The notes under the pieces: generated by a model | The model's input: only the letters and a program-made list of their open reading frames with translations | Told to the model about the DNA's origin: nothing | The model's database searches: none | Shown: positions 1 to 64,000 of the stretch, one piece after another | How the letters are laid out: every line of letters starts with the position of its first letter | How positions within the stretch are numbered: the first letter of the stretch is position 1 | DNA from: an uncultured Flavobacteriaceae bacterium | Lineage (GTDB): Bacteria > Bacteroidota > Bacteroidia > Flavobacteriales > Flavobacteriaceae | NCBI GenBank assembly: GCA_947500385.1 | Contig: CANMSA010000011.1 | Location: 62,001 to 126,000 of the forward strand | Direction: 5' to 3' | DNA: 64,000 nucleotides | Position numbers and translations under genes: made by a program

Positions 1-731
1 TCGACATGGGTAACGATCAGGCGCTGAAACTTTCCTTTGTTCTTTTTATACAATTGGTTCACGATATCGACCCGTTGTCGCAACCGCGCCGTTTGGTTCA
101 AGGGGATTACCTTATCGCCGTAAGCCACTTCATCATGATCGATTTTTAGCACACGATCGTCACGAATGCCATCATTTGGATCTCGTATAATAATGTACAC
201 GGTAGCGCCATGTGCCAACAGTTCTTTTCCCAAGCGCAAGGTGATGTCATACGCATATTCATCCTCCGCAATTTGAGTGCCCGCGTAATTCGCCATGGCA
301 CCTGGATCGGGCCCTCCATGGCCGGACACCAGGTAATACACTGCATTCTTAAGTTGTTCGCTCTTTGAAATCACCGAGGCATGTTCCTCTCCAAAAATGG
401 CAAACTCTTTCCCGACGAGTTTTTTTATTTCTTTGGATTGTTTTTCCATCGCCGGCACTATTGCTACGGAATCTGAAGTAAATGCCGGTATTTTATACGT
501 TCTCCCTTCATATAAATGCGCACTATCCCGAAGATTTTCCACGTTCATGGCAATAAAATCATCGTACATTTTATAGGGGTCTGCCCCCTGCTTGCGCAAG
601 AGGGAGAGAATCCCATCTCCTTTTTCCGCGGTAACGGTCACTAGGGAATCCTGTGCGACGCCATTGGTACTTAGTACCAACAAAATAGCGATCAACCAGC
701 AGGGTACCGGTTGAAATTGATTTTTTTTCAT
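1..731 (-). CDS. N-acetylmuramoyl-L-alanine amidase with LysM-like domain (3' end outside the window)
   Basis: The frame opens at an ATG at 731 and runs off the left edge, so about 243 residues are visible. Residues 1-26 form a signal peptide ending near GVAQ. Residues 31-82 resemble a LysM peptidoglycan-binding domain (GDGILSLL, then EGRTYKIP). An Amidase_3 catalytic domain starts near residue 130: the SGHGGPDPGA motif carries the zinc ligand His138, and Glu156 or Glu158 in AEDEYAYD is the likely second ligand. The family cleaves the bond between MurNAc and the stem peptide in the periplasm, in cell separation or wall remodelling. The C-terminal third, including the last catalytic residues, is outside the window. 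It is divergent from the TetR operon across a 279-base gap. Confidence 0.88.
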   Translation of the reverse strand, partial: MKKNQFQPVPCWLIAILLVLSTNGVAQDSLVTVTAEKGDGILSLLRKQGADPYKMYDDFIAMNVENLRDSAHLYEGRTYKIPAFTSDSVAIVPAMEKQSKEIKKLVGKEFAIFGEEHASVISKSEQLKNAVYYLVSGHGGPDPGAMANYAGTQIAEDEYAYDITLRLGKELLAHGATVYIIIRDPNDGIRDDRVLKIDHDEVAYGDKVIPLNQTARLRQRVDIVNQLYKKNKGKFQRLIVTHV

Positions 732-1010
732 GCGTGTCCTTTTAAAGCATAACCCAAAAACAATGCCTAAAGTATACTTGGGTCGTACAAAATTAAGGAA
801 GTGATACCTGTTTGTGCACCGACCTCGAAAAATTAGTTAACCATTTATTCAACAATTTAATAGCCCAATATGTTTCTCATTTCTACTAAAAAAAACATCC
901 GTGGTACGCGTTCTACTATTTTAATTAAAATCCCGTGTCTAGTGTTTATCAACAGATTGCTTGTTGCATTCAAAAAGAATGTTTAATTTAGAGAGTGATT
1001 ACTCACTTTT
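732..1010. other. Divergent intergenic region between amidase and TetR operon
   Basis: AT-rich spacer of 279 bases between divergent genes. The only clear elements are a TAATTTTG-like -7 match on the minus strand (788-795), which could serve the amidase, and the inverted repeat before tetR, listed separately. I see no convincing -33 partner for the -7 match and no small ORF. Confidence 0.4.
994..1007. promoter_or_regulatory. Inverted repeat AGTGA-N4-TCACT upstream of TetR gene
   Basis: A perfect 5+5 inverted repeat with a 4-base spacer ends 3 bases before the TetR ATG at 1011. TetR-type repressors commonly bind such palindromes in their own control region, so this is a plausible autoregulatory operator. 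Its position means repressor binding would cover the translation start. Operator function is inferred from position and symmetry only. Confidence 0.45.
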
Positions 1011-1541
1011 ATGACGGATCGGAAGAAAAAAATATTAGCCGCGGCCCTAGAGCTATTTGCCAACGACGGTTTTAGTAGTACTTCAACAAATAAAATAGCA
1101 AAAGCCGCCAACGTATCGGAAGGGCTAATTTTTAGGCATTTCGAAAATAAAAAAGGCCTATTGAACGCCTTGGTGGAGCAAGCAACGGAACGCATCTCAG
1201 TGCTGTTGGTTCCTATTTTGGCGGAAGAAAACCCACAAAAGGCCGTTCAAAAAACCATTGAACTGCCCTTTAGCATAGACAAGAACGAATACCCATTTTG
1301 GAAATTGCAGTTTAAATTGAAATGGGAGAATGACTATGAAAACAACGAAAAAATGCAGCCATTGCTAGCACATCTTACATGGGCTTTTACCACACTTGGG
1401 TACCCTGAGCCGGCAAAAGAGGCTACGGTGCTGAATCATATCATTGAGAGTATCTCCATAGGCATTCTTCGTGACGGGGTCCACAGTCAAGAATCGCTAA
1501 AAAAATTTCTAATCGAAAAGTATAATACCGCGACCTTATGA
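1011..1541 (+). CDS. TetR/AcrR family transcriptional regulator
   Basis: A 176-residue protein with a typical N-terminal TetR helix-turn-helix: a first helix (residues 2-20), then STNKIAKAANVSEGLIFRHF and NKKGLL up to about residue 50. The C-terminal half is the variable ligand and dimerisation domain. Its stop overlaps the ATG of the cytochrome gene by 4 bases (ATGA), so the regulator and the molybdenum hydroxylase genes look like one transcript. The palindrome at 994-1007 suggests autorepression. The inducer is unknown; a substrate or product of the downstream oxidoreductase is a reasonable guess. Confidence 0.9.
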   Translation: MTDRKKKILAAALELFANDGFSSTSTNKIAKAANVSEGLIFRHFENKKGLLNALVEQATERISVLLVPILAEENPQKAVQKTIELPFSIDKNEYPFWKLQFKLKWENDYENNEKMQPLLAHLTWAFTTLGYPEPAKEATVLNHIIESISIGILRDGVHSQESLKKFLIEKYNTATL

Positions 1542-2146
1542 GAAAAAAACAAACTTGGTATGCCCTACTATTTGCATCTGTCATAGGACTATTTGCGGTT
1601 GCCAATTATGGCAACGATGCTTCCGAATACATCACAGTTACTCCTACGGACTTCGCAAACGAGGAAACCCCTTTTGATACAATGATGCGGGTACTTACGC
1701 ATGAGCGATGTGTCAACTGCCACCCCAATGACCACATTCCCAAACAAGGTGACGACAGCCACCCCCACTACTTCGGTATGGCACGCGGCACATCGAATAT
1801 GGGCTTTGAGGCGACCCGTTGCACCAGCTGTCATCAATCGGAAAACAATGCGTATTCAGGGGTTCCCGGAGCACCCGAGTGGTCTTTGGCCCCTGCCCAG
1901 ATGTACTGGGAAGGTTTAAATCGTATTGAAATAGCAAAATCAATGCTAGACCCAGAGCGTAATGGGGGCCGTACCCCAGAGGAAACCATGCATCATTTAA
2001 CCGAGCACGAGTTGGTGCTATGGGCCTGGGATCCCGGGGTAGATGCAAGTGGCATCCCCCGAGAAAAACCACCAGTTTCAAAGGAAGACTATATCAAAGC
2101 AGTAAAACAATGGTTCGCAGATGGGCACATCATTCCGTCTGAATAA
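1538..2146 (+). CDS. Periplasmic dihaem c-type cytochrome
   Basis: 202 residues: a hydrophobic N-terminal signal or anchor (about residues 7-23), then two CxxCH haem-attachment motifs, CVNCH at 58-62 and CTSCH at 95-99. Histidines between them (residues 66-77) could serve as distal ligands. The C-terminal half has no further haem motif. It is translationally coupled to the TetR gene and lies 21 bases before the molybdenum hydroxylase small subunit. In related oxidoreductases of the isoquinoline/aldehyde oxidase group a cytochrome c takes electrons from the 2Fe-2S subunit, so this is probably the electron acceptor of the complex. The substrate cannot be read from this protein. Confidence 0.85.
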   Translation: MRKKQTWYALLFASVIGLFAVANYGNDASEYITVTPTDFANEETPFDTMMRVLTHERCVNCHPNDHIPKQGDDSHPHYFGMARGTSNMGFEATRCTSCHQSENNAYSGVPGAPEWSLAPAQMYWEGLNRIEIAKSMLDPERNGGRTPEETMHHLTEHELVLWAWDPGVDASGIPREKPPVSKEDYIKAVKQWFADGHIIPSE

Positions 2147-2167
2147 CAACCGCTAAAAAGCAAACAT

Positions 2168-2653
2168 ATGACACTATCACTAAACGTAAACGGCGCGGCC
2201 CAGACGGTAGCAATAACCGATGAGAACACCCCGCTCCTATGGGTCATCAGAGATCTTTTAGAATTAAAGGGCACCAAATTTGGTTGCGGAAAAGCCGCTT
2301 GTGGTGCCTGTACCTTGCACATAGATGGCGAGGCAGTGCGCTCTTGCTCGTATCCCGTAAAACTTGCGGCAGGCAAAAACATTACTACGATCGAAGGACT
2401 GGGGAACGAAGAAAACCCACACCCCGTACAGCAGGCCTGGATCGATGAGATCGTACCCCAATGCGGGTATTGCCAACCAGGATTTATGATGGCCACGGCA
2501 GCATTGCTGAATAAAATACCCGATCCTACCGATGCCGATATTGACCGCAACATAATCAATGTATGTAGGTGTGGAACCTATTACCGCATGCGCAAAGCGA
2601 TTCATCGCGCCGCTGCGATCCAAAAAGAAACAACCCCAAAAACCGAGGAATAA
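2168..2653 (+). CDS. (2Fe-2S)-binding small subunit of molybdenum hydroxylase (IorA-like)
   Basis: 161 residues, the normal length for this subunit. It has a plant-ferredoxin-type N-terminal domain with C40, C45, C48 and C60, and an all-alpha second domain with CGYC (99-102) and CRC (133-135). Together these bind two 2Fe-2S clusters, as in isoquinoline 1-oxidoreductase alpha subunits. It has no signal peptide of its own, so it must be exported, if at all, in complex with the Tat-signal-bearing large subunit encoded next. The stop codon overlaps the next ATG by one base (TAATG). Confidence 0.92.
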   Translation: MTLSLNVNGAAQTVAITDENTPLLWVIRDLLELKGTKFGCGKAACGACTLHIDGEAVRSCSYPVKLAAGKNITTIEGLGNEENPHPVQQAWIDEIVPQCGYCQPGFMMATAALLNKIPDPTDADIDRNIINVCRCGTYYRMRKAIHRAAAIQKETTPKTEE

Positions 2654-4818
2654 TGACACAAAATGAAAAGAGAATTTCGCGACGCACGTTTTTGGTACGG
2701 GGTGGTTTAGGAACCATTGGAGTACTTGCGGTTGGCACGTATCTGTTTAGAAACCATATTCGCAGGGGAATCGCGGGGGTGGTCAATACGCTGGAAACAC
2801 CTTATCAGGGAAACACCAAAACACCGATCATCTGGTTTGAGGTGACCGAAACCAATGACATTGTACTCCATAGCCCAAAGGTAGAAATGGGGCAAGGTAC
2901 CTTTACTAGTTTGGCCCAGATGGCCGCGGATGAACTAGAGGTATCCATGGAACAAATGAGCGTGGTACATGCCAATTCTGCCTCGGGAAACATCGATGGT
3001 TTCGCTACAGGCGGCAGTACCTCCGTATCTGCCCTGTGGGTTCCCCTACGTGAGCTCGCCGCAACGATGCGGGAAATGATCAAAAACGAAGCTGCCACTA
3101 AAATGGGGGTCCCGGTCACTGATCTAAAAGTTACGGAGGGTGTAATTTCTACCGGAAGTGCTAGCATGACCTATGCAGATATCGTAAAAGGTGTAACCGA
3201 ATGGGACATTCCCGATACGCCCGCACTTAAGGAATTGAAGGACTATAAATTTATTGGCAAACCTATTCCCAGGGTGGATTTAAGGGCCAAGGTCTTTGGT
3301 GCACCGATTTTTGGGATGGATGCCAGCATGCCGGGGATGCTCTATGGCGCAGTGGTACGTCCATCGGCAATAGGAGCCACGTTCTTGGGTGCAGATACCG
3401 CCGAAGCGGAACAAATGCCCGGGGTTGTCAAAATAATCAAAGAAAACGACTTTGTTGGAGTCATCGCCAACTCGCAGATCGAGGCCGAAAATGCCAAAAA
3501 CAGCATCAAAGCCGACTGGAAAGCCGACAAAAAATGGCAAACAGCCGACATTGAGAAACTTATCGAAGTCGGCAAAGGAACGGCATATGTCATTCAAAAA
3601 GAAGGGAACACCAACGATGTATTAGAAGAAGAAGCCCGCGTACTACAAGCTGAATACAAAAGTCCGATCGGCGCCCATGCCCAATTGGAGCCCAACGGGG
3701 CCTTGGCGTTTGTAGAGGAAAACAAGGCGACCATCCATATGTCAACACAAGTCGTTCGCATTACACGCGACGAAATTGCAGATCGGCTCGGCTTTGATAG
3801 TGAACAGGTAAACATTGTTCCGACCTTTCTGGGAGGTGGTTTTGGGAGACGACTGCATACTCCCAATGGTATACAAGCGGCAGTCATGTCAAAAGCCGTA
3901 GGAAAACCGGTCAAATGCTTTTTTTCAAGAAAAGAAGAATTTCAAAACGATACCTTTCGCCCACCCACCCATCATCTGCTAAAGGCTACACTGGGAGAGA
4001 ATGGATTGATCGAAGCAATAGAACATAACGTTTCAAGTGGTGATGTGGCTTTCGGATCTCCTATGTTGCCCGGCTTCGCAGAGCCGATCTTGGGAGCCGA
4101 CTTGGGCGCCTGGCGCGGCGGAATGATCCAATATGGCGGTATTCCAAACTACCAGGCCGTTTCCTGGAGGGTAACCTTACCCTTCGCCACAAGTTGGTGG
4201 CGCAGTTTGGGGTTATTGGCCAATACCTTTGCCATCGAGAGCTTTATAGACGAATTGGCCGTCAAGGCCGAAAAAGACCCGGTGGCGTTTCGACTGGCAC
4301 AAATTCAAGATGATGATCGCGGACATCGGTTAAAAGAGGTCATCAAAGCGGCCGCCAAGAAAGCGGGGTGGTCCAATAAAGTAGTGAATGAACGGGCCAT
4401 GGGTTTTGCCGCCTCCACCGATGCCAATACCCCTTGCGCACAGGTAGTGGAGGTTTCGATCGAGGACAATGAAATAAAAGTACACAAGGTCACCTGTGCC
4501 ATGGATCCCGGTATTGCCGTAAATCCCGACCAGGTGCGGGCACAGTGCGAAGGAGCGATCATTATGGGAATCAGTGCTTCGATGCACGAACAGATGTTCG
4601 TTGAAGAGGGGGAATTGCAGCCGACGATTTACGGTCCTTACCAAATGGCCTTGATGAAGCACGCACCCAAAGAAATAGATGTTGTTTTATTACAAAATTC
4701 AGAGGTCCCGGGAGCTGTGGGGGAACCGCCTTTGGGGCCCATTGGTGCGGCCATCGCCAACGCAGTTTTCAAATTAACCGGACAACGGCTTCGGGAAATG
4801 CCTTTGAAATTGGGCTAA
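2653..4818 (+). CDS. Molybdopterin-binding large subunit, xanthine oxidase family (IorB-like)
   Basis: 721 residues from the ATG at 2653. That start is chosen because it overlaps the previous stop and leaves a Tat signal at the N terminus: SRRTFL with Arg10-Arg11, then a hydrophobic stretch (residues 16-30). The frame is open further upstream but only by overlapping the small subunit. Molybdopterin-contact features are GGGFGRR near residue 394 and the conserved VGEPPLGP near the C terminus with the catalytic Glu691. Large subunits of the isoquinoline 1-oxidoreductase/aldehyde dehydrogenase group hydroxylate heteroaromatics or aldehydes using water. With IorA and the dihaem cytochrome this makes a periplasmic enzyme feeding electrons to a cytochrome. 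The substrate is not predictable. Confidence 0.92.
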   Translation: MTQNEKRISRRTFLVRGGLGTIGVLAVGTYLFRNHIRRGIAGVVNTLETPYQGNTKTPIIWFEVTETNDIVLHSPKVEMGQGTFTSLAQMAADELEVSMEQMSVVHANSASGNIDGFATGGSTSVSALWVPLRELAATMREMIKNEAATKMGVPVTDLKVTEGVISTGSASMTYADIVKGVTEWDIPDTPALKELKDYKFIGKPIPRVDLRAKVFGAPIFGMDASMPGMLYGAVVRPSAIGATFLGADTAEAEQMPGVVKIIKENDFVGVIANSQIEAENAKNSIKADWKADKKWQTADIEKLIEVGKGTAYVIQKEGNTNDVLEEEARVLQAEYKSPIGAHAQLEPNGALAFVEENKATIHMSTQVVRITRDEIADRLGFDSEQVNIVPTFLGGGFGRRLHTPNGIQAAVMSKAVGKPVKCFFSRKEEFQNDTFRPPTHHLLKATLGENGLIEAIEHNVSSGDVAFGSPMLPGFAEPILGADLGAWRGGMIQYGGIPNYQAVSWRVTLPFATSWWRSLGLLANTFAIESFIDELAVKAEKDPVAFRLAQIQDDDRGHRLKEVIKAAAKKAGWSNKVVNERAMGFAASTDANTPCAQVVEVSIEDNEIKVHKVTCAMDPGIAVNPDQVRAQCEGAIIMGISASMHEQMFVEEGELQPTIYGPYQMALMKHAPKEIDVVLLQNSEVPGAVGEPPLGPIGAAIANAVFKLTGQRLREMPLKLG

Positions 4819-4852
4819 CTTAGATACTTTAACCAAAAAAGAAACCGACCAA

Positions 4853-5893
4853 ATGTATATAAAAAAGAACTTTGGCCTACAATCGATCATGCGGTTCAGC
4901 GGTGGTCACCTTATTTGGCTTACGGCCTGGGCCTGCTTAACAGCGGCCCTCTTTGAACTTACACCCTTAAAGACCTGGATGGTGATTCCCTGGCTTCCGC
5001 TCTCGGTAATCGGTACGGCCGTCGCTTTCTATGTGGGCTTTAAAAATAATAGTGCCTATGACCGCCTCTGGGAGGCGCGAAAGATATGGGGTGCCATTGT
5101 AAATTCCAGTCGTTCTTGGGGCAGTGCGACCAAGGCGTTTGTCAGCAATCAATTTACTGCCGAAACTGCTGCCGAGGCCGCCTTGCATTCTTATAGAAAA
5201 AAGATGATCTATCGCCATATCGCATGGTTGTACGCCCTGCGAAGCCAATTGCTGATCCCAACCCCTTGGGAACATATCAACCAGGGAAAGCACGTTCGCC
5301 ACACGACCAAAAAACGCCGTGAACAATACGGTGTAGGGCTCCTGGCGGACCAAATCACGCAAACCGAGCTCGACCTTTTTTTACCGAAAGATGAGTTGGA
5401 GCGGTTGATCAATTATCAAAATACGGCCACACAGATCATTGACCAACAGGCACAGGATCTTAAAAACTTGCGGGCACAGCATTTGATCGATGATTTTCGC
5501 CATATGGAGCTTCAAAAAATATTGGGCGATTTCTATACGTTTCAGGGGCAATGCGAGCGCATCAAAAAATTCCCGCTACCCCGACAGTACGGGAGTATGA
5601 GTTTCGTATTTGTGGGCATCTTTATTTTTTTGTTACCCTTGGGCATGATTTCGGAGTTCGCCAAGTTGGGCGAATGGGGCGTTTGGTTTTCCATCCCTTT
5701 TACCATTCTGATCGGATGGGTGTATTTAATGATGGAACTAGTGGGCGATTATTCGGAAAACCCCTTTGAGGGGCTCGGAAATGACATCCCGATGCTATCG
5801 CTCTGTAGAACTATTGAAATTGATCTTCGTGAAATGTTGGGTGAAACGGACTTACCGGCACCGATCAAACCAGTCAACGATATTTTGATGTAG
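4853..5893 (+). CDS. Bestrophin-like (UPF0187) membrane channel
   Basis: 346 residues. The N-terminal part contains two close membrane segments (about residues 18-65) followed by SAYDRLWEARKIWG, a well-conserved signature of the bestrophin/YneE family. Two more hydrophobic segments lie at about 250-290. Bacterial homologues form pentameric inner-membrane ion channels. The C-terminal PFEGLGNDIPM motif is also typical. It follows the molybdenum hydroxylase by 34 bases on the same strand, but a functional link is not evident. It ends one base before the stop of the convergent barrel gene. Confidence 0.88.
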   Translation: MYIKKNFGLQSIMRFSGGHLIWLTAWACLTAALFELTPLKTWMVIPWLPLSVIGTAVAFYVGFKNNSAYDRLWEARKIWGAIVNSSRSWGSATKAFVSNQFTAETAAEAALHSYRKKMIYRHIAWLYALRSQLLIPTPWEHINQGKHVRHTTKKRREQYGVGLLADQITQTELDLFLPKDELERLINYQNTATQIIDQQAQDLKNLRAQHLIDDFRHMELQKILGDFYTFQGQCERIKKFPLPRQYGSMSFVFVGIFIFLLPLGMISEFAKLGEWGVWFSIPFTILIGWVYLMMELVGDYSENPFEGLGNDIPMLSLCRTIEIDLREMLGETDLPAPIKPVNDILM

Positions 5894-5894
5894 G

Positions 5895-7157
5895 CTAAAA
5901 ATACTGCCCGATCCCAAAGACCAAGCCTCTATCGGCGTCCTTGGTAATACCGTAGCCGTAATCGATCCGGAAAATGGCGTTGAAAATACGTTTGTGCATA
6001 AAACGAAGCCCGACACCCGGATAGACCCGAATGTTCTGATCATCCCCAAAATCACTAAAATCACCCCCGGGATTACGCCAAGAACCGCCATCTATGAATA
6101 CATTGCTCTGTAATACGAACCAGTCTTTGTCCACCAAGGTATGCCGGTATTCGGTGTTAAGGACGATTGCCCCGGTACCCCGATCAATGGTGTTCCCAAC
6201 ACCCCGTATGTTTAGATTGTTATCCACGGTAAATGGGGCAAACGGGGTATCTACATTACTTGCCAGGCCCAAACGCAGCCGGCTGGCCCAATTTCCCTTT
6301 TCCCCGACCCTTGCGAAAAAGGCGAAATCGTTGAAGCCGATCAAGAATTCGGGCAAGGTGGTATCGGTACTGCCCACATATTGAAAGTTGAGCGTACTGC
6401 GAAAACCCGACAAATACTGGTAATCGTATGAAAGACCATCAAAATTATAAATCAATTTAAAGAGATGCTTATCCACCCTTAGGGCTTGGGGTACATTGGG
6501 ATCGGTAGCACCGCTAATATATTCATAATCCTCCGTAAATAAACTGGCGCCCAGCTCGATCCGGTTCTTAAAATCAAGTTCGTACAGCCCAAGGAGTTCA
6601 AACCCATTATTGTTATAGCGATAGTCGGCCGTGGCATTTTGGAAGAACACAGGCTCTTGGGTGGTAAAATCATGGTAATTGAACGCCAGGCCAAAGCGGT
6701 TACTGAACAAATAGGGGGCTCGAAGGCTCACCCCATACGAACTGAATACATCGTATTGGTAAAAACCGCCCAGGGTGATGTTTCTCCCCAGCATATTAAA
6801 TTCTTGCAGGCCTACCCGAAAGGCGAAATCATCGTTTGAGGAGCTGAACAAGTTGGCAAAGGGAATCAAGGTAAAATTCTCCTCCACATTATAAAAAACA
6901 TTGTGTCGCCCGTCGTTCGAAGAAAATACCTGATAATAGGCATGCGATATTGAGGGCAGCCGCTTTAGGCGGGTCATATCCTCGTCCATCAGAAGGGAAT
7001 CCAAGGGCATGCCCGGTTGCATTCTGACCAGTTTCTTTAAAAAAGAAGGCTTGGTTCTCTTGGCTCCTTGAATTTTTACATCGGCCACCGTAGCAATTTG
7101 TGAGAAGCCCAAATTCATTGCCCCTAAAAAAAACAAAAACAGACAGAATTTACGCAT
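5895..7157 (-). CDS. Omp85/BamA-like outer-membrane beta-barrel with N-terminal POTRA-like domain
   Basis: 420 residues from the ATG at 7157. A longer frame to 7202 exists, but the start at 7157 puts a classical signal peptide (MRKFCLFLFFLGAMNLGFSQ) at the N terminus and lies downstream of a good promoter match at 7206-7234. Residues 22-95 look like a single POTRA domain (VADVKIQGAKRTKPSFLKKL). The remainder consists of alternating amphipathic strands ending in GLVFGIGQYF, with the terminal aromatic expected of a barrel. It is shorter than BamA or TamA (one POTRA rather than several), so it is probably an accessory Omp85-like or surface-antigen protein, not the essential BamA. Confidence 0.78.
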   Translation of the reverse strand: MRKFCLFLFFLGAMNLGFSQIATVADVKIQGAKRTKPSFLKKLVRMQPGMPLDSLLMDEDMTRLKRLPSISHAYYQVFSSNDGRHNVFYNVEENFTLIPFANLFSSSNDDFAFRVGLQEFNMLGRNITLGGFYQYDVFSSYGVSLRAPYLFSNRFGLAFNYHDFTTQEPVFFQNATADYRYNNNGFELLGLYELDFKNRIELGASLFTEDYEYISGATDPNVPQALRVDKHLFKLIYNFDGLSYDYQYLSGFRSTLNFQYVGSTDTTLPEFLIGFNDFAFFARVGEKGNWASRLRLGLASNVDTPFAPFTVDNNLNIRGVGNTIDRGTGAIVLNTEYRHTLVDKDWFVLQSNVFIDGGSWRNPGGDFSDFGDDQNIRVYPGVGLRFMHKRIFNAIFRIDYGYGITKDADRGLVFGIGQYF

Positions 7158-7205
7158 AGGGGACTTCACATTGTAACTGGTTTCAAAGATACTCGATACC
7201 ATTTA

Positions 7206-7234
7206 CAAAGATATCACGATTTGTATTTCTTCAA
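7206..7234 (-). promoter_or_regulatory. Bacteroidota-type promoter for the Omp85-like gene
   Basis: On the minus strand a perfect -7 element TATCTTTG (7206-7213) is preceded by a TTG of TTTTG (7232-7234) with an 18-base spacer, within the 17-23 bases known for Flavobacterium promoters. Transcription would start near 7200, which supports the gene start at 7157. A second TATCTTTG lies at 7184-7191 without a well-spaced -33 element. Confidence 0.6.
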
Positions 7235-7236
7235 AA

Positions 7237-7965
7237 TTACTGGAGCTCAAATGTGACTTCAGAGAATTGATTCACCCAATTATCCTCGCTTACCGCCAAC
7301 AGACTAAACCCGTATATGGTTCCATTGCTAAGTGCGGGAGGCGTGCCTTTGGTCACATTTAGAACGACATTATCGAGCTCATAATACCGAAACAGACGCT
7401 CAAAGGTATAGGTGCCCGAAAGCAAATTATTTTGAGCATCGGAAACCACTTGAAAATAAATTTTGGTATCGTCATACGCACCATCTTCCCACGAAAAGTA
7501 GGGCATGGTGGTAGTGGTATCGACCGTTATATTTTGGGGCAGGTACTCTGTAGGTTTTGTGCGTTGTTTTAGGCGTATGGGATTCGACAAATGTGTTTTC
7601 CCGTTCTCGTCGAATGCAATGATCACCCATTTTTCAACGGCACTTGCCACTTCGAACTTTTTAAGAAAACCATTAAATACATCTTGTAAAGGAAGTATCA
7701 TTGGAACATAGTTCGCAAAATCGTTTTTATCGACACTACTATTCTCCGTTTCGAAATATTGAATATTGGCGGCTCCTTCCCTAGGATATAGGAACACGCT
7801 TACCTTATCATCATTTTCGTTGCTCGCCGCGCAGGCAATTACGTTATCGAGCTCAATTTCAATATCCTCCACAAAGGCCTCTAAGGTACCTTCTGCCCCG
7901 ACCTGATCCGTGGAACAGCCAAGGATCGATAATACCACTAGTATGGGGAAACCGAATCGATTCAT
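7237..7965 (-). CDS. Lipoprotein of unknown function
   Basis: 242 residues with a lipoprotein signal: hydrophobic residues 5-15 and lipobox LSILGC with Cys17. The mature part has strand-rich sequence with PxLSNPIRLK and FSWEDGAYDD and resembles a secreted beta-sandwich. I do not recognise a named family. Its start lies one base after the stop of the GH113-like gene upstream on the same strand, so the two are almost certainly co-transcribed and may work on the same substrate. Confidence 0.75.
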   Translation of the reverse strand: MNRFGFPILVVLSILGCSTDQVGAEGTLEAFVEDIEIELDNVIACAASNENDDKVSVFLYPREGAANIQYFETENSSVDKNDFANYVPMILPLQDVFNGFLKKFEVASAVEKWVIIAFDENGKTHLSNPIRLKQRTKPTEYLPQNITVDTTTTMPYFSWEDGAYDDTKIYFQVVSDAQNNLLSGTYTFERLFRYYELDNVVLNVTKGTPPALSNGTIYGFSLLAVSEDNWVNQFSEVTFELQ

Positions 7966-7966
7966 C

Positions 7967-8968
7967 TTAAAAGGTTTTGTAAAATTCCTTGATTACTTCC
8001 TGTGCCGGTTTGTTCTGTGGTGTAAAACGGTTGTCTTCTACCCCACCCGATCTATCGTGTTGAATAAACCACTTCCAAACGTAGCCACCAGCAAACCACT
8101 CTTCATCCCAAAACTCCGAGAAAATGGCTTTTTGGGCATTTACTTGTGCGACTAAGTTCACGTTTTCCTCGTTTCGATCCACCAACCAAGGTTTCTTGGC
8201 GGTATAGTCCATACTGCGATACCCAAACTCGGTAAAAAGTACCGGCTTACCTTTCTCTTTCGAAAGCCGGGCCATTTTTTCCTTCCATGGTTTCCACCCA
8301 GAACGCAATTCTGCTACGGTAGGTGTTTTGGCTTCCGAGAGCGGAAAATAGGCATCGATCCCTATATAATCCAGCGCCTCCCAAAAGGGAGTTCGAGGGT
8401 ACTCGTCCCAATTGGCGGCATAGGTCAGTTTGCCTTTGTAAACGTCCCGTATTCGTTTGATGAGCCCCTTCCAATAGTCAGGTCTGTTCTTTACGAACTG
8501 CTCGAGTTCGGTTCCGATACATAGTAAATCGGCCTTGGTTTCTTCGGCCAATGCCGCATAGTTAAGGATAAACCGGTCATAGGAATTTTCCAAAGTTTTC
8601 CAATCTTCTTCAGAATTCATCTTTAAAGTACCCGTGAATTCGCCTCGCCAAATCCAAATTTGTGGCTTCACCATCACTTTTACCCCATTCTTTTGCAATA
8701 GTTGAATATACTGCTTTGCCCCTTTTCGGGTTTCCCCGAACCATTGACGGTCTGTGTCGAATATAATTTCAGGGGATTCTATGGTACGAATGAAGCCAAA
8801 AGGCATAATGGCCGCATGGTTTGCATGAATTTTTGTAAGGGCATCTACATGGGCTTGAACCGCCTTTTCCCGGGATGCGACAAAACTGACGCCATTAATC
8901 TTTTCAAGGGTCTGCCCTGTACAGGAAAGTTGCAACAGGCAAATCAAAAGCAATCCTAAAGTCCTCAT
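7967..8968 (-). CDS. GH113-like glycoside hydrolase lipoprotein
   Basis: 333 residues. Lipobox LQLSC (Cys16) suggests anchoring in a membrane. The rest has the TIM-barrel pattern of glycoside hydrolase family 113-like proteins: VKVMVKPQIWIW near 97-107, GTELEQ with the likely acid/base Glu154, YIGIDAYFPL near 201-210, and FTEFGYRS with the likely nucleophile Glu247. Characterised GH113 enzymes are beta-mannanases, but many Bacteroidota members have no assigned substrate, so specificity is open. It forms a tight pair with the lipoprotein at 7237-7965. Confidence 0.82.
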   Translation of the reverse strand: MRTLGLLLICLLQLSCTGQTLEKINGVSFVASREKAVQAHVDALTKIHANHAAIMPFGFIRTIESPEIIFDTDRQWFGETRKGAKQYIQLLQKNGVKVMVKPQIWIWRGEFTGTLKMNSEEDWKTLENSYDRFILNYAALAEETKADLLCIGTELEQFVKNRPDYWKGLIKRIRDVYKGKLTYAANWDEYPRTPFWEALDYIGIDAYFPLSEAKTPTVAELRSGWKPWKEKMARLSKEKGKPVLFTEFGYRSMDYTAKKPWLVDRNEENVNLVAQVNAQKAIFSEFWDEEWFAGGYVWKWFIQHDRSGGVEDNRFTPQNKPAQEVIKEFYKTF

Positions 8969-9013
8969 TCATTAGTAATTAAGACTTCAAAATTACGCTT
9001 TTTAGACTATTTG

Positions 9014-9919
9014 CTAAAAAATAGCCCTTAAACCAAGATTAAAGGTTTGTCCCAAACCGGTATTGCTACCTCTTACAAAATTGGTGTAGAGCGCCTCAAG
9101 GTTCAAGGCATCGGTCAACTGGTATTTGACACCCCCGCCCAAAGCAGTAAAATCTTGCGCAAATTCATTCCCCAAATCGATTCGTTGCGAATGTTGTGCC
9201 AAGGCCAATACCGTGAACTTGGAACTAGGGAAATAACTTAAGAACACACCGGGGGTAAGATTCAGACTATTATTCGCAAAACTCTTTTCTTCATCACCAA
9301 AACTGAGTTCGGAATTAAGCTCGGTGAAAAGTTGCCACTTATCTCCTGGAAACGTATAATCATAAAAGAAGCGATTTTGCCATATAAATCCGTTTTGATC
9401 TAAAAACACACCGGTCTCCACTTCATTATCAACCAAAGGGAAGAAAAAGGAACTTTGAATACTAAAGTTACTCACCGATTTGAAAGGCACGAACTTCACC
9501 GAGGGTGCAATAGAGGTCAGTCCGGATCGGGCCGTACCTTCTTCCCCATCGAAACTAAATACATCGAGCGCGCTACGATCGTTGATGACATTGGAACGGA
9601 ATTCGAAAATGGCACCTACATTCCATCGTTTGTTTTCGCCGACACCCGTATACACTTCTAAGGTAGAAGTGAAAAATGTTTGCCTGGGCTCCTTTCCATC
9701 TGAAAAAGTACTCTCTGTTTGTGTGTATAGGTTGTTGAACCACTTAAGGTCTACCTGCCCTTTTCCTATTAACTTGGAAGGCGTGTACTGTTGAATATTA
9801 CTTTTTGCCGGCTGCGGGTCATCTTGCATTTCTTTGTCTTTGGCATCATCCTGGGCAAAACCGTTAAGCGAAAAAAAGCTGATTGCCGTTGCTACTAAAT
9901 AGGTTCTTATTGATTTCAT
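9014..9919 (-). CDS. Outer-membrane beta-barrel protein of unknown function
   Basis: 301 residues from the ATG at 9919, chosen because it begins a signal peptide (MKSIRTYLVATAISFFSLNGFAQ). The frame is open to 9982 but those extra residues are hydrophilic. The mature protein starts with an acidic DDAKDKEMQDD stretch, then alternating amphipathic strands and a C-terminal NLGLRAIF, typical of an outer-membrane barrel. I do not recognise a specific family. It is separated from the GH113-like gene by 45 bases on the same strand. Confidence 0.72.
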   Translation of the reverse strand: MKSIRTYLVATAISFFSLNGFAQDDAKDKEMQDDPQPAKSNIQQYTPSKLIGKGQVDLKWFNNLYTQTESTFSDGKEPRQTFFTSTLEVYTGVGENKRWNVGAIFEFRSNVINDRSALDVFSFDGEEGTARSGLTSIAPSVKFVPFKSVSNFSIQSSFFFPLVDNEVETGVFLDQNGFIWQNRFFYDYTFPGDKWQLFTELNSELSFGDEEKSFANNSLNLTPGVFLSYFPSSKFTVLALAQHSQRIDLGNEFAQDFTALGGGVKYQLTDALNLEALYTNFVRGSNTGLGQTFNLGLRAIF

Positions 9920-10026
9920 TTCTTTATTTTTTTGTTGGGTTTTTATTATTTTTTTCTGAACACTATTCGGACACTTCCGCAAGGTGCACCCCGGGAATAG
10001 AAAAGATAGTGTTACTGCTACTTGGA

Positions 10027-10746
10027 TTATTTTGCTTCGTTCAATGTCCAGTCATAGGGGTAGTACGAAACCTTTGCCTTTGCAGGAAGTTTATCGGTCT
10101 TGTATTTGTCGATGAAGTCGGTTACGCTTCCCTCATGTTCAAAATCGCCCTTGTACCACTCGAATATTTGGGAAATCTTCACCTTGTTCTTGTTCACTTG
10201 AATAAACGAGGGGTTATTGATTGCCGCGATGGTCTGCTTTTCTAGCTGACTTTCCAATGTAGCGGGAGTGTAGGCTTGATCGATAATGGGAGGACATCCC
10301 AAACCTGCACAGACCAATACAAAGTGAAAACGGGCTTCCTTGGGAAAAACAGCTCTCAATAACTTGTTCTCAATATCGTTCAAAGTAATATTAGTACCAC
10401 CAATGGCATACTTGGTCTTATCAAAAAAGCCGGCAACATCTAAAGGTTGTTTTACCGGGTAATTGGAAATGATTCCTTTAATCACCGATAGGTTGTACCC
10501 ATTGATCCAAAAAGATTGGTATTCGGCCGCATTGTCTTTCGAAACGGAAATGCCCTCGGCCATTTGCAACAACGCGTTCAGCTCACTGGGATCCGCCTTG
10601 ATATTTTTGTAGGCCACTCGACCATTGGTAACATGGGTTTTAAAAAAAGCATCCGCTTTGGAGAAAAAAGCATCGGTACCCTGTGCTGTTCCAAAAGAAA
10701 CCAGACTTAAGAAAAGTACTAGTGCGATAAGGGTCTTAGTTTTCAT
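10027..10746 (-). CDS. DUF547 domain protein, secreted
   Basis: 239 residues with a signal peptide (residues 1-22, ending FGTAQG). DUF547 hallmarks are FWINGYNLSVI (79-89), a short SNYPV segment, and VCAGLGCPPI near 145-154, where the two cysteines flank GLG. The biochemical function of DUF547 is not established; members are common in marine Bacteroidota and proteobacteria. It is divergent from the FAD oxidoreductase/Fe-S pair across a 250-base intergenic region, which hints at but does not prove a shared redox or envelope role. Confidence 0.88.
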   Translation of the reverse strand: MKTKTLIALVLFLSLVSFGTAQGTDAFFSKADAFFKTHVTNGRVAYKNIKADPSELNALLQMAEGISVSKDNAAEYQSFWINGYNLSVIKGIISNYPVKQPLDVAGFFDKTKYAIGGTNITLNDIENKLLRAVFPKEARFHFVLVCAGLGCPPIIDQAYTPATLESQLEKQTIAAINNPSFIQVNKNKVKISQIFEWYKGDFEHEGSVTDFIDKYKTDKLPAKAKVSYYPYDWTLNEAK

Positions 10747-10945
10747 AGTTAAAGATTTAAAAGGTTTTGTTAGTGTTGAACTTTCGCATAGGTCGAGCTG
10801 TTTTCGGCAACCCTACAAAAGATTTTTAATTTTATGATTTATTTAAGATTTTCAGAATCAACGGGTTACATGTACGATGATTCACGACAAACCTTACAAA
10901 ATAGGTTCATATTTATTTTCTTTCTAAATTATACAACAAATTTAA

Positions 10946-10963
10946 GTTCTTTCATTTAAGAAC
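10946..10963. promoter_or_regulatory. Inverted repeat GTTCTT-N6-AAGAAC upstream of FAD oxidoreductase
   Basis: A perfect 6+6 inverted repeat lies 33 bases before the ATG at 10997, in a 250-base AT-rich divergent intergenic region. It may be an operator for the redox pair, or a small hairpin in the leader. There is no U-tract after it, so it is not a terminator. Confidence 0.3.
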
Positions 10964-10996
10964 GACACACTCGACAACTACCCAATTGAAGAACAC

Positions 10997-12343
10997 ATGG
11001 AACATATAGTAATTATCGGGAATGGCATCGCCGGCGTATCCGCTGCACGTCATATCCGAAAAAATTCAGATAAAAAAATAACCATTGTTTCCACTGAGAC
11101 CGAATACTTTTTTTCCCGTACCGCATTAATGTATGTGTACATGGGGCATATGAAGTTCGAGCACACACAGCCTTATGAGAATTGGTTTTGGAAGAAAAAC
11201 AGCATCGATCTCGTTAAAGGTTTTGTAACTACGGTAGACCATAAGAACAAAAAACTGACCTTGAGGGAGGGTGGCGAACTCGGGTATGATAAGTTGATCA
11301 TCGCCACGGGGTCCAAGCCCAATAAGTTTGGATGGCCGGGACAAGACCTGAAGGGAGTGCAAGGGCTGTATCACCGACAAGATTTAGAAAAATTAGAAGC
11401 CAACGCCCCTAATAATAAGGTATGCAAGCGAGCCGTCATTGTAGGAGGCGGGCTCATCGGAATCGAATTGGCAGAAATGCTGGTGACCAGAAATATCCCC
11501 GTGACCTTTTTAGTGCGTGAAACCAGTTTTTGGAACGGGGTCTTGCCCAAAGGGGAATCTGCCCTGATCAATGAACATATCTTGGAACACCACATAGATC
11601 TGCGCTTGGCCACCAATTTAGTCGAAATCATTTCAGATGAAAACGGACGGGCAAAGGCGGTAACGACCGATAAAGGGGACACTATTGAATGCAATGTAGT
11701 AGGGTTGACCGCGGGCGTTTCACCCAATATAGACTTCCTAAAAGATTCTGGCATCGAATTGGGACGTGGGGTCAAAGTAAACCGGTTTTTAGAAACGAAT
11801 ATTCCCGATGTATATGCCATTGGCGACTGCGCAGAACAGCATGAGGCCATCGGCAACCGGCGCCCCATCGAGGCGGTTTGGTATACCGGTAGGATGATGG
11901 GCGAAACACTGGCCCAGACGCTCTGTGGAAATCGCCGCTCATACAATCCTGGACACTGGTTCAATTCAGCGAAGTTTTTAGATATCGAATACCAGACCTA
12001 CGGTTGGGTGTTTAGCGAACGGGGCATGAAAGACTACGAACAACACTTTCATTGGCGCCATGCCACGGAAAAAATCTGCATCACGGTGTCTTTTGATAAG
12101 AACACCAAAAAATTCCTGGGTATCAACACCTTTGGCATTCGCATGCGACATGCGATTTTTGATCGGTGGCTCACCGAGGAGCGTGGTGTAGATCATGTCA
12201 TGGAATATTTAAAGGACGCCAACTTCGACCCGGAGTTTTATGCCGTGTACGAACAAGAGATACTTGCGCAGTACAATGCTGAATTCGGAACCAGTATTGT
12301 ACCAAAAAAGAAAAGCTGGAAACGCATCTTTGAACGGGTGTAG
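10997..12343 (+). CDS. FAD-dependent NAD(P)H oxidoreductase (pyridine nucleotide-disulfide class, NirB/rubredoxin-reductase-like)
   Basis: 448 residues. It has an N-terminal FAD Rossmann motif GNGIAGVSAA (8-17), the ATG motif ATGSKP (103-108), a second NAD(P)H Rossmann motif VGGGLIGIELAE (149-160) and the FAD-ribityl motif YAIGDCAE near residue 274. There is no redox CxxxxC, so it is an FAD reductase like NADH:rubredoxin or nitrite reductase flavoproteins, not a disulfide reductase. A C-terminal extension of about 120 residues after the usual fold is unlike rubredoxin reductase and may bind its partner. It lies 59 bases before a membrane Fe-S protein, the likely electron-transfer partner. Confidence 0.85.
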   Translation: MEHIVIIGNGIAGVSAARHIRKNSDKKITIVSTETEYFFSRTALMYVYMGHMKFEHTQPYENWFWKKNSIDLVKGFVTTVDHKNKKLTLREGGELGYDKLIIATGSKPNKFGWPGQDLKGVQGLYHRQDLEKLEANAPNNKVCKRAVIVGGGLIGIELAEMLVTRNIPVTFLVRETSFWNGVLPKGESALINEHILEHHIDLRLATNLVEIISDENGRAKAVTTDKGDTIECNVVGLTAGVSPNIDFLKDSGIELGRGVKVNRFLETNIPDVYAIGDCAEQHEAIGNRRPIEAVWYTGRMMGETLAQTLCGNRRSYNPGHWFNSAKFLDIEYQTYGWVFSERGMKDYEQHFHWRHATEKICITVSFDKNTKKFLGINTFGIRMRHAIFDRWLTEERGVDHVMEYLKDANFDPEFYAVYEQEILAQYNAEFGTSIVPKKKSWKRIFERV

Positions 12344-12402
12344 CCTACTGGTACATTTTTCAATCATTCAATTACAGAATTAAACATACTAATAAACCAC
12401 TT

Positions 12403-13986
12403 ATGAGCACGTACGATAATAACATGTCCCTTACAGGAGAACCGCCCAAGGCTTTGAACACCGGTCAAAAACTGGCAACCCTATTGGGCATGGCAGGTTT
12501 GGGTATTTTGGTCCTCAATCTGTTTAACCTGAGTTTTCCAAACAGCGGGTTGTGGCTTACCATTTCCTTAGTTGCCATCTTTGCCGGTATTGTATGGTTT
12601 TCGCAAGCCGCCTATGGCCATAAATCAAAAGGAATCAAGAACGACGGGGTATGGTTTAAATCGATGTCGAGTAGAGGGGTATTGGCTTGGATTGCCGGTA
12701 TCGCGTTGACGGGGTTTTATGTCGTCCTTTATTTTTATCCACAATACTTGGGGTTGGTGAAAGATGGTGACAATACCGGCGTAATAGCCCTGTTCGATCC
12801 TTTGAGTAAATTGCTTAGCGGAAACCCGGCCAGCCAATGGTTTGTGTACGGTGCTTTATACACAGTGGCCATATTGGCTTTCGGTATCAAATTTATCTGG
12901 AAGTATCGCCATAACACCTATGAAAAAATACGCACCATCAGCGTGATGTTTTTTCAAACGGCCTTTGCCTTTATCATTCCTGAAATAATGGCTCGGTTAA
13001 ACGGGGACCTGCCTTATTATGACCTCAAAAATATGTGGCCCTTGAATTATTATAATTTCGAGCGCTACCGTATCAATAGTTTTGTTGATGGGGGAGACAT
13101 TGGCTTGGCCATGTTAATCTTCGGAGTACTATCCATATTCGTGATCAGTCCCATTCTCACCTTTAAATTCGGAAAACGCTGGTATTGTTCATGGGTATGC
13201 GGCTGCGGGGGACTGGCCGAAACGGCGGGTGATTCCTTTAGGCAATTGAGCGACAAGAGCAAATTTGCGTGGAAAGTAGAACGCTGGGTGGTACATAGTG
13301 TGGTCGTATTCGTAACCCTGATGACCACTGCGGTTATCTATTCGTACTTAGGGAACGACACAAGCAAATACTGGCTTACCAAGTCTACTTTCCTTATTGG
13401 GGTCGGCAGCATTTTGACACTGGTATTTGCTTGGGTCATGATCTATAAGCGGCAAGAACTACAGAAAGATGCGAAATATGGGGCCATTGGATACTTTGTA
13501 ATCATTGCCGCCTTGATCGGGATGCATGTTTTTAGTGGGGACGGCAACATTTTTGTCTTCAAATCGGAAACACTTCGCAAGTCGTATAGTTTTTTGATCG
13601 GAAGCATTTTTTCAGGAGTCATCGGTACTGGTTTTTACCCCATTTTAGGGAACAGGGTCTGGTGTCGTTTTGGTTGTCCTATGGCCGCTATTCTAGGATT
13701 TCAACAACGAATGTTCTCAAAATTTAGAATTACTACCAACGGAGGGCAGTGTATTTCTTGCGGTAATTGTTCTACCTATTGTGAAATGGGCATCGATGTT
13801 CGGGCCTATGCGCAAAAAGGAGAGAACATTGTTCGATCTAGTTGCGTAGGCTGTGGAATTTGCTCGGCCGTTTGCCCTAGAGGTGTATTAAAGTTAGAGA
13901 ATGGACCGTTGGAAGGCAGGATCAACCCTACCGAGGTACTTCTTGGAAATGATGTTGACCTCATGGAATTGGTAAACAAAAAATAA
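12403..13986 (+). CDS. Polytopic membrane protein with ferredoxin-type 4Fe-4S domains (NapH/CcoG/RdxA-like)
   Basis: 527 residues. About eight hydrophobic segments are seen (near 27-47, 51-67, 93-113, 148-165, 182-200, 236-256, 296-317, 327-347, 360-378). Two cytoplasmic-type cysteine motifs, YCSWVCGCGG (C262, C266, C268) and WCRFGCP (C421, C425), resemble those of NapH/NosR proteins. Two 4Fe-4S ferredoxin motifs follow: C450/C453/C456/C460, lacking the usual final proline, and C481/C484/C487/C491-P. Such proteins pass electrons across the inner membrane. Paired with the FAD oxidoreductase upstream, it may form a NAD(P)H-to-periplasm electron route. It is longer than CcoG and no nitrate, nitrous oxide or cytochrome oxidase gene is adjacent, so its acceptor is unknown. 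Confidence 0.85.
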   Translation: MSTYDNNMSLTGEPPKALNTGQKLATLLGMAGLGILVLNLFNLSFPNSGLWLTISLVAIFAGIVWFSQAAYGHKSKGIKNDGVWFKSMSSRGVLAWIAGIALTGFYVVLYFYPQYLGLVKDGDNTGVIALFDPLSKLLSGNPASQWFVYGALYTVAILAFGIKFIWKYRHNTYEKIRTISVMFFQTAFAFIIPEIMARLNGDLPYYDLKNMWPLNYYNFERYRINSFVDGGDIGLAMLIFGVLSIFVISPILTFKFGKRWYCSWVCGCGGLAETAGDSFRQLSDKSKFAWKVERWVVHSVVVFVTLMTTAVIYSYLGNDTSKYWLTKSTFLIGVGSILTLVFAWVMIYKRQELQKDAKYGAIGYFVIIAALIGMHVFSGDGNIFVFKSETLRKSYSFLIGSIFSGVIGTGFYPILGNRVWCRFGCPMAAILGFQQRMFSKFRITTNGGQCISCGNCSTYCEMGIDVRAYAQKGENIVRSSCVGCGICSAVCPRGVLKLENGPLEGRINPTEVLLGNDVDLMELVNKK

Positions 13987-14043
13987 GACCCCTACGATCG
14001 TTAGTTTGTAAAAGCACTTTCGACAAAAAATAAAACACCGGTC

Positions 14044-14529
14044 ATGTTCTTTAAAGTATTCTTCATCGGCAGCATGGTACTTCTTTTCGGACACCCTTCC
14101 GAGGATTCCGGAATGTATCATAAAGAATACTATGAAACGGGTCGCCCCAAAGCGGAAGGCTGGCTTAAAAACGGACTAAAAACAGGCTATTGGCGCTTTT
14201 ACCACCCCAATGGAAAAGTGGCCGAAAAAGGGCATTATGCCTTCGGAAAACGCGAAAACTATTGGTACTTCTACACGGAAAAGGGCGCTTTACAACAGGC
14301 CGGGCATTATAAGAAGGATGCCAAGGCCGATTGGTGGTTGTTCTATGACGATTATGGCAACATAAATCATAAATGCCAACTGAACAAAGGCAAGAAAAAC
14401 GGCTACTGTCTTCGCTACAAGAACAGTAAGCTTACCGCTGCCGAAAAGTATCAAAATGGAAAAAAAATTAAATCTTGGTACAGCCTTAGAAGTTTCAAAA
14501 AAGAAAACAGTTTATCCGATTTAAGGTAA
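14044..14529 (+). CDS. MORN-type repeat (YwqK-like) secreted protein
   Basis: 161 residues. The N terminus (MFFKVFFIGSMVLLFG) looks like a short signal peptide. The rest consists of about five repeats of roughly 23 residues with the pattern Y..G....G.W.FY...G, e.g. GLKTGYWRFYHPNGKVAEKG and KRENYWYFYTEKGALQQAG, matching MORN variants found in YwqK-like proteins. Annotation pipelines often label these as antitoxins; no toxin gene is present here and I do not support that role. Its stop overlaps the start of the GH78 gene by one base (TAATG). Confidence 0.8.
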   Translation: MFFKVFFIGSMVLLFGHPSEDSGMYHKEYYETGRPKAEGWLKNGLKTGYWRFYHPNGKVAEKGHYAFGKRENYWYFYTEKGALQQAGHYKKDAKADWWLFYDDYGNINHKCQLNKGKKNGYCLRYKNSKLTAAEKYQNGKKIKSWYSLRSFKKENSLSDLR

Positions 14530-16928
14530 TGCGCACGCTCCTTTTCCCTCTTTTGGCTTTACAGTTGTTCACGGCCTTGTCGCAAACCGAACTCAATTAC
14601 CCAACAGCCATTTACAAAGCGGCACAGATCAAGGCCAATTGGGTGAGCCACCCGACCGTACGAGGTGGCGAGGATGTTTCCGTACTTTTTAGAAACGTAT
14701 TTACCGTAGAAAACCCGGCAGAAGATTTTATTATCAACATATCTGCCGACAACCATTATTTTCTCTATGTAAACGGTGCATTTTTCACACATGGCCCCCA
14801 ATTAAGCGATTCAAAACATTGGAAATTTGAAACGCTCAACCTAAAAGGCTTTTTAAACCATGGAAAAAATGTTGTGGCCGTTAAAGTCATGAACTACGGT
14901 AAACGCCGCTTTTTGGGGTTTCAAAGTCTGTTCACCAGCATAATGGTAAACGGGGTAACCGCCAATGCCGAAAGCCTCACCACGAAAGGCAAGGGAGATT
15001 CTTGGCGTTGCCATATAGATGCTTCTTATAGCGCCTTGGATGTACATTGGCGCAGTGCCGGTGACAATAGAATTGTGGGAGGATTCTATGCCAATAACCC
15101 CACCGATCATGTAGATATGAAACGGTTCCCAAAAAACTGGGAGCAACTTACGTTCAACGATTCGGCTTGGCAATCCACTTCTTTTTTCGAAGGAGCCAAT
15201 AGCATGGGAGGGGCGATCGCCTATTTGTTGGAACCTAGAAACGTACCCCTGTTAGTTTGGGAAAAGGAACTCTTGGGCAGCGTGGTACGATCGGAGAACC
15301 ATACGAAATCCAATTTCCCCGTTTCGGGTGAGGCAAGGATACCGGCCAACACAAAATCCCGTTTTTTAATCGATCATAAAAAAGTGACCAGCGGTTTTCC
15401 AAAACTGCGTTTCAGTGGGGGCAAAGACGCCGTTATAAAAATAAAATACGCTGAAAATCTCTTTGGCCCAAACGACGAAAAGGGCGATAGAAACGTCCTT
15501 AGCGATAAAAAGGTCATAGGGTATTACGATCATATCATCTCCGATGGTAGTGCAAGGCAAACGTTCCTTCCTTCTTGGATGCGTACCTTCCGATTTATTG
15601 AATTCGAAATTACTACGGCGGAAACGGCATTACAGCTACTTGACTTTCACAACTACAAGTCGCAAACCAGCATTCCCTCAACAGCCAGCTTTCATAGTGA
15701 CGACGAAACCTACAATCAAATTTTTGAAATCTGTAAAAGAACGGTCGATCTTTGTACCCAGGATTACTTTTTAAGCGATGCCTATTACGAAACCATGCAA
15801 TATGTGGGCGATACCAAGATCCATGCGCTGATCTGGCAGTCGTTAAGCGGCAATCTTGCGCATACCCAAAATGCCATTCGCCAGTTTCACCATTCGCGCG
15901 ATGCCGAGGGAAATCTTTTGGGTGCCTATCCGTTACGATCTACCTTTATTTTCCCTACCTACTCCCTGGTTTGGGTAGATATGGTGGCCGATTATTATCG
16001 GTTGACGGGAGATCTTGAGTTTGTACGAAAATACACAGCGGGCATCGTACATACCTTAGATGGTTTCGAAAAAAATATGCATCCATATCACTTGGTCAAG
16101 AAAACACCCTACCGTTATTTTATAGACTGGTATCAAGGTCCTGATGCGGGCGGGGGTACCGCTACCAAAAATGGCGGTGACAACTCTGCAGTCGTCAGTT
16201 TGCACTATGTGCATGCACTTCAAAATGCGGCCACGCTCGCTGAGGCCCTGGGAGATGCACACACCGCCGATAGATATAGGAATAGGGCCTTAGTCATCAA
16301 AGAAGCGGTCTATGACCGTTGTTTTGATCCGGATAGCGCACTGTTTGCCGAACGCCCCGACAAAAGCATTTATGATCAGCACACCAATATCATGGCCATT
16401 CTTACAGATGCTATTCCCCTCAACGAACAAAAAGCATTGCTAAATCGTATTTTGACCGATGCATCCTTGCTTCAGGCTACCTACTACTACCGCTTTTATC
16501 TCTTTGAAGCGATCAAGAAAGTGGGAGCTCCCGAATGGTTCGATCTGGCTCAAAAACCTTGGGAAGAGATGATCCAAAATCATATGACCACTACCTTGGA
16601 GCGTTTTGAATCGGCGCACAAACCTACCCGCTCCGAAGTGCATCCATGGAGTGCATCGCCGGCCTATTTTTATCTGACCTACTTGGCCGGGATTCAATCG
16701 CTCAAAAATAATTATGATGAAGTGAAAATTGCCCCTATGTTCGGAAAGCTGAACAGTATTGAAGGGAGCTTCCCTACTTCCAAAGGCCCCATAGGGTTCA
16801 AACTCAAGAAACGTAAAAATACGCTCATCGCGGAAATAGCAATGCCAGGAAATGGCAAAGGACAAATCGAATGGAACGGATCAATACAAATGCTCCGGCC
16901 CGGAAAACATCGTTATACATTAAACTAA
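14529..16928 (+). CDS. GH78-like alpha-L-rhamnosidase, secreted
   Basis: 799 residues with a signal peptide (residues 1-18, LQLFTALSQ). N-terminal beta-sandwich domains (about 20-390) include SADNHYFLYVNG, typical of GH78 accessory domains. The (alpha/alpha)6 catalytic domain follows with DAYYETMQYVGDTK (Glu421 and Asp428, equivalent to the general-acid region), GGGTATKNGGDNSAVV and HPWSASPAYFYLTY near the C terminus. The family releases terminal L-rhamnose from plant or algal glycans. It is one-base coupled both to the MORN-repeat gene before it and to the GT2 gene after it. Coupling a secreted hydrolase to glycosyltransferases is unusual. Confidence 0.85.
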   Translation: MRTLLFPLLALQLFTALSQTELNYPTAIYKAAQIKANWVSHPTVRGGEDVSVLFRNVFTVENPAEDFIINISADNHYFLYVNGAFFTHGPQLSDSKHWKFETLNLKGFLNHGKNVVAVKVMNYGKRRFLGFQSLFTSIMVNGVTANAESLTTKGKGDSWRCHIDASYSALDVHWRSAGDNRIVGGFYANNPTDHVDMKRFPKNWEQLTFNDSAWQSTSFFEGANSMGGAIAYLLEPRNVPLLVWEKELLGSVVRSENHTKSNFPVSGEARIPANTKSRFLIDHKKVTSGFPKLRFSGGKDAVIKIKYAENLFGPNDEKGDRNVLSDKKVIGYYDHIISDGSARQTFLPSWMRTFRFIEFEITTAETALQLLDFHNYKSQTSIPSTASFHSDDETYNQIFEICKRTVDLCTQDYFLSDAYYETMQYVGDTKIHALIWQSLSGNLAHTQNAIRQFHHSRDAEGNLLGAYPLRSTFIFPTYSLVWVDMVADYYRLTGDLEFVRKYTAGIVHTLDGFEKNMHPYHLVKKTPYRYFIDWYQGPDAGGGTATKNGGDNSAVVSLHYVHALQNAATLAEALGDAHTADRYRNRALVIKEAVYDRCFDPDSALFAERPDKSIYDQHTNIMAILTDAIPLNEQKALLNRILTDASLLQATYYYRFYLFEAIKKVGAPEWFDLAQKPWEEMIQNHMTTTLERFESAHKPTRSEVHPWSASPAYFYLTYLAGIQSLKNNYDEVKIAPMFGKLNSIEGSFPTSKGPIGFKLKKRKNTLIAEIAMPGNGKGQIEWNGSIQMLRPGKHRYTLN

Positions 16929-17623
16929 TGTCAATACAGGACATCAAGGTCATTATTCCCGCATTCAACGAAGCCGATTCGATTGGAAAGGTCATCAATG
17001 CGCTTCCAAAATCGGTCTCCGAAATAATAGTTATTAACAATAATTCGACCGACGCTACCGAGACGAACGCCCGCACCGCAGGGGCTACCGTATTGACCGA
17101 GGTTCGAAAAGGGTACGGATATGCCTGTCTTTGTGGAATGGATTATCTGGCAGAACAATCCAAACCACCCGATATTGTCGTATTTATCGACGGAGACTAT
17201 TCTGATTACCCCGAAGAGCTCGATAAGGTGGTCGCACCCATTTTAAACGGTGGGTATGATTTTGTTGTGGGTTCAAGGGTGAAGGAATTAAGGGAAGATG
17301 GAAGCATGACGCCCCAACAGATTTTTGGTAATTGGTTGGCCACAAGCCTAATGAAATTATTCTTTAGGGCAACATTTACAGACCTTGGGCCGTTTAGAGC
17401 TATAAAGTATGCACAATTACTTGCACTAAAAATGCAGGACAAGACCTATGGTTGGACCGTGGAAATGCAGTTGAAGGCCTTAAAGCAAAAATTGACATAT
17501 ACCGAAGTACCAGTACGTTACAAAAAAAGAATAGGCATTTCAAAAGTGTCAGGTACCGTAAAAGGTAGTATATTTGCGGGCATAAAAATATTGGGTTGGA
17601 TTTTCAAATACAGTATAAAATAA
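16928..17623 (+). CDS. Family 2 glycosyltransferase (polyprenyl-phosphate sugar transferase-like)
   Basis: 231 residues from the ATG at 16928, which overlaps the GH78 stop (TAATG). The frame extends upstream within the GH78 gene but that region carries no GT2 sequence. It has the GT2 start DIKVIIPAFNEADSIGKVI, INNNSTDAT, and the DxD motif FIDGDYSDYP (D88, D90). GSRVKE and a GPFRAI segment resemble dolichol-phosphate-mannose synthase-like enzymes such as DPM1/GtrB without the membrane anchor. It probably charges a lipid carrier with a sugar for the polytopic transferases encoded nearby. The next gene begins one base after its stop. Confidence 0.88.
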   Translation: MSIQDIKVIIPAFNEADSIGKVINALPKSVSEIIVINNNSTDATETNARTAGATVLTEVRKGYGYACLCGMDYLAEQSKPPDIVVFIDGDYSDYPEELDKVVAPILNGGYDFVVGSRVKELREDGSMTPQQIFGNWLATSLMKLFFRATFTDLGPFRAIKYAQLLALKMQDKTYGWTVEMQLKALKQKLTYTEVPVRYKKRIGISKVSGTVKGSIFAGIKILGWIFKYSIK

Positions 17624-17624
17624 C

Positions 17625-19109
17625 ATGGGACTAACTATCGCTTACATCATTATCGTCATCTATAGTATTGCGTTGCTTTTGATCTTCTTCTATAGTTTGG
17701 CCCAGCTGAATCTGTTGATCAACTATCTGGGATACAAAAAACAAAATCAGAATGCTCCTAAGTTCAATCTATTAGATGCCAAGGAGATTCCCATGGTCAC
17801 CATTCAATTGCCCGTTTATAATGAAGAGTATGTGATGGAGCGATTGCTCGAGAACATTGCTAAAATAGAATATCCCAAGAGCAAGTTAGAAATTCAGGTG
17901 TTGGACGATTCCACCGATGATTCGGTCGTGGATACCGCCAAATGGGTAAAAGAACTGCAAGCCACGGGCTTGGACATTCAGCACATACGCCGTGAAAACC
18001 GACAAGGATTTAAGGCCGGGGCGCTCAAGGAAGGCTTGGAAATCGCCAAAGGAGAATTTGTCGCCATTTTCGATGCCGACTTCTTACCCGACAGTGATTG
18101 GTTAAAGAAAACCGTTATCTATTTTAAAGATCCCGAAATAGGGGTGGTACAAACCCGATGGGGGCATATTAACCGTGATTACTCCGTATTGACCCGCATT
18201 CAGGCTTTTGCCCTGGATGCCCATTTTACTTTGGAACAAGTAGGAAGGAATGCCAAAGGGCATTTTATCAACTTTAATGGAACGGCAGGTATCTGGCGAA
18301 AACAATGTATTCTCGATGCCGGCAACTGGGAGGGCGATACCTTGACCGAGGATTTGGATCTAAGCTACCGTGCCCAATTAAAAAATTGGAAATTCAAATA
18401 CTTGGAAGATGTGGAGACCCCCGCAGAACTCCCTGTAGTGATCAGTGCGGCCCGTTCACAACAATTTCGTTGGAACAAAGGTGGTGCCGAGAATTTTAGA
18501 AAAACGGTTTGGAGCGTGATCAGTGCTAAGAACATTCCGTTTAAGACGAAATTTCATGGGGTCATGCACCTTTTGAACAGTAGTATGTTCCTATGCGTAT
18601 TCGTGGTGGCTCTATTGAGCATTCCTACCATGTACATCAAGAACGTTTTTCCGCAGTTCGATTTGGTCTTCGATGCATTGAGCTTCTTTATTCTAAGTAC
18701 GGTCATTCTGTTTGTATGTTATTGGTTTACGTATAAGAGTATTCAAGGCAGTAGCTTTGATAATTTTGTAGACTATATTAAATTGTTCTTTACCTTTTTC
18801 TCCGTAGCGCTCGGCTTTTCCCTTCATAATTCCATTGCTGTGCTGGAAGGCCATATGGGCAAACGAAGCGAATTTGTGCGTACACCCAAATTTAATATCA
18901 ATAACCTCACCGAGAGCTGGAAAGGCAATAAGTATCTTGCAAAAAAACTGTCGCCCAACATGTTCTTGGAGTTCGCCTTGATGTTGTATTTTCTTTATGG
19001 CATGTACTTGGCAATTCCCTTGAACGATTTTGGATTGTTCCCATTCCATTTTATGCTGTTCTTGGGCTTTGGGTTTGTCTTCTTTAAATCGTTGACCGCA
19101 CGGGCTTAA
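17625..19109 (+). CDS. Membrane GT2 glycosyltransferase of the cellulose synthase/ceramide glucosyltransferase type
   Basis: 494 residues. There is an N-terminal membrane helix (5-28), a cytosolic GT2 domain with VYNEE (64-68), LDDSTDD (93-99), FDADF (149-153), TEDLDLSYR (241-249) and the processive-type QQFRW (279-283), then four or five C-terminal helices (about 310-490). The D,D,D,QxxRW set is complete, so it should be active. Flavobacterial homologues are often annotated as cellulose synthase-like or ceramide glucosyltransferase-like; no BcsB/BcsC genes are near, so bacterial cellulose is unlikely. A glycolipid or polysaccharide product is more probable. A terminator-like hairpin follows at 19161-19196. 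Confidence 0.87.
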   Translation: MGLTIAYIIIVIYSIALLLIFFYSLAQLNLLINYLGYKKQNQNAPKFNLLDAKEIPMVTIQLPVYNEEYVMERLLENIAKIEYPKSKLEIQVLDDSTDDSVVDTAKWVKELQATGLDIQHIRRENRQGFKAGALKEGLEIAKGEFVAIFDADFLPDSDWLKKTVIYFKDPEIGVVQTRWGHINRDYSVLTRIQAFALDAHFTLEQVGRNAKGHFINFNGTAGIWRKQCILDAGNWEGDTLTEDLDLSYRAQLKNWKFKYLEDVETPAELPVVISAARSQQFRWNKGGAENFRKTVWSVISAKNIPFKTKFHGVMHLLNSSMFLCVFVVALLSIPTMYIKNVFPQFDLVFDALSFFILSTVILFVCYWFTYKSIQGSSFDNFVDYIKLFFTFFSVALGFSLHNSIAVLEGHMGKRSEFVRTPKFNINNLTESWKGNKYLAKKLSPNMFLEFALMLYFLYGMYLAIPLNDFGLFPFHFMLFLGFGFVFFKSLTARA

Positions 19110-19160
19110 AAGCACTCTTTTCTGCCCCATGTTGGCAACCGTAGTATCGGCTTAATCACC

Positions 19161-19196
19161 TCCTTTCATTCCTTGGGAATTTAGGAAGGATTTTTT
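19161..19196 (+). terminator. Probable rho-independent terminator after the GT2 genes
   Basis: TCC and TTCCT (19161-19163, 19169-19173) pair with AGGAAGGA (19183-19190) across a 9-base loop, with a bulge on the 5' side. Six Ts follow directly (19191-19196). The stem is imperfect, but the adjacent U-tract and the position after the GT2 stop support a terminator. It would separate the GT2 pair from the mannosyltransferase-like gene 10 kb downstream. Confidence 0.45.
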
Positions 19197-19352
19197 GCTA
19201 GATTTCCCCAACCCTTTTGGTTTTCAATTGTTTCGTCGCGATACGCGCATCCTATGGAAAGTTTGCATAATCATTGCAACCTAAGGATTCGTACCTTGTT
19301 GGATATAAATAGGATTGCGTTGTTGATGCTATCCTATTGTGGACATTTATTT

Positions 19353-19892
19353 ATGAAGAAACTAACCTTAATTTTTGTATCCGGAATTTTAATAGGGTGT
19401 GTTGGTTGTGCCACAAGAAACTTTATCCATTGTGCATTTGCCAATTTGGATTCAAGCATAAAAGGCAATGACCTTATCGTATTGGATTCACATAGTTTTG
19501 AGGTTGTGAATATTGAAAGTGAATTACTCGAATTTAAAAGAATTAGAATTGATGATACCCTACATGCAAACATTACCGGAAAAATTTATGAGAAGACAAC
19601 TTATGTAAACGACACTTTAATTTTACCCTTCGCAAATATTTGGGCTAAAGACACCAAAACTGATTGCATAATTGAAACTACTTCAAATATAAATGGTGAA
19701 TACAATGTAAAATTATCAAAGTCTCAATATGACTTGGAAATTCAATTTGTTGGATTTAATAGTTTGAGAATTAAAAATTTAAAAATTGGAAGTGGTGAAA
19801 CATTGAAACTTTCCGCAATTCTGGGCGAAGGAAACGGGAAAACTGAATATAAACAAAACGCTGCTAATTCATTAATAGAACTTATTGAATAA
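19353..19892 (+). CDS. Small secreted lipoprotein with carboxypeptidase-regulatory-like domain
   Basis: 179 residues from the ATG at 19353, chosen over an in-frame ATG at 19254 because it starts MKKLTLIFVSGILIGC, a lipoprotein signal with lipobox cysteines at C16 or C19. The mature part has ANITGKIYEK, an INGEYNVKLS segment and IQFVGFNSLRIKNLKI, the pattern of the CarboxypepD_reg beta-sandwich common in Bacteroidota surface proteins. The gene is clearly more AT-rich than its left neighbours. Function is unknown. Confidence 0.7.
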   Translation: MKKLTLIFVSGILIGCVGCATRNFIHCAFANLDSSIKGNDLIVLDSHSFEVVNIESELLEFKRIRIDDTLHANITGKIYEKTTYVNDTLILPFANIWAKDTKTDCIIETTSNINGEYNVKLSKSQYDLEIQFVGFNSLRIKNLKIGSGETLKLSAILGEGNGKTEYKQNAANSLIELIE

Positions 19893-19978
19893 CAACGAAA
19901 TGTCAATAAAGGGTAAAATTCATCATTTGCGGTTTTTTTAAACGAAAATCACGAGTAAAAAGCTAACTTTAGGTATAG

Positions 19979-20046
19979 CTACCCCAAAGCGGCGGGGCTT
20001 CGGGCGAATCGCAGCAACGATCCTTAGCCAATCCGTTCGCTGTAAC
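19979..20046. other. GC-rich non-coding block in an AT-rich intergenic region
   Basis: The 178-base gap between two AT-rich genes holds a sharply GC-rich block of about 68 bases with several short internal complementary runs (CCCC/GGGG near 19982-19997; AGCG near 19988 and CGCT near 20038). It has no ORF. It resembles the non-coding boundaries found between mobile gene cassettes, but I could not fit the attC core consensus. Its nature is unresolved. Confidence 0.3.
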
Positions 20047-20070
20047 CAAAAAGGGACAAACAAGGCTGAA

Positions 20071-20874
20071 ATGATAAATAAGCTAAATGAATCGGAAATA
20101 AATGGATTAAACAAACTACCACCCTTAGAATGGGACCATGACTATCAGGTTTTTTTAAGAGATTTTATAAATGAAGATTACTTCTTTGCCTTTATTCAAA
20201 TTCAAAATAATAATATTGTTGGAACCGGAAATGTTTTTGTGAAAGGAAAAATTGGTTGGCTCGCTAATATTATAGTTCATGAAAACCATAGGGGTAAAGG
20301 ACTAGGTCATCAGATGACAAAATATCTGGTCAACTTTTTAAAAGGCAAAGGGTGCGAAACACAACTATTAGTCGCTACTGAACTCGGAGAAACTATTTAT
20401 AAAAAAATTGGTTTCAGGAAACTAACTGAATATCAATGTTTTGAATCAGTTAAAGACAATAATATGAATACCACAAATTGTATCCAAAAGTTAAAAGCTT
20501 CAGATTTAGAAAGTATTTACAAATTAGACCAAGAAACAAATGGAGAGAACAGAATTCATTTACTTGATAAATTTTGCAATAACGGATTAGGGTATTTCAA
20601 CAAAAAAAGGGAATTACTCGGATTTTATCTTCCTGAATTTGGCAAAGGGTTAGTACTTTCACGCGATGAACAAGCCGGCATGGAACTTCTAGAATTAAAA
20701 CATTCGAAAAAAGGAAAAAGAACATTAATACCGATTGAGAACCAAACTGGAATAAGGTTATTAGAAAAGATGAAATTAAAGAAAGGAGCCAATTGTTCGA
20801 GAATGATTTTGGGTAAAGAAAATAATTGGAAACCAAATTTCATTTATTCCTACGGAAGTGGATATTGCGGATAA
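20071..20874 (+). CDS. Tandem GNAT-type N-acetyltransferase
   Basis: 267 residues. The N-terminal GNAT domain is complete: a central LANIIVHENHRGKGLGHQM with the acetyl-CoA pyrophosphate-binding RGKGLG (about residues 75-80) and ETIYKKIGFRK. The C-terminal half (about 140-267) looks like the second, degenerate GNAT-like domain of YitH-type proteins, ending IYSYGSGYCG. Substrate is unknown. The gene is AT-rich and sits in the accessory region. The next small gene starts 91 bases further on when its own signal peptide is used. Confidence 0.82.
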   Translation: MINKLNESEINGLNKLPPLEWDHDYQVFLRDFINEDYFFAFIQIQNNNIVGTGNVFVKGKIGWLANIIVHENHRGKGLGHQMTKYLVNFLKGKGCETQLLVATELGETIYKKIGFRKLTEYQCFESVKDNNMNTTNCIQKLKASDLESIYKLDQETNGENRIHLLDKFCNNGLGYFNKKRELLGFYLPEFGKGLVLSRDEQAGMELLELKHSKKGKRTLIPIENQTGIRLLEKMKLKKGANCSRMILGKENNWKPNFIYSYGSGYCG

Positions 20875-20965
20875 CATGCAAATACTGCAACCTACGATAC
20901 ATAAAATATTTATTTCCATCAAAAACCGACCACGCCTTTTACCCAGGACCTTTGCCCGCAATTGG

Positions 20966-21643
20966 ATGAAACAATTCACCTTAATTTTGCTCTTAAATTT
21001 ATCTACTTTTTCCTATTCCCAAGTAGAACTCAAATTATATGCCCTAAACGAATGTGATGGAGAGGTTAAAAATCTAACCTTCGAATTGGCTGATGAAAGC
21101 TTTCATTTAAATCCTGACTTAGACCTTGAAGAAAAATATTCCAAGTTCTTCTCAAAACCCATTTCACTTCCAAGGGGAAGGTATTTTGTTCTTTACAATT
21201 ACGAAATAAAAAACACAGACCATTTTAGTATCAAAAATGGATTTAAAATAGACCTTTCGGAGCTAACCACCTATAGTGATACCATCGTAATGCCCAAGAT
21301 CAGATTAGGCTGGACAACGGGTTTGCACTCCAATACCCGTTATTATTTCAATTGTGATAAAAAATGCCATGGGACAGAAATCGACTACTTCAAGAATGGG
21401 AACAAAAGATTGAAAGGAATATTTAGGCACGGTATACCAATGGAAATAGCCCATTATGATACCGACGGAAATTTAAAAACTATTGAATTATTTAGAAACG
21501 ACCGCTTTGAACCATATAAGATCATGAGATATGACTCCAATATTCTCATGGAATACGAAACAAGAATATTTAGACGAAAAAAAATGATTGTTAGAACTTA
21601 TGACAAGGACCATACTTTAATCAAGAAAAACAAGCTCCGTTAA
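20966..21643 (+). CDS. Secreted protein with a MORN-like C-terminal half
   Basis: 225 residues from the ATG at 20966. That start gives a signal peptide (MKQFTLILLLNLSTFSYSQ); a longer frame from 20858 would overlap the GNAT gene. The N-terminal half (about 20-130) is strand-rich with no recognised family. The C-terminal half carries GTEIDYFKNGNKRLKGIFRHG and HYDTDGNLKTIELF, which resemble YwqK/MORN-type repeats. Function unknown. AT-rich like its neighbours. Confidence 0.65.
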   Translation: MKQFTLILLLNLSTFSYSQVELKLYALNECDGEVKNLTFELADESFHLNPDLDLEEKYSKFFSKPISLPRGRYFVLYNYEIKNTDHFSIKNGFKIDLSELTTYSDTIVMPKIRLGWTTGLHSNTRYYFNCDKKCHGTEIDYFKNGNKRLKGIFRHGIPMEIAHYDTDGNLKTIELFRNDRFEPYKIMRYDSNILMEYETRIFRRKKMIVRTYDKDHTLIKKNKLR

Positions 21644-21771
21644 ATGATAAACTATGCACATTACCAAAAACAGACAACAAGTTTTTCCGACAGGTTTGCG
21701 TATTTTTATAATACCTGAAATTCCGTTTGTCATCGAGATAGTATTTTCCCATAGGTAAAAAATCAAATCGC

Positions 21772-23811
21772 ATGAAAAGAATCTTTCTCCTCGTCTTGCT
21801 CGTCTTCGCGCTACAAAGTACTACCGCACAAACTTCGGAAAACCCTTCCTTTGAAGATGTTATCTCGTTAAAATCGGTTTCTAATGCGGTCATTTCGCCA
21901 GATGGGCGGCATGTTGTCTTTACAAAACAATCCGTAGACTGGAACGAAAACAAATATGATAGGGAATTGTGGGTCTCAAAAAACAGAGGAAAGCCGTTTC
22001 AACTAACCAACAATCTTAAAAGTACTAGCGGCAGCGCGAAATGGTCCCCCGATAGTAAGTGGATCGCTTTTTTATCAAAGCGAGGAGAGAAAACCCAAAT
22101 ACATGCGCTTCGCATAGCGGGCGGGGAATCTTTTCAAGTAACAAAAACCAAAAACGACATATCTGGTTTTGAATGGTCTCCCGATGGTCAAAAAATTTCT
22201 TTTCTTCAATCTGAAGACAAATCCGAGGAAGAAAAAGAACGGAAAGAAACCTATGGTGGGTTTGCCGTGGAAGATGCCGAATTCAACCTAAATCAACTCT
22301 GGGTTACTGATTTTAGCCCGGCACGTCTAACTGAAAGCCTTTTGCCTGATGAGCTGAAAGATACCATTTATACCCAAAAACGAGCCGCTAGATTGCTCAT
22401 AGATAGTGTGGCATTTTCAATCAATAGTTTCAAGTGGTCCCCAAATGGAAAGCAAATAGCTTTTGAGCATCAACCAGATCCATTGCGAAATACTTTTTTT
22501 AAAGCCGATATTTCTATTTATGACATTCCATCAAATACGCATAAAGTTTTGGTGCATAATCCTAGTTATGATGGTTTAATAAATTGGTCTCCCGATGGGA
22601 AATCGATCTTATATCGAACCAGTCTTAATGACAGCACATCTAATTACTATTCAAACGGAAAATTATTTAGAATAGACCTGGATGGCTCAGGAGAGAAGCA
22701 ATTGGCACAGGACTTCGACGAGAATCTATCCGGGGTACAATGGACTCCGAACGGCATTTTTGCCATAGCCTGGCAAAAGACCAAAAGACCATTGATAAAA
22801 ATAAATCCCAAAAATGGAAATTATACGGTACTCCCCATAAATTTGGAAAGAATTTGGAGTTACTCCTTCTCGAAAGACGGCAAACAGTTGGCATATACCG
22901 GCGTTAACGATACAAATTTAAGCGAGGTATATCATTCCGACACCAAGCTAAGCAAGCCGACCGTATTAACCGCCTCCTCTAAACAAATTAAAAATTGGTC
23001 CGTTGCGCAAAGTGAGGTGATTTCTTGGAAAAGCCAAGACGGACAAGTAATTGAAGGGGTACTACATAAACCAATGAACTACGACCCTAATAAAAAATAT
23101 CCGTTATTGGTCGTTATACATGGTGGCCCTACCGGTATTTCCACACCCAGCCCCACTCCCGCGTATGTTTACCCCATGATTCAATGGCTAAACAAAGGCG
23201 CTTTGATTTTAAGGCCTAACTATAGAGGGTCCGCTGGATATGGAGAAAAATTTAGATCGCTGAACGTTCAGAATTTAGGTGTGGGAGACGCTTGGGATGT
23301 GCTATCGGGCGTTGCCTATTTAGAAGAACAGGGCATAATCGATTCGAATAAAATGGGCGCCATGGGATGGAGCCAGGGAGGGTATATATCGGCGTTTCTG
23401 ACTACGAATACCGATACCTTTAAAGCAATTTCAGTAGGTGCTGGAATTTCGAATTGGATGACCTATTATGTAAATACCGACATACATCCTTTCACAAGAC
23501 AGTATCTAAAAGCAACGCCCTGGTCCGATAAGGAAATATATGAAAAGACCTCTCCTATGACGAATATCAACAAGGCTGGGACACCAACCTTGATCCAACA
23601 CGGTGAATTTGACAAAAGGGTCCCTATAGCCAATGCATATGAGTTATTTCAAGGGCTTCAAGACAATGACGTAGCGACGAAACTAATTGTGTACAAAGGT
23701 TTTGGTCATGGCATTACCAAACCAAAGGAACAATTGGCGGCTACCTGGCATAATTGGCAGTGGTTTGCCAAGTATATTTGGGGAGAAATCATCGAGCTAC
23801 CCAAAGAATGA
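21772..23811 (+). CDS. S9 family prolyl oligopeptidase-type serine peptidase, secreted
   Basis: 679 residues. Signal peptide at 1-20 (LVLLVFALQSTTAQ). Residues about 30-400 form a beta-propeller with repeated SPDG blades (ISPDGRHVVF, WSPDSKWIAF, WSPDGKSILY). The alpha/beta-hydrolase domain has HGGP (about 449), GWSQGGY with Ser534, Asp614 in GEFDKRVP and His646 in GFGHG, a complete catalytic triad. This is the S9C/acylaminoacyl-peptidase-like architecture. It should cleave short peptides in the periplasm. The PhzF-like gene follows closely (13 bases) on the same strand. Confidence 0.9.
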   Translation: MKRIFLLVLLVFALQSTTAQTSENPSFEDVISLKSVSNAVISPDGRHVVFTKQSVDWNENKYDRELWVSKNRGKPFQLTNNLKSTSGSAKWSPDSKWIAFLSKRGEKTQIHALRIAGGESFQVTKTKNDISGFEWSPDGQKISFLQSEDKSEEEKERKETYGGFAVEDAEFNLNQLWVTDFSPARLTESLLPDELKDTIYTQKRAARLLIDSVAFSINSFKWSPNGKQIAFEHQPDPLRNTFFKADISIYDIPSNTHKVLVHNPSYDGLINWSPDGKSILYRTSLNDSTSNYYSNGKLFRIDLDGSGEKQLAQDFDENLSGVQWTPNGIFAIAWQKTKRPLIKINPKNGNYTVLPINLERIWSYSFSKDGKQLAYTGVNDTNLSEVYHSDTKLSKPTVLTASSKQIKNWSVAQSEVISWKSQDGQVIEGVLHKPMNYDPNKKYPLLVVIHGGPTGISTPSPTPAYVYPMIQWLNKGALILRPNYRGSAGYGEKFRSLNVQNLGVGDAWDVLSGVAYLEEQGIIDSNKMGAMGWSQGGYISAFLTTNTDTFKAISVGAGISNWMTYYVNTDIHPFTRQYLKATPWSDKEIYEKTSPMTNINKAGTPTLIQHGEFDKRVPIANAYELFQGLQDNDVATKLIVYKGFGHGITKPKEQLAATWHNWQWFAKYIWGEIIELPKE

Positions 23812-23824
23812 AAAACACGATGCA

Positions 23825-24619
23825 ATGAAACTGAAAATGTTTCAAATAGACGCCTTTACCGATACCCTTTTTAGAGGAAACCCTGCAGCGGTATGCCCTT
23901 TGGAGCAATGGCTTAACGACGAAACGCTTCAAAACATTGCCATCGAAAACAACTTGGCAGAGACGGCATTTTTTGTACAAACAGCAGCGAATCGTTTTCA
24001 TTTAAGATGGTTTACCCCTGAAATCGAAATGGACCTATGCGGGCACGCGACCCTCGCATCCGCATTTGTAATTACAAATGAACAAGGGAACAACAGCACT
24101 GAAATTTTGTTTGATACACTGAGTGGGCTTTTAAAGGTAAGGCAGGTGGGCGATTATTTGGAACTCGACTTTCCATCAAGACCGCCCCAAAAAGCGAAGC
24201 TGCCACGAACCATAATTGATGGTTTAAATATACAACCAACGGAAATATGGAAAGCACGCGACTTTCTGTTGGTATATGATTCGGAAGAGGATATTGTAAA
24301 CATACAACCCAATATAGCCCTCCTAAATCAACTAAATATAGATCCGGGAGGAATCATCGTAACCGCAAAGGGAACGGCTAACGGGATCGATTTTGTATCC
24401 CGGTTTTTCACCCCGCAAGCCACGGTCTTTGAAGATCCGGTAACTGGTTCCGCGCATTGTACCTTAGTCCCTTTTTGGGCAAATCGACTGCAAAAAACCG
24501 AACTAAGCGCTTTGCAAATTTCCAAACGGCGAGGGGAATTGTTGTGTCGCTTAGACAAAGATCGGGTGCGAATCAAAGGAAAAGCGGTTAAATACCTAGA
24601 AGGCACCATAGCTTTATGA
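23825..24619 (+). CDS. PhzF family isomerase/epimerase
   Basis: 264 residues from the ATG at 23825. This start is just after the S9 gene stop and begins MKLKMFQIDAFTDTLFRGNP, the standard PhzF N terminus; a longer frame overlaps the S9 gene. Further family signatures are NNLAETAFF (with the catalytic Glu), LRWFTPEIEMDLCGHATLA and DPVTGSAHC in the second lobe. PhzF-fold proteins are isomerases of diaminopimelate-epimerase shape; outside phenazine clusters the substrate is usually unknown, and no phenazine genes are present here. Confidence 0.9.
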   Translation: MKLKMFQIDAFTDTLFRGNPAAVCPLEQWLNDETLQNIAIENNLAETAFFVQTAANRFHLRWFTPEIEMDLCGHATLASAFVITNEQGNNSTEILFDTLSGLLKVRQVGDYLELDFPSRPPQKAKLPRTIIDGLNIQPTEIWKARDFLLVYDSEEDIVNIQPNIALLNQLNIDPGGIIVTAKGTANGIDFVSRFFTPQATVFEDPVTGSAHCTLVPFWANRLQKTELSALQISKRRGELLCRLDKDRVRIKGKAVKYLEGTIAL

Positions 24620-24705
24620 AAAACCAGCAGGGTATTGAATTTGAAAATATACCCGTAAATTTCACCAATTGGTTAGTGGCGGATAACTAAAGGAACATTG
24701 ATTAA

Positions 24706-25317
24706 ATGAAAGAATTTTGGAACAATCGATATAAAATCAAAGATTCGGCCTATGGGTATGAACCCAATGAATTTTTTAAGGAAGAACTAACCAAACTAAA
24801 ATCCGGAAAAATACTTTTGCCGGCCGAAGGTGAGGGGCGCAATGCTATTTTTGCCGCTACACTTGGATGGGAAGTTTCGGCCTTTGATATGAGTGAGCAA
24901 GGCAAAATCAAGGCCGAAAAACTGGCAGGGCAACATGGCGTATCAATTGATTATGCCGTAGGCGAGTTTGAAGCCTGTGAATATTCAAAAGAGCACTTCG
25001 ATGCAATTGGGTTGATCTATGCGCATTTTACGGCCGAAACAAAATCAAAGTATCACAAAACCTTGGATGGATATCTACGAAAAGGAGGTATCATCATTTT
25101 TGAAGCCTTCAGTAAATCCAACTTGGCGTTGAACGCAAAAAAAACGAATTCAAACGGCCCCAAGGATATCGATGCGTTATTTTCGATGGACGAACTTAAA
25201 AACGACTTTCATAATTACGACATACTTGAACTTCAAGAGGTGGAAGTACCGTTGAACGAAGGGATATATCATAAGGGTGTAAGTGCTATTTTGCGGTTCG
25301 TTGGCAGAAAGAAATGA
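24706..25317 (+). CDS. SAM-dependent methyltransferase, class I (TehB/Methyltransf_25-like)
   Basis: 203 residues. An N-terminal WNNRYKIKDSAYGYEPNEF helix precedes a Rossmann core: GKILLPAEGEGRNAIFAA (motif I, near 35-52), VSAFDMSEQG (motif II acidic residue) and FDAIGLIYAHF (motif IV). The GEGRN form of motif I and FxxRYxxxxYxYGxxPN-like start are typical of small tellurite-resistance TehB-like and thiopurine-type methyltransferases. Tellurite resistance itself cannot be inferred without the other genes. An 86-base gap before it contains only a 24-codon ORF (24616-24690) of doubtful reality. Confidence 0.85.
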   Translation: MKEFWNNRYKIKDSAYGYEPNEFFKEELTKLKSGKILLPAEGEGRNAIFAATLGWEVSAFDMSEQGKIKAEKLAGQHGVSIDYAVGEFEACEYSKEHFDAIGLIYAHFTAETKSKYHKTLDGYLRKGGIIIFEAFSKSNLALNAKKTNSNGPKDIDALFSMDELKNDFHNYDILELQEVEVPLNEGIYHKGVSAILRFVGRKK

Positions 25318-25429
25318 GCAGTACACTATGACAGTTAAAGCGGATTTGCCCTAAACACTTGGTTCTTGATATAGTCTAGCTTCATTGATGGAAATTTGTT
25401 TTAAATCAACCATTCAAATCGTGTAACAC

Positions 25430-25906
25430 ATGAAAAAAATACTAGAAAAGCAAGTGGTGTTCAACGGTATGCTGCGCCTGTTGGCATTTTTTTCCAAAAG
25501 AAAGGTGTTTGATGCATTTACCCTATGGGCGACCAACACCTCGGCCAAACTTAATATTTTCATCAACAATCCCAAACCTACACAAGACATCGGAGAATTG
25601 GCAAAGGCATGGCAAAAAATGATGCCCAGTGATGGCCAGGCGTTTTTTAAAATTTCAGAAGTAACAACCACTACTGCTTTTACAGAAATTCATTTGGTTT
25701 GCCCTTTGAAAGGTACAGGGAATGTAGAAGCATGTTACAAACTAATGAATTACGACAGAAGTTTGATGAGAGCGGTTGGCGGCGAGTTAATTGTCTTGGA
25801 GTCGCAATCCAATTCAGGAAAAAACCATTGCCGTTTGGCCATACGAAAAAAAGGTCATGATGTAAGTGATTTAATCCCCGCGCATCAAACAAACACGCAA
25901 GAATAA
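25430..25906 (+). CDS. Conserved hypothetical protein
   Basis: 158 residues, no signal peptide, no membrane segment. Notable features are VTTTTAFTEIHLVCPLKGTGNVEACYKLMNYD and a C-terminal CRLAIRKKG. The arrangement is faintly like the helical-plus-sheet L-2-amino-thiazoline-4-carboxylate hydrolase-like group, but I am not confident of that. The protein appears intact, with an ATG start and ordinary codon use. It is flanked by a methyltransferase and an AraC regulator on the same strand. Confidence 0.6.
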   Translation: MKKILEKQVVFNGMLRLLAFFSKRKVFDAFTLWATNTSAKLNIFINNPKPTQDIGELAKAWQKMMPSDGQAFFKISEVTTTTAFTEIHLVCPLKGTGNVEACYKLMNYDRSLMRAVGGELIVLESQSNSGKNHCRLAIRKKGHDVSDLIPAHQTNTQE

Positions 25907-26041
25907 AAAGATTCCTCTCTACCTTCTATACCCAGCGAAAACCATACTTCAGTTCGGTAAAACAGATTTGCTATCTTAGCACAAACTTCAGGTGCGTACA
26001 TCCAGTACCACACCCGTTCATAAAAGAGCTTTAAAAAGTTG

Positions 26042-26857
26042 ATGCACGAAGGGAACCATAGCGTTTTTTTGAAGAAAGGGCATTATTTGGCTCCTAAGTA
26101 CCAAACGGCAAACTTTGATGATTTATTGGTCGGGGTCACAAAATACAAAAGCCCCACGGCCACGGGGGTTTGGCATTCGCATGAAAAACCAATGATCAGT
26201 TTTGTGCTTTATGGTAGCAATACCGAATATCGAAAGGGCAAGATAACAGAACGAACTGCAGGGTCGGTCAATTATTACCACGCCTATGAACAGCATAAAA
26301 ATGAGTACCGGCAATTCCCTTCAAAACACATCAGTTTAGAGCTCGATGCTGCCTTTTTAACGAAATATCACTATACCGAAGAACATATTGAATTTGCGGT
26401 CAAAAACAGTCAAGAGGCGGCTTTTACATTTCTAAAGCTCATGAACGAAGCGCTTGCAGATGATATACAATCGCCTCATTCAGTAGAAATGTTGTTCATA
26501 GACTTCATAGAAAATAGATCGATTTCACATGAAGATACGCCCCTCCCTTTATGGATGAAAACGGTACGAGACGTATTGAACGATCGATGGAACGAAACAA
26601 TTTCTTTGAATGAATTGGCACATCATGTTGCGGTTCACCCCACCACCATCTCCAAGTATTTTAGACGGTATTTTCGATGTACCCTCGGTGAATACACCCG
26701 AAAGTTGAAGGTAAAACGCTCCTTTGAAATCATGCGAAACGCGAACTATTCCCTTACTGAAACTGCCTTTATGTGCGGGTTTTCAGACCAGAGTCATTTC
26801 ACGCGAACTTTTAAAGCGATGACCGGTTGCCTTCCAAAAGACTATTTAAAATTTTAA
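26042..26857 (+). CDS. AraC family transcriptional regulator
   Basis: 271 residues from the ATG at 26042; an in-frame TTG at 26039 is also possible. The N-terminal part (about 30-110) looks like a cupin sensor domain (GVWHSHEKPMISFVLYG, RTAGSVNYYHAYEQH). The C-terminal 100 residues hold two helix-turn-helix motifs: ISLNELAHHVAVHPTTISKYF and the second with FMCGFSDQSHFTRTFKAMTG and PKDY. It is probably an activator responding to a small ligand. The target genes are not evident; the co-directional lipoprotein gene 70 bases downstream is the nearest candidate. Confidence 0.9.
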   Translation: MHEGNHSVFLKKGHYLAPKYQTANFDDLLVGVTKYKSPTATGVWHSHEKPMISFVLYGSNTEYRKGKITERTAGSVNYYHAYEQHKNEYRQFPSKHISLELDAAFLTKYHYTEEHIEFAVKNSQEAAFTFLKLMNEALADDIQSPHSVEMLFIDFIENRSISHEDTPLPLWMKTVRDVLNDRWNETISLNELAHHVAVHPTTISKYFRRYFRCTLGEYTRKLKVKRSFEIMRNANYSLTETAFMCGFSDQSHFTRTFKAMTGCLPKDYLKF

Positions 26858-26926
26858 GAGGAGGGTCCAATTTCATTCTATTTTACCAAACCGCAATTTG
26901 TTTCCTTTGGCTCAAATTCATGGAAT

Positions 26927-28252
26927 ATGTCAAATACCACATTAAAATGGGCTGTATTACGTCTATGTCCGCTTCTAATACTTGTTAACATAGGTTGTGG
27001 GCAGTCGGTACAAGAAAGTGCAAAAACCGCTGTCAAAAATACTCATGCCACTACTCGGCCTCGTTGGGCAAGCGAGTTGATCGCGGCTTACAGGGCGTTA
27101 AACGAACAGCGCTCTCCCGAAACTGCCACCCTATTGGTAAGGGCATCGGACGATATGCCAAAAAAGAACTGGGAAAATTATTTTATGGCAGCAGCCATCT
27201 ATGCTCCCAACGGCCTGCATGACCAGGCATTCGAATCGCTTGAAAAAGCAATTGGAGCAGGGCTCAAAGATTACAACCTGTTAACTACATATCCAGAATT
27301 ATCGTCTCTAAAAGAGGATCAACGCTGGTCAAATCTTGTTTCAAAAGTAGATAGTATACAAAAAGGTGCTTTGGCAAAAATCGAAAATCCGGCCATACTT
27401 GCGGCGCTACAGAACATGTGGTCGCAAGACCAACGAGCATTATCACAGTATGAGGAAAAGATAAAAACCTTGGACAGCAGTGCAACATGGGAATCCTACC
27501 AAGCACTTTTTGAACCAGTAGAGAAACAATGGGATATCAATAGAAAAAAATTGGATAGCATCATTGCCATTCATGGCTGGCCAGGAAATCGTTTGGTGAG
27601 GGAAGACGGTGCCAAACTTGCTTGGGCCATATCACAGCACCATCCAGATGTATTTTATAAACAACGTTGCCTTGCCTTATTGAAGACAGCGATAGAACAA
27701 TCGGATGCCGACCCCAACCATTATGCAGAATTGAACGATCGCATTGCACGGGAGACCTGGCAAAAACAGACCTATGGTGCCAGTATGGGAGAAAATGCCC
27801 CATACCCTATCAAAAACCCTGAAGAAGTAAACAAAAAACGTCTAGAACTCGGCCTTTTTGAACCCATAGAAGTGTACGCCTTGTACCACGGCATTGACTA
27901 TCAGTTGCCGTCTGAGGAAGAAATTCGGTCTGCTTATCAACAAGCACAGGACGATTATAAAAAATTCGAAGCTTTTTTAGGGACTAACATGATCGATTCG
28001 GTCAACACTTATCTCGAGAGAGCAATTGCGGCCCATGGCGATATTAGCGATGAACAGCTTTATAATGCTTCCTTACGACTTGCCCAACTACCAAATAAGC
28101 GATCACAACGCATAACCTTTAAGATCTTAAAGGTGTTGATCTGGCGAAAATGGGACAAAAGGTTTCAAATGTTGACCCAAGAAGAACTTACGTCCATACA
28201 CCATCAAAAAGAATGGGAGGAAATTGAAGCATTGATCAAGATGAGCAGATAG
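26927..28252 (+). CDS. Lipoprotein with TPR-like repeats and a DUF6624-like domain
   Basis: 441 residues. The N terminus has a hydrophobic stretch and lipobox LVNIGC (Cys24). Residues about 45-140 look like TPR or end-of-group repeats (MAAAIYAPNGLHDQAFESLEKAIGAG). A DUF6624-like domain spans about 205-320, with HGWPGNRLVREDGAKLAWAI, QHHPDVFYKQRCLALLKTAI and LNDRIARETWQKQTYG. The domain is frequent in Bacteroidota and its function is unknown. Located between an AraC regulator and an alpha/beta hydrolase. Confidence 0.8.
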   Translation: MSNTTLKWAVLRLCPLLILVNIGCGQSVQESAKTAVKNTHATTRPRWASELIAAYRALNEQRSPETATLLVRASDDMPKKNWENYFMAAAIYAPNGLHDQAFESLEKAIGAGLKDYNLLTTYPELSSLKEDQRWSNLVSKVDSIQKGALAKIENPAILAALQNMWSQDQRALSQYEEKIKTLDSSATWESYQALFEPVEKQWDINRKKLDSIIAIHGWPGNRLVREDGAKLAWAISQHHPDVFYKQRCLALLKTAIEQSDADPNHYAELNDRIARETWQKQTYGASMGENAPYPIKNPEEVNKKRLELGLFEPIEVYALYHGIDYQLPSEEEIRSAYQQAQDDYKKFEAFLGTNMIDSVNTYLERAIAAHGDISDEQLYNASLRLAQLPNKRSQRITFKILKVLIWRKWDKRFQMLTQEELTSIHHQKEWEEIEALIKMSR

Positions 28253-28534
28253 CAACCAACTGATCCTACGGTAACATTGATCTTTGCCCTTAGTATCATG
28301 TTTAGGGCATTTAATGCGACCTGGCGACACCTACCCGGCAGTTGAATAAAGTCCCTAATGCTAATACAGCAGTAAGCTATCGGCCCGCGCATAACAATCA
28401 AAACAATACTTTTTTATGTGTGCATGCTGAAATTTTACAGGTACTTATCAACCCGCAGATTTAGTATCTTGGAGGCATCATCGACATTGAATAACGATGC
28501 TCATAGGTTACAGACAAAACGCCAACGTACTTTT

Positions 28535-29371
28535 ATGATAGAAATTGAAATCGCTACAAACTCCACCAATTCTATCGCCGCGACGCTATTTACCGCTGAA
28601 AAAGAACAGGCCGTATTGATTATTGCTTCCGCGACAGGGGTAAAGCAATCGTTTTATAAGAAATTTGCGGAATTCCTTGCCGCAAAGGGTGTCACCGTAA
28701 TCACATTTGACTACCAAGGCATAGGACGTTCGTTAAACCAGCGAATAGCCGATGTGGAAAATAACGCTGAGGAATGGGGAAGCATTGGCTTGGAAAACGT
28801 CATTGCCCATATGCTCAAATACCATCCCCGTTCCAAAAAATATATTCTAGGGCATAGTATCGGAGGACAATTAATTGGTTTTGCAAAATCGGCCATTGAA
28901 GTTGACAAAATCATTCTAGTCGCGGCACAATCGGGATATTGGAAATATTGGAAGGGCACCGGCCGCGTAAAAATGTGGTTCAATTGGTATGTGCTATTTC
29001 CCACCTTAGTATCCCTTTTTGGGTATATGCCGTCGAAAAAAATCAGTGGCATGGAAAATTTACCAAAAAACGTTGCAAAGCAATGGAACAACTGGGGTAA
29101 GGATCCCGAATACCTGTTTAGTGATATTCGCCAAGAAGCATCCAATTTTGACGCTATTAGTTCCCGAATGACGGCATTTAGCATCGCCGATGATGTCTAC
29201 GCGCCCAAAGCGGCGGTCAATTGGATGACCCAGAAGTACAGCAAAGCAACGGTCAAAGAGATTCACTTGATCCCAAGCGATTACAACAGCCCGAAAATTG
29301 GGCACTTTGGAATATTCCGAGAAAAGTTCCAACATAATTTATGGCAACTCCTATTAAAGGAAATTGATTGA
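28535..29371 (+). CDS. Serine aminopeptidase-like alpha/beta hydrolase
   Basis: 278 residues from the ATG at 28535, chosen because MIEIEIATNSTN begins the hydrolase fold; an open extension to 28418 is hydrophilic with no family resemblance. Key elements are ITFDYQGIGRS, the nucleophile elbow LGHSIGGQ (Ser near residue 110) and a late His in KIGHFGIF. The DYQGIGRS and GHSIGGQ pattern matches a group of uncharacterised alpha/beta-hydrolases (YdcJ/COG4757-like). Preceded by 282 bases of non-coding sequence with no clear promoter. Confidence 0.82.
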   Translation: MIEIEIATNSTNSIAATLFTAEKEQAVLIIASATGVKQSFYKKFAEFLAAKGVTVITFDYQGIGRSLNQRIADVENNAEEWGSIGLENVIAHMLKYHPRSKKYILGHSIGGQLIGFAKSAIEVDKIILVAAQSGYWKYWKGTGRVKMWFNWYVLFPTLVSLFGYMPSKKISGMENLPKNVAKQWNNWGKDPEYLFSDIRQEASNFDAISSRMTAFSIADDVYAPKAAVNWMTQKYSKATVKEIHLIPSDYNSPKIGHFGIFREKFQHNLWQLLLKEID

Positions 29372-29384
29372 AAACAATACAAAG

Positions 29385-29618
29385 TCATAAATCGCCAATC
29401 GGTCGAATAGTAGGAGCTACCTTTTTGGGTTCAAGATCTTTGTTGTGCCAAATTCTTGGATTTTGGCCATGAAGTTCCCATGGGTCTTCCAGGCGATACC
29501 TTACCAACCGCTTTGGACGATAAAGGAAGATGTAATGAATTGGTTTTTGAAAGGTGTTCCCTCCACTTTCAATGTTCCCAGTTCCACTAATACTGTATTT
29601 TAACCTAAAACCCCTAAA
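29385..29618 (-). pseudogene. Startless open frame, probable remnant of a gene's 3' end
   Basis: On the minus strand an open frame of 77 codons ends in TGA (29385-29387) and is bounded upstream by TAA (29619-29621). It has no ATG, GTG or TTG near its 5' end. Its composition looks like real protein (QKPIHYIFLYRPKRLVRY, EDPWELHGQNPRIWHNKD, PKKVAPTIRPIGDL): balanced, rich in Trp, Tyr and Pro, with ordinary codons. I do not recognise it. A decayed gene end left by rearrangement fits best; chance is possible at this length. Confidence 0.35.
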
Positions 29619-29649
29619 TTAGACGGCAGCAAGTAACCGAACGAAGCGA

Positions 29650-31038
29650 GTGGCCAATCAACTAACAACCTATTGGAAACTGCATAGGACCCCTATCCTA
29701 TTGGCACTGCTAAGCCTTGTTTTTTACCATACGTTTGCCTACAACTTGGTTCGCACCGATTTTGTAAGGCTTTTAGCCCTCTTTGTCGCCTTGTTCTTCC
29801 TTTGTTACAAGTTGATACAGTTCGAAAAATGGAATTTTAAATTTCTATTGGGGGCCGGTATCCTCTTTCGTCTTGTCTTTCTATTCGTTGAACCGAATCT
29901 TTCCCAGGATTTTTATCGCTTTATATGGGACGGGGAGCTCGTACATCATTGGCTCAATCCTTACTTAGAAGTACCCAACACCCTTATTGAACAAAAAAAT
30001 CTTGTTATCGCAAATGCCCAAACCCTCTATGATGGAATGGGATCTTTGAGTGCAAGGCACTTCAGTAATTACCCGCCGTTGAACCAGCTGATTTTTGCGG
30101 CAACCAGTTTTTTGGGGGCCGATAGCGTCTTAGGTTCGGTGATTGCAATGCGCGTTGTGATTATCCTGGCAGATGTAGGAGTGTTTTATTTTGGCCGCAA
30201 GCTACTACGGAACTTAAACCGATCACCACACTTGATATTTTGGTATTTTTTAAATCCGTTGGTCATTGTTGAACTCACCGGAAACCTTCATTTTGAAGGG
30301 GCGATGTTGTTCTTTTTTGTAAGCTCGCTTTACTTGATCTCGGTTAAAAAATGGAAAATGGGCGCCATCGTGTATGCACTTTCAATTTCAGTAAAATTGG
30401 TCCCATTGCTCTTCCTACCGTTGTTCATAAAACACTTCGGATGGAAAAAGAGCATAGGCTTCTATACCATAGTGGGTATTACAAGCCTCGCATTGTTGCT
30501 TCCTTTCTACTCCTCTGAATTTATAGACCACTATGCGCAAACCGTGGGGCTTTGGTTTTCAAATTTTGAATTCAATGCGGGTCTCTACAACGGAATCAAA
30601 AAACTTGCGGTACAATTCGATGCAAAGCCTTGGGAACTGATCAAAATCTACGGAAAAATAACTCCTTGGATTACCATCCTATCCGTATTGGCCCTTACTT
30701 TTTTCAGAAACAATCAAAAGCTACCTGTACTAATGGGCTCTATGTTATGGGCCCTTACCCTTTATTATTTTACTTCGGCAACCGTACATCCTTGGTACCT
30801 TATTTTTTTGGTGACCCTCTGTATTTTCACAGAATATCGCTTTGCCATTCTGTGGTCGGCGGCCGTAGTTCTGAGTTATTTCGCCTATTCCAAAATAGAT
30901 TTTAAAGAGAATCTATGGTTGCTTTCAATTGAGTATTTAGCGGTTTATGCCTTTTTAGCGTATGAAATTATCACACGACATGGCAAAAAAGTTTTATTTG
31001 GCAAAAAGGACCGTTTTAAGAGGGCCGATTCGAATTAA
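29650..31038 (+). CDS. Polytopic mannosyltransferase-like glycosyltransferase (GT87/DUF2029 type)
   Basis: 462 residues starting at GTG 29650; no ATG is available upstream in frame. About ten to twelve membrane segments are visible. The first extracytoplasmic loop contains LSQDFYRFIWDGELV, the acidic motif of polyprenyl-phosphate-sugar-dependent GT-C transferases. NPLVIVELTGNLHFEG and STATVHPWYL-type residues (SATVHPWYLIF) are also typical of this group. It would use the sugar-phospholipid made by a DPM1-like GT2, such as that at 16928-17623, from which it is separated by 12 kb here. Its weak start and the REP-like sequence immediately before it suggest that its 5' region has been altered. 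Confidence 0.83.
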   Translation: MANQLTTYWKLHRTPILLALLSLVFYHTFAYNLVRTDFVRLLALFVALFFLCYKLIQFEKWNFKFLLGAGILFRLVFLFVEPNLSQDFYRFIWDGELVHHWLNPYLEVPNTLIEQKNLVIANAQTLYDGMGSLSARHFSNYPPLNQLIFAATSFLGADSVLGSVIAMRVVIILADVGVFYFGRKLLRNLNRSPHLIFWYFLNPLVIVELTGNLHFEGAMLFFFVSSLYLISVKKWKMGAIVYALSISVKLVPLLFLPLFIKHFGWKKSIGFYTIVGITSLALLLPFYSSEFIDHYAQTVGLWFSNFEFNAGLYNGIKKLAVQFDAKPWELIKIYGKITPWITILSVLALTFFRNNQKLPVLMGSMLWALTLYYFTSATVHPWYLIFLVTLCIFTEYRFAILWSAAVVLSYFAYSKIDFKENLWLLSIEYLAVYAFLAYEIITRHGKKVLFGKKDRFKRADSN

Positions 31039-31042
31039 TTTG

Positions 31043-31050
31043 TACATTTG
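31043..31050 (+). promoter_or_regulatory. -7 type promoter element before the arginine/proline operon
   Basis: TACATTTG matches the Bacteroidota -7 consensus TAnnTTTG. It lies 8 bases before the ATG of the leader ORF at 31058, so transcripts would start almost at that ATG. No good TTTG was found 17-23 bases upstream, so the assignment rests on one element. Confidence 0.35.
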
Positions 31051-31057
31051 ACCCGTA

Positions 31058-31141
31058 ATGAACAGCGAAACACATTCTTATACTATCTACGGAGCAACCG
31101 CTCCCGTACGTTCATTGGTACCCGTTCGCCGTCGCCCGTAA
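31058..31141 (+). CDS. Candidate arginine/proline leader peptide (attenuator) of the arg-pro operon
   Basis: A 27-codon ORF with ATG at 31058 and TAA at 31139-31141. Residues 16-27 read PVRSLVPVRRRP: four Arg (positions 18, 24, 25, 26) and three Pro (16, 22, 27) in twelve residues, with three consecutive Arg codons (CGC CGT CGC) and one Pro codon right before the stop. The downstream operon makes exactly arginine and proline. Leader peptides rich in the end-product amino acid are the hallmark of ribosome-mediated attenuation. Alternative hairpins follow at 31140-31183. It lies between a terminal glycosyltransferase gene and the GNAT gene, in an otherwise empty 190-base gap. Translation is not proven. 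Confidence 0.5.
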   Translation: MNSETHSYTIYGATAPVRSLVPVRRRP

Positions 31142-31183
31142 GGGTATATTTTTATTTTGGAAATAGGTGAGTCCATTTCCCTT
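31140..31183 (+). promoter_or_regulatory. Alternative hairpins following the leader ORF
   Basis: Two pairings compete for the same bases. GGAAAT plus GG (31159-31164, 31166-31167) pairs with CC plus ATTTCC (31173-31180) around a TGAGT loop. Alternatively AAGGG (31140-31144) pairs with CCCTT (31179-31183). A ribosome paused on the Arg codons at 31127-31135 would cover AAGGG and favour the first hairpin. A GC hairpin, GGAGC-AACC-GCTCC (31091-31104), lies inside the leader ORF. No T-run follows, so a classical terminator is not evident; control could act on elongation or on translation of the GNAT gene. Confidence 0.35.
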
Positions 31184-31228
31184 CTCGACAAAACATTCAT
31201 TATTTTATAATCCTTAAAGCAAATTACA

Positions 31229-31861
31229 ATGGAAATTGTTATTGCTAACGAATCACATTTTAAGTACGCCCAAATTATCTGTGACACTATCGCCGATTCG
31301 GCCAAGGTGCGCGGTACGGGAATTGCCAAACGTACCCCGGAATACATTCTTAAAAAATTGGAAAATGGCAATGCCGTTATCGCGTTGGATGGCGATACGT
31401 TTGCGGGCTTCTGCTACATTGAAGTATGGGGACATGAAAAATACGTTGCCAATTCAGGGTTGATCGTACACCCTGACTACCGTGCAAAGGGGTTGGCAAA
31501 AAAAATCAAAAAGAAAATTTTTGACCTTTCAAAAGAGAAGTTTCCAAAGGCTAAAATATTTGGTATTACCACCGGGCTGGCCGTTATGAAAATCAATTAT
31601 GAATTGGGCTACAAACCCGTCACCTTTTCTGAACTGACCGATGACCCGCAATTTTGGAAAGGATGCCAAACCTGTAAAAACTTCGACATTTTAACCCGTA
31701 CAGAGCAAAAAATGTGTCTTTGTACCGGTATGCTACACGACCCGGCCGCCACAAACGGCCCCAAGGAAAAACAACAAAAAAAGATGAACGGTAAAGCGTT
31801 CAAACGATTAAAAAGTATCAAGGAAAGTATATTCCTAAAAAAGAAAACCAAGAACATATGA
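31229..31861 (+). CDS. GNAT N-acyltransferase heading the arg operon, candidate N-acylglutamate synthase
   Basis: 210 residues. The GNAT core has VANSGLIVHPDYRAKGLAKK, with the acyl-CoA pyrophosphate loop at about residues 83-91, and ITTGLAVMKINYELGYKP. After the core it carries a tail with a cysteine cluster (C146, C149, C163, C165: CQTC and CLC), then a Lys-rich end. No argA or argJ homologue is visible in the window, while all later ornithine/arginine steps are present, so this gene is the best candidate for the first step, acylating glutamate (acetyl or succinyl). From memory, a GNAT gene in this position has been proposed for that role in other Bacteroidota. Its stop overlaps the argG ATG by 4 bases (ATGA). 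Confidence 0.75.
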   Translation: MEIVIANESHFKYAQIICDTIADSAKVRGTGIAKRTPEYILKKLENGNAVIALDGDTFAGFCYIEVWGHEKYVANSGLIVHPDYRAKGLAKKIKKKIFDLSKEKFPKAKIFGITTGLAVMKINYELGYKPVTFSELTDDPQFWKGCQTCKNFDILTRTEQKMCLCTGMLHDPAATNGPKEKQQKKMNGKAFKRLKSIKESIFLKKKTKNI

Positions 31862-33036
31862 AACTAGTACTAGCCTATAGTGGCGGATTGGACACCAGTT
31901 ACTGCGCAAAATATCTCTCCAAAGAAAAGGGTTTTGAAGTGCACGCGGTAAGTATAAATACCGGTGGCTTTTCACAAGAAGAAATTACGGCCATAGAAGA
32001 AAAAGCATTGCAACTCGGAGCGGCGTCCTATACCTCGATCGATGCGGTACAGACCTTTTATGAAAAGGTAGTCAAATACCTCATTTTCGGAAACGTTTTA
32101 AAAAACAACACCTACCCCCTTTCGGTAAGTGCCGAGCGAATTGTACAGGCTATTGAAATTGTGAACCATGCCAAAAAAATCGGCGCCCAGTATATTGCCC
32201 ATGGCAGCACCGGTGCAGGTAATGATCAGGTGCGTTTTGATATGATCTTTCAGATTATCGCTCCAGAAATAGAGATTATTACGCCCATTAGGGATCTGCA
32301 ATTGGCCCGGGAGGAAGAAATCGCCTACTTACAACAAAACGGTGTAGACTATTCTTGGGAAAAAGCAAAATATTCAATTAACCGAGGTCTCTGGGGCACC
32401 TCGGTAGGTGGCGAGGAAACCCTCACTTCCGAACTCCCATTGCCCGATAGTGCCTATCCTAGCCAATTGCAAGAGAAAAAACCGGCCACGGTACAACTTA
32501 CTTTCGAAAAAGGAGAACTCATCGCCATCGACGGAGAACAAAATACCCCCGTTGCCAATATCGAAAAACTGAATGCCATGGCATCTAAATATGCCATTGG
32601 GCGCGACATTCACGTAGGCGATACGATTATTGGTATCAAAGGTCGGGTTGGTTTTGAGGCAGCTGCTTCCTTGATCATCATCAAAGCACATCACCTATTA
32701 GAAAAACACACCTTGACCAAATGGCAACAATATCAAAAAGGGCAGCAAGGAAATTTTTACGGGATGTTGCTGCACGAAGGCAACTACTTAGATGCCGTTA
32801 TGCGAAATATTGAAGCATTCTTAACAGATACCCAAAAAACCGTTTCCGGTGATGTCTTCGTGGGACTCTACCCTTTTCAATTCAGGTTAAACGGGGTGTC
32901 CTCTAAACATGATTTAATGAACGCCTCTTTTGGAAGTTATGGCGAGATGAACAAGGCATGGTCGGCCGAAGACGCCAAAGGTTTTATCAAAATACTATCG
33001 AACTCAGGTAAAATATACAACCACGTAAATCAATAA
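31858..33036 (+). CDS. argG: Argininosuccinate synthase
   Basis: 392 residues, full length. It starts with the ATP pyrophosphatase P-loop LAYSGGLDTSYCAKYL (3-18). AHGSTGAGNDQVRFDM (citrulline/aspartate-binding region) is present near 116-131. It condenses citrulline with aspartate using ATP. In the operon it is overlapped at its ATG by the GNAT gene and followed by argC after one base. The C-terminal part is of the longer Bacteroidota type with YGMLLHEGNYLDAVMR. Confidence 0.96.
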   Translation: MKLVLAYSGGLDTSYCAKYLSKEKGFEVHAVSINTGGFSQEEITAIEEKALQLGAASYTSIDAVQTFYEKVVKYLIFGNVLKNNTYPLSVSAERIVQAIEIVNHAKKIGAQYIAHGSTGAGNDQVRFDMIFQIIAPEIEIITPIRDLQLAREEEIAYLQQNGVDYSWEKAKYSINRGLWGTSVGGEETLTSELPLPDSAYPSQLQEKKPATVQLTFEKGELIAIDGEQNTPVANIEKLNAMASKYAIGRDIHVGDTIIGIKGRVGFEAAASLIIIKAHHLLEKHTLTKWQQYQKGQQGNFYGMLLHEGNYLDAVMRNIEAFLTDTQKTVSGDVFVGLYPFQFRLNGVSSKHDLMNASFGSYGEMNKAWSAEDAKGFIKILSNSGKIYNHVNQ

Positions 33037-33037
33037 T

Positions 33038-34012
33038 ATGATCAGAGCAGGTATTATTGGAGGTTCGGGCTATACGGGTGGTGAGCTCATCCGAGTTTTA
33101 TTGAACCATCCGAAAGTGGAAATCGATTTTGTCTACAGTACAACACGGGCCGGAAAAGCATTGACCTCGGCACATCCCGATTTATTGGGAGCGACCACCA
33201 TGCAATTTACAGCTGATATAAATGCGGCCGTAGACTTGGTTTTCCTTTGTTTGGGCCACGGGAACTCTACACAGTTTTTGCGGGACCACTCCTTTTCAAA
33301 CGCTACAAAGATCATTGACCTTAGCAATGACTTTCGCCTACACAAAGATGCCATTTTTGACACCAAAACATTCGTTTATGGGCTACCCGAGCTGAACAAA
33401 ACCGCTATTCAGCAAGCAAACCATGTTGCCAATCCCGGTTGCTTTGCAACCGCTATACAGCTAGCCTTGCTCCCTTTGGCCAAAGCGGGCCTTCTTGAAA
33501 ATGAAGTACATATCAATGCGGTCACTGGAAGCACAGGTGCCGGGGTACGCCCTGCGGAAACCACGCATTTTAGCTGGCGGAACAACAATGTGAGCTGGTA
33601 CAAGCCCTTTACCCATCAGCATCTCGGAGAAATTAACGAAAGTCTACTTTCATACCAAACAGGGATTGGCGAATTGTATTTCCTCCCGGTTCGCGGAAAT
33701 TTTACCCGGGGTATTTTTGCAACTGCTTACACCCATTTTGAGGGCAGTGAAGAAACAGCTAAGGATTTGTATCGGGATTTTTACGCCGATAGCCTTTTCA
33801 CACACCTTAGCGAAAGTCCCATTCACCTAAAGCAAGTGGTCAATACCAATCAATGCCATCTACACATACATACATACCAAAACAAGTTGTTGATCACCTC
33901 GGCCATTGACAACCTTTTGAAAGGAGCTTCGGGACAAGCCGTTCATAATATGAATTTGATGTTCGATTTTGAAGAAAAAGAAGGACTCCAGTTAAAAGCA
34001 GGGGTGTTTTAG
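33038..34012 (+). CDS. argC: N-acetyl(acyl)-gamma-glutamyl-phosphate reductase
   Basis: 324 residues, usual length. The NADPH motif is AGIIGGSGYTGGELIRVL (4-21), the catalytic cysteine lies in VANPGCFATAIQL, and VTGSTGAGVRP follows. It reduces the acylglutamyl phosphate made by ArgB to the semialdehyde. In a pathway of the Bacteroidota type the acyl group may be succinyl or acetyl. One base separates it from argG; proC follows after 47 bases. Confidence 0.95.
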   Translation: MIRAGIIGGSGYTGGELIRVLLNHPKVEIDFVYSTTRAGKALTSAHPDLLGATTMQFTADINAAVDLVFLCLGHGNSTQFLRDHSFSNATKIIDLSNDFRLHKDAIFDTKTFVYGLPELNKTAIQQANHVANPGCFATAIQLALLPLAKAGLLENEVHINAVTGSTGAGVRPAETTHFSWRNNNVSWYKPFTHQHLGEINESLLSYQTGIGELYFLPVRGNFTRGIFATAYTHFEGSEETAKDLYRDFYADSLFTHLSESPIHLKQVVNTNQCHLHIHTYQNKLLITSAIDNLLKGASGQAVHNMNLMFDFEEKEGLQLKAGVF

Positions 34013-34059
34013 AAATAAAAAATAGTCCACTGGTTCGGTGGGAACGCAAAAAAGCAATC

Positions 34060-34854
34060 ATGAAAATAGCAATCATAGGAACAGGAAACTTGGGGCTCTC
34101 CATTGCAAAAGGCATTTTACATAGTAATGGGGCTACCCAAATGTATATGACCAAGCGGAATATCGAAAGTATTCGGAGTTTTGAAAAATATGGCAATGTA
34201 GTAGTTACCTCCGACAACCGGGAAGCCGTACAACAATCGGATATTCTAATATTTGCCGTGCAGCCCGGCCATTTAGCCCAAATCCTAGAGGATATCAAAG
34301 ACCTGTTGACCGAAAATCATGTGATTATTTCAACCATAACAGGTTTTAGCATCGCAAAAATCGAAGGAATCATCGGTGTGGAAAACTACATCGTTCGAAG
34401 CATGCCCAACACCGCAATTTCCGTTGGAAAATCAATGACCTGTATTTGTGCCAATACCAAAGGAGCGCAACGCATTGAGTTGACCAAGGCCATCTTTAAT
34501 CAAATGGGGCACTCCTTGGAGGTGCCCGAAGAACAAATGCAAGCGGCAACCGTAATTTGTGCCAGCGGAATCGCTTTTTGGATGCGATTGATCAGGGCCA
34601 CCACCCAGGGAGCCATACAACTCGGCTTTGATGCCAAGGAGGCCCAGGAACTGGCCATGCATACCTGTGATGGGGCCGCCAACCTTTTGATCAAGTCGGG
34701 CAATCATCCTGAAGAAGAAATAGATCGGGTAACCACCCCCATGGGCTGCACCATTCAAGGACTCAACGAAATGGAGCACCAAGGGTTGAGCTCGTCGTTG
34801 ATCCGAGGAATTGTGGCATCCTTTGATAAAATAACGGAGTTTAAAAACAAATAA
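34060..34854 (+). CDS. proC: Pyrroline-5-carboxylate reductase
   Basis: 264 residues. N-terminal NAD(P)H motif IAIIGTGNLGLSIAKGIL (3-20), VRSMPNTAISVGKSM (near 127) and the C-terminal SGNHPEEEIDRVTTPMGCT segment with the conserved TxxxGxT region. It makes proline from pyrroline-5-carboxylate, the last step of proline synthesis. Its position between argC and argD shows that arginine and proline synthesis are encoded as one unit here, with proA and proB following. Confidence 0.95.
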   Translation: MKIAIIGTGNLGLSIAKGILHSNGATQMYMTKRNIESIRSFEKYGNVVVTSDNREAVQQSDILIFAVQPGHLAQILEDIKDLLTENHVIISTITGFSIAKIEGIIGVENYIVRSMPNTAISVGKSMTCICANTKGAQRIELTKAIFNQMGHSLEVPEEQMQAATVICASGIAFWMRLIRATTQGAIQLGFDAKEAQELAMHTCDGAANLLIKSGNHPEEEIDRVTTPMGCTIQGLNEMEHQGLSSSLIRGIVASFDKITEFKNK

Positions 34855-34866
34855 AATGGTACCCAT

Positions 34867-35994
34867 ATGAAACTATTCGACGTATACCCCTTATATGATG
34901 TTACTCCGGTCTCGGCAAACGGCCTTGTGGTTACCGATGAAAAAGGACAGGAATATCTTGATTTGTATGGAGGCCATGCCGTAATATCCATTGGGCATTC
35001 CCATCCGCATTACACGCGACGTTTAAAGGAACAACTAAATCAAATCGGTTTCTATAGTAATGCGGTTCAAAACCCTTTACAAGAGCAATTGGCCAATAAA
35101 TTAGGCATGCTCTCCGGCTGCGAAGACTACAATTTATTTTTATGCAATTCAGGTGCGGAAGCAAACGAGAATGCCCTAAAGGTCGCTTCCTTCAAAACAC
35201 AAAAATCGAAGGTGATCGCCTTTAAAAATGGATTTCATGGTCGCACCTCCGCCGCCGTAGCCGCGACCGACAATCAGAAAATAAATGCCCCTATTAACAA
35301 ACAACAAAAAGTAAGTTTCTTGCCATTGAATAACTTGGCGGCCTTTCAAAAAGAAATTCAAAAGGGCGATGTTTGTGCGGTTATTTTGGAAGCAATTCAA
35401 GGAGTCGGTGGTTTAGATGAGCCCACCACCGATTTTTATAGAAGCGTGGCCGTACTCTGTAAAGCCTGGAAGGTCATTTTGATTGCCGATGAGGTACAAT
35501 CAGGATTTGGGCGTAGTGGAACTTTTTTTGCCTTTCAGCAGCACGGTATCCTACCCGATATTATCAGCATCGCAAAAGGTATGGGAAACGGTTTTCCCGT
35601 GGGCGGTATCTTAATACACAAACATATTAAAGCCAGCCATGGTATGTTGGGCACTACATTTGGGGGGAACCACCTGGCCTGCGCGGCCACCTTGGCCGTG
35701 TTGGAAGTGTTGGAGCAAGAAAACCTAGTCGAAAACGCGGCGAATCTAGGAGCGTATTTCATTGAAAAGGCAACGGACATTCCGCAGGTGAAAAAAATCA
35801 AAGGACGCGGATTGATGCTGGGTCTGGAATTTGATTTTGAAGTCGCCGAGTTGCGCAAAAAATTGATTTATGAGCACCATATTTTCACCGGCGGTGCTAA
35901 AAACAAAAAAGTACTTCGCATCTTACCGGCACTGACTATTCAGAAAACACAACTTGATTTATTTTTTAACACCTTAAAAACGGCACTACGGTGA
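34867..35994 (+). CDS. argD: Acetyl(acyl)ornithine aminotransferase
   Basis: 375 residues, class III PLP aminotransferase. It has YLDLYGGHAVISIGHSHP near the N terminus, SGAEANENALK, LIADEVQSGFGRSGTFFA with the PLP-ring Asp, and IAKGMGNGFPVGG with the PLP-binding Lys. It transaminates acylglutamate semialdehyde to acylornithine. The stop overlaps the GTG start of proA (GTGA). Confidence 0.95.
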   Translation: MKLFDVYPLYDVTPVSANGLVVTDEKGQEYLDLYGGHAVISIGHSHPHYTRRLKEQLNQIGFYSNAVQNPLQEQLANKLGMLSGCEDYNLFLCNSGAEANENALKVASFKTQKSKVIAFKNGFHGRTSAAVAATDNQKINAPINKQQKVSFLPLNNLAAFQKEIQKGDVCAVILEAIQGVGGLDEPTTDFYRSVAVLCKAWKVILIADEVQSGFGRSGTFFAFQQHGILPDIISIAKGMGNGFPVGGILIHKHIKASHGMLGTTFGGNHLACAATLAVLEVLEQENLVENAANLGAYFIEKATDIPQVKKIKGRGLMLGLEFDFEVAELRKKLIYEHHIFTGGAKNKKVLRILPALTIQKTQLDLFFNTLKTALR

Positions 35995-37190
35995 GCAAGC
36001 AACTACATATTTCCCGGCGAAACCAGGTTTTATCCTTAATGGCTCAATATATTATCAAGGAGGCACCAAGTATATTGGCTGCCAACAAAAAGGATATGGA
36101 TGCCTATCAGGGAGAGGATATTGCAATGCGCGATCGCTTAAAAGTCGATAAAAGCAAAATCATGGGCATGGTCGAATCCTTGCGACAGTTGGCCACCGAA
36201 CCCGACCCCCTGGGAGTGGAACGATTTGGTTTCACCCATGAAAACGGGATGCAGGTCAGTAATAAGACAGCTCCTTTTGGGACCATATTGATTATCTACG
36301 AATCAAGGCCCGATGTCACCATCGAAGCGGCCGGTATTGCCTTTAAATCGGGCAACAAAATACTTTTAAAAGGGGGAAAGGAATCATTGCATAGTAATTT
36401 GGTATTGGTAGGATTGTGGCATAGGGCCTTGGCGCAAGCCGATTGTTCATTAGATTGGGTACAGTATTTAGAATTTAACCGTACACAAACACAAACTTTC
36501 CTCCAGAAACCCTCACAAACCGTAGACCTCATTATCCCCAGAGGCGGGGAACGACTTATCGATTTCGTAAAAAAACATGCTACCTGCCCTGTTATCGTAA
36601 GTGGGCGCGGAAACAATTTTATGTATATCCATGGAGAAGCAGATTTGGAAATGGCCCTTGATATCATTATGAATGCCAAAACCACGAAAATCTCTGCCTG
36701 TAATGCCCTGGACAAAGTTTTAATAGCCGCCGATTTACCAAGAAAGCAAGCGTTCTTAGCTCGTTTGGTTCAAGAATTGACCAAAAAAGAGATTACGATA
36801 TTGGTAGATGATCAACTGCTCGATTTAGAAGGGACCCTACCCATGGCAAATGAGGAAGTATGGTTCGAAGAATTTTTGGATAACAAAATTGTACTGGGCC
36901 AAGTATCCGAACTACCCGAAGCGATCAACAAAATAAATACATATGGGGGAGGCCACTCCGCAGCGATTATTACGGCAAACAGCGAAACAGCGGAAACCTT
37001 TATGAATGCGATAGATGCCGCAGCCGTTTACCATAATGCCTCGACCCGTTTTACCGACGGAGGGCAGTTCGGGCTTGGTGGCGAGCTTGCAATCGGCACC
37101 GACAAATTACATCAAAGAGGTCCCATTGGACTTCAGCATCTGGTCACGAACAAGTGGTATGTGAAAGGAACCGGACAAGTACGCAACTAG
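35991..37190 (+). CDS. proA: Glutamate-5-semialdehyde dehydrogenase (gamma-glutamyl phosphate reductase)
   Basis: 399 residues, starting at GTG 35991, which overlaps the argD stop by 4 bases. Signatures are YESRPDVTIEAAGIAFKSGN, IPRGGERLIDFVK, and ISACNALDKVLI with the catalytic cysteine; VYHNASTRFTDGGQFGLG follows near the C terminus. It works with ProB to make glutamate semialdehyde, which cyclises to the ProC substrate. It is placed before proB, the reverse of the proBA order in many bacteria. Confidence 0.95.
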   Translation: MSKQLHISRRNQVLSLMAQYIIKEAPSILAANKKDMDAYQGEDIAMRDRLKVDKSKIMGMVESLRQLATEPDPLGVERFGFTHENGMQVSNKTAPFGTILIIYESRPDVTIEAAGIAFKSGNKILLKGGKESLHSNLVLVGLWHRALAQADCSLDWVQYLEFNRTQTQTFLQKPSQTVDLIIPRGGERLIDFVKKHATCPVIVSGRGNNFMYIHGEADLEMALDIIMNAKTTKISACNALDKVLIAADLPRKQAFLARLVQELTKKEITILVDDQLLDLEGTLPMANEEVWFEEFLDNKIVLGQVSELPEAINKINTYGGGHSAAIITANSETAETFMNAIDAAAVYHNASTRFTDGGQFGLGGELAIGTDKLHQRGPIGLQHLVTNKWYVKGTGQVRN

Positions 37191-37217
37191 TAGCAACTCC
37201 CTTTTCAAAAAAATAGC

Positions 37218-37985
37218 ATGGGTAAAAAAAGAATACTTCTTAAAATAGGGACCAACACACTGACCAAAGAGACGGAGCATATTTCGAGAGGAAAAATCGA
37301 GGATATTGGTCGGCAAATTGCCAAACTGAAGGACCACTACGAGTTTATCATTGTAAGTTCGGGAGCCATTGCCGCCGCAAAACAATTCGTAAAACTGGAA
37401 CACAACGGGGAAGAAATTAATGTTAAACAAGCATTGGCCGCTATCGGCCAACCTCATTTAATGCGAATTTTTCAAGAAAATTTCAGGGAATTGGGACTCT
37501 TCACCTCGCAGTGTCTTTTGTCTTATTCCGACTTTGAACAACTCGATTCCAAAAAAAACATTCGAAATACGATTGACGTGCTCGTAGCCAATAATTGCAT
37601 TCCGATTATCAACGAGAACGATACCGTCTCCACCGAAGAAATACAGTTCGGGGACAACGATAAATTGGCAGCGCTCGCCGCTTCACTACTACAAGCAGAT
37701 CTGTTGTTGATAGCGACCAATACCGATGGTATTTATACCAAGGCGTCAATAGATCAGGAAAAACCGGTGACAATTACCTCCCTATCGGATATCCACATGT
37801 TAAAACAGGAGATAAGCTCCGAGAAATCGTCCCATGGAACCGGGGGAATGAAATCAAAAATAGAGGCAGCGACCATAGCGCAAAAAGCCTTGATCGAGAC
37901 TTGGATCGTTAACGGATTGCCTGACAATTTTATCATAGACGCGTTAAACGGAAAAGCGAACTGCACCAAAATAACCATCAAATGA
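37218..37985 (+). CDS. proB: Glutamate 5-kinase, short form without PUA domain
   Basis: 255 residues. It has the amino-acid-kinase start RILLKIGTNTLTKE, VSSGAIAAAKQF, INENDTVSTEEIQFGDNDKLAALAA and the late GTGGMKSKIEAA. E. coli ProB is about 367 residues with a C-terminal PUA domain; that domain is absent here, and the protein ends with the kinase fold. In E. coli ProB the PUA domain affects proline feedback properties, so regulation may differ (inference). The stop overlaps the argF' ATG by 4 bases (ATGA). Confidence 0.94.
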   Translation: MGKKRILLKIGTNTLTKETEHISRGKIEDIGRQIAKLKDHYEFIIVSSGAIAAAKQFVKLEHNGEEINVKQALAAIGQPHLMRIFQENFRELGLFTSQCLLSYSDFEQLDSKKNIRNTIDVLVANNCIPIINENDTVSTEEIQFGDNDKLAALAASLLQADLLLIATNTDGIYTKASIDQEKPVTITSLSDIHMLKQEISSEKSSHGTGGMKSKIEAATIAQKALIETWIVNGLPDNFIIDALNGKANCTKITIK

Positions 37986-38917
37986 ATTACCTCTCCATTC
38001 AAGATATAGACCATTTGCCTACCTGGGTCGATGAAGCAAGAAAACTCAAATCGGCGCCGAGAGCGCATCGGCCGTTGGGAGCAGGAAAGACCCTCTGCCT
38101 TTTGTTCTTCAATAACAGCTTGCGCACCCGTCTGAGCACACAAAAAGCAGCTATGAACCTAGGGATGGAAGTGATGGTAATGAATTTTGGAACAGAAGGT
38201 TGGGCGCTTGAATACGGCGATGGCACCATCATGGATCAGGGAAAATCGGAACATATCAAAGAAGCAGCACAGGTGGTGTCCCAATTTTGTGATATCGTCG
38301 CCATCCGTGCATTCGCCACCCTAACCGATAAGCAAAAAGACGAAGCCGAATTGGTACTTAATGGCTTTGTTAAATACGCGGGCATTCCGGTCCTAAATAT
38401 GGAAAGTTCTGTTGGCCATCCCTTACAGGCATTGGCGGATGCAATTACCATTGCAGAGCAAAAAAACAAGGAAAGGCCCAAGGTCGTACTCTCATGGGCA
38501 CCACACCCAAAAGCGCTGCCACATGCAGTTGCCAATTCATTTGTGCAAATGATGCAGCTTCAGGAGGCCGATTTCGTAATCACTCATCCCAAGGGGTATG
38601 AGTTGAATCCTGAAATCACCAAAAATGTTCCCATTGAGTATGACCAAGAAAAGGCCCTCAAAGGCGCCGATTTCGTCTATGTAAAAAACTGGAGTAGCTA
38701 TTCCGATTATGGAGCGATCTTACATCAAGATTCCAGTTGGATGGTTACCAAGAAAAAACTTGCGACTGCGCAATTAATGCATTGCCTACCGGTACGAAGA
38801 AATGTGGTACTATCCGACGACGCCCTCGACAGCGATCGGTCGTTGGTGATAACACAGGCAAATAACAGAACCTATGCAGCACAATTGGTATTAAAAAAAA
38901 TAATTGAACACTTATAA
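37982..38917 (+). CDS. argF': N-acyl-L-ornithine carbamoyltransferase (ArgF' type)
   Basis: 311 residues. The carbamoyl-phosphate site reads NSLRTRLSTQ (about 44-53) instead of the STRT of ordinary ornithine carbamoyltransferases, and HCLPVRRNVVLSD (near 266) matches the acylornithine carbamoyltransferase branch. Bacteroides ArgF' uses N-succinylornithine and Xanthomonas uses N-acetylornithine; the two differ at one loop residue. The loop here reads QGKSEHIKEA, which I cannot assign safely to either. The product is an N-acylcitrulline, later deacylated by the M20 enzyme downstream. Confidence 0.9.
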   Translation: MNYLSIQDIDHLPTWVDEARKLKSAPRAHRPLGAGKTLCLLFFNNSLRTRLSTQKAAMNLGMEVMVMNFGTEGWALEYGDGTIMDQGKSEHIKEAAQVVSQFCDIVAIRAFATLTDKQKDEAELVLNGFVKYAGIPVLNMESSVGHPLQALADAITIAEQKNKERPKVVLSWAPHPKALPHAVANSFVQMMQLQEADFVITHPKGYELNPEITKNVPIEYDQEKALKGADFVYVKNWSSYSDYGAILHQDSSWMVTKKKLATAQLMHCLPVRRNVVLSDDALDSDRSLVITQANNRTYAAQLVLKKIIEHL

Positions 38918-38918
38918 T

Positions 38919-39695
38919 ATGACGACGCTAGCGATTGTAAAAATTGGAGGCAACGTACTAGAAAACGAGGAGGAACTCTCAAAGTTCCTCACCTACTTTT
39001 CAGCGCTAAAAGGGGCCAAAGTATTGGTACATGGCGGCGGCAAACTTGCTACCCAAATGGCGACCAGCTTGGGTATTGCATCAAAAATGGTCGATGGGCG
39101 GCGAATTACCGACGCTGCTTCCCTAGAGGTTATTACCATGGTATATGCAGGACTGACCAATAAAAATGTCGTTGCAAAACTACAGGCAAGAGGTTGCAAT
39201 GCCATCGGCCTAACAGGAGCCGACGGGAACACTATTCAGGCGCATAAAAGGCCGGTCAAAGACATCGATTATGGGTTTGTCGGGGATGTTGACGGTATCG
39301 ACCCCACTATCATTTCAGCACTATTGAACGCTGGTCTCTGTCCGGTTTTTTGTGCTATGACACATGATGGAAATGGACAATTATTGAATACCAACGCAGA
39401 TACGATCGCTGCTGAGATAGCCATCGGTATGAGCCGTCTTTTTGAAACCTGTTTATATTATTGTTTTGAAAAAAAAGGGGTTTTGATGGATATTACGGAC
39501 GAAGATTCGGTAGTAAAATACATTGACACGAACAAGTACCGACAACTACTGGAGCAGGGTGTTATTGCAGACGGAATGTTGCCAAAACTAACTAATTGTT
39601 TTCATGCCCTGAACCAGAAGGTGCACCAAGTCTGTATTGGAGATATTTCAATGATCAACAAAGAATCGGATCTATTCACAACTATAACTTTATGA
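38919..39695 (+). CDS. argB: Acetyl(acyl)glutamate kinase
   Basis: 258 residues from the ATG at 38919. This start follows the argF' stop by one base and gives the family N terminus (TLAIVKIGGNVLENEEEL); an in-frame ATG at 38904 would overlap argF'. It has LVHGGGKLATQMA, DGRRITD, LTGADGN and the late DGMLPKL, all diagnostic of ArgB. It phosphorylates N-acylglutamate. The stop overlaps the next start (ATGA). Confidence 0.95.
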   Translation: MTTLAIVKIGGNVLENEEELSKFLTYFSALKGAKVLVHGGGKLATQMATSLGIASKMVDGRRITDAASLEVITMVYAGLTNKNVVAKLQARGCNAIGLTGADGNTIQAHKRPVKDIDYGFVGDVDGIDPTIISALLNAGLCPVFCAMTHDGNGQLLNTNADTIAAEIAIGMSRLFETCLYYCFEKKGVLMDITDEDSVVKYIDTNKYRQLLEQGVIADGMLPKLTNCFHALNQKVHQVCIGDISMINKESDLFTTITL

Positions 39696-40789
39696 TGATG
39701 GAGCAATCACTGCTTACTGAAAAAGCACTAAACCTATTAAAGCAACTAATAGCCATACGGTCTTTTTCTGAGGAAGAGGATGAAACAGCCGCCGCGATTC
39801 AAAATTGGTTCACGGCCTTTGATATTCCGTACGAACGGATCAACAATAATGTCTTTGCAAAGAACAAATGTTGGGATGAGCAAAAACCGACACTCCTCCT
39901 AAACTCGCACCACGATACGGTAAAGCCTAATAAAGCATATACCCGGGACCCTTTTCACCCGCATATAGAGGATGGGAAATTATACGGCTTGGGCAGTAAT
40001 GATGCGGGTGGGGCATTGGTGTCTTTGATTGCTACGTTCACCCATTTTTACAATTCCGAGAACCTGAATCACAACATCCTAATGGTGGCCTCCGCAGAGG
40101 AGGAGAATGCTGGAAAAAACAGTCTTAGGGGCCTTTTGCCAGATCTCCCAAAAATTGATGTGGCCATTGTTGGCGAACCTACCTTAATGCAACTGGCCAT
40201 TGCCGAAAAAGGCCTGGTCGTTTTTGACGCAACGGTCAAAGGAACACCTTCACATGCCGCACACCCGAATACAAACAACGCCATTTACAACACCATATCG
40301 GTCTTGGAATGGTTCAAAAATTATAGGTTTGAAAAAGAATCCGAGGCCCTAGGCGCCGTAAAAATGACCGTGACTCAAATAAATGCGGGAAGCCAACATA
40401 ATGTGGTGCCTGCACAAGTTGATTTGGTGGTTGACGTACGCGTAAATGACCAGTACAGCAATCAAGAGATTGCCGACCTTCTAAAAAACGAAGCACCCTG
40501 TGAGTTGAAAGAACGCGGTCTTAAACTAAATTCTTCTGCAATAGCCAAAGACCATGCTTTGGTAAAATCAGGTATTGCGCTGGGGCGAGAGACCTATGGT
40601 TCTCCAACCCTTTCGGACCAAGCGGCTTTAACATGTCAATCCTTAAAACTGGGGCCGGGGGACAGTACCCGTTCCCACTCGGCCGATGAATTTATTTACG
40701 TACGCGAAGTAGAAGAAGGAATCGATTTGTATATTAAATTATTAAAAGGATTTTTACATAAGACTAAGAAAGAAGATATAAATTCATGA
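39692..40789 (+). CDS. argE: M20 family deacylase, N-acetyl(acyl)ornithine/citrulline deacetylase
   Basis: 365 residues from the first of three ATGs at 39692/39695/39698; the first overlaps the argB stop. It carries the metal-binding NSHHDTVKPN (His and Asp), GLGSNDAGGAL, SAEEENAGKNS with the catalytic and metal-binding Glu pair, and a dimerisation domain with GTPSHAAHPNTNNA. It removes the acyl group at the ornithine/citrulline stage, which with ArgF' means acylcitrulline to citrulline. DapE-type activity is a less likely alternative given the context. Confidence 0.9.
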   Translation: MMMEQSLLTEKALNLLKQLIAIRSFSEEEDETAAAIQNWFTAFDIPYERINNNVFAKNKCWDEQKPTLLLNSHHDTVKPNKAYTRDPFHPHIEDGKLYGLGSNDAGGALVSLIATFTHFYNSENLNHNILMVASAEEENAGKNSLRGLLPDLPKIDVAIVGEPTLMQLAIAEKGLVVFDATVKGTPSHAAHPNTNNAIYNTISVLEWFKNYRFEKESEALGAVKMTVTQINAGSQHNVVPAQVDLVVDVRVNDQYSNQEIADLLKNEAPCELKERGLKLNSSAIAKDHALVKSGIALGRETYGSPTLSDQAALTCQSLKLGPGDSTRSHSADEFIYVREVEEGIDLYIKLLKGFLHKTKKEDINS

Positions 40790-40849
40790 GTTTTGAACGG
40801 CTCTTCGAATATTTTACGTCTTACATCTAACAAATTTAAATTAAGGGGG

Positions 40850-40867
40850 TTCCCGCTTTCACGGGAA
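40850..40867. repeat. REP-like palindrome TTCCCG-N6-CGGGAA before argH
   Basis: A perfect 6+6 inverted repeat with CTTTCA loop in the 98-base gap between argE and argH. The sequence around it is close to a widespread intergenic palindrome whose minus-strand translation gives SRESGNP. It is the only gap in the operon holding such an element; it could form an mRNA hairpin 20 bases before the argH start. Confidence 0.5.
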
Positions 40868-40887
40868 AGTCCATAAATATCATTTTT

Positions 40888-42165
40888 ATGAAACTCTGGG
40901 ACAAAGGTTTTAGTACAGATCAAAAAATAGACCGTTTTACCGTGGGCGACGATCGCGCATTGGACCTCTTTTTAGCCAAGTATGATGTCATCGCCTCTTC
41001 GGCCCATGCGAAAATGTTGGGTAAAATTGGTTTACTTACCCCACAGGAAACCACTGACCTGGTAAACGAACTAGCTAAAATCGGAAAGACCATCGAAGCC
41101 GGAACGTTTACGATAGAAGATACTTTTGAGGACATGCATTCGAAAATAGAATTTCTTCTAACGGAAAAACTGGGCGATACCGGGAAGAAAATTCACACCG
41201 CCCGATCTCGAAACGACCAAGTGTTGGTGGCAATGCACCTCTACCTCAAAGACGAACTCACCGAAATTAAGGCACAGACCAAAACGTTGTTCAATCTCTT
41301 AATGGACTTAGCAGAACAGCATAAAGACATATTGCTCCCGGGCTATACCCACTTGCAAATTGCCATGCCCTCTTCCTTCGGACTTTGGTTTTCTGCCTAT
41401 GCGGAAAGCTTGATCGATGACCTATACTTTATCGAGGCAGCATATAAGATTGCCGACCAAAATCCGTTGGGAAGCGCCGCCGGCTACGGTAGTTCATTTC
41501 ATATCGACCGAAGTTTTACCACCAAGGAAATGCGATTCACCACCTTAAAGTACAATGTGGTCGCCGCTCAAATGGGACGTGGCAAAGTAGAAAAAGCCGC
41601 GGCTTACGGGATGGCGAATATTGGGGCCACTCTTTCTAAAATGGCCATGGATATCTGCCTCTATATGAGTCAAAACTTTGATTTTATTTCTTTCCCGGAC
41701 GAGCTTACCACAGGTAGTAGTATTATGCCACACAAGAAAAATCCCGATGTATTTGAATTGGTGCGAGGAAAATGCAACAAATTGCAGGCCGTTCCCAACC
41801 AACTCACTTTGGTCATCAATAATCTGCCGAGCGGGTATCACAGAGATCTTCAATTGGTCAAAGAAATTATTATACCGGCCATACAGGATGTTAAGGCGTG
41901 CTTGGAAATTTTGACCTTTAGCCTCAGGGAAATAAAGGTAAACAATGCAATTTTGGAAGATCCAAAATACGACTACCTTTTTAGTGTAGATACGTTGAAT
42001 GAATTGGTTCAGAAGGGCATGCCCTTTAGAGATGCCTACAAACAAATGGGGCAGGAAATTGAAGCGGGTACCTTTACCCCCAAAAAAGATATCGCACATA
42101 CCCATGAAGGCAGTATCGGCAATCTTTGCCTGGCAGGGATTCGAGAAAAAATGGAAAAAAGCTAA
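40888..42165 (+). CDS. argH: Argininosuccinate lyase
   Basis: 425 residues. It starts MKLWDKGFSTDQKIDRFTVG, contains IHTARSRNDQVL and TGSSIMPHKKNPDVFELVRG, the fumarase/lyase superfamily signature, and the catalytic Ser loop is intact. It splits argininosuccinate to arginine and fumarate. It is the last gene of the block and the only one without coupling to its neighbour (98-base gap with a palindrome). No clear terminator follows. Confidence 0.96.
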   Translation: MKLWDKGFSTDQKIDRFTVGDDRALDLFLAKYDVIASSAHAKMLGKIGLLTPQETTDLVNELAKIGKTIEAGTFTIEDTFEDMHSKIEFLLTEKLGDTGKKIHTARSRNDQVLVAMHLYLKDELTEIKAQTKTLFNLLMDLAEQHKDILLPGYTHLQIAMPSSFGLWFSAYAESLIDDLYFIEAAYKIADQNPLGSAAGYGSSFHIDRSFTTKEMRFTTLKYNVVAAQMGRGKVEKAAAYGMANIGATLSKMAMDICLYMSQNFDFISFPDELTTGSSIMPHKKNPDVFELVRGKCNKLQAVPNQLTLVINNLPSGYHRDLQLVKEIIIPAIQDVKACLEILTFSLREIKVNNAILEDPKYDYLFSVDTLNELVQKGMPFRDAYKQMGQEIEAGTFTPKKDIAHTHEGSIGNLCLAGIREKMEKS

Positions 42166-42258
42166 TTTCACGGTTTACAGGGAAATAGGAAAACAAGAAA
42201 CGATGGACTTTTGCATAGAGAAGATTCATTTTTTATTTTTACCTAATGCCCTGAAAAG

Positions 42259-43881
42259 ATGACTACACCGCTACACGCCCTTTTTTTTCTGTTGTTTTTT
42301 TGTTCCGCGGGCTTTTCCCAACAAGAAAAAAAGGTTATTACGGAAGCTACCCCTGAAGAACGCGCGACGTCAATGCTGGTGCTGCTACAAAAACACTACG
42401 GGGAAGGGGAATATCAATTACATAAGACCTATAGCGATTCACTCTTATCCGTGGCAAAGGAATACGAACTTCCTAAAATGCATGTATTGGCATTAGTAAA
42501 CCAAGCAGTGTACTTCAACAACAGAAACAATAGAAACAAGGCGATTGCCTTGTATCATGACGCTTTGGAGCAATGCAAGCGAATTCCAGAAGATTTTCGC
42601 TCGAAAACGGTGGTATTGGTAAACATGGGGAATACCTACAATAACATTGGTTCCTACGAAAAGGCCATCCAGACTATGAAAAAAGTGCTTGTTGTGGCCG
42701 ATAGCACCGAAAATTCTAGCAGAGTGAAGGCGGCAGCGCTAATTGGGTTGGCAAATAATTATGCCGAACTGGGCAACTTTGAAAAGACCCTTGAATATGC
42801 AGATCGTGCCAAAACCCTGGGCGAAGAAACTGAGAACGATGCTATTCTGGCTTCCGCATTGAACAACCTTATCGATGCGCATTTAAATTTGAAACAGTAC
42901 GATAAAGCCCTGGCATTAAGTGAAAAGGCCCAACAAATGCCCCTACTCGAAAAGCCCACAAAAAAAAGAGGATGGTTGTTATTGAATACGGGTATTGCGA
43001 ATTACCATTTAAACCACACGGCAACCGCACTGAACTACTTTCAAGCTTGCACGGAATTGGCCAAAGAAAAGGGCCTTTTGGAGATTGAAATGTACGGGCA
43101 TGAATACTTGGCCAAGGTGTACGAAAGGCAAGAAGATTACAAGGCATCCTATGCTTCTCAAAAGGAGTATTCCGCCTTACGGGAGAAATACTTAAACGAT
43201 AAAAAAAATGCCTCCGATGCTGATTTAAAAAATGACCTTGCCCTGAAGGATGAAAAAATAGAAGAAAGCGAAGAGGCCTTGCTGGCCCTTTCGAACGGTG
43301 GAAAACAAAAGGTATTTTTAGGAATCGCCTTGCTGGTTGCCTTGGGCGGTCTGTTCTTCTTGTATAAGAAGCGAACCAAACGTACTAATTCCGAACCGGG
43401 AAATTTAAGCCCTCAACTTGCCAATGTGGTGCAAAGCACCTCAGTAAACCAACAGATAAGTTCGCAGCTGACGACAACCCTGGGCGGTAGTGATGAAGCT
43501 TCTTTAAAACCGTATAAAAATTCTTCCCTAACCCCTGCCCTTCGAGAAGAATACAAAGAAAAAATTCTTTCTTTTATGCAGCAAGAAAAACCCTTTCTTG
43601 ATGCTGACCTAAATCAGTCAGATCTCGCTGCAATGCTTCATATAAGCAGTCATCATTTTTCAGAAGTGCTGCATTACGGTTTTGCGCAAAATTTCTACAA
43701 TTTTATCAATTCGTATCGAGTGGTTGAAGCCCAAAATCTGATGAAACATCAGCAATACAAGGATGCGAAAGTTATCGCAATTGCCTTTGATTCAGGTTTC
43801 AAAAGTAAAACTTCCTTTAACCGGGTGTTCAAAAAACATACGGGACAGACCCCATCCGAATATCGCAACATAGACTCCTAG
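42259..43881 (+). CDS. TPR-transmembrane-AraC one-piece regulator
   Basis: 540 residues. A signal peptide (about 1-20, ending CSAGFSQ) is followed by a periplasmic region of six to seven tetratricopeptide-like repeats (about 28-290; VNMGNTYNNIGSYEKAIQTM is typical). A coiled-coil stretch (295-345) leads to one membrane helix (about 353-370, FLGIALLVALGGLFFLY). The cytoplasmic end has an AraC-type DNA-binding domain (about 440-535: SDLAAMLHISSHHFSEVL, then AIAFDSGFKSKTSFNRVFKKHTGQTPSEYR). Such membrane-bound regulators are common in Flavobacteriia. It immediately precedes the large surface protein and may control it. Confidence 0.88.
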   Translation: MTTPLHALFFLLFFCSAGFSQQEKKVITEATPEERATSMLVLLQKHYGEGEYQLHKTYSDSLLSVAKEYELPKMHVLALVNQAVYFNNRNNRNKAIALYHDALEQCKRIPEDFRSKTVVLVNMGNTYNNIGSYEKAIQTMKKVLVVADSTENSSRVKAAALIGLANNYAELGNFEKTLEYADRAKTLGEETENDAILASALNNLIDAHLNLKQYDKALALSEKAQQMPLLEKPTKKRGWLLLNTGIANYHLNHTATALNYFQACTELAKEKGLLEIEMYGHEYLAKVYERQEDYKASYASQKEYSALREKYLNDKKNASDADLKNDLALKDEKIEESEEALLALSNGGKQKVFLGIALLVALGGLFFLYKKRTKRTNSEPGNLSPQLANVVQSTSVNQQISSQLTTTLGGSDEASLKPYKNSSLTPALREEYKEKILSFMQQEKPFLDADLNQSDLAAMLHISSHHFSEVLHYGFAQNFYNFINSYRVVEAQNLMKHQQYKDAKVIAIAFDSGFKSKTSFNRVFKKHTGQTPSEYRNIDS

Positions 43882-44000
43882 CCAATTACATACGGCTCTA
43901 AAAACAGGTTCCACTCGTCCGAATGGTACCTAGTAAGCACAATCTGCCACTCAATTTTTCGTTAATTCCATTCAAGTCGTTTAATCCTATGTCCCCAACC

Positions 44001-47000
44001 ATGACCAAAAAACTGCTTTTTTTACTATGTGTGTTTGTTTCTACCCTTGGAGCTGCGCAAACCTTGATTCCCGACCCCAACTTTGAACAATTTCTAGTTG
44101 ATGAGGGTATTGACACCAATGGAATTACCGGTGATATCCTGAATGCCGACGCGCAAGCCGTTACGGCCCTCGATGTTACCCGAAACGATATTACCGATTT
44201 TACAGGTTTAGAGGCTTTTGTAAACCTTGTCACCTTAGATGCCGGCGGAAGTCAATTTACCACCTTACCGTTAACTAGTCTTACCGTATTGGAAGAACTA
44301 GAATTTGCTCCAAACAGCGTCCTTGTCAGTTTAGATGTATCTCAAAACCCGCAATTGCGTATTTTAGATATGCGTTCGGATGGCAGTGGTGCGCCTCCTA
44401 ACCCGCCAATGACCGATTTGGATCTATCTACAAACACCAACTTGGAGGTTTTGTACATTTACAATTTCAGGGATTTGGTAAACTTATCACTACCCCAGAC
44501 AAATACCTTGCAGAGTGTTTCCATAATAGCGATTTCTGTCCCCATTTTTGATTTTACGAACCATGGCGGACTTGAATCGATCCTTTTAAATCAAAACAGC
44601 GGTACTACGGACATCATTCTTCCTGCAGTTAGAACCGTATTGAAATCATTGGATATTCGGCAAGCGGTCAATACCATTGACCTTAGTGGTTTTATCGCTT
44701 TAGAGGAATTAAACTTAAGCAATACCAATGTATCAAGTCTTACATTGCCCATGACGGCAACTTTGAAAGAAATCGATATTTCGAGTCATCAATTACCTAG
44801 CGGATTCTCATTCGCCAACGCACCCGGATTGGAAGATTTATCAATTACGTACAATAGATTGCTTACTCCTTTTACAATTGATATTACGGCAAATACCTTA
44901 CTAAAAGACCTCACTGTGAGAAGCAATAAGATGCCGACCTTGGATATCACTCAAAATACACTATTAGAAGAATTGAACGGTTCCGACAATACCTTAACCA
45001 CTATTGATACCAGTCAAAATACCTTGATGACAGATTTGGAGGCATCACAAAATCAAATAACCAATCTTGATCTTTCGACCAATATAGTCCTAGATCGTAT
45101 CGACTTGCGACTAAATCTGCTTCCCGAACTCATTCTTACGAACAATGTAGCACTAGAAAGGCTTGATTTAGGAGAAAACAGGCTTCCCAATCTAGATATC
45201 ACCACCAACCTACTTCTGCGACAATTGGAGATTGACAACAATCTATTTACGACCACAGGTTTAGATTTAACCCAAAGCGCTAATTTAAGAGATCTTACCG
45301 CCTCTTTCAATCAGATAGAATCCTTGGATATTAGTCAAAATTTTAAGCTTGAGGAATTGGTCATTGATAATAACTTATTTTCCGGAAATGATATTTTAAA
45401 CCAATATTATCAAAACTTCATTGATTCTGGACGCTTGATCGTCTGGCATCACAAGCTTATTGTGCATCATAACAGCCTAACCGGTGAAATACCGAACTAT
45501 AAAAGCATCGTAAAAGATACTGACACTGCTTTTGACACCTACTGGTTTCAATTGGAAATAGAGGGAAACAACTTTCATTTTGGAGATTTCGAGGCAGTAC
45601 ACGATCAGTATGTTTTTTACAGAGACAATTCCTCTGCACAATACAATACCCTAAATTATTTTAAAACGTACAACTACGCGGGGCAAGCCAAAGTGAATGC
45701 GATCGAAAATCCAAACAGAAATGCTGGGGAAAGTATTACCCTTACCACCACGGTACGGGGAACTCAAAATCACTACAAATGGTTTAAAGACGGCGTGGAA
45801 ATACCTGATGCGCCCGATGCGCCAGAATACACCATCACTGATTTAAATACCTGTGATGCGGGCGTTTATCATTCTGAAATCGTAAGCGACCTTGTACCCT
45901 TCGAAGATGCAAACCCGCCAGGCACCAATGGTAGAAACCTCCTCTTGGTACGGAACGATATTACTTTGACCGTGAATGCCACCAAGGATTGTGTTGATTT
46001 AGCGGCCCCTACTGCCAATGGCGCTACAAATGTGCCTATTAATACGGGTATCGTATGGGAAGACAACCCTGGGGCCTGTGGGTATAAAATTACTATTCGA
46101 GATCTTGACGCCGGCACCACTTTGGTCAACAATGAAGATGTAGGAGAAGTGACCGTTTACAATTACACGAGCGATTTTCCGCTAAATACCAATATTGGTG
46201 TAACTATTACCCCCTATTTTGATGATGGGGATTTCGGCGGTTGTACAGAGCAGTCATTCATGACGAACACCTCCGAGGTTGCCCCAGACTGTACCACCTT
46301 ACAGAATCCGGAAAATGGGAATACAGCTGTAGCAGTAGCTATTTCTACGATCACTTGGAACCCGGCCAATGGAGCGGATGCCTATAAAGTAAGCATTGTT
46401 TCTACAAGTGGAAGCAATGATCTGGCATTGACCGATTTGGGCAATACAACTTCCTACACCTTGCCAGAATCGTTTCAAAACAACGACGTCGTTACCGTCA
46501 CCATTATACCTTACAATACTGTAGGAGATGCCATTGGGCCCTGTACCTCGGAGACTTTTACGATTATAGGGGGTACTTCCTCCGAACCCGGTTGCACCAA
46601 CCTAAGTGCCCCCGGACCAGTCGACACCGATACCGATGTCGCCGTAGATGTGGCTAGTATCTCATGGAACGCCGTGCCCAATGCGGACGGCTATCGCCTA
46701 ACCATCGACGGCAGTACCAGTGATCTTAACGACGAAACCGCCTTGGTCGTTACCGGAACCACACATGCCTTTGCGAACGATTTCGACAATGGCGAGACCG
46801 TTACCGTCACCATCGTGCCCTTTAATGGTACCGGCGACGCTAGCGGATGTACCGCGGAGACCTTTACCATCGTAGCGGCAGGAACTGCGCCCGATTGTAC
46901 CAACCTAAGTGCCCCTGGACCAGTCGACACCGACACCGATGTCGCGGTGGATGTAGCGGGTATCTCATGGAATCCGGTGGCCAACGCCGACGGTTATCGC

Positions 47001-49292
47001 CTTATCATCAACGGAAGCACCAGTACGGGTAACAATCAGACCGCCTTGGTCGTTACCAGTACCACCCACGCGTTCACAAACAATTTTGACAACGGGGAGA
47101 CCGTTACCGTCATCATAATTCCCTTTAATGGAATAGGCGACGCGAGCAGTTGTACCGCGGAGACCTTTACCATTGTTGCCGCTGGTACAGAACCCGGTTG
47201 CACCAACCTAAGTGCCCCCGGACCAGTCGACACCGATACCGATGTCGCCGTAGATGTGGCTGGTATCTCATGGAACGCCGTGCCCAATGCGGACGGCTAT
47301 CGCCTTACCATCGACGGCAGCACCAGTGATCTTAACGACGAAACCGCCTTGGTCGTTACCGGAACCACACATGCCTTTGCGAACGATTTCGACAATGGCG
47401 AGACCGTTACCGTCACCATCGTGCCCTTTAATGGTACCGGCGACGCCAGCGGATGTACCGCGGAGACCTTTACCATCGTAGCGGCAGGAACTGCGCCCGA
47501 TTGTACCAACCTAAGTGCCCCTGGACCAGTCGACACCGATACCGATGTCGCGGTGGATGTAGCGGGTATCTCATGGAATCCGGTGGCCAACGCCGACGGT
47601 TATCGCCTTATCATCAACGGAAGCACCAGTACAGGTAACAATCAGACCGCCTTGGTCGTTACCAGTACCACCCACGCGTTCACAAACAATTTTGACAACG
47701 GGGAGACCGTTACGATCATCATAATTCCCTTTAATGGAATAGGCGACGCGAGCAGTTGTACCGCGGAGACCTTTACCATTGTTGCCGCTGGTACAGAACC
47801 CGGTTGTACCAATCTAAGTGCGCCCGGACCAGTCGACACCGATACCGATGTCGCCGTAGATGTGGCTAGTATCTCATGGAACAGCGTGGCCAATGCGGAC
47901 GGCTATCGCCTTACCATCGACGGCAGCACCAGTGATCTTAACGACGAAACCGCCTTGGTCGTTACCGGAACCACACATGCCTTTGCGAACGATTTCGACA
48001 ACGGGGAGACCGTCACCGTCACCATCGTGCCCTACAATGCGACAAACGATGCAACGGGCTGCTTATCCGAAACGTTTACCATTGTGGCAGCGGGATCGGC
48101 GCCTAGTTGTACCAACCTAAGCACCCCGGGAGCTATGGATACCAACGTTGATTCGGACATCGAAGAGATTAGTTGGGATGCCGTAGCGGGAGCAACGGGA
48201 TACTATCTGTCCATAGCAGGAAGCACCAGTACGGGTAACAACGTTACGGATTTGGAAGTAATAGGAACAAGCTATACGCTGCCCGACCTTTTTGATGAAG
48301 GAGAAACCGTAACTGTAACCATTGTACCCTTTAATGCCGATGGAACCGCTAGTTCATGTGCTTCTCAAAGTTTCACTATTAGAACAGCGGCACCCATTCC
48401 GGCATGTACCAATCTTAGTACGCCAATGAATCTTGATACGGATGTGATACCTACTTTAGCAGAAATCACCTGGAATACTGTGGCCGATGCAGAGGGATAT
48501 CGCTTAACCATTTCAGGAAGCGGTAGCACTGCAAATAACATTACGGGGGTCGCGGTAACCGAAACCTCCTACCCTTTTGCAAATGCCTTTGAAGAAGGGG
48601 AAACCGTAACGGTACTCATTGTACCGTTCAATGCAAGCAATGATGCCATTGATTGTAGTAGCGAAACCTTCACCATTGGTACTGAAGTACCGATCTCTAT
48701 TGAATGTACAACCCTTTCTATTCCGGCAAATGGCGGCTCCAATATAGCCATTGATACCAATCTCGCATGGGAGGCGGCAGCAGGCGCCGATGGATATCGT
48801 ATCTCTATCGGGACCACTTCTGGCGGTTCAGAAATATTAAACGAAGAAGACGTAGCGTTTTTAACCAATTACGATTTGAGCGGGGACTTACCGTACAACA
48901 CCACTATCTATGTAAACATAACCCCATACAATTCCCAGGGAGACGCGCTAAACTGCGAAGAGCAAACCTTCACTACAGTAGCGGAAGAAATTCCGGAAGA
49001 CCTCACCAAGTACGGCTTCTCGCCCGATGGGGATGGTATCAACGAGTTTTGGGAGATTATGAATATTGAACAGTATCCCGATAATGTCGTGACCATCTTT
49101 AATCGGTGGGGAGATGTCGTCTTTCAGATCAACGGATATGACAACTCTTCCAATGTTTTTAACGGAGAGGCCAACCAGTTAACAGGAATGGGGGCCGACA
49201 AGTTACCGGCCGGGACTTATTTCTTTAATATTCAAATCAACGGAGATCATAACTTAAGTAAGACAAAGGGATACCTAGTACTAAAACGTTAA
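44001..49292 (+). CDS. Giant LRR and FN3-like cell-surface protein with type B T9SS sorting domain
   Basis: 1763 residues from the ATG at 44001, chosen for its signal peptide (MTKKLLFLLCVFVSTLGAAQ); ATGs at 43989 and 43923 are less likely. Residues about 25-490 are leucine-rich repeats of about 21 residues (LDITQNTLLEELNGSDNTLT). Residues about 565-660 look Ig-like (HYKWFKDGVEIPDAP). Residues about 664-1670 contain nine or ten FN3-like units of roughly 100 residues (SWNAVPNADGYRLTI). The last about 85 residues carry the gliding-motility-associated type B signature (SPDGDGINEFW, FNRWGDVVFQI, LPAGTYFFNI). It should be exported by the type IX system and attached to the surface or released; adhesion is a likely role. 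Confidence 0.9.
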   Translation: MTKKLLFLLCVFVSTLGAAQTLIPDPNFEQFLVDEGIDTNGITGDILNADAQAVTALDVTRNDITDFTGLEAFVNLVTLDAGGSQFTTLPLTSLTVLEELEFAPNSVLVSLDVSQNPQLRILDMRSDGSGAPPNPPMTDLDLSTNTNLEVLYIYNFRDLVNLSLPQTNTLQSVSIIAISVPIFDFTNHGGLESILLNQNSGTTDIILPAVRTVLKSLDIRQAVNTIDLSGFIALEELNLSNTNVSSLTLPMTATLKEIDISSHQLPSGFSFANAPGLEDLSITYNRLLTPFTIDITANTLLKDLTVRSNKMPTLDITQNTLLEELNGSDNTLTTIDTSQNTLMTDLEASQNQITNLDLSTNIVLDRIDLRLNLLPELILTNNVALERLDLGENRLPNLDITTNLLLRQLEIDNNLFTTTGLDLTQSANLRDLTASFNQIESLDISQNFKLEELVIDNNLFSGNDILNQYYQNFIDSGRLIVWHHKLIVHHNSLTGEIPNYKSIVKDTDTAFDTYWFQLEIEGNNFHFGDFEAVHDQYVFYRDNSSAQYNTLNYFKTYNYAGQAKVNAIENPNRNAGESITLTTTVRGTQNHYKWFKDGVEIPDAPDAPEYTITDLNTCDAGVYHSEIVSDLVPFEDANPPGTNGRNLLLVRNDITLTVNATKDCVDLAAPTANGATNVPINTGIVWEDNPGACGYKITIRDLDAGTTLVNNEDVGEVTVYNYTSDFPLNTNIGVTITPYFDDGDFGGCTEQSFMTNTSEVAPDCTTLQNPENGNTAVAVAISTITWNPANGADAYKVSIVSTSGSNDLALTDLGNTTSYTLPESFQNNDVVTVTIIPYNTVGDAIGPCTSETFTIIGGTSSEPGCTNLSAPGPVDTDTDVAVDVASISWNAVPNADGYRLTIDGSTSDLNDETALVVTGTTHAFANDFDNGETVTVTIVPFNGTGDASGCTAETFTIVAAGTAPDCTNLSAPGPVDTDTDVAVDVAGISWNPVANADGYRLIINGSTSTGNNQTALVVTSTTHAFTNNFDNGETVTVIIIPFNGIGDASSCTAETFTIVAAGTEPGCTNLSAPGPVDTDTDVAVDVAGISWNAVPNADGYRLTIDGSTSDLNDETALVVTGTTHAFANDFDNGETVTVTIVPFNGTGDASGCTAETFTIVAAGTAPDCTNLSAPGPVDTDTDVAVDVAGISWNPVANADGYRLIINGSTSTGNNQTALVVTSTTHAFTNNFDNGETVTIIIIPFNGIGDASSCTAETFTIVAAGTEPGCTNLSAPGPVDTDTDVAVDVASISWNSVANADGYRLTIDGSTSDLNDETALVVTGTTHAFANDFDNGETVTVTIVPYNATNDATGCLSETFTIVAAGSAPSCTNLSTPGAMDTNVDSDIEEISWDAVAGATGYYLSIAGSTSTGNNVTDLEVIGTSYTLPDLFDEGETVTVTIVPFNADGTASSCASQSFTIRTAAPIPACTNLSTPMNLDTDVIPTLAEITWNTVADAEGYRLTISGSGSTANNITGVAVTETSYPFANAFEEGETVTVLIVPFNASNDAIDCSSETFTIGTEVPISIECTTLSIPANGGSNIAIDTNLAWEAAAGADGYRISIGTTSGGSEILNEEDVAFLTNYDLSGDLPYNTTIYVNITPYNSQGDALNCEEQTFTTVAEEIPEDLTKYGFSPDGDGINEFWEIMNIEQYPDNVVTIFNRWGDVVFQINGYDNSSNVFNGEANQLTGMGADKLPAGTYFFNIQINGDHNLSKTKGYLVLKR
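46587..48050 (+). repeat. 606-bp tandem DNA repeat inside the surface-protein gene, about 2.4 copies
   Basis: Identical landmarks recur with a 606-base period: for example, the CCCGGTTG before the first domain at 46587, 47193 and 47799. Each period encodes two alternating about-101-residue FN3-like domains (A with GSTSDLNDETALVV, B with GSTSTGNNQTALVV). Copies A at about 46590, 47196 and 47802 differ by only a few bases, as do the two B copies. Outside this block the same domain type is much more divergent, so the block is a recent expansion and may vary in length by recombination. Confidence 0.9.
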
Positions 49293-49293
49293 G

Positions 49294-50223
49294 ATGAAAA
49301 ACCAAACCAAACCCATTTTACCTGTCCTGTTGCTTTCTTTCTTACTATTGGCAATGAACGCGAATGGACAGCAAACAGCCGCTTTTCCAGAGTATAATTA
49401 CAATCCGTTTCTTATCAACTCGGCCTATGCCGGGATGCTTCCAGATGCCGAGATATCGATTGGAAACTCAGGCTTCTTTAACCAAATCGAAGGCAGTCCA
49501 AAAAACTTTTCATTAAGCCTTCACACTCCCTTGTCCGATGGCAAGATCGGGGTTGGGGCGGGGATTATTCGAGATCAAATTGGAGTAACGACCAATACCA
49601 ACGTATTTGCGGCCTACTCCTATAAAATCTTTTTTGATTTTAAAGATGACCGGCCTTATTGGCAAATTTACCAACCGGGCGTATTGTCTTTCGGGATTAC
49701 GGCCGGAATTCAGCAGTTTCAGGACAACCTTTTGGAGCTTGGTATCGTTGATGATCCTAATTTCAGCGAAAATATTACCGCAACCGTACCCAGCATCGGA
49801 GTTGGTTTTCTCTTTAATCACTCCCGCTTTTACACTGGGGTATCGGTACCCAATATTCTTGGAGACCAGCTTGCCAACAGAGATGACCTACGCCTTTCGA
49901 ACCCCATTTACGGGTATTTCGGATACCGTTTTTTCACCAATAGATATCAAGAGATCATGGTAAAGCCCAATGTACTTCTAAAGTATGAAAAAGGAGCGCC
50001 GTTCCAAGCGGATATCAATGTAGCCTTCAGTTATAAAAACAAGTTTGAACTGGGCGCAGGTTTTCGCACAAGTTCTTCGGCCAATCTATTGGCAGGCATC
50101 TATCTGTTCGACAGTATTCGACTCATATATCACTACAACATCGCCTTAAAGCAAAACCCATTGGGCAATACCCATGGTTTTCTTTTGAGTTATCGTTTTG
50201 GGGAAGGATTCACAAGCCGTTAA
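49294..50223 (+). CDS. PorP/SprF family type IX secretion-associated outer-membrane protein
   Basis: 309 residues. A signal peptide (about 1-26, ending NANGQQ) precedes a PorP/SprF-type barrel with the family's early signature FPEYNYNPFLINSAYAGM and strand-rich SLSLHTPLSDGKIGVGAGIIRDQIG. Many Flavobacteriia pair a PorP/SprF paralogue with each large type B sorting-domain substrate, SprF being needed for secretion of SprB in Flavobacterium. Its start is one base after the stop of the giant gene, so it is very probably the dedicated partner of that protein. Confidence 0.92.
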   Translation: MKNQTKPILPVLLLSFLLLAMNANGQQTAAFPEYNYNPFLINSAYAGMLPDAEISIGNSGFFNQIEGSPKNFSLSLHTPLSDGKIGVGAGIIRDQIGVTTNTNVFAAYSYKIFFDFKDDRPYWQIYQPGVLSFGITAGIQQFQDNLLELGIVDDPNFSENITATVPSIGVGFLFNHSRFYTGVSVPNILGDQLANRDDLRLSNPIYGYFGYRFFTNRYQEIMVKPNVLLKYEKGAPFQADINVAFSYKNKFELGAGFRTSSSANLLAGIYLFDSIRLIYHYNIALKQNPLGNTHGFLLSYRFGEGFTSR

Positions 50224-50294
50224 ACGTAAAGCCGGCTATGGTCGCAATAAACATTTGGAAGTTGCGTTCATTTCAAAACCCAAATTTTATTCAT

Positions 50295-50870
50295 ATGATT
50301 TTCAAAAGTAATTTATTCGCCACAACAGCTTTGGCCTGTACCTTGTTATTTGTTTCCTGCTCTAAAGATGAAGACAACACCCCGATCGAGGAACCACAAA
50401 ATACGGCATCCTTATTGGTGCGTGAAGATGTACAATTCGCCGTGGGTCAAGACGGTACCGATAGCAAACGTTTTTATGCCACCAGCACCGGTAAAATGTA
50501 TAGTTTCGATGAAATTGATGCCGAAATAGGAGCAACGATCGATTTGGTATGGTACGATTCGAGCCCAACCAACCCAGGATTTCTTTTTTGGGAAAGTCCG
50601 GACAATCTTTTTGGAGATCTTGAGATGCCAGGAGCTACCGCTACTAAAATTGAGAATTACCAACCTTCCCTAAATGCGGAACAGTTTGATCTAATTGAAA
50701 ACAAAGAACAACTTACCATACTCCCGGTTACACATTCGGAAGATGCCATGGGGCCTATTGAATACCCGGTAACCATTCTTTTTGAAAATTCACAGGGCAA
50801 GAAAGGCGTCATTAAAATGAAAAGCAATGACGGTACGTTTTTAACCGTAGATATAAAAGTAGTGAATTAA
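50295..50870 (+). CDS. Lipoprotein of unknown function
   Basis: 191 residues from the ATG at 50295, giving a lipoprotein signal (hydrophobic residues 7-18, lipobox LFVSC with Cys20), followed by SKDEDNTPIEE, a typical export-favouring acidic spacer. The mature part has strand-rich sequence (SFDEIDAEIGATIDLVWYDS). No family recognised. It follows PorP/SprF by 71 bases and precedes a terminator, so it may be the last gene of the surface-protein operon. Confidence 0.75.
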   Translation: MIFKSNLFATTALACTLLFVSCSKDEDNTPIEEPQNTASLLVREDVQFAVGQDGTDSKRFYATSTGKMYSFDEIDAEIGATIDLVWYDSSPTNPGFLFWESPDNLFGDLEMPGATATKIENYQPSLNAEQFDLIENKEQLTILPVTHSEDAMGPIEYPVTILFENSQGKKGVIKMKSNDGTFLTVDIKVVN

Positions 50871-50890
50871 GCCCTATCAAAAATGTATCA

Positions 50891-50920
50891 AAAGACCGGC
50901 ACTACCACCGGTCTTTTTTT
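50891..50920 (+). terminator. Rho-independent terminator after the surface-protein operon
   Basis: Perfect 9-bp stem AAAGACCGG (50891-50899) with CCGGTCTTT (50908-50916), 8-base loop and a T-run. It lies 20 bases after the lipoprotein stop and between convergent genes, so it may also act for the pseudouridine synthase gene from the other side (A-run on the minus strand is weak). Confidence 0.85.
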
Positions 50921-50963
50921 ATTTTGTGAAAATAAGGGGGTAGCCATCGGTATTCGTGAACCC

Positions 50964-51803
50964 CTACTGTATCATAGCCAGATTGATGACTTCTTGTTCG
51001 GTTAAATAACGCCAGTGGCCTCTCGGCAAATCTTTCTTAGTGAGCCCCGCATATACCACCCGATCAAGTTTCACTATTTCGTATTGCAATTCCTCAAAAA
51101 TGCGCCGTACGATATTGTTTCGACTGCTATAAATTTCGAGTCCAACTTCGGTTTTAGGAGCGTTTTCAATAAAACTGGCGTCTTGTACTTTTACGACCTT
51201 TTCATCTACGGGAAGCCCTTCCTGTATCTTTTTTAAATCGGCACTTCGCAAGGGTTTACTCAATTCAACGTGGTATATTTTGCGGAGACCGTTCTTAGGA
51301 CTGTTCAATCGTTTCGTTAACTCACCATCATTGGTGAACAACAGCAGCCCGGTACTGGTCTTATCTAACTTTCCGATGGGTGCTAAGGGCGTTTTTGACG
51401 CTTTTGAGATAAGAGTAAGTGCGGTTCTATGGCCTTTATCATCTCTTCCCGAAGTAACAAAATCTTTGGGTTTGTTGAGCAATACATATTCCCTTTTAAT
51501 AGGATTCAATATTCGACCGTCGAATTTGACCTCATCGGTTAGGTGCACCTTATACCCCATTTCGGTAATCGGCTTTCCATTGACGGTTACGCTCCCCGCG
51601 GCAATATAGATGTCTGCCTCGCGTCGTGAACACACTCCTGAATTCGATAGGTAGCGGTTTAAGCGGATCACATTGGGGTTCGCAGATTTCTTGGGTGTAG
51701 GCTTCTTATAGGAAGTATTGCCTTTTCCAGTATTTTTCTTTCGAAAACTTCCACTACGACCTCCTGATTTCTTTCCACCTTTGTTAGAACCTGATGTGCC
51801 CAT
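50964..51803 (-). CDS. Ribosomal large subunit pseudouridine synthase, RluB/RsuA type
   Basis: 279 residues. A basic, Gly/Ser/Lys-rich N-terminal tail of about 44 residues precedes an S4 RNA-binding domain (IRLNRYLSNSGVCSRREAD, about 46-100). The synthase domain has PIGKLDKTSTGLLLFTNDGEL with the catalytic Asp in KLDKTSTG, and later NNIVRRIFEELQYEIVKLDRV. It isomerises a specific uridine in rRNA. The long basic tail is common in Bacteroidota members. It faces the nitrilase gene across 120 bases containing a promoter-like element. Confidence 0.9.
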   Translation of the reverse strand: MGTSGSNKGGKKSGGRSGSFRKKNTGKGNTSYKKPTPKKSANPNVIRLNRYLSNSGVCSRREADIYIAAGSVTVNGKPITEMGYKVHLTDEVKFDGRILNPIKREYVLLNKPKDFVTSGRDDKGHRTALTLISKASKTPLAPIGKLDKTSTGLLLFTNDGELTKRLNSPKNGLRKIYHVELSKPLRSADLKKIQEGLPVDEKVVKVQDASFIENAPKTEVGLEIYSSRNNIVRRIFEELQYEIVKLDRVVYAGLTKKDLPRGHWRYLTEQEVINLAMIQ

Positions 51804-51817
51804 ATGTTACTTTTTGG

Positions 51818-51852
51818 CAAAGGTAGCAAAGGGAATCGTAAGCACTACCCAA
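51818..51852 (-). promoter_or_regulatory. Probable promoter of the pseudouridine synthase gene
   Basis: Minus-strand TACCTTTG (51818-51825) matches the -7 consensus TAnnTTTG; a TTG of AATTG (51850-51852) lies 24 bases upstream, one base over the usual 17-23 spacing. The start codon is 15 bases downstream of the -7 element. Confidence 0.4.
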
Positions 51853-51923
51853 TTCTGAATGGATTTAATAGACCATCGAGGTACGCGCATGTAATTTAAT
51901 AACTTCCCAAAGACAGTGGCGGC

Positions 51924-52877
51924 TTACTTATCCTTCATCTCAATAGTAGATTGGCGTTCGCGATTCACCTGTAATTTTGTAACATCTGGACGCGAATAGT
52001 GCCCAACTGCATCAAAGTTCTGTCGTTCTTCGTATACACGGTTAAAGTCTAGTGTATGGTAAATAAGCCCTTCGGTATTTAAAACAGGCGGTACCAACCA
52101 CTCCCCGTCCGGGCCTGCAACACAAGAACCACCATTGGCAAGTACCTTAGGGGCCTTCTCCAATATTTTATCAAGATGGGGGGTATTTATGGGAAAGTCT
52201 TGGTGTTTCATAAGTGAAGATACCGAAATCACAAAACTGCGCGATTCCCTGGCGATAAACCGTGTTATGTCTTTGGTGTTGCGTTCACTTCCCGGCCATA
52301 CGGCTATATGAAGATTCTCTCCTTGCCCATAGAGGGCCGCTCGGGGCAACGGCATCCAATTTTCCCAGCAATTGAGACCGCCAACGGTAAAATTTTTAAG
52401 CGAATGTACGCGCAACCCATGGCCATCTCCCGGAGCCCATGTGAGGCGTTCATCGTATGTAGGTTGCAGCTTTCGATGTACCGATTGAATACGACCGGCA
52501 GCATCGATATACACCAACGAGCAGTAAATACTGTGACCACCTCGATCATGCGGGCGCTCCATCACTCCCAGATAAATGGCTATTTCGTGTTCCCTGGCAA
52601 GTGTACATATACCGGCCAATTCCCCCGTTTCAATTTGTACGGCGTTACGAACATAGTGCGCATGTAATTCCTTGTTTACCTTTAAATCCCAAGCGGCCCC
52701 TTCGGTATGTGCCAGCCAAAAGGGATACCCTGGTAAGAGTGCTTCGCCAAAGACAATCAATTCGGTACCTTCCTTTACGGCATCCAAAATACAGCTTTCA
52801 ATTTTTTGCAAAGTAGCTCTTTTATCGAGCCATACGGGAGCTATTTGGGCCATGGCCACTTTCAAAAGATTCTCCAT
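51924..52877 (-). CDS. Nitrilase-type carbon-nitrogen hydrolase
   Basis: 317 residues. It has the complete Glu-Lys-Cys triad in family motifs: Glu45 in VFGEALLPGYPFW, Lys136 in HRKLQPTYDERL, and Cys170 in GGLNCWENWMPL. The CWENWMPL motif belongs to true nitrilases (branch 1), which convert nitriles to acids, rather than to amidases of omega-amidase type. Its start overlaps the last base of the UbiA gene stop, so it is the distal gene of a mevalonate/prenyltransferase operon, an unusual place for a nitrilase. Confidence 0.88.
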   Translation of the reverse strand: MENLLKVAMAQIAPVWLDKRATLQKIESCILDAVKEGTELIVFGEALLPGYPFWLAHTEGAAWDLKVNKELHAHYVRNAVQIETGELAGICTLAREHEIAIYLGVMERPHDRGGHSIYCSLVYIDAAGRIQSVHRKLQPTYDERLTWAPGDGHGLRVHSLKNFTVGGLNCWENWMPLPRAALYGQGENLHIAVWPGSERNTKDITRFIARESRSFVISVSSLMKHQDFPINTPHLDKILEKAPKVLANGGSCVAGPDGEWLVPPVLNTEGLIYHTLDFNRVYEERQNFDAVGHYSRPDVTKLQVNRERQSTIEMKDK

Positions 52878-53782
52878 TAGAAAATTCGATTTAAAACAAG
52901 GTCGACATCAATTAACAAGATGCTAAAAACCCCTGCGATAATAATAAATTTTAAGATGTTGTGAAGCCAAACATAGTCTTTTTTGGTGGTAGACCTCCAT
53001 AGCAGTAAAACAAGTATCACAAACAGCAGTATAGAACCCTTAAAATAATAATCCATATACCCGATTTCAAATTTGGTGATCAACAACCAAGAGGGTATCA
53101 AGGTTAGCAGTACCAAAACGGTAATTGCCATTTTTGATACTTTTGGGCCGTATATAATGGGAATGGTCTTATAATCCTGGGCCAAATCGCCCGCAATATT
53201 TTCTAAATCCTTGAGGAATTCCCTTGCCAATATCACTCCGAAAAGAAAAATGGCATGTACAAAAATGACCGTTTCAAAATTCTTGTAGTATACAAATACC
53301 GCAAAGAAAGGTGCTATTGCCAAAGTAGAGGAAACGACATTTCCTATAAACGGGATTTTTTTAAGCTTGTGTGAATAAAACCATATCCCAAAAATATACA
53401 TTGAAAAAAAGAACACTGCCCTAAACGAGACGTAACTGGCAGCAAAAACTGCCAATAAATTGAGCAGAAAATAGGTGGTTAGCTTAAAACGTTGGCTAAC
53501 CAAACGATCCAGCATACTCTTTCGGGGTTTATTGATCAGGTCTTTCTCCGCATCATAGAAGTTATTGATGATATACCCACTGGCAATTACCAAGGCAGAA
53601 GCCAGCACTATCAGTAAGAGGTTTAAATCAAATAAGACCTTTCTTAGCGAGCTTGTGGGAGCTAGTATGAAAATAGATGCCAAATATTGGGCAAGCACGA
53701 TCATCAATACGTTGTACCCGCGAACCACAGAAAACAGGCTCAATAACTTTAGAAGCAAGAGCTTGTTCTTTCTATTTAGCAT
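52877..53782 (-). CDS. UbiA family prenyltransferase (geranylgeranylglycerol-phosphate synthase-like)
   Basis: 301 residues with about eight membrane segments. The first Asp-rich motif is NNFYDAEKDLINKPRK (about 69-84); the second is DLENIAGDLAQDYKT (about 189-203). This NxxxD...D pattern binds prenyl diphosphate with magnesium. Flavobacterial members are often annotated as digeranylgeranylglyceryl-phosphate synthase; the true acceptor in bacteria of this group is unknown to me. Adjacent mevalonate kinase (10 bases upstream) supports a role in isoprenoid use. Confidence 0.88.
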   Translation of the reverse strand: MLNRKNKLLLLKLLSLFSVVRGYNVLMIVLAQYLASIFILAPTSSLRKVLFDLNLLLIVLASALVIASGYIINNFYDAEKDLINKPRKSMLDRLVSQRFKLTTYFLLNLLAVFAASYVSFRAVFFFSMYIFGIWFYSHKLKKIPFIGNVVSSTLAIAPFFAVFVYYKNFETVIFVHAIFLFGVILAREFLKDLENIAGDLAQDYKTIPIIYGPKVSKMAITVLVLLTLIPSWLLITKFEIGYMDYYFKGSILLFVILVLLLWRSTTKKDYVWLHNILKFIIIAGVFSILLIDVDLVLNRIF

Positions 53783-53792
53783 GTATAGGGAA

Positions 53793-54731
53793 TTAGAAGT
53801 TGTACACCACTTCTAAATTGTAGTCTTTCAATGCTTTTCTCGCCTTGTCAACATCTTCCGTAAAGCCAAGAATGTAGCCTCCCCCACCAGAACCACACAG
53901 TTTCAGATAGTAGTCGTTGGTATCGATTCCGTTTTGCCACAGTTCGTGGAACTTCGCTGGAATCATAGGTTTAAAATTATCAAGTACTACATGCGAGAGT
54001 TGCTTGAGGTTCCCGAAAAGGGATTTCACATTGCCGTTGACAAAGTCTTCCACACAGGCATCGGTATGCTTTATAAACTGATCTTTAAGCATACTTCTAA
54101 AACCTTCCTGTTTCATCTTTTCCATGAATATCTGCACCATAGGAGCCGTTTCGCCCGTAGTGCCGCTATCGAGTAAAAAAACTGCTCCTTTGCCTTCTAC
54201 GTTCTGCGAAGGAATGCTTGCAGACTCTATGTTGTTTTGTGAGTTGATCAATATCGGAAGACTTAAATAGCTGTTCAAAGGGTCTAATCCCGAAGATTTT
54301 CCATGAAAGAATGATTCCATTTTTCCAAAAATCTCTTTAAGGGTCAACAATTTGTCCCTGGTGAGATTCTCGAGCACCGTAATCTTATCAAATGCATACT
54401 TATCATAGACGGCCGCAACGAGTGCACCGCTACTACCCACGCCATACCCTTGCGGGATTGAACTATCGAAATACATGCCGTCGGCCACGTCTTGTTTCAA
54501 GGCATCCAAATCAAAACGTACCAAATACGGCTCTTCTAAGCTCATCTTTGCCAAATAGTCCGCAAAAGAACGAAGGCTTTGGTTTGAATTTCGTGCCGTC
54601 TCAGAAGAAACATCATCTGTCTTCAATGCCCCTTTGAAAAAATTATAGGGTATCGAAAGACCTTTGGAATCTTTAATGATGCCATATTCCCCGAAGAGAA
54701 GAATTTTTGAATAAAATAAGGGTCCTTTCAT
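53793..54731 (-). CDS. Mevalonate kinase
   Basis: 312 residues, a GHMP kinase. N-terminal KILLFGEYGIIKDSKGLSIP, the P-loop-like ATP motif IPQGYGVGSSGALVAAVY (about 113-130) and a C-terminal KLCGSGGGGYILGFTED (GHMP motif 3) are present. It phosphorylates mevalonate in the pathway to isopentenyl diphosphate. The diphosphomevalonate decarboxylase gene lies 157 bases upstream on the same strand, an intergenic stretch that is AT-rich with no promoter match I can support. Confidence 0.9.
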   Translation of the reverse strand: MKGPLFYSKILLFGEYGIIKDSKGLSIPYNFFKGALKTDDVSSETARNSNQSLRSFADYLAKMSLEEPYLVRFDLDALKQDVADGMYFDSSIPQGYGVGSSGALVAAVYDKYAFDKITVLENLTRDKLLTLKEIFGKMESFFHGKSSGLDPLNSYLSLPILINSQNNIESASIPSQNVEGKGAVFLLDSGTTGETAPMVQIFMEKMKQEGFRSMLKDQFIKHTDACVEDFVNGNVKSLFGNLKQLSHVVLDNFKPMIPAKFHELWQNGIDTNDYYLKLCGSGGGGYILGFTEDVDKARKALKDYNLEVVYNF

Positions 54732-54888
54732 ACTATAAAAATACGGTAATACTGGTTATCTGTTTAACAAAAACAATATAGTGTTCAACAATACCACTGT
54801 AAAGATAAACAAAATAGCATGCACCTATGCCTATCAAACGCTTAAATCATTGAATAATACTATAAACTACCAACGCTTACGGCCCATT

Positions 54889-55989
54889 TTAATTATACGG
54901 AGTGGCTGTTACTTTTTTTGCGCCAAAACCGACGCGATCACAAATATGTTGTCTTTTTTCACAAAAGGGCAGCAATTCTTCTTGAATAAACGGATACACC
55001 AGCGTTTTTTCATTTTCAGGGTAGAGCACATGTACATTGGCACCGGCATCTAAAGTAAAACAAAGGTGGGTGTCGGAACGTTCTCGAAACGCCCATATTT
55101 TATTAATAATCTGCAATGTATTGGGTTTCATAAGCACAAAATAGGGTAGGCTGGTCATCATCATGGCATGCAAGGTCAATGCCTCGCTTTCTACCAGTTG
55201 AATAAAGGCCTTTAAATCTCCCGATGCCAATATGCTTTGAAGCGAACTTACAGTATCGTGCGCCTGGGCAAAACGTTGTTCTGAAAATGGGTGGCCGTGC
55301 ATTAAACCGTGCCCAACGGTACTGCTCACCTGTTTTTGACCCTTATCGACCAATAAGATGGTATCATGATAATTATTGAAAATTGCAGCTACCTCCCCCT
55401 CATATCGAATACCATAGAGGTCGGAACTTTCCGCTATGCCGGCGTGGGCGCCCCATTGCACCAGCGCTCCTTCGATACTACGGCAGGCACTGCCAGATCC
55501 CAAACGTGCCAAAAAGGAAGCTTTTTTAATGAAATGTGCTTCGGTCATTTCCGGGTTTAAAAAGCGTTCAAAATCTACAAGACAAAGGGCCAGGGCCGAC
55601 ATTCCGCTTGCAGAAGAGGCGATGCCGCTACTGTGTGGAAAAGAGTTGCTGCTGCTAATCTTTAAATGGTACGAACCTAGAAATGGAAGGTACGTTTTGG
55701 TACGTTCAAAAAACTGATCGATTTTCGGTTTAAAATCTTCTTTTGGCCGCCCTTCAAAAAAGAAATCAAAGCGAGAACCCTTAGACGGGGTCTGCAACTT
55801 TTCGAACGTAACGGAAGTTGTCGTCGCACAGGCACTTAAGGTAAAACTGATGGATGGATTGGCCGGTATTTGATGGGCCTTTTTGCCCCAATACTTTACC
55901 AATGCAATATTGCTAGGGGACTTCCATGTTATTTTTGCTTCATTGACTTCCTGTTGATAGGGCAATGGAACAAAGTCTGTTTCAATCAT
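54889..55989 (-). CDS. mvaD: Diphosphomevalonate decarboxylase
   Basis: 366 residues from the ATG at 55989, chosen because the promoter at 56007-56039 lies just upstream; an open frame to 56046 would be transcribed only in part. Family motifs are WKSPSNIALVKYWGKK (with the Lys-Tyr pair of the substrate site), SSNSFPHSSGIASSASGMSAL (ATP-binding loop) and SGSACRSIEGALVQWGAHAG. It makes isopentenyl diphosphate from mevalonate diphosphate. First gene of the minus-strand isoprenoid cluster. Confidence 0.93.
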   Translation of the reverse strand: MIETDFVPLPYQQEVNEAKITWKSPSNIALVKYWGKKAHQIPANPSISFTLSACATTTSVTFEKLQTPSKGSRFDFFFEGRPKEDFKPKIDQFFERTKTYLPFLGSYHLKISSSNSFPHSSGIASSASGMSALALCLVDFERFLNPEMTEAHFIKKASFLARLGSGSACRSIEGALVQWGAHAGIAESSDLYGIRYEGEVAAIFNNYHDTILLVDKGQKQVSSTVGHGLMHGHPFSEQRFAQAHDTVSSLQSILASGDLKAFIQLVESEALTLHAMMMTSLPYFVLMKPNTLQIINKIWAFRERSDTHLCFTLDAGANVHVLYPENEKTLVYPFIQEELLPFCEKRQHICDRVGFGAKKVTATPYN

Positions 55990-56006
55990 CAAAAAATAAG
56001 TTTTTG

Positions 56007-56039
56007 CAAAGATAGTTTTTAAGGCGCTTTTATTTTCAA
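56007..56039 (-). promoter_or_regulatory. Bacteroidota-type promoter of mvaD
   Basis: Minus-strand -7 element TATCTTTG (56007-56014) and -33 TTG (56037-56039) with a 22-base spacer, within the accepted 17-23 range. The predicted start site, about 56000, leaves a leader of roughly ten bases before the ATG at 55989. Confidence 0.6.
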
Positions 56040-56156
56040 CCGTCACTCTAAATACATCGTTTACGCTTGGATTACGGAAATTATGGCACTTAAAATGAAT
56101 AGAAGTCCCTAATCAACTCATAGAAATGCTTAATTTAGGGGAAATACTCCGACCCC

Positions 56157-56630
56157 TTGAAAAAAAAACTTACCTACATCACTGTTTCAGTTGTTATTTG
56201 CCTAGCTGTAGGATACCTGTCCGGTATTGCTACACAAAGTTCGGTAAATACTTGGTATGTAACCTTGAACAAGCCGAGTTTCAATCCGCCCAACTGGCTT
56301 TTCGCTCCGGTATGGACCGTTTTGTACGCAATGATGGGGGTTGCCGTGGGCATTGTTTGGGCCAAAGGATTCTATCACCTTTGGGTAAAAACCGCCCTCT
56401 ATCATTTTGGGTTTCAATTGTTGCTGAATGCTACTTGGAGCATCGTTTTCTTCGGGCTCAGGGAACCCTTTTGGGGATTGGTGGTGATTATAACACTTAT
56501 GATGCTTATTGTACTAACGATTCGTTGGTTCAAGGTAGTAAGCAAGGTTGCTGCCTTGCTCATGGTACCCTACCTGCTATGGGTTTGTTTCGCCACCGCT
56601 TTGAACTACAAAATCTGGGAACTCAACTGA
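56157..56630 (+). CDS. tspO: TspO/MBR family tryptophan-rich sensory protein
   Basis: 157 residues, five membrane segments, starting at TTG 56157 (no ATG fits in frame). Family signatures are WYVTLNKPSFNPPNWLFAPVWTVLYAMMG, FQLLLNATWSIVFFGL and a final MVPYLLWVCFATALNYKIWELN, including the cholesterol/porphyrin-binding-type C terminus. TspO proteins bind porphyrins and are linked to stress and light responses. It stands alone between divergent mvaD and convergent DUF1697. Confidence 0.9.
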   Translation: MKKKLTYITVSVVICLAVGYLSGIATQSSVNTWYVTLNKPSFNPPNWLFAPVWTVLYAMMGVAVGIVWAKGFYHLWVKTALYHFGFQLLLNATWSIVFFGLREPFWGLVVIITLMMLIVLTIRWFKVVSKVAALLMVPYLLWVCFATALNYKIWELN

Positions 56631-56660
56631 TCGGTACGGCGGCTCGATCGCAAAGTAGGC

Positions 56661-57206
56661 TCAGACCGAAGCAAGTTCCAATAGTTTTCGCATCGTCCTA
56701 TCATTTCTAGTGGTTGCTTGTACACCCAGTTTTCTTTCCACGAGGTTATTATTCAATTTGGCCTTCCCCGCGCCCATAAGGCAGTTTAAATAGACACATT
56801 GTTCGGTAATCCTGAATTCTTCGGTTTGATAGGTTATTTTTTCCATTTCATTGATCGAAGACGCTGCTGGAGCTTGTTGAAGAAGCACATAGTAAATTTT
56901 ATTTGCCGCCAGATCCTCCGCATTCTGAAATGGACTGCGCTCCAGTACCGATTGCAGTTGTTCTTTCGTTTTCACCAATACCGGCACATCGAAACCAAAG
57001 GTATCCAAAATACCTTTTTTGATTTGACGTTCAAGGGTATCGACTCGTTTCGTCGTCGTTTCAAAAATGACATTCCCGCTTTGGATATAGGTAACAACAT
57101 TTTCAAACCCCAAGGAATCGCCCATAAGCGCCTTCAAATCGGCCATTTTAATTTTCTTTTGGCCACTCACGTTAATACCGCGTAACAAAGCGATGTACCG
57201 AATCAT
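56661..57206 (-). CDS. DUF1697 domain protein
   Basis: 181 residues from the ATG at 57206, chosen because MIRYIALLRGINVSGQKKI is the standard DUF1697 N terminus; an upstream open frame to 57362 overlaps the flavoprotein gene. Further signatures are MADLKALMGDSLGF, VVTYIQSGNVIFET and the C-terminal ATTRNDRTMRKLLELA. The function of DUF1697 is unknown; members are small cytosolic alpha/beta proteins. Confidence 0.9.
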   Translation of the reverse strand: MIRYIALLRGINVSGQKKIKMADLKALMGDSLGFENVVTYIQSGNVIFETTTKRVDTLERQIKKGILDTFGFDVPVLVKTKEQLQSVLERSPFQNAEDLAANKIYYVLLQQAPAASSINEMEKITYQTEEFRITEQCVYLNCLMGAGKAKLNNNLVERKLGVQATTRNDRTMRKLLELASV

Positions 57207-57285
57207 TTTCAATTTTATACAGTGAATTCGTATCGGCATACAACGCCAATAGTCCTTAAAGATAGGTAAAATTGACAGTAGAAAA

Positions 57286-58563
57286 TTAATGTGCGATGGC
57301 CATTGCCGCAATATAGGCCCCTGTCCACGCATTTTGAAAATTGAACCCCCCGGTAATCGCATCTATGTTCATCACCTCACCTGCAAAATATAGGTTTGGG
57401 TGAAGTTTACTTTCAAAGGTCTTAAAGTTGATTTCCTTTAAATCAACACCCCCCGCAGTAACAAATTCTTCTTTAAAGGTACTTTTCCCGCTAACTTTAA
57501 ACTCGCAATCGGTCAACTGATCTGCCAAGGCTTGTAACTGTATTTTGGTTACATCGGCCCATCGAGTGGTTGCCACTAGCCCGGCCTTACGAACCAGGTT
57601 GGTCCATAACCGTCTGGGAACCTCTACCGCCTTGGTTCGTAAGACCGTTTTTTTTGCTTCTACCTCTTTTACTTCCTTTAAGTAGGCTACTACGGCACCC
57701 TTGTTGAAATCGGGCAACCAATTTACCCGTATTCGAAATTGATAGTCGTATTCATGCAGCAAATTGGCTCCCCAAGCCGATAGTTTTAAGACCGCCGGGC
57801 CGCTCAAACCCCAATGGGTTACCAAGGTAGCCCCGGTACTTTCAAGAAGTACCTTATCGGCGGCACGACTCTTAAGTTGAATGGTAATTTTTGGATTGAA
57901 GGCTCGTTTTGCGAGCACTTCGATATGTGCATTGGTACTAACTCCGGGTATACCGTTTATGCGATCATCTTTGATGTTAAAGGTAAAAAGGGAGGGTACC
58001 GGGGTTGTTATGGTGTGCCCCAGACCGGCAAGTTGCTCCCACATCTTGGGACTACTACCGGTAGCCACTAACAATTTTTGGGCTCTATATGTATGTTTTA
58101 TTGAGGTTACCTCCCAGCCGCCTTTGCCTTTTTCTACTGCTACTTTCTTTAGTTGCGTAACCGTACTATGCCGAAATACCTTGATTCCCAAACGTTCACT
58201 TTCGTTTAGAAAACAATCGATAATCGTTTGAGAGGTATTGGAAACCGGGAACATTCTGCCATCTTCCTCTATTTTTAGGGGAATGCCCCTCTTCTCGAAA
58301 AATGCCATGGTGTCACCAGTACTATAGGTATGGAAAGGACCCAATAGTTCCTTTTCACCGCGCGGATAGTTTTGCACCAATTCCGTTGGGTCAAAGGCTG
58401 CGTGTGTAACATTGCAGCGGCCCCCTCCGGAAACTTTTACTTTTCCAAGCACTTCCTTTCCCCGTTCCAAAATAGCAACTGAAAGCTTCGGGTTTGTTTC
58501 GGCAATGTGAATGGCCGCGAAAAAGCCGGCGGCCCCGCCACCAATAACAAGCACATCGTACAT
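57286..58563 (-). CDS. HI0933-like/BaiN family FAD-dependent flavoprotein
   Basis: 425 residues from the ATG at 58563, which overlaps the stop of the phosphodiesterase gene by one base and gives MYDVLVIGGGAAGFFAA, the FAD Rossmann motif. Also present are GRCNVTHA, the ATGSSP dinucleotide loop (LVATGSSPKMW), an insertion domain (about 195-350) and the C-terminal FAGEVMNIDAITGGFNFQNAWTGAYIA. The family includes YhiN and the 3-dehydro-bile-acid reductase BaiN; the substrate of environmental members is unknown. Confidence 0.9.
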   Translation of the reverse strand: MYDVLVIGGGAAGFFAAIHIAETNPKLSVAILERGKEVLGKVKVSGGGRCNVTHAAFDPTELVQNYPRGEKELLGPFHTYSTGDTMAFFEKRGIPLKIEEDGRMFPVSNTSQTIIDCFLNESERLGIKVFRHSTVTQLKKVAVEKGKGGWEVTSIKHTYRAQKLLVATGSSPKMWEQLAGLGHTITTPVPSLFTFNIKDDRINGIPGVSTNAHIEVLAKRAFNPKITIQLKSRAADKVLLESTGATLVTHWGLSGPAVLKLSAWGANLLHEYDYQFRIRVNWLPDFNKGAVVAYLKEVKEVEAKKTVLRTKAVEVPRRLWTNLVRKAGLVATTRWADVTKIQLQALADQLTDCEFKVSGKSTFKEEFVTAGGVDLKEINFKTFESKLHPNLYFAGEVMNIDAITGGFNFQNAWTGAYIAAMAIAH

Positions 58564-59306
58564 TATCGTACCCGTTCTGGATAGTTGGTAATGATACCGT
58601 CTACCGCCCACCGTTTGGCAAGATTGATGTCATTTGGCTCGTTTACCGTCCAAGTATAAATCTTGAAACCAGCATCGCGAATACCATTGGCTACTTCAAG
58701 GTTCAACTTTTCAAAATTAGGATTGATGGCTTCCGCATTCAATTCTTTTGCTATGCTAATGGCCTCCAAAGGGTCTCCCTCTGTGAGTACCGCTATCGCG
58801 ATTGTGGTGTTGATTTTACGCATTTCCCGTAGTTCGTCCCAATTAAAACTAGAGATAATAAAATTCTCGGGCGACCACCCCCTTTCCTTGATATAATAAC
58901 TGGTAATGTGATTTACCTTGTCGGCCGTATTCGCTCCTTTCAGTTCAATATTAAGGCGTACTTTGTTGTCGATCAGCTTCAGTACTTCTTGTAGCATCGG
59001 GATTTGATGTCCTCCATCCAATACTAATTTTTTAAGGTCATAGATGTTATATTCTTCTACCTTCCCTACCCCATTTGTAAGGGCATCGACCGTATCATCA
59101 TGAAACACGACCGTTTCTCCACTCGAAATCTTAAATACATCAATTTCAATAGCATCCACCCCCAAATCCATGGCCTTTTGAATGGACGCCAATGTATTTT
59201 CTGTTTCATGCCCCATGGCACCTCTATGTCCTATAACCAATGGTTTTTTCACGTTGTTACAACTTAAAAACAAAAATAATGAAAGTACTACCCAAGTAAA
59301 TCGCAT
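58563..59306 (-). CDS. Glycerophosphodiester phosphodiesterase, lipoprotein
   Basis: 247 residues from the ATG at 59306, giving a lipoprotein signal (MRFTWVVLSLFLFLSC, Cys16) and lying 29 bases downstream of a -7 promoter match; a longer frame to 59411 is not supported. Catalytic motifs are VIGHRGAMGHETENT (HR and E-N), AIEIDVF and VFHDDTVDALTNG. It hydrolyses glycerophosphodiesters to glycerol-3-phosphate in the periplasm. Coupled by a one-base overlap to the BaiN-like gene. Confidence 0.9.
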   Translation of the reverse strand: MRFTWVVLSLFLFLSCNNVKKPLVIGHRGAMGHETENTLASIQKAMDLGVDAIEIDVFKISSGETVVFHDDTVDALTNGVGKVEEYNIYDLKKLVLDGGHQIPMLQEVLKLIDNKVRLNIELKGANTADKVNHITSYYIKERGWSPENFIISSFNWDELREMRKINTTIAIAVLTEGDPLEAISIAKELNAEAINPNFEKLNLEVANGIRDAGFKIYTWTVNEPNDINLAKRWAVDGIITNYPERVR

Positions 59307-59335
59307 TGTTAGGCTATTTAAAAAATTTCGGTAAA

Positions 59336-59362
59336 CAAAGATACAATCGCTTCTCGAAACAA
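59336..59362 (-). promoter_or_regulatory. Probable promoter of the phosphodiesterase gene
   Basis: Minus-strand TATCTTTG (59336-59343) matches the -7 consensus exactly. A TTG (59360-59362) lies 16 bases upstream, one base short of the usual range. Position supports the gene start at 59306. Confidence 0.45.
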
Positions 59363-59509
59363 CCCCATTTAAAGGTCTAACCCTTTTCAAGAAAATAATC
59401 CAAAACCCCATAAGACACTGATAATCTGAATAATGAGTATTACAAAATATAAATTAAATTACTTTTTTAAGTATCTTTAGTTAACCAACAACCAATAAAA
59501 AACAAGACT

Positions 59510-59926
59510 ATGTTCACAAAAAAAAATCTGATTGCTACCCTTGTGGGGGCCGTTTGGTCTAACCTGGGTGGGTTTGTTTTATGGGCCATTCTTGCGGATA
59601 ACTTTTTAGGGAGTCATTTAGGAACCGCAACAGGGGTGGTAAAGGATACTCCCGATTTCGCTTTTTTGGCAATAGGATGTTTGTTGCAGGCGTTTGCCTT
59701 TAGTACTATTTATAGACAATGGGGTTTACCGGAATATTCGGTGATGAACGGAATAAAATTCGGGGTGTTCATGGGACTCTTCATTGGTTTTGGAGAGGGG
59801 GTAATCGACTATGCCACCAGTAATATGTTGGATCTGGTAGGTGCTATAGGAAATGGTGCCATTTGGATCATTCACCTTGCCGTTATGGGAGCATTGGTCG
59901 GTTTGGTCTACGATAAGGTAAAATAA
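59510..59926 (+). CDS. Small four-helix membrane protein of unknown function
   Basis: 138 residues with four hydrophobic segments (about 7-30, 49-67, 80-100, 115-135). It is of the DUF1761-like small membrane protein type, with WSNLGGFVLWAILADNF at the N terminus and IKFGVFMGLFIGFGEGVIDYATSNM in the middle. Function unknown. It has its own upstream region with a TATCTTTA sequence (near 59471-59478) resembling a -7 element, and faces the amylase gene convergently. Confidence 0.72.
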   Translation: MFTKKNLIATLVGAVWSNLGGFVLWAILADNFLGSHLGTATGVVKDTPDFAFLAIGCLLQAFAFSTIYRQWGLPEYSVMNGIKFGVFMGLFIGFGEGVIDYATSNMLDLVGAIGNGAIWIIHLAVMGALVGLVYDKVK

Positions 59927-59966
59927 TGCCCGTAACCACTTTCTTCAGCTTTGAGGGTCTTTTCGG

Positions 59967-61829
59967 TTACTGGACTTTAAAAATAAAAGATTCCAAAGGC
60001 TTTAAAGAAACGTTTATTATCCCAATGCCTTGCGTTACCTGCATAGGAAGATTGGTTCCGTATAAGACATCTACGGCTTGATGGTTTCCTTCTCCAAATC
60101 CCCATTTTTGAATGATTTCGCCGGGAATCTTGAACTCAAGATCATATGTTTTCTGGGCGTCAAAATTGGAAATCACTACCAATTTTTCATCTGCGGACCA
60201 TCTTGCAAATGAAAGTACTCGATGGTCGTAGTGCTGGGTATGTTCCTTGTTGTAGTAATGCAAGTCTTGATAGTCCCCCATCAACCCACTACTGCTTACG
60301 GTAAAGTTAAGCAGCCGTTTGTAGAAATCGCGGAGGTCTTTTTCCTCGGGCCGTAACTGCCCTCCATCAAATTGATGGTTGTTTACCCATCGTTGGTGGT
60401 GCGGTACACCGATATAATCGAAAATCGACGTCCGTGTCGGTTTGCCAAAACCGGCATCCTCGGCTCCGGGTTCCCCCACTTCCTGTCCAAAGTAAATCAT
60501 TAAAGGTGCTGTCGTCATCGTAGCCGAAACGACCATCGCCGGTTTTCCCTTCAACGCATCGCCAGCAAAATCTGGACTGGCAATTCGTTGTTCATCATGA
60601 TTTTCAAGAAAATGCAATAAATGATGTTCAATGTCCTTGGTACCGTTCTTTACTACGGGAAGGTGATCTGTCCACCCGTGTCCTTGCATAATATGTTTGA
60701 GTGAATCATACATCTCGACCTTGTCATAGAGATAGTCCATCTTCCCTTTGTGGATGTATGCTCGATAAAGTGAAGGGTTGTATACTTCGGCCAGTAAAAA
60801 AGCATCCGGCTTTTTCACTTTGATATGCGAATTCATATAGCTCCAAAACTCCACCGGAACCATTTCGGCCATATCGTATCGAAATCCATCTACGCCCATT
60901 TCAAGCCAGTACATGGCAATATCCTTAAACTTTACCCAAGAGTCGGGAACTTCTTTATAAGCCCAAAACCTGTGATGGGTTTCATAGTCGGCATCGGCAT
61001 ATTCATCTGTTAAACGATCAAAATCATAGGTGCCATCGGGTCGCACCCCGTAATTTACCTTGACGGTCTCGTACCAATCATTGCTATCGGGCCGTGCCAA
61101 TCGCGACCCATTACCGGTCCATTTGGCAGGGTTCTCGGAGAACTTTGCATCTACCAAAGCATGGGTATTTCCTCCCAAGGGTAGATAGCCATTTGTCCAT
61201 TCTGGAACTTCAAAAGATTGGTCAGGGATATAATAAAAGTTATTATCCTTGGTATACGGTACCGAGGTATCATCACTTGCTCCAAAAGGCTCGGAGCCTT
61301 TAGGAGTGGTCTTGCCTTCATAGTTGCGCGCTACATGATTTGGCACAATGTCGATCAGCAATTTTAAACCGGCTTCATGTGTTCTTTTAATCAGCGCTTT
61401 GAACTCTTCCAAGCGTTTCGCCGGATCCTCTGCCAAATCAGGATTTACATTGTAGTAGTCCTTTACCGCATAGGGAGAACCCGCCCTGCCCTTTACAATA
61501 TCGGGGTCATCGTTCGAGATATCGTATTCCGTATAATCGGTAATCACATCGTGATGGGGCACTCCGGTATACCAGATATGGGTTATTCCCAAATCCTTGA
61601 TTTCCTTTAAGGCCTTCTCCGAAAAATCGGAAAACTTCCCGACCCCGTTTTCATCAATGGTCCCCCACGGTTTATTAGTTGTATTCGTATTTCCAAAAAG
61701 TCGTGTAAAAACCTGATACACCACTTTCTTTTTGGGCGATTGTTCAATTTCCATTTCGTCTCTTTCATTTTTACAAGCCGTGAGCACCAAACAAAGACAA
61801 AAGAATAGATATGGTTTAGGCATCGACAT
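59967..61829 (-). CDS. GH13 alpha-amylase family lipoprotein
   Basis: 620 residues. The lipoprotein signal ends CLVLTACKNE (Cys19 when starting at 61829). GH13 conserved regions are LLIDIVPNHVARN, GVDGFRYDMAEM with the nucleophile Asp, AFLLAEVYNP with the acid/base Glu, and HFLENHDEQRI with the transition-state Asp. An all-beta C-terminal domain ends the protein. As a membrane-anchored amylase it would trim maltodextrins before or during import. Its start lies one base from the stop of the GH65 gene, so the two form an operon. Confidence 0.9.
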   Translation of the reverse strand: MSMPKPYLFFCLCLVLTACKNERDEMEIEQSPKKKVVYQVFTRLFGNTNTTNKPWGTIDENGVGKFSDFSEKALKEIKDLGITHIWYTGVPHHDVITDYTEYDISNDDPDIVKGRAGSPYAVKDYYNVNPDLAEDPAKRLEEFKALIKRTHEAGLKLLIDIVPNHVARNYEGKTTPKGSEPFGASDDTSVPYTKDNNFYYIPDQSFEVPEWTNGYLPLGGNTHALVDAKFSENPAKWTGNGSRLARPDSNDWYETVKVNYGVRPDGTYDFDRLTDEYADADYETHHRFWAYKEVPDSWVKFKDIAMYWLEMGVDGFRYDMAEMVPVEFWSYMNSHIKVKKPDAFLLAEVYNPSLYRAYIHKGKMDYLYDKVEMYDSLKHIMQGHGWTDHLPVVKNGTKDIEHHLLHFLENHDEQRIASPDFAGDALKGKPAMVVSATMTTAPLMIYFGQEVGEPGAEDAGFGKPTRTSIFDYIGVPHHQRWVNNHQFDGGQLRPEEKDLRDFYKRLLNFTVSSSGLMGDYQDLHYYNKEHTQHYDHRVLSFARWSADEKLVVISNFDAQKTYDLEFKIPGEIIQKWGFGEGNHQAVDVLYGTNLPMQVTQGIGIINVSLKPLESFIFKVQ

Positions 61830-61830
61830 A

Positions 61831-64000
61831 TTAAGTGGTTGCTTCAGTTGATGGGTTCACTACCAAACGTTCCCCGTTGACACGTATCGACATTTGTTGA
61901 TCTCCATCCAATTCAAAGGAATGTCCTTCTTTATGCACGGTTACTTTTAGGATTCGATTTCTAAAATTCACCTTAAAGGAATACGATTCCCATTGCGCTG
62001 GAATTTTTGGAGCAAAGGACAGCTTATCCTCGATAACGCGCATGCCACCAAAACCTTCCACGATACTCATCCAGGTACCGGCCATAGAGGTAATATGCAG
62101 CCCTTCTTCGACTTCTTTGTTATAATCGTCCAAATCGAGACGCGAGGTTCTCAGGTAAAAAGTATATGCCTGTTGCATCCGATCTAACTTGGCCGCCTGA
62201 ATACTATGCACACAAGGGGAAAGAGAAGATTCATGCACGGTAAACGGTTCGTAAAAATCGAAGTGCTTTTCCAGGGTTTCCGTCGTAAACTGATCTTCAA
62301 AAAAGTAGAACCCCTGTAAAACATCGGCCTGTTTGATATACGGCGACCTCAAAATACGGTCCCAACTCCATTTCTGATTGATCGGGCGTTGTTTTTTATC
62401 TAGGTCGGCAACCGTAATCAGCTCCTTATCCAAAAAGCCATCTTGTTGTAAAAACACCTCGTGCTCCTCAGATTTGGGGAAATACATATTCGACGCGACT
62501 TCTGACCACTGCTCTGTTTCAGCAGCTGTTAACTTTGTGATTCCGACAATACGATCATAGTCATCGGCATAACCGTCTTTCACTTTTTGCAACTGTTCCA
62601 AGGCATATTCAATACACCATTTCGCTATGTAATTCGTGTACCAATTATTGTTTACATTGTTCTCATACTCATTGGGACCGGTAACCCCCAAAATCACAAA
62701 TTGGTTCTTATGTGCAGAGAACGTGGCACGCTGATGCCAAAAGCGGGCTATCCCGATCAAAACTTCCAATCCCATTTCGGGGATATAGGAATAATCGCCC
62801 GTAAAACGATAATAATTAAAAATGGCAAAGGCTATGGCGCCATTTCGGTGAATTTCCTCAAAGGTAATCTCCCATTCATTATGGCACTCCTCTCCATTCA
62901 TCGTTACCATAGGGTATAAGGCCGCACCATTCGAAAACCCTAGTTTTTCGGCATTCTCTATCGCTTTTTCAAGATGGTTGTATCTGTACTTTAAGAGGCT
63001 CCTGGCCACTTTTTGATCTTTGGTGGCCATATAAAATGGGATGCAATAGGCCTCGGTATCCCAATAGGTACTTCCACCGTACTTCTCCCCGGTAAATCCT
63101 TTCGGACCTATATTCAAGCGACTGTCTTTTCCCAAATAGGTTTGGTTCAATTGAAAAATATTAAAGCGGATACCTTGTTGGGCCTTTACATCACCTTCAA
63201 TGGTAATATCACTCATTTCCCATATTTTGGCCCAGGCACTCACTTGTTTTGCCAGCAGTGCTTCGAAACCCATGGCGGTAACGGTATTCAAGGCCTGCTT
63301 GGCAACCAAGGTCAGTTTATCTTTCGCATGGTTTCTAGAAACGGTATAGCCTCCGAACTTATGCAATGCAACCGTTTCTCCCTTGGCCACGGGTAGCTCA
63401 TATGAATGCGTAATTCGCATTTCACCTTTCTCTTCTTCTTTTGCAACCGCTTGTTTTTCCCCTTCTAAAAACAATTCCGCTTCCATGAACGTACAAGTAG
63501 CAAAGTTGGTCTTCATAGTATGGGCCTCTATAAATGCCTGTGTACCATCTCCCGTAACTTTGGTAGTATTCCAAAACTTATCGTCCCAATTGGTATCATG
63601 ATTTTTGATTCCACTATCCAAGTAAGGAGAAAAACGTACCACGCAACCGGTATTCAAGGGGGTAATCTCGTAGTTGATTGCGCCCACCTCATCAATATCC
63701 AAACTTAAAAAACGGGTGACCTTTACCTTCACTGTTGGGCCACCCTTCAAGGTAGCTTCAAAACTACGTTGGTACCAACCTTCTTTCATGTGAAGTTCAC
63801 GCCTAAAATCTTGTATGGCCTCACAGGTATGTAAATCCAAAACCTGGCCATTAATGGTTACATTGATACCGATCCAATTGGGCGCATTCAGTACTTTGGC
63901 AAAGTATTCAGGGTAGCCATTTTTCCACCACCCCACACGGGTTTTATCGGGATAATAAACGCCGGCTATATAACTTCCTTGAAAGGTAGGTCCTGAATAG
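61831..64000 (-). CDS. GH65 maltose/trehalose-type phosphorylase (5' end outside the window)
   Basis: The frame is open to the right edge, so the start is not in the window; about 723 residues are visible, near the full 760-770 of the family. An N-terminal beta-sandwich leads to the (alpha/alpha)6 domain with GGSTYWDTEAYCIPFYM, the general acid Glu region GEECHNEWEITFEEIHRNG and the phosphate-binding GVTGPNEYENNVNNNWYTN. GH65 enzymes of this type phosphorolyse maltose, trehalose or kojibiose, giving beta-glucose-1-phosphate. Next to an amylase, maltose is the likeliest substrate. No signal peptide can be assessed. Confidence 0.9.
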   Translation of the reverse strand, partial: YSGPTFQGSYIAGVYYPDKTRVGWWKNGYPEYFAKVLNAPNWIGINVTINGQVLDLHTCEAIQDFRRELHMKEGWYQRSFEATLKGGPTVKVKVTRFLSLDIDEVGAINYEITPLNTGCVVRFSPYLDSGIKNHDTNWDDKFWNTTKVTGDGTQAFIEAHTMKTNFATCTFMEAELFLEGEKQAVAKEEEKGEMRITHSYELPVAKGETVALHKFGGYTVSRNHAKDKLTLVAKQALNTVTAMGFEALLAKQVSAWAKIWEMSDITIEGDVKAQQGIRFNIFQLNQTYLGKDSRLNIGPKGFTGEKYGGSTYWDTEAYCIPFYMATKDQKVARSLLKYRYNHLEKAIENAEKLGFSNGAALYPMVTMNGEECHNEWEITFEEIHRNGAIAFAIFNYYRFTGDYSYIPEMGLEVLIGIARFWHQRATFSAHKNQFVILGVTGPNEYENNVNNNWYTNYIAKWCIEYALEQLQKVKDGYADDYDRIVGITKLTAAETEQWSEVASNMYFPKSEEHEVFLQQDGFLDKELITVADLDKKQRPINQKWSWDRILRSPYIKQADVLQGFYFFEDQFTTETLEKHFDFYEPFTVHESSLSPCVHSIQAAKLDRMQQAYTFYLRTSRLDLDDYNKEVEEGLHITSMAGTWMSIVEGFGGMRVIEDKLSFAPKIPAQWESYSFKVNFRNRILKVTVHKEGHSFELDGDQQMSIRVNGERLVVNPSTEATT

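Follow-up and report, generated by a model that had tools for sequence, protein, structure and literature searches.

How is arginine biosynthesis controlled in bacteria in which ArgR is not to be found? Descriptions of bacterial arginine biosynthesis usually place the pathway under ArgR. The ArgR C-terminal domain (PF02863) was found in none of the 395 genomes of the order that were searched (0/395), whereas by the same search it turned up in 8 of 14 genomes taken as controls, among them Bacteroides; the N-terminal domain (PF01316) is absent from the genome to which the DNA under study belongs, the one genome searched for it, and an ArgR regulon, which calls for an ArgR encoded in the genome, does not describe the locus. 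In the window, by which we mean the whole stretch of 64,000 nucleotides that was analysed, the original prediction had placed before a combined arginine and proline operon an attenuator whose leader peptide ends in Arg and Pro codons, ribosome stalling being thought to switch between two mutually exclusive hairpins. Our comparison of sequences points instead to a cis-acting arginine-sensing leader before the operon whose output does not run via an intrinsic terminator, a reading to which we assign a probability of about 0.75. In these bacteria, where no ArgR was found, such a leader could be what controls arginine synthesis.

The gap in question lies between the stop of the preceding gene at 31038 (462 codons, no Pfam family) and the start of the first operon gene at 31229. 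Downstream of the leader ORF the gene order is GNAT-argG-C-proC-argD-proA-B-argF-B-E-H, and arginine and proline genes are thus both present, just as had been claimed. The products of argC, proC, proA, proB, argB and argH score above a model cut-off and those of argD and argF below theirs; argE encodes an M20 peptidase-family protein that was named from its position in the operon. With argG, argC, argB and argH above cut-off, and with the same gene set in relatives, the operon is one that makes arginine. The GNAT gene adjoins argG in all 33 loci compared in family f1, which is Flavobacteriaceae as follows from the named loci. It matches no NCBIfam model above cut-off, only the general GNAT models of Pfam, and may be the missing N-acetylglutamate synthase. 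Among the matches listed for family f16, GNAT mostly sits inside longer open frames, some 570-650 codons in length, which look like fusions with a further gene.

Table 1. Features of the arginine leader and the operon behind it, in window coordinates
Feature	Position	Strand	Remarks
Predicted promoter -7 box TACATTTG (TAnnTTTG type)	31043..31050	+	flavobacterial consensus from PMC9723704
Leader peptide ORF MNSETHSYTIYGATAPVRSLVPVRRRP	31058..31141	+	ATG start, 27 codons, ends …PVRRRP-stop, CGC CGT CGC CCG TAA
SL0, GGAGC-AACC-GCTCC, within the ORF 5' of the Arg codons	31091..31104	+	sequence variable, pairing kept
Presumed sensor: Arg codons 24-26 of the leader, CGC CGT CGC	31127..31135	+	sequence and conservation in relatives
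SL1, GCCC-GTAA-GGGT, spanning the stop codon and the final Arg/Pro codons	31134..31145	+	codons -2 CGC and -1 CCG invariant (81/81)
SL2, GGAAAT-A-GG-TGAGT-CC-ATTTCC, presumed output element	31159..31180	+	nearly invariant top AGGTG[A/T]GTCC
GNAT-family acetyltransferase, first operon gene	31229..31861	+	Pfam PF00583 and PF13508 above cut-off
argG, argininosuccinate synthase	31858..33036	+	TIGR00032 above cut-off
Rest of operon: argC, proC, argD, proA, proB, N-acetylornithine carbamoyltransferase-like gene (argF), argB, argE, argH	33038..42165	+	model matches

The predicted ORF with its Arg/Pro end is present exactly as described. The claim that the gap has no other ORF does not quite hold, for a TTG-started ORF of 40 amino acids (31048-31170) runs there in another frame. 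At least four Arg and three Pro among the last 12 residues occur in 2 of the 556 ATG ORFs of 15-60 amino acids in the window, the leader included, and this composition alone would hardly be more than weak evidence for a leader. Relatives were collected through the GNAT protein; the best 80 of at least 346 confirmed matches, a sample of the closest that includes Maribacter, Arenibacter, Zobellia, Flagellimonas and Cellulophaga, make 81 loci with the window. The leader ORF is kept in all of them (81/81) at a length of 22-28 codons, and the Arg/Pro codon run, whose conservation in relatives the original prediction had proposed as its own check, ends in Arg-Pro in 81/81. Codon -1 is CCG (Pro) and codon -2 is CGC (Arg) in every locus, an invariance indicating that at these two codons it is the nucleotide sequence that is maintained. 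Arg stands at codon -3 in 78/81 loci and at codon -4 likewise in 78/81, written CGT or CGC, and the two codons differ at their first, second and third positions in 0.036, 0.061 and 0.478 of pairwise comparisons; since the variation falls mainly on the third position, what is conserved in the Arg run is the amino acid. A TAnnTT[TA][GA] box, called with the flavobacterial -7 consensus of PMC9723704, ends 6-9 nt 5' of the leader ATG in 81/81 loci, so that a short ORF with a codon run for the product amino acid lies between predicted promoter and operon; transcription would start a few bases 3' of this box and leave the leader mRNA nearly leaderless. Judged from these alignments, the conservation of the leader is clearly not chance, and an arginine-codon leader peptide appears well supported.

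Three conserved hairpins, SL0, SL1 and SL2, were recognised in the leader region. The arm regions of SL0 pair better in native than in swapped combination (-7.09 versus -5.32 kcal/mol, p=0.0005, 63 non-redundant loci), and when synonymous codons are shuffled as the null, SL0 has a mean z of -1.39, with p<=0.05 reached singly in 31/81 loci only. SL1 takes the forms GCAC-GTCA-GTGC, GCAC-GTTT-GTGC or GCCC-TTT-GGGC in divergent loci, where one stem pair is changed from C-G to A-U in 2/52 and the loop varies. SL2, lying 13 nt beyond SL1, is the GGAAAT..ATTTCC hairpin of the original prediction, which exists and covaries: changes on both sides are seen at five of six outer pairs and one of two inner pairs in an alignment of 52 loci, and TAGGTG[AGT]GTCCA is present in 81/81 loci. 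A model of SL1 plus SL2, termed R1, was built from 18 loci and aligned to 52 loci hand-chosen from 114; 7 of its 13 pairs change on both sides against 3.0 in shuffles, none of five covariation measures was reached by any shuffle (0/500) and sliding of the partner destroys the signal, in an alignment that was fitted to the structure and is biased towards SL1+SL2 pairing. RNAalifold, run on the 81 closer loci without a structure fit, found SL1 and SL2 with one both-side pair and little covariation energy, and the whole leader, folded as one sequence by itself, shows no exceptional stability (z -0.87). Rfam, T-box and riboswitch families included, gave no match at gathering score in 28000-43000 and none up to E=1 in 30950-31300. 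A reading of SL2 as a DNA operator was rejected, both arms changing together in many ways, and a GTG ORF starting in SL2 was dropped as by eye it is not open in all loci. The genome has a second copy of the SL2 core, by eye in an apparent antisense coding stretch; it has no matching arm and was taken as chance.

The distribution of the element was followed with R1 in the 395 genomes of the order, using filters that lose weak matches. Matches at E<=0.01 were obtained in 41/395 genomes, 33 of them Flavobacteriaceae and eight others weak or unrelated, and the best match in each of the 33 lies directly 5' of GNAT-argG. GNAT itself was found in 195/395 genomes. By hand count the element occurs in 33 of 35 GNAT-bearing Flavobacteriaceae genomes outside genus g2 (Flavobacterium, by our guess); of the remaining two, G039 reaches 20.1 bits, while G196 lacks the element. 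For g2 the same filtered search gave 0/34 GNAT-bearing genomes. Forty loci without an R1 match, 20 from Flavobacteriaceae (18 of these g2) and 20 from other families, were rescanned with filters off, and a clear match was obtained in L148 (the G039 locus) only, the next best (13.3 bits) overlapping the GNAT start and the 18 g2 loci reaching at best 10.5 bits, no clear match. A scan of the same 40 loci for Arg-rich ORF ends returned seven whose Arg count is reached by <=3.5% of simple shuffles, 1.4 being expected: L132 (g2), L151 and L152 (f15), L153 (f2), L154 and L155 (f7) and L163 (f5). Those in f2, f7 and f15 are matched by <=2% of shuffles each, and the Arg codons in the leader ends of other families are partly AGA, AGG or CGA. 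L163, which had escaped inspection by eye, is the weakest (1.5% of shuffles as good, without correction for the 40 loci scanned); the other 10 f5 loci have no Arg-rich end, and neither f16 locus (0/2) passes 5%. In the arginine operon of g2 (L129-L146), 17 of the 18 loci scanned have no Arg-run leader and show a T-rich upstream region instead. For the R1 matches outside Flavobacteriaceae (8 of the 41 genomes), the proteins of the window operon were not matched in the 2.4-4.6 kb around them; the best of these matches, in G009, was rejected as a terminator-like hairpin (CCCCGCCCGTAAGGGCGGGG), and a second weak match in G256 (L128) is likewise without the operon genes. Groups without the leader are also without ArgR, indicating that loss of ArgR alone does not predict the leader and that other means of control must exist.

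An Arg/Pro-rich leader with a hairpin after it suggests a textbook attenuator in which two exclusive hairpins, one of them an intrinsic terminator, are switched by stalling at Arg or Pro codons, and the genome's own his leader has just this appearance, as does its ilvD leader by eye; for the arginine operon, however, we consider this improbable. The AAGGG/CCCTT hairpin that was to compete with SL2 can be drawn in the window sequence but is not conserved, with CCCTT at that place in 8/81 loci and a 5-bp partner of whatever sequence, G-U pairs counted, in 9/81, and was rejected. No alternative helix involving SL2 was found in its stead: a fixed-register covariation scan of 66 non-redundant loci gave no high-pairing long-range helix besides SL2, and in 16 native-versus-swapped duplex tests of leader parts against SL2 parts the lowest p values, 0.011 and 0.049 among 16, were not counted positive, the arms of SL2 serving as positive control (p=0.0005). 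Invariant pairings are invisible to covariation, and one such pairing could join the SL2 loop to the Arg codons or to the 5' arm of SL1 at about -7 kcal/mol, native and swapped alike, both sides being nearly invariant and so beyond its reach. A U tract stands behind SL2 in 0/81 loci and, in the 33 Flavobacteriaceae loci (window copy included), in 0/33 by a strict rule and 1/33 by a loose one; a terminator scan of window positions 31040-31240 reported none. The intrinsic terminator reading of SL2 was rejected for want of a U tract, whereas the his leader of the same genome does have a terminator before its first gene. Of the predicted attenuator there remain the conserved Arg-codon leader and the RNA hairpins after it, without the exclusive pair and the intrinsic terminator. 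The ORF and its codon run are those of a leader peptide while terminator and antiterminator are missing, for which reason we regard the arginine leader as probably a form of leader-peptide regulation and not a classical attenuator; that neither a terminator nor a competing helix was found counts against our favoured reading at its last control step.

As to the signal, operon content and leader were examined in 36 loci with a script that chose the most Arg-rich leader end over all frames, which favours Arg; the picks L220, L242 and L243 look like noise and were left out of the count of inner Pro codons. Arg is kept in leaders of operons without pro genes in the stretch (…IIFCISILRRP-stop in G236, …TRITFLRRPLGA-stop in G030, …SLRRFERRLRA-stop in G111, …LRLRRSRRRLRA-stop in G116 and …YRRRPVRV-stop in G001), and in L213 and L214 (…RRTSVRV-stop and …RRTFVRV-stop) Pro is lost along with a changed SL1 stem and Arg stays. 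The last Pro codon seems to be fixed by SL1 and looks structural, because the threonine leader described below, with a like stop-codon hairpin, often has a Pro codon in that hairpin even though its operon makes threonine. The predicted sensing of arginine and proline together, by a leader before an operon that makes both, has inner Pro codons in its favour and yet appears doubtful to us. Pro accounts for 25% of the last 12 leader residues, with 2.04 per leader when the final one is excluded, whereas the operon's proteins together with that of the preceding gene contain 2.9%. Inner Pro codons (those located in SL1 being assigned by eye) have a mean of 1.4 among the 25 operons that carry pro genes and of 0.375 among the eight that do not, a difference of nominal p=0.006 that ancestry confounds, as five of the eight come from other families and only three are from Flavobacteriaceae (p=0.04); inner Pro is missing from five of the 25 leaders whose operons carry pro genes. 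We take arginine to be the likely signal. It might be sensed as a free metabolite, as with TnaC, SpeFL and the fungal arginine attenuator peptide, short peptides controlling amino-acid-related genes whose nascent chain senses a free metabolite. By analogy, an Arg-rich nascent peptide with Phe, Pro and a terminal Pro would arrest the ribosome on binding arginine in free form or some metabolite related to it; TnaC ends in Arg-Pro-stop, Phe at -7/-8 and Pro at -6 are partly conserved over the 81 loci, and F-P-R-R recurs in the leaders of several divergent loci. We think this unlikely, for the last Pro and the position of the stop change in divergent loci (…RRRRFPRRTSVRV-stop), Arg residues vary in number and place, the f7 leaders lack F-P and the threonine leader is built to the same plan from Thr/Ile codons; unlike in those peptides, the features of the arginine leader point to codon sensing. 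Least credible to us is an RNA element binding a protein or ligand, with the ORF a mere by-product of RNA conservation: the SL2 top is nearly invariant and CGYCGYCGCCC is mostly conserved as DNA in the 81 loci, but ATG and frame are kept in 81/81 despite the differences in length, and Arg is retained with CGA/AGG codons in L132 and with mainly AGA/AGG in L151 and L152.

For the arginine-sensing leader that we favour, proceeding from the conserved ORF, its Arg codons, the hairpins and an ArgR that was not found, we infer translation, stalling, the direction of control and a stop of transcription as output, in the following manner. The near-leaderless mRNA would open with the peptide ORF, 27 codons long and with Arg at most of its final positions. 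When charged tRNA-Arg is plentiful, the ribosome would reach the stop and leave, SL1 would fold over the ORF end and SL2 beyond it, and operon expression would be reduced. When charged tRNA-Arg is scarce, the ribosome would stall on the Arg codons and cover the SL1 5' arm, so that SL1 stays unfolded and the operon is expressed. The output would be a premature stop of transcription via a factor that reads SL2, either a protein or Rho acting in the stretch behind it; that stretch is G-poor (5.8% G and 19% C over 81 loci) and might suit Rho. Direct masking of the GNAT start codon by SL2 is unlikely because SL2 ends 48 nt upstream of it in the window.

Leader-peptide attenuators of the trp, his, thr, leu and ilv type are well known from amino-acid operons. 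The arginine leader resembles them in its short ORF behind the promoter, its codon run for the product amino acid and its hairpins at and after the ORF end; unlike them it concerns arginine, has no U-tract terminator and no conserved antiterminator pairing that we could find, and carries a second hairpin with a nearly invariant loop. Arginine limitation is sensed through ribosome pausing on leader-peptide Arg codons in rbfL of Staphylococcus aureus, as PMC13009471 describes; rbfL has two Arg codons and acts by blocking the site at which ribosomes bind the message of a biofilm regulator, whereas the arginine leader precedes a biosynthetic operon and its SL2 ends well 5' of the first start codon. 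Closer in phylogeny, leader-peptide attenuation has been proposed before amino-acid biosynthesis operons of Flavobacterium psychrophilum, with structured elements at hisG and pheA (text part of PMC9723704); these too are leaders before amino-acid operons in related bacteria, and that part describes no element for an arginine operon. The main-text literature that we searched listed no leader peptide for arginine ahead of arginine operons of the Bacteroidota.

What might read SL2 was also considered from the side of the ribosome. The 16S rRNA tail was located in seven of ten genomes searched, as GGAACACCUCC in five and GGAAUACCUCC in two genomes of genus g4; the 3' tail reads GGAACACCTCC in 5/7 matched genomes and GGAATACCTCC in both g4 genomes, where the SL2 loop is changed as well. 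With the GGAACACCUCC tail, window-type SL2 loops reach -10.0 or -12.3 kcal/mol (equalled by 0.022 and 0.01 of shuffles) and class-2 loops -12.0 or -14.3 kcal/mol (0.054 and 0.018), while the g4 loops with their own GGAAUACCUCC tail reach -4.0 and -7.6 kcal/mol (0.81 and 0.195). The g4 loops thus pair poorly with their own tail, and pairing with the 16S tail is not kept in g4, though among the genomes read g4 is alone in differing at loop and tail together. Contact between the 16S tail and the SL2 loop would be a lead only. Shine-Dalgarno-dependent control in Flavobacteriales is suggested in PMC9976891 to be limited to rpsU.

Other leaders of the same genome offer a comparison. Its his leader (C28, L175) encodes MRTINVHHHFYHCAQAR, with HHHFYH, and is followed by a classical U-tract terminator according to the scan; a segment CTCAAGCG can pair with CGTTTGAG of this terminator, by eye a classical antiterminator. 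Before ilvD (C15, L178) a leader MKTIALIVILSLVVP is followed by what by eye is a long hairpin with a T run, a hairpin that the terminator scan, covering loops of 3-8 only, did not report. The genome also has a Thr/Ile-rich threonine leader (C17, L176) with an SL1-like stop-codon hairpin, in which copy no terminator was found. A Thr/Ile-rich end with a stop-codon hairpin, mostly CCCC-TTT-GGGG, was recovered in 26 of 30 loci (L181-L210) by a script that takes the most Thr/Ile-rich frame with no start codon required and misses L200, L203, L206 and L210.

The arginine and threonine leaders thus appear to share the SL1 design. We tentatively propose, as a possibility and not an expectation, that flavobacteria have a second class of attenuator without terminator and antiterminator, composed of regulatory codons, an SL1 melted by the stalled ribosome and, at a fixed distance, an SL2 with an invariant loop to which a trans-acting factor would bind so as to halt RNA polymerase or let it go on. 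A protein, a Rho complex or even the 16S rRNA tail could play this part, the last being a tail partly complementary to the loop AGGUG[A/U]GUCC. The leader would be a candidate controller of the arginine pathway for many genomes of the order, all of them without a detected ArgR C-terminal domain, and SL2 is a covarying, sequence-specific hairpin. If general, the pairing of a stop-codon hairpin with a reader hairpin would amount to attenuation that scans for U-tract terminators miss. Further 3' of the threonine leader, a CCGTCCGTT-like stretch recurs by eye.
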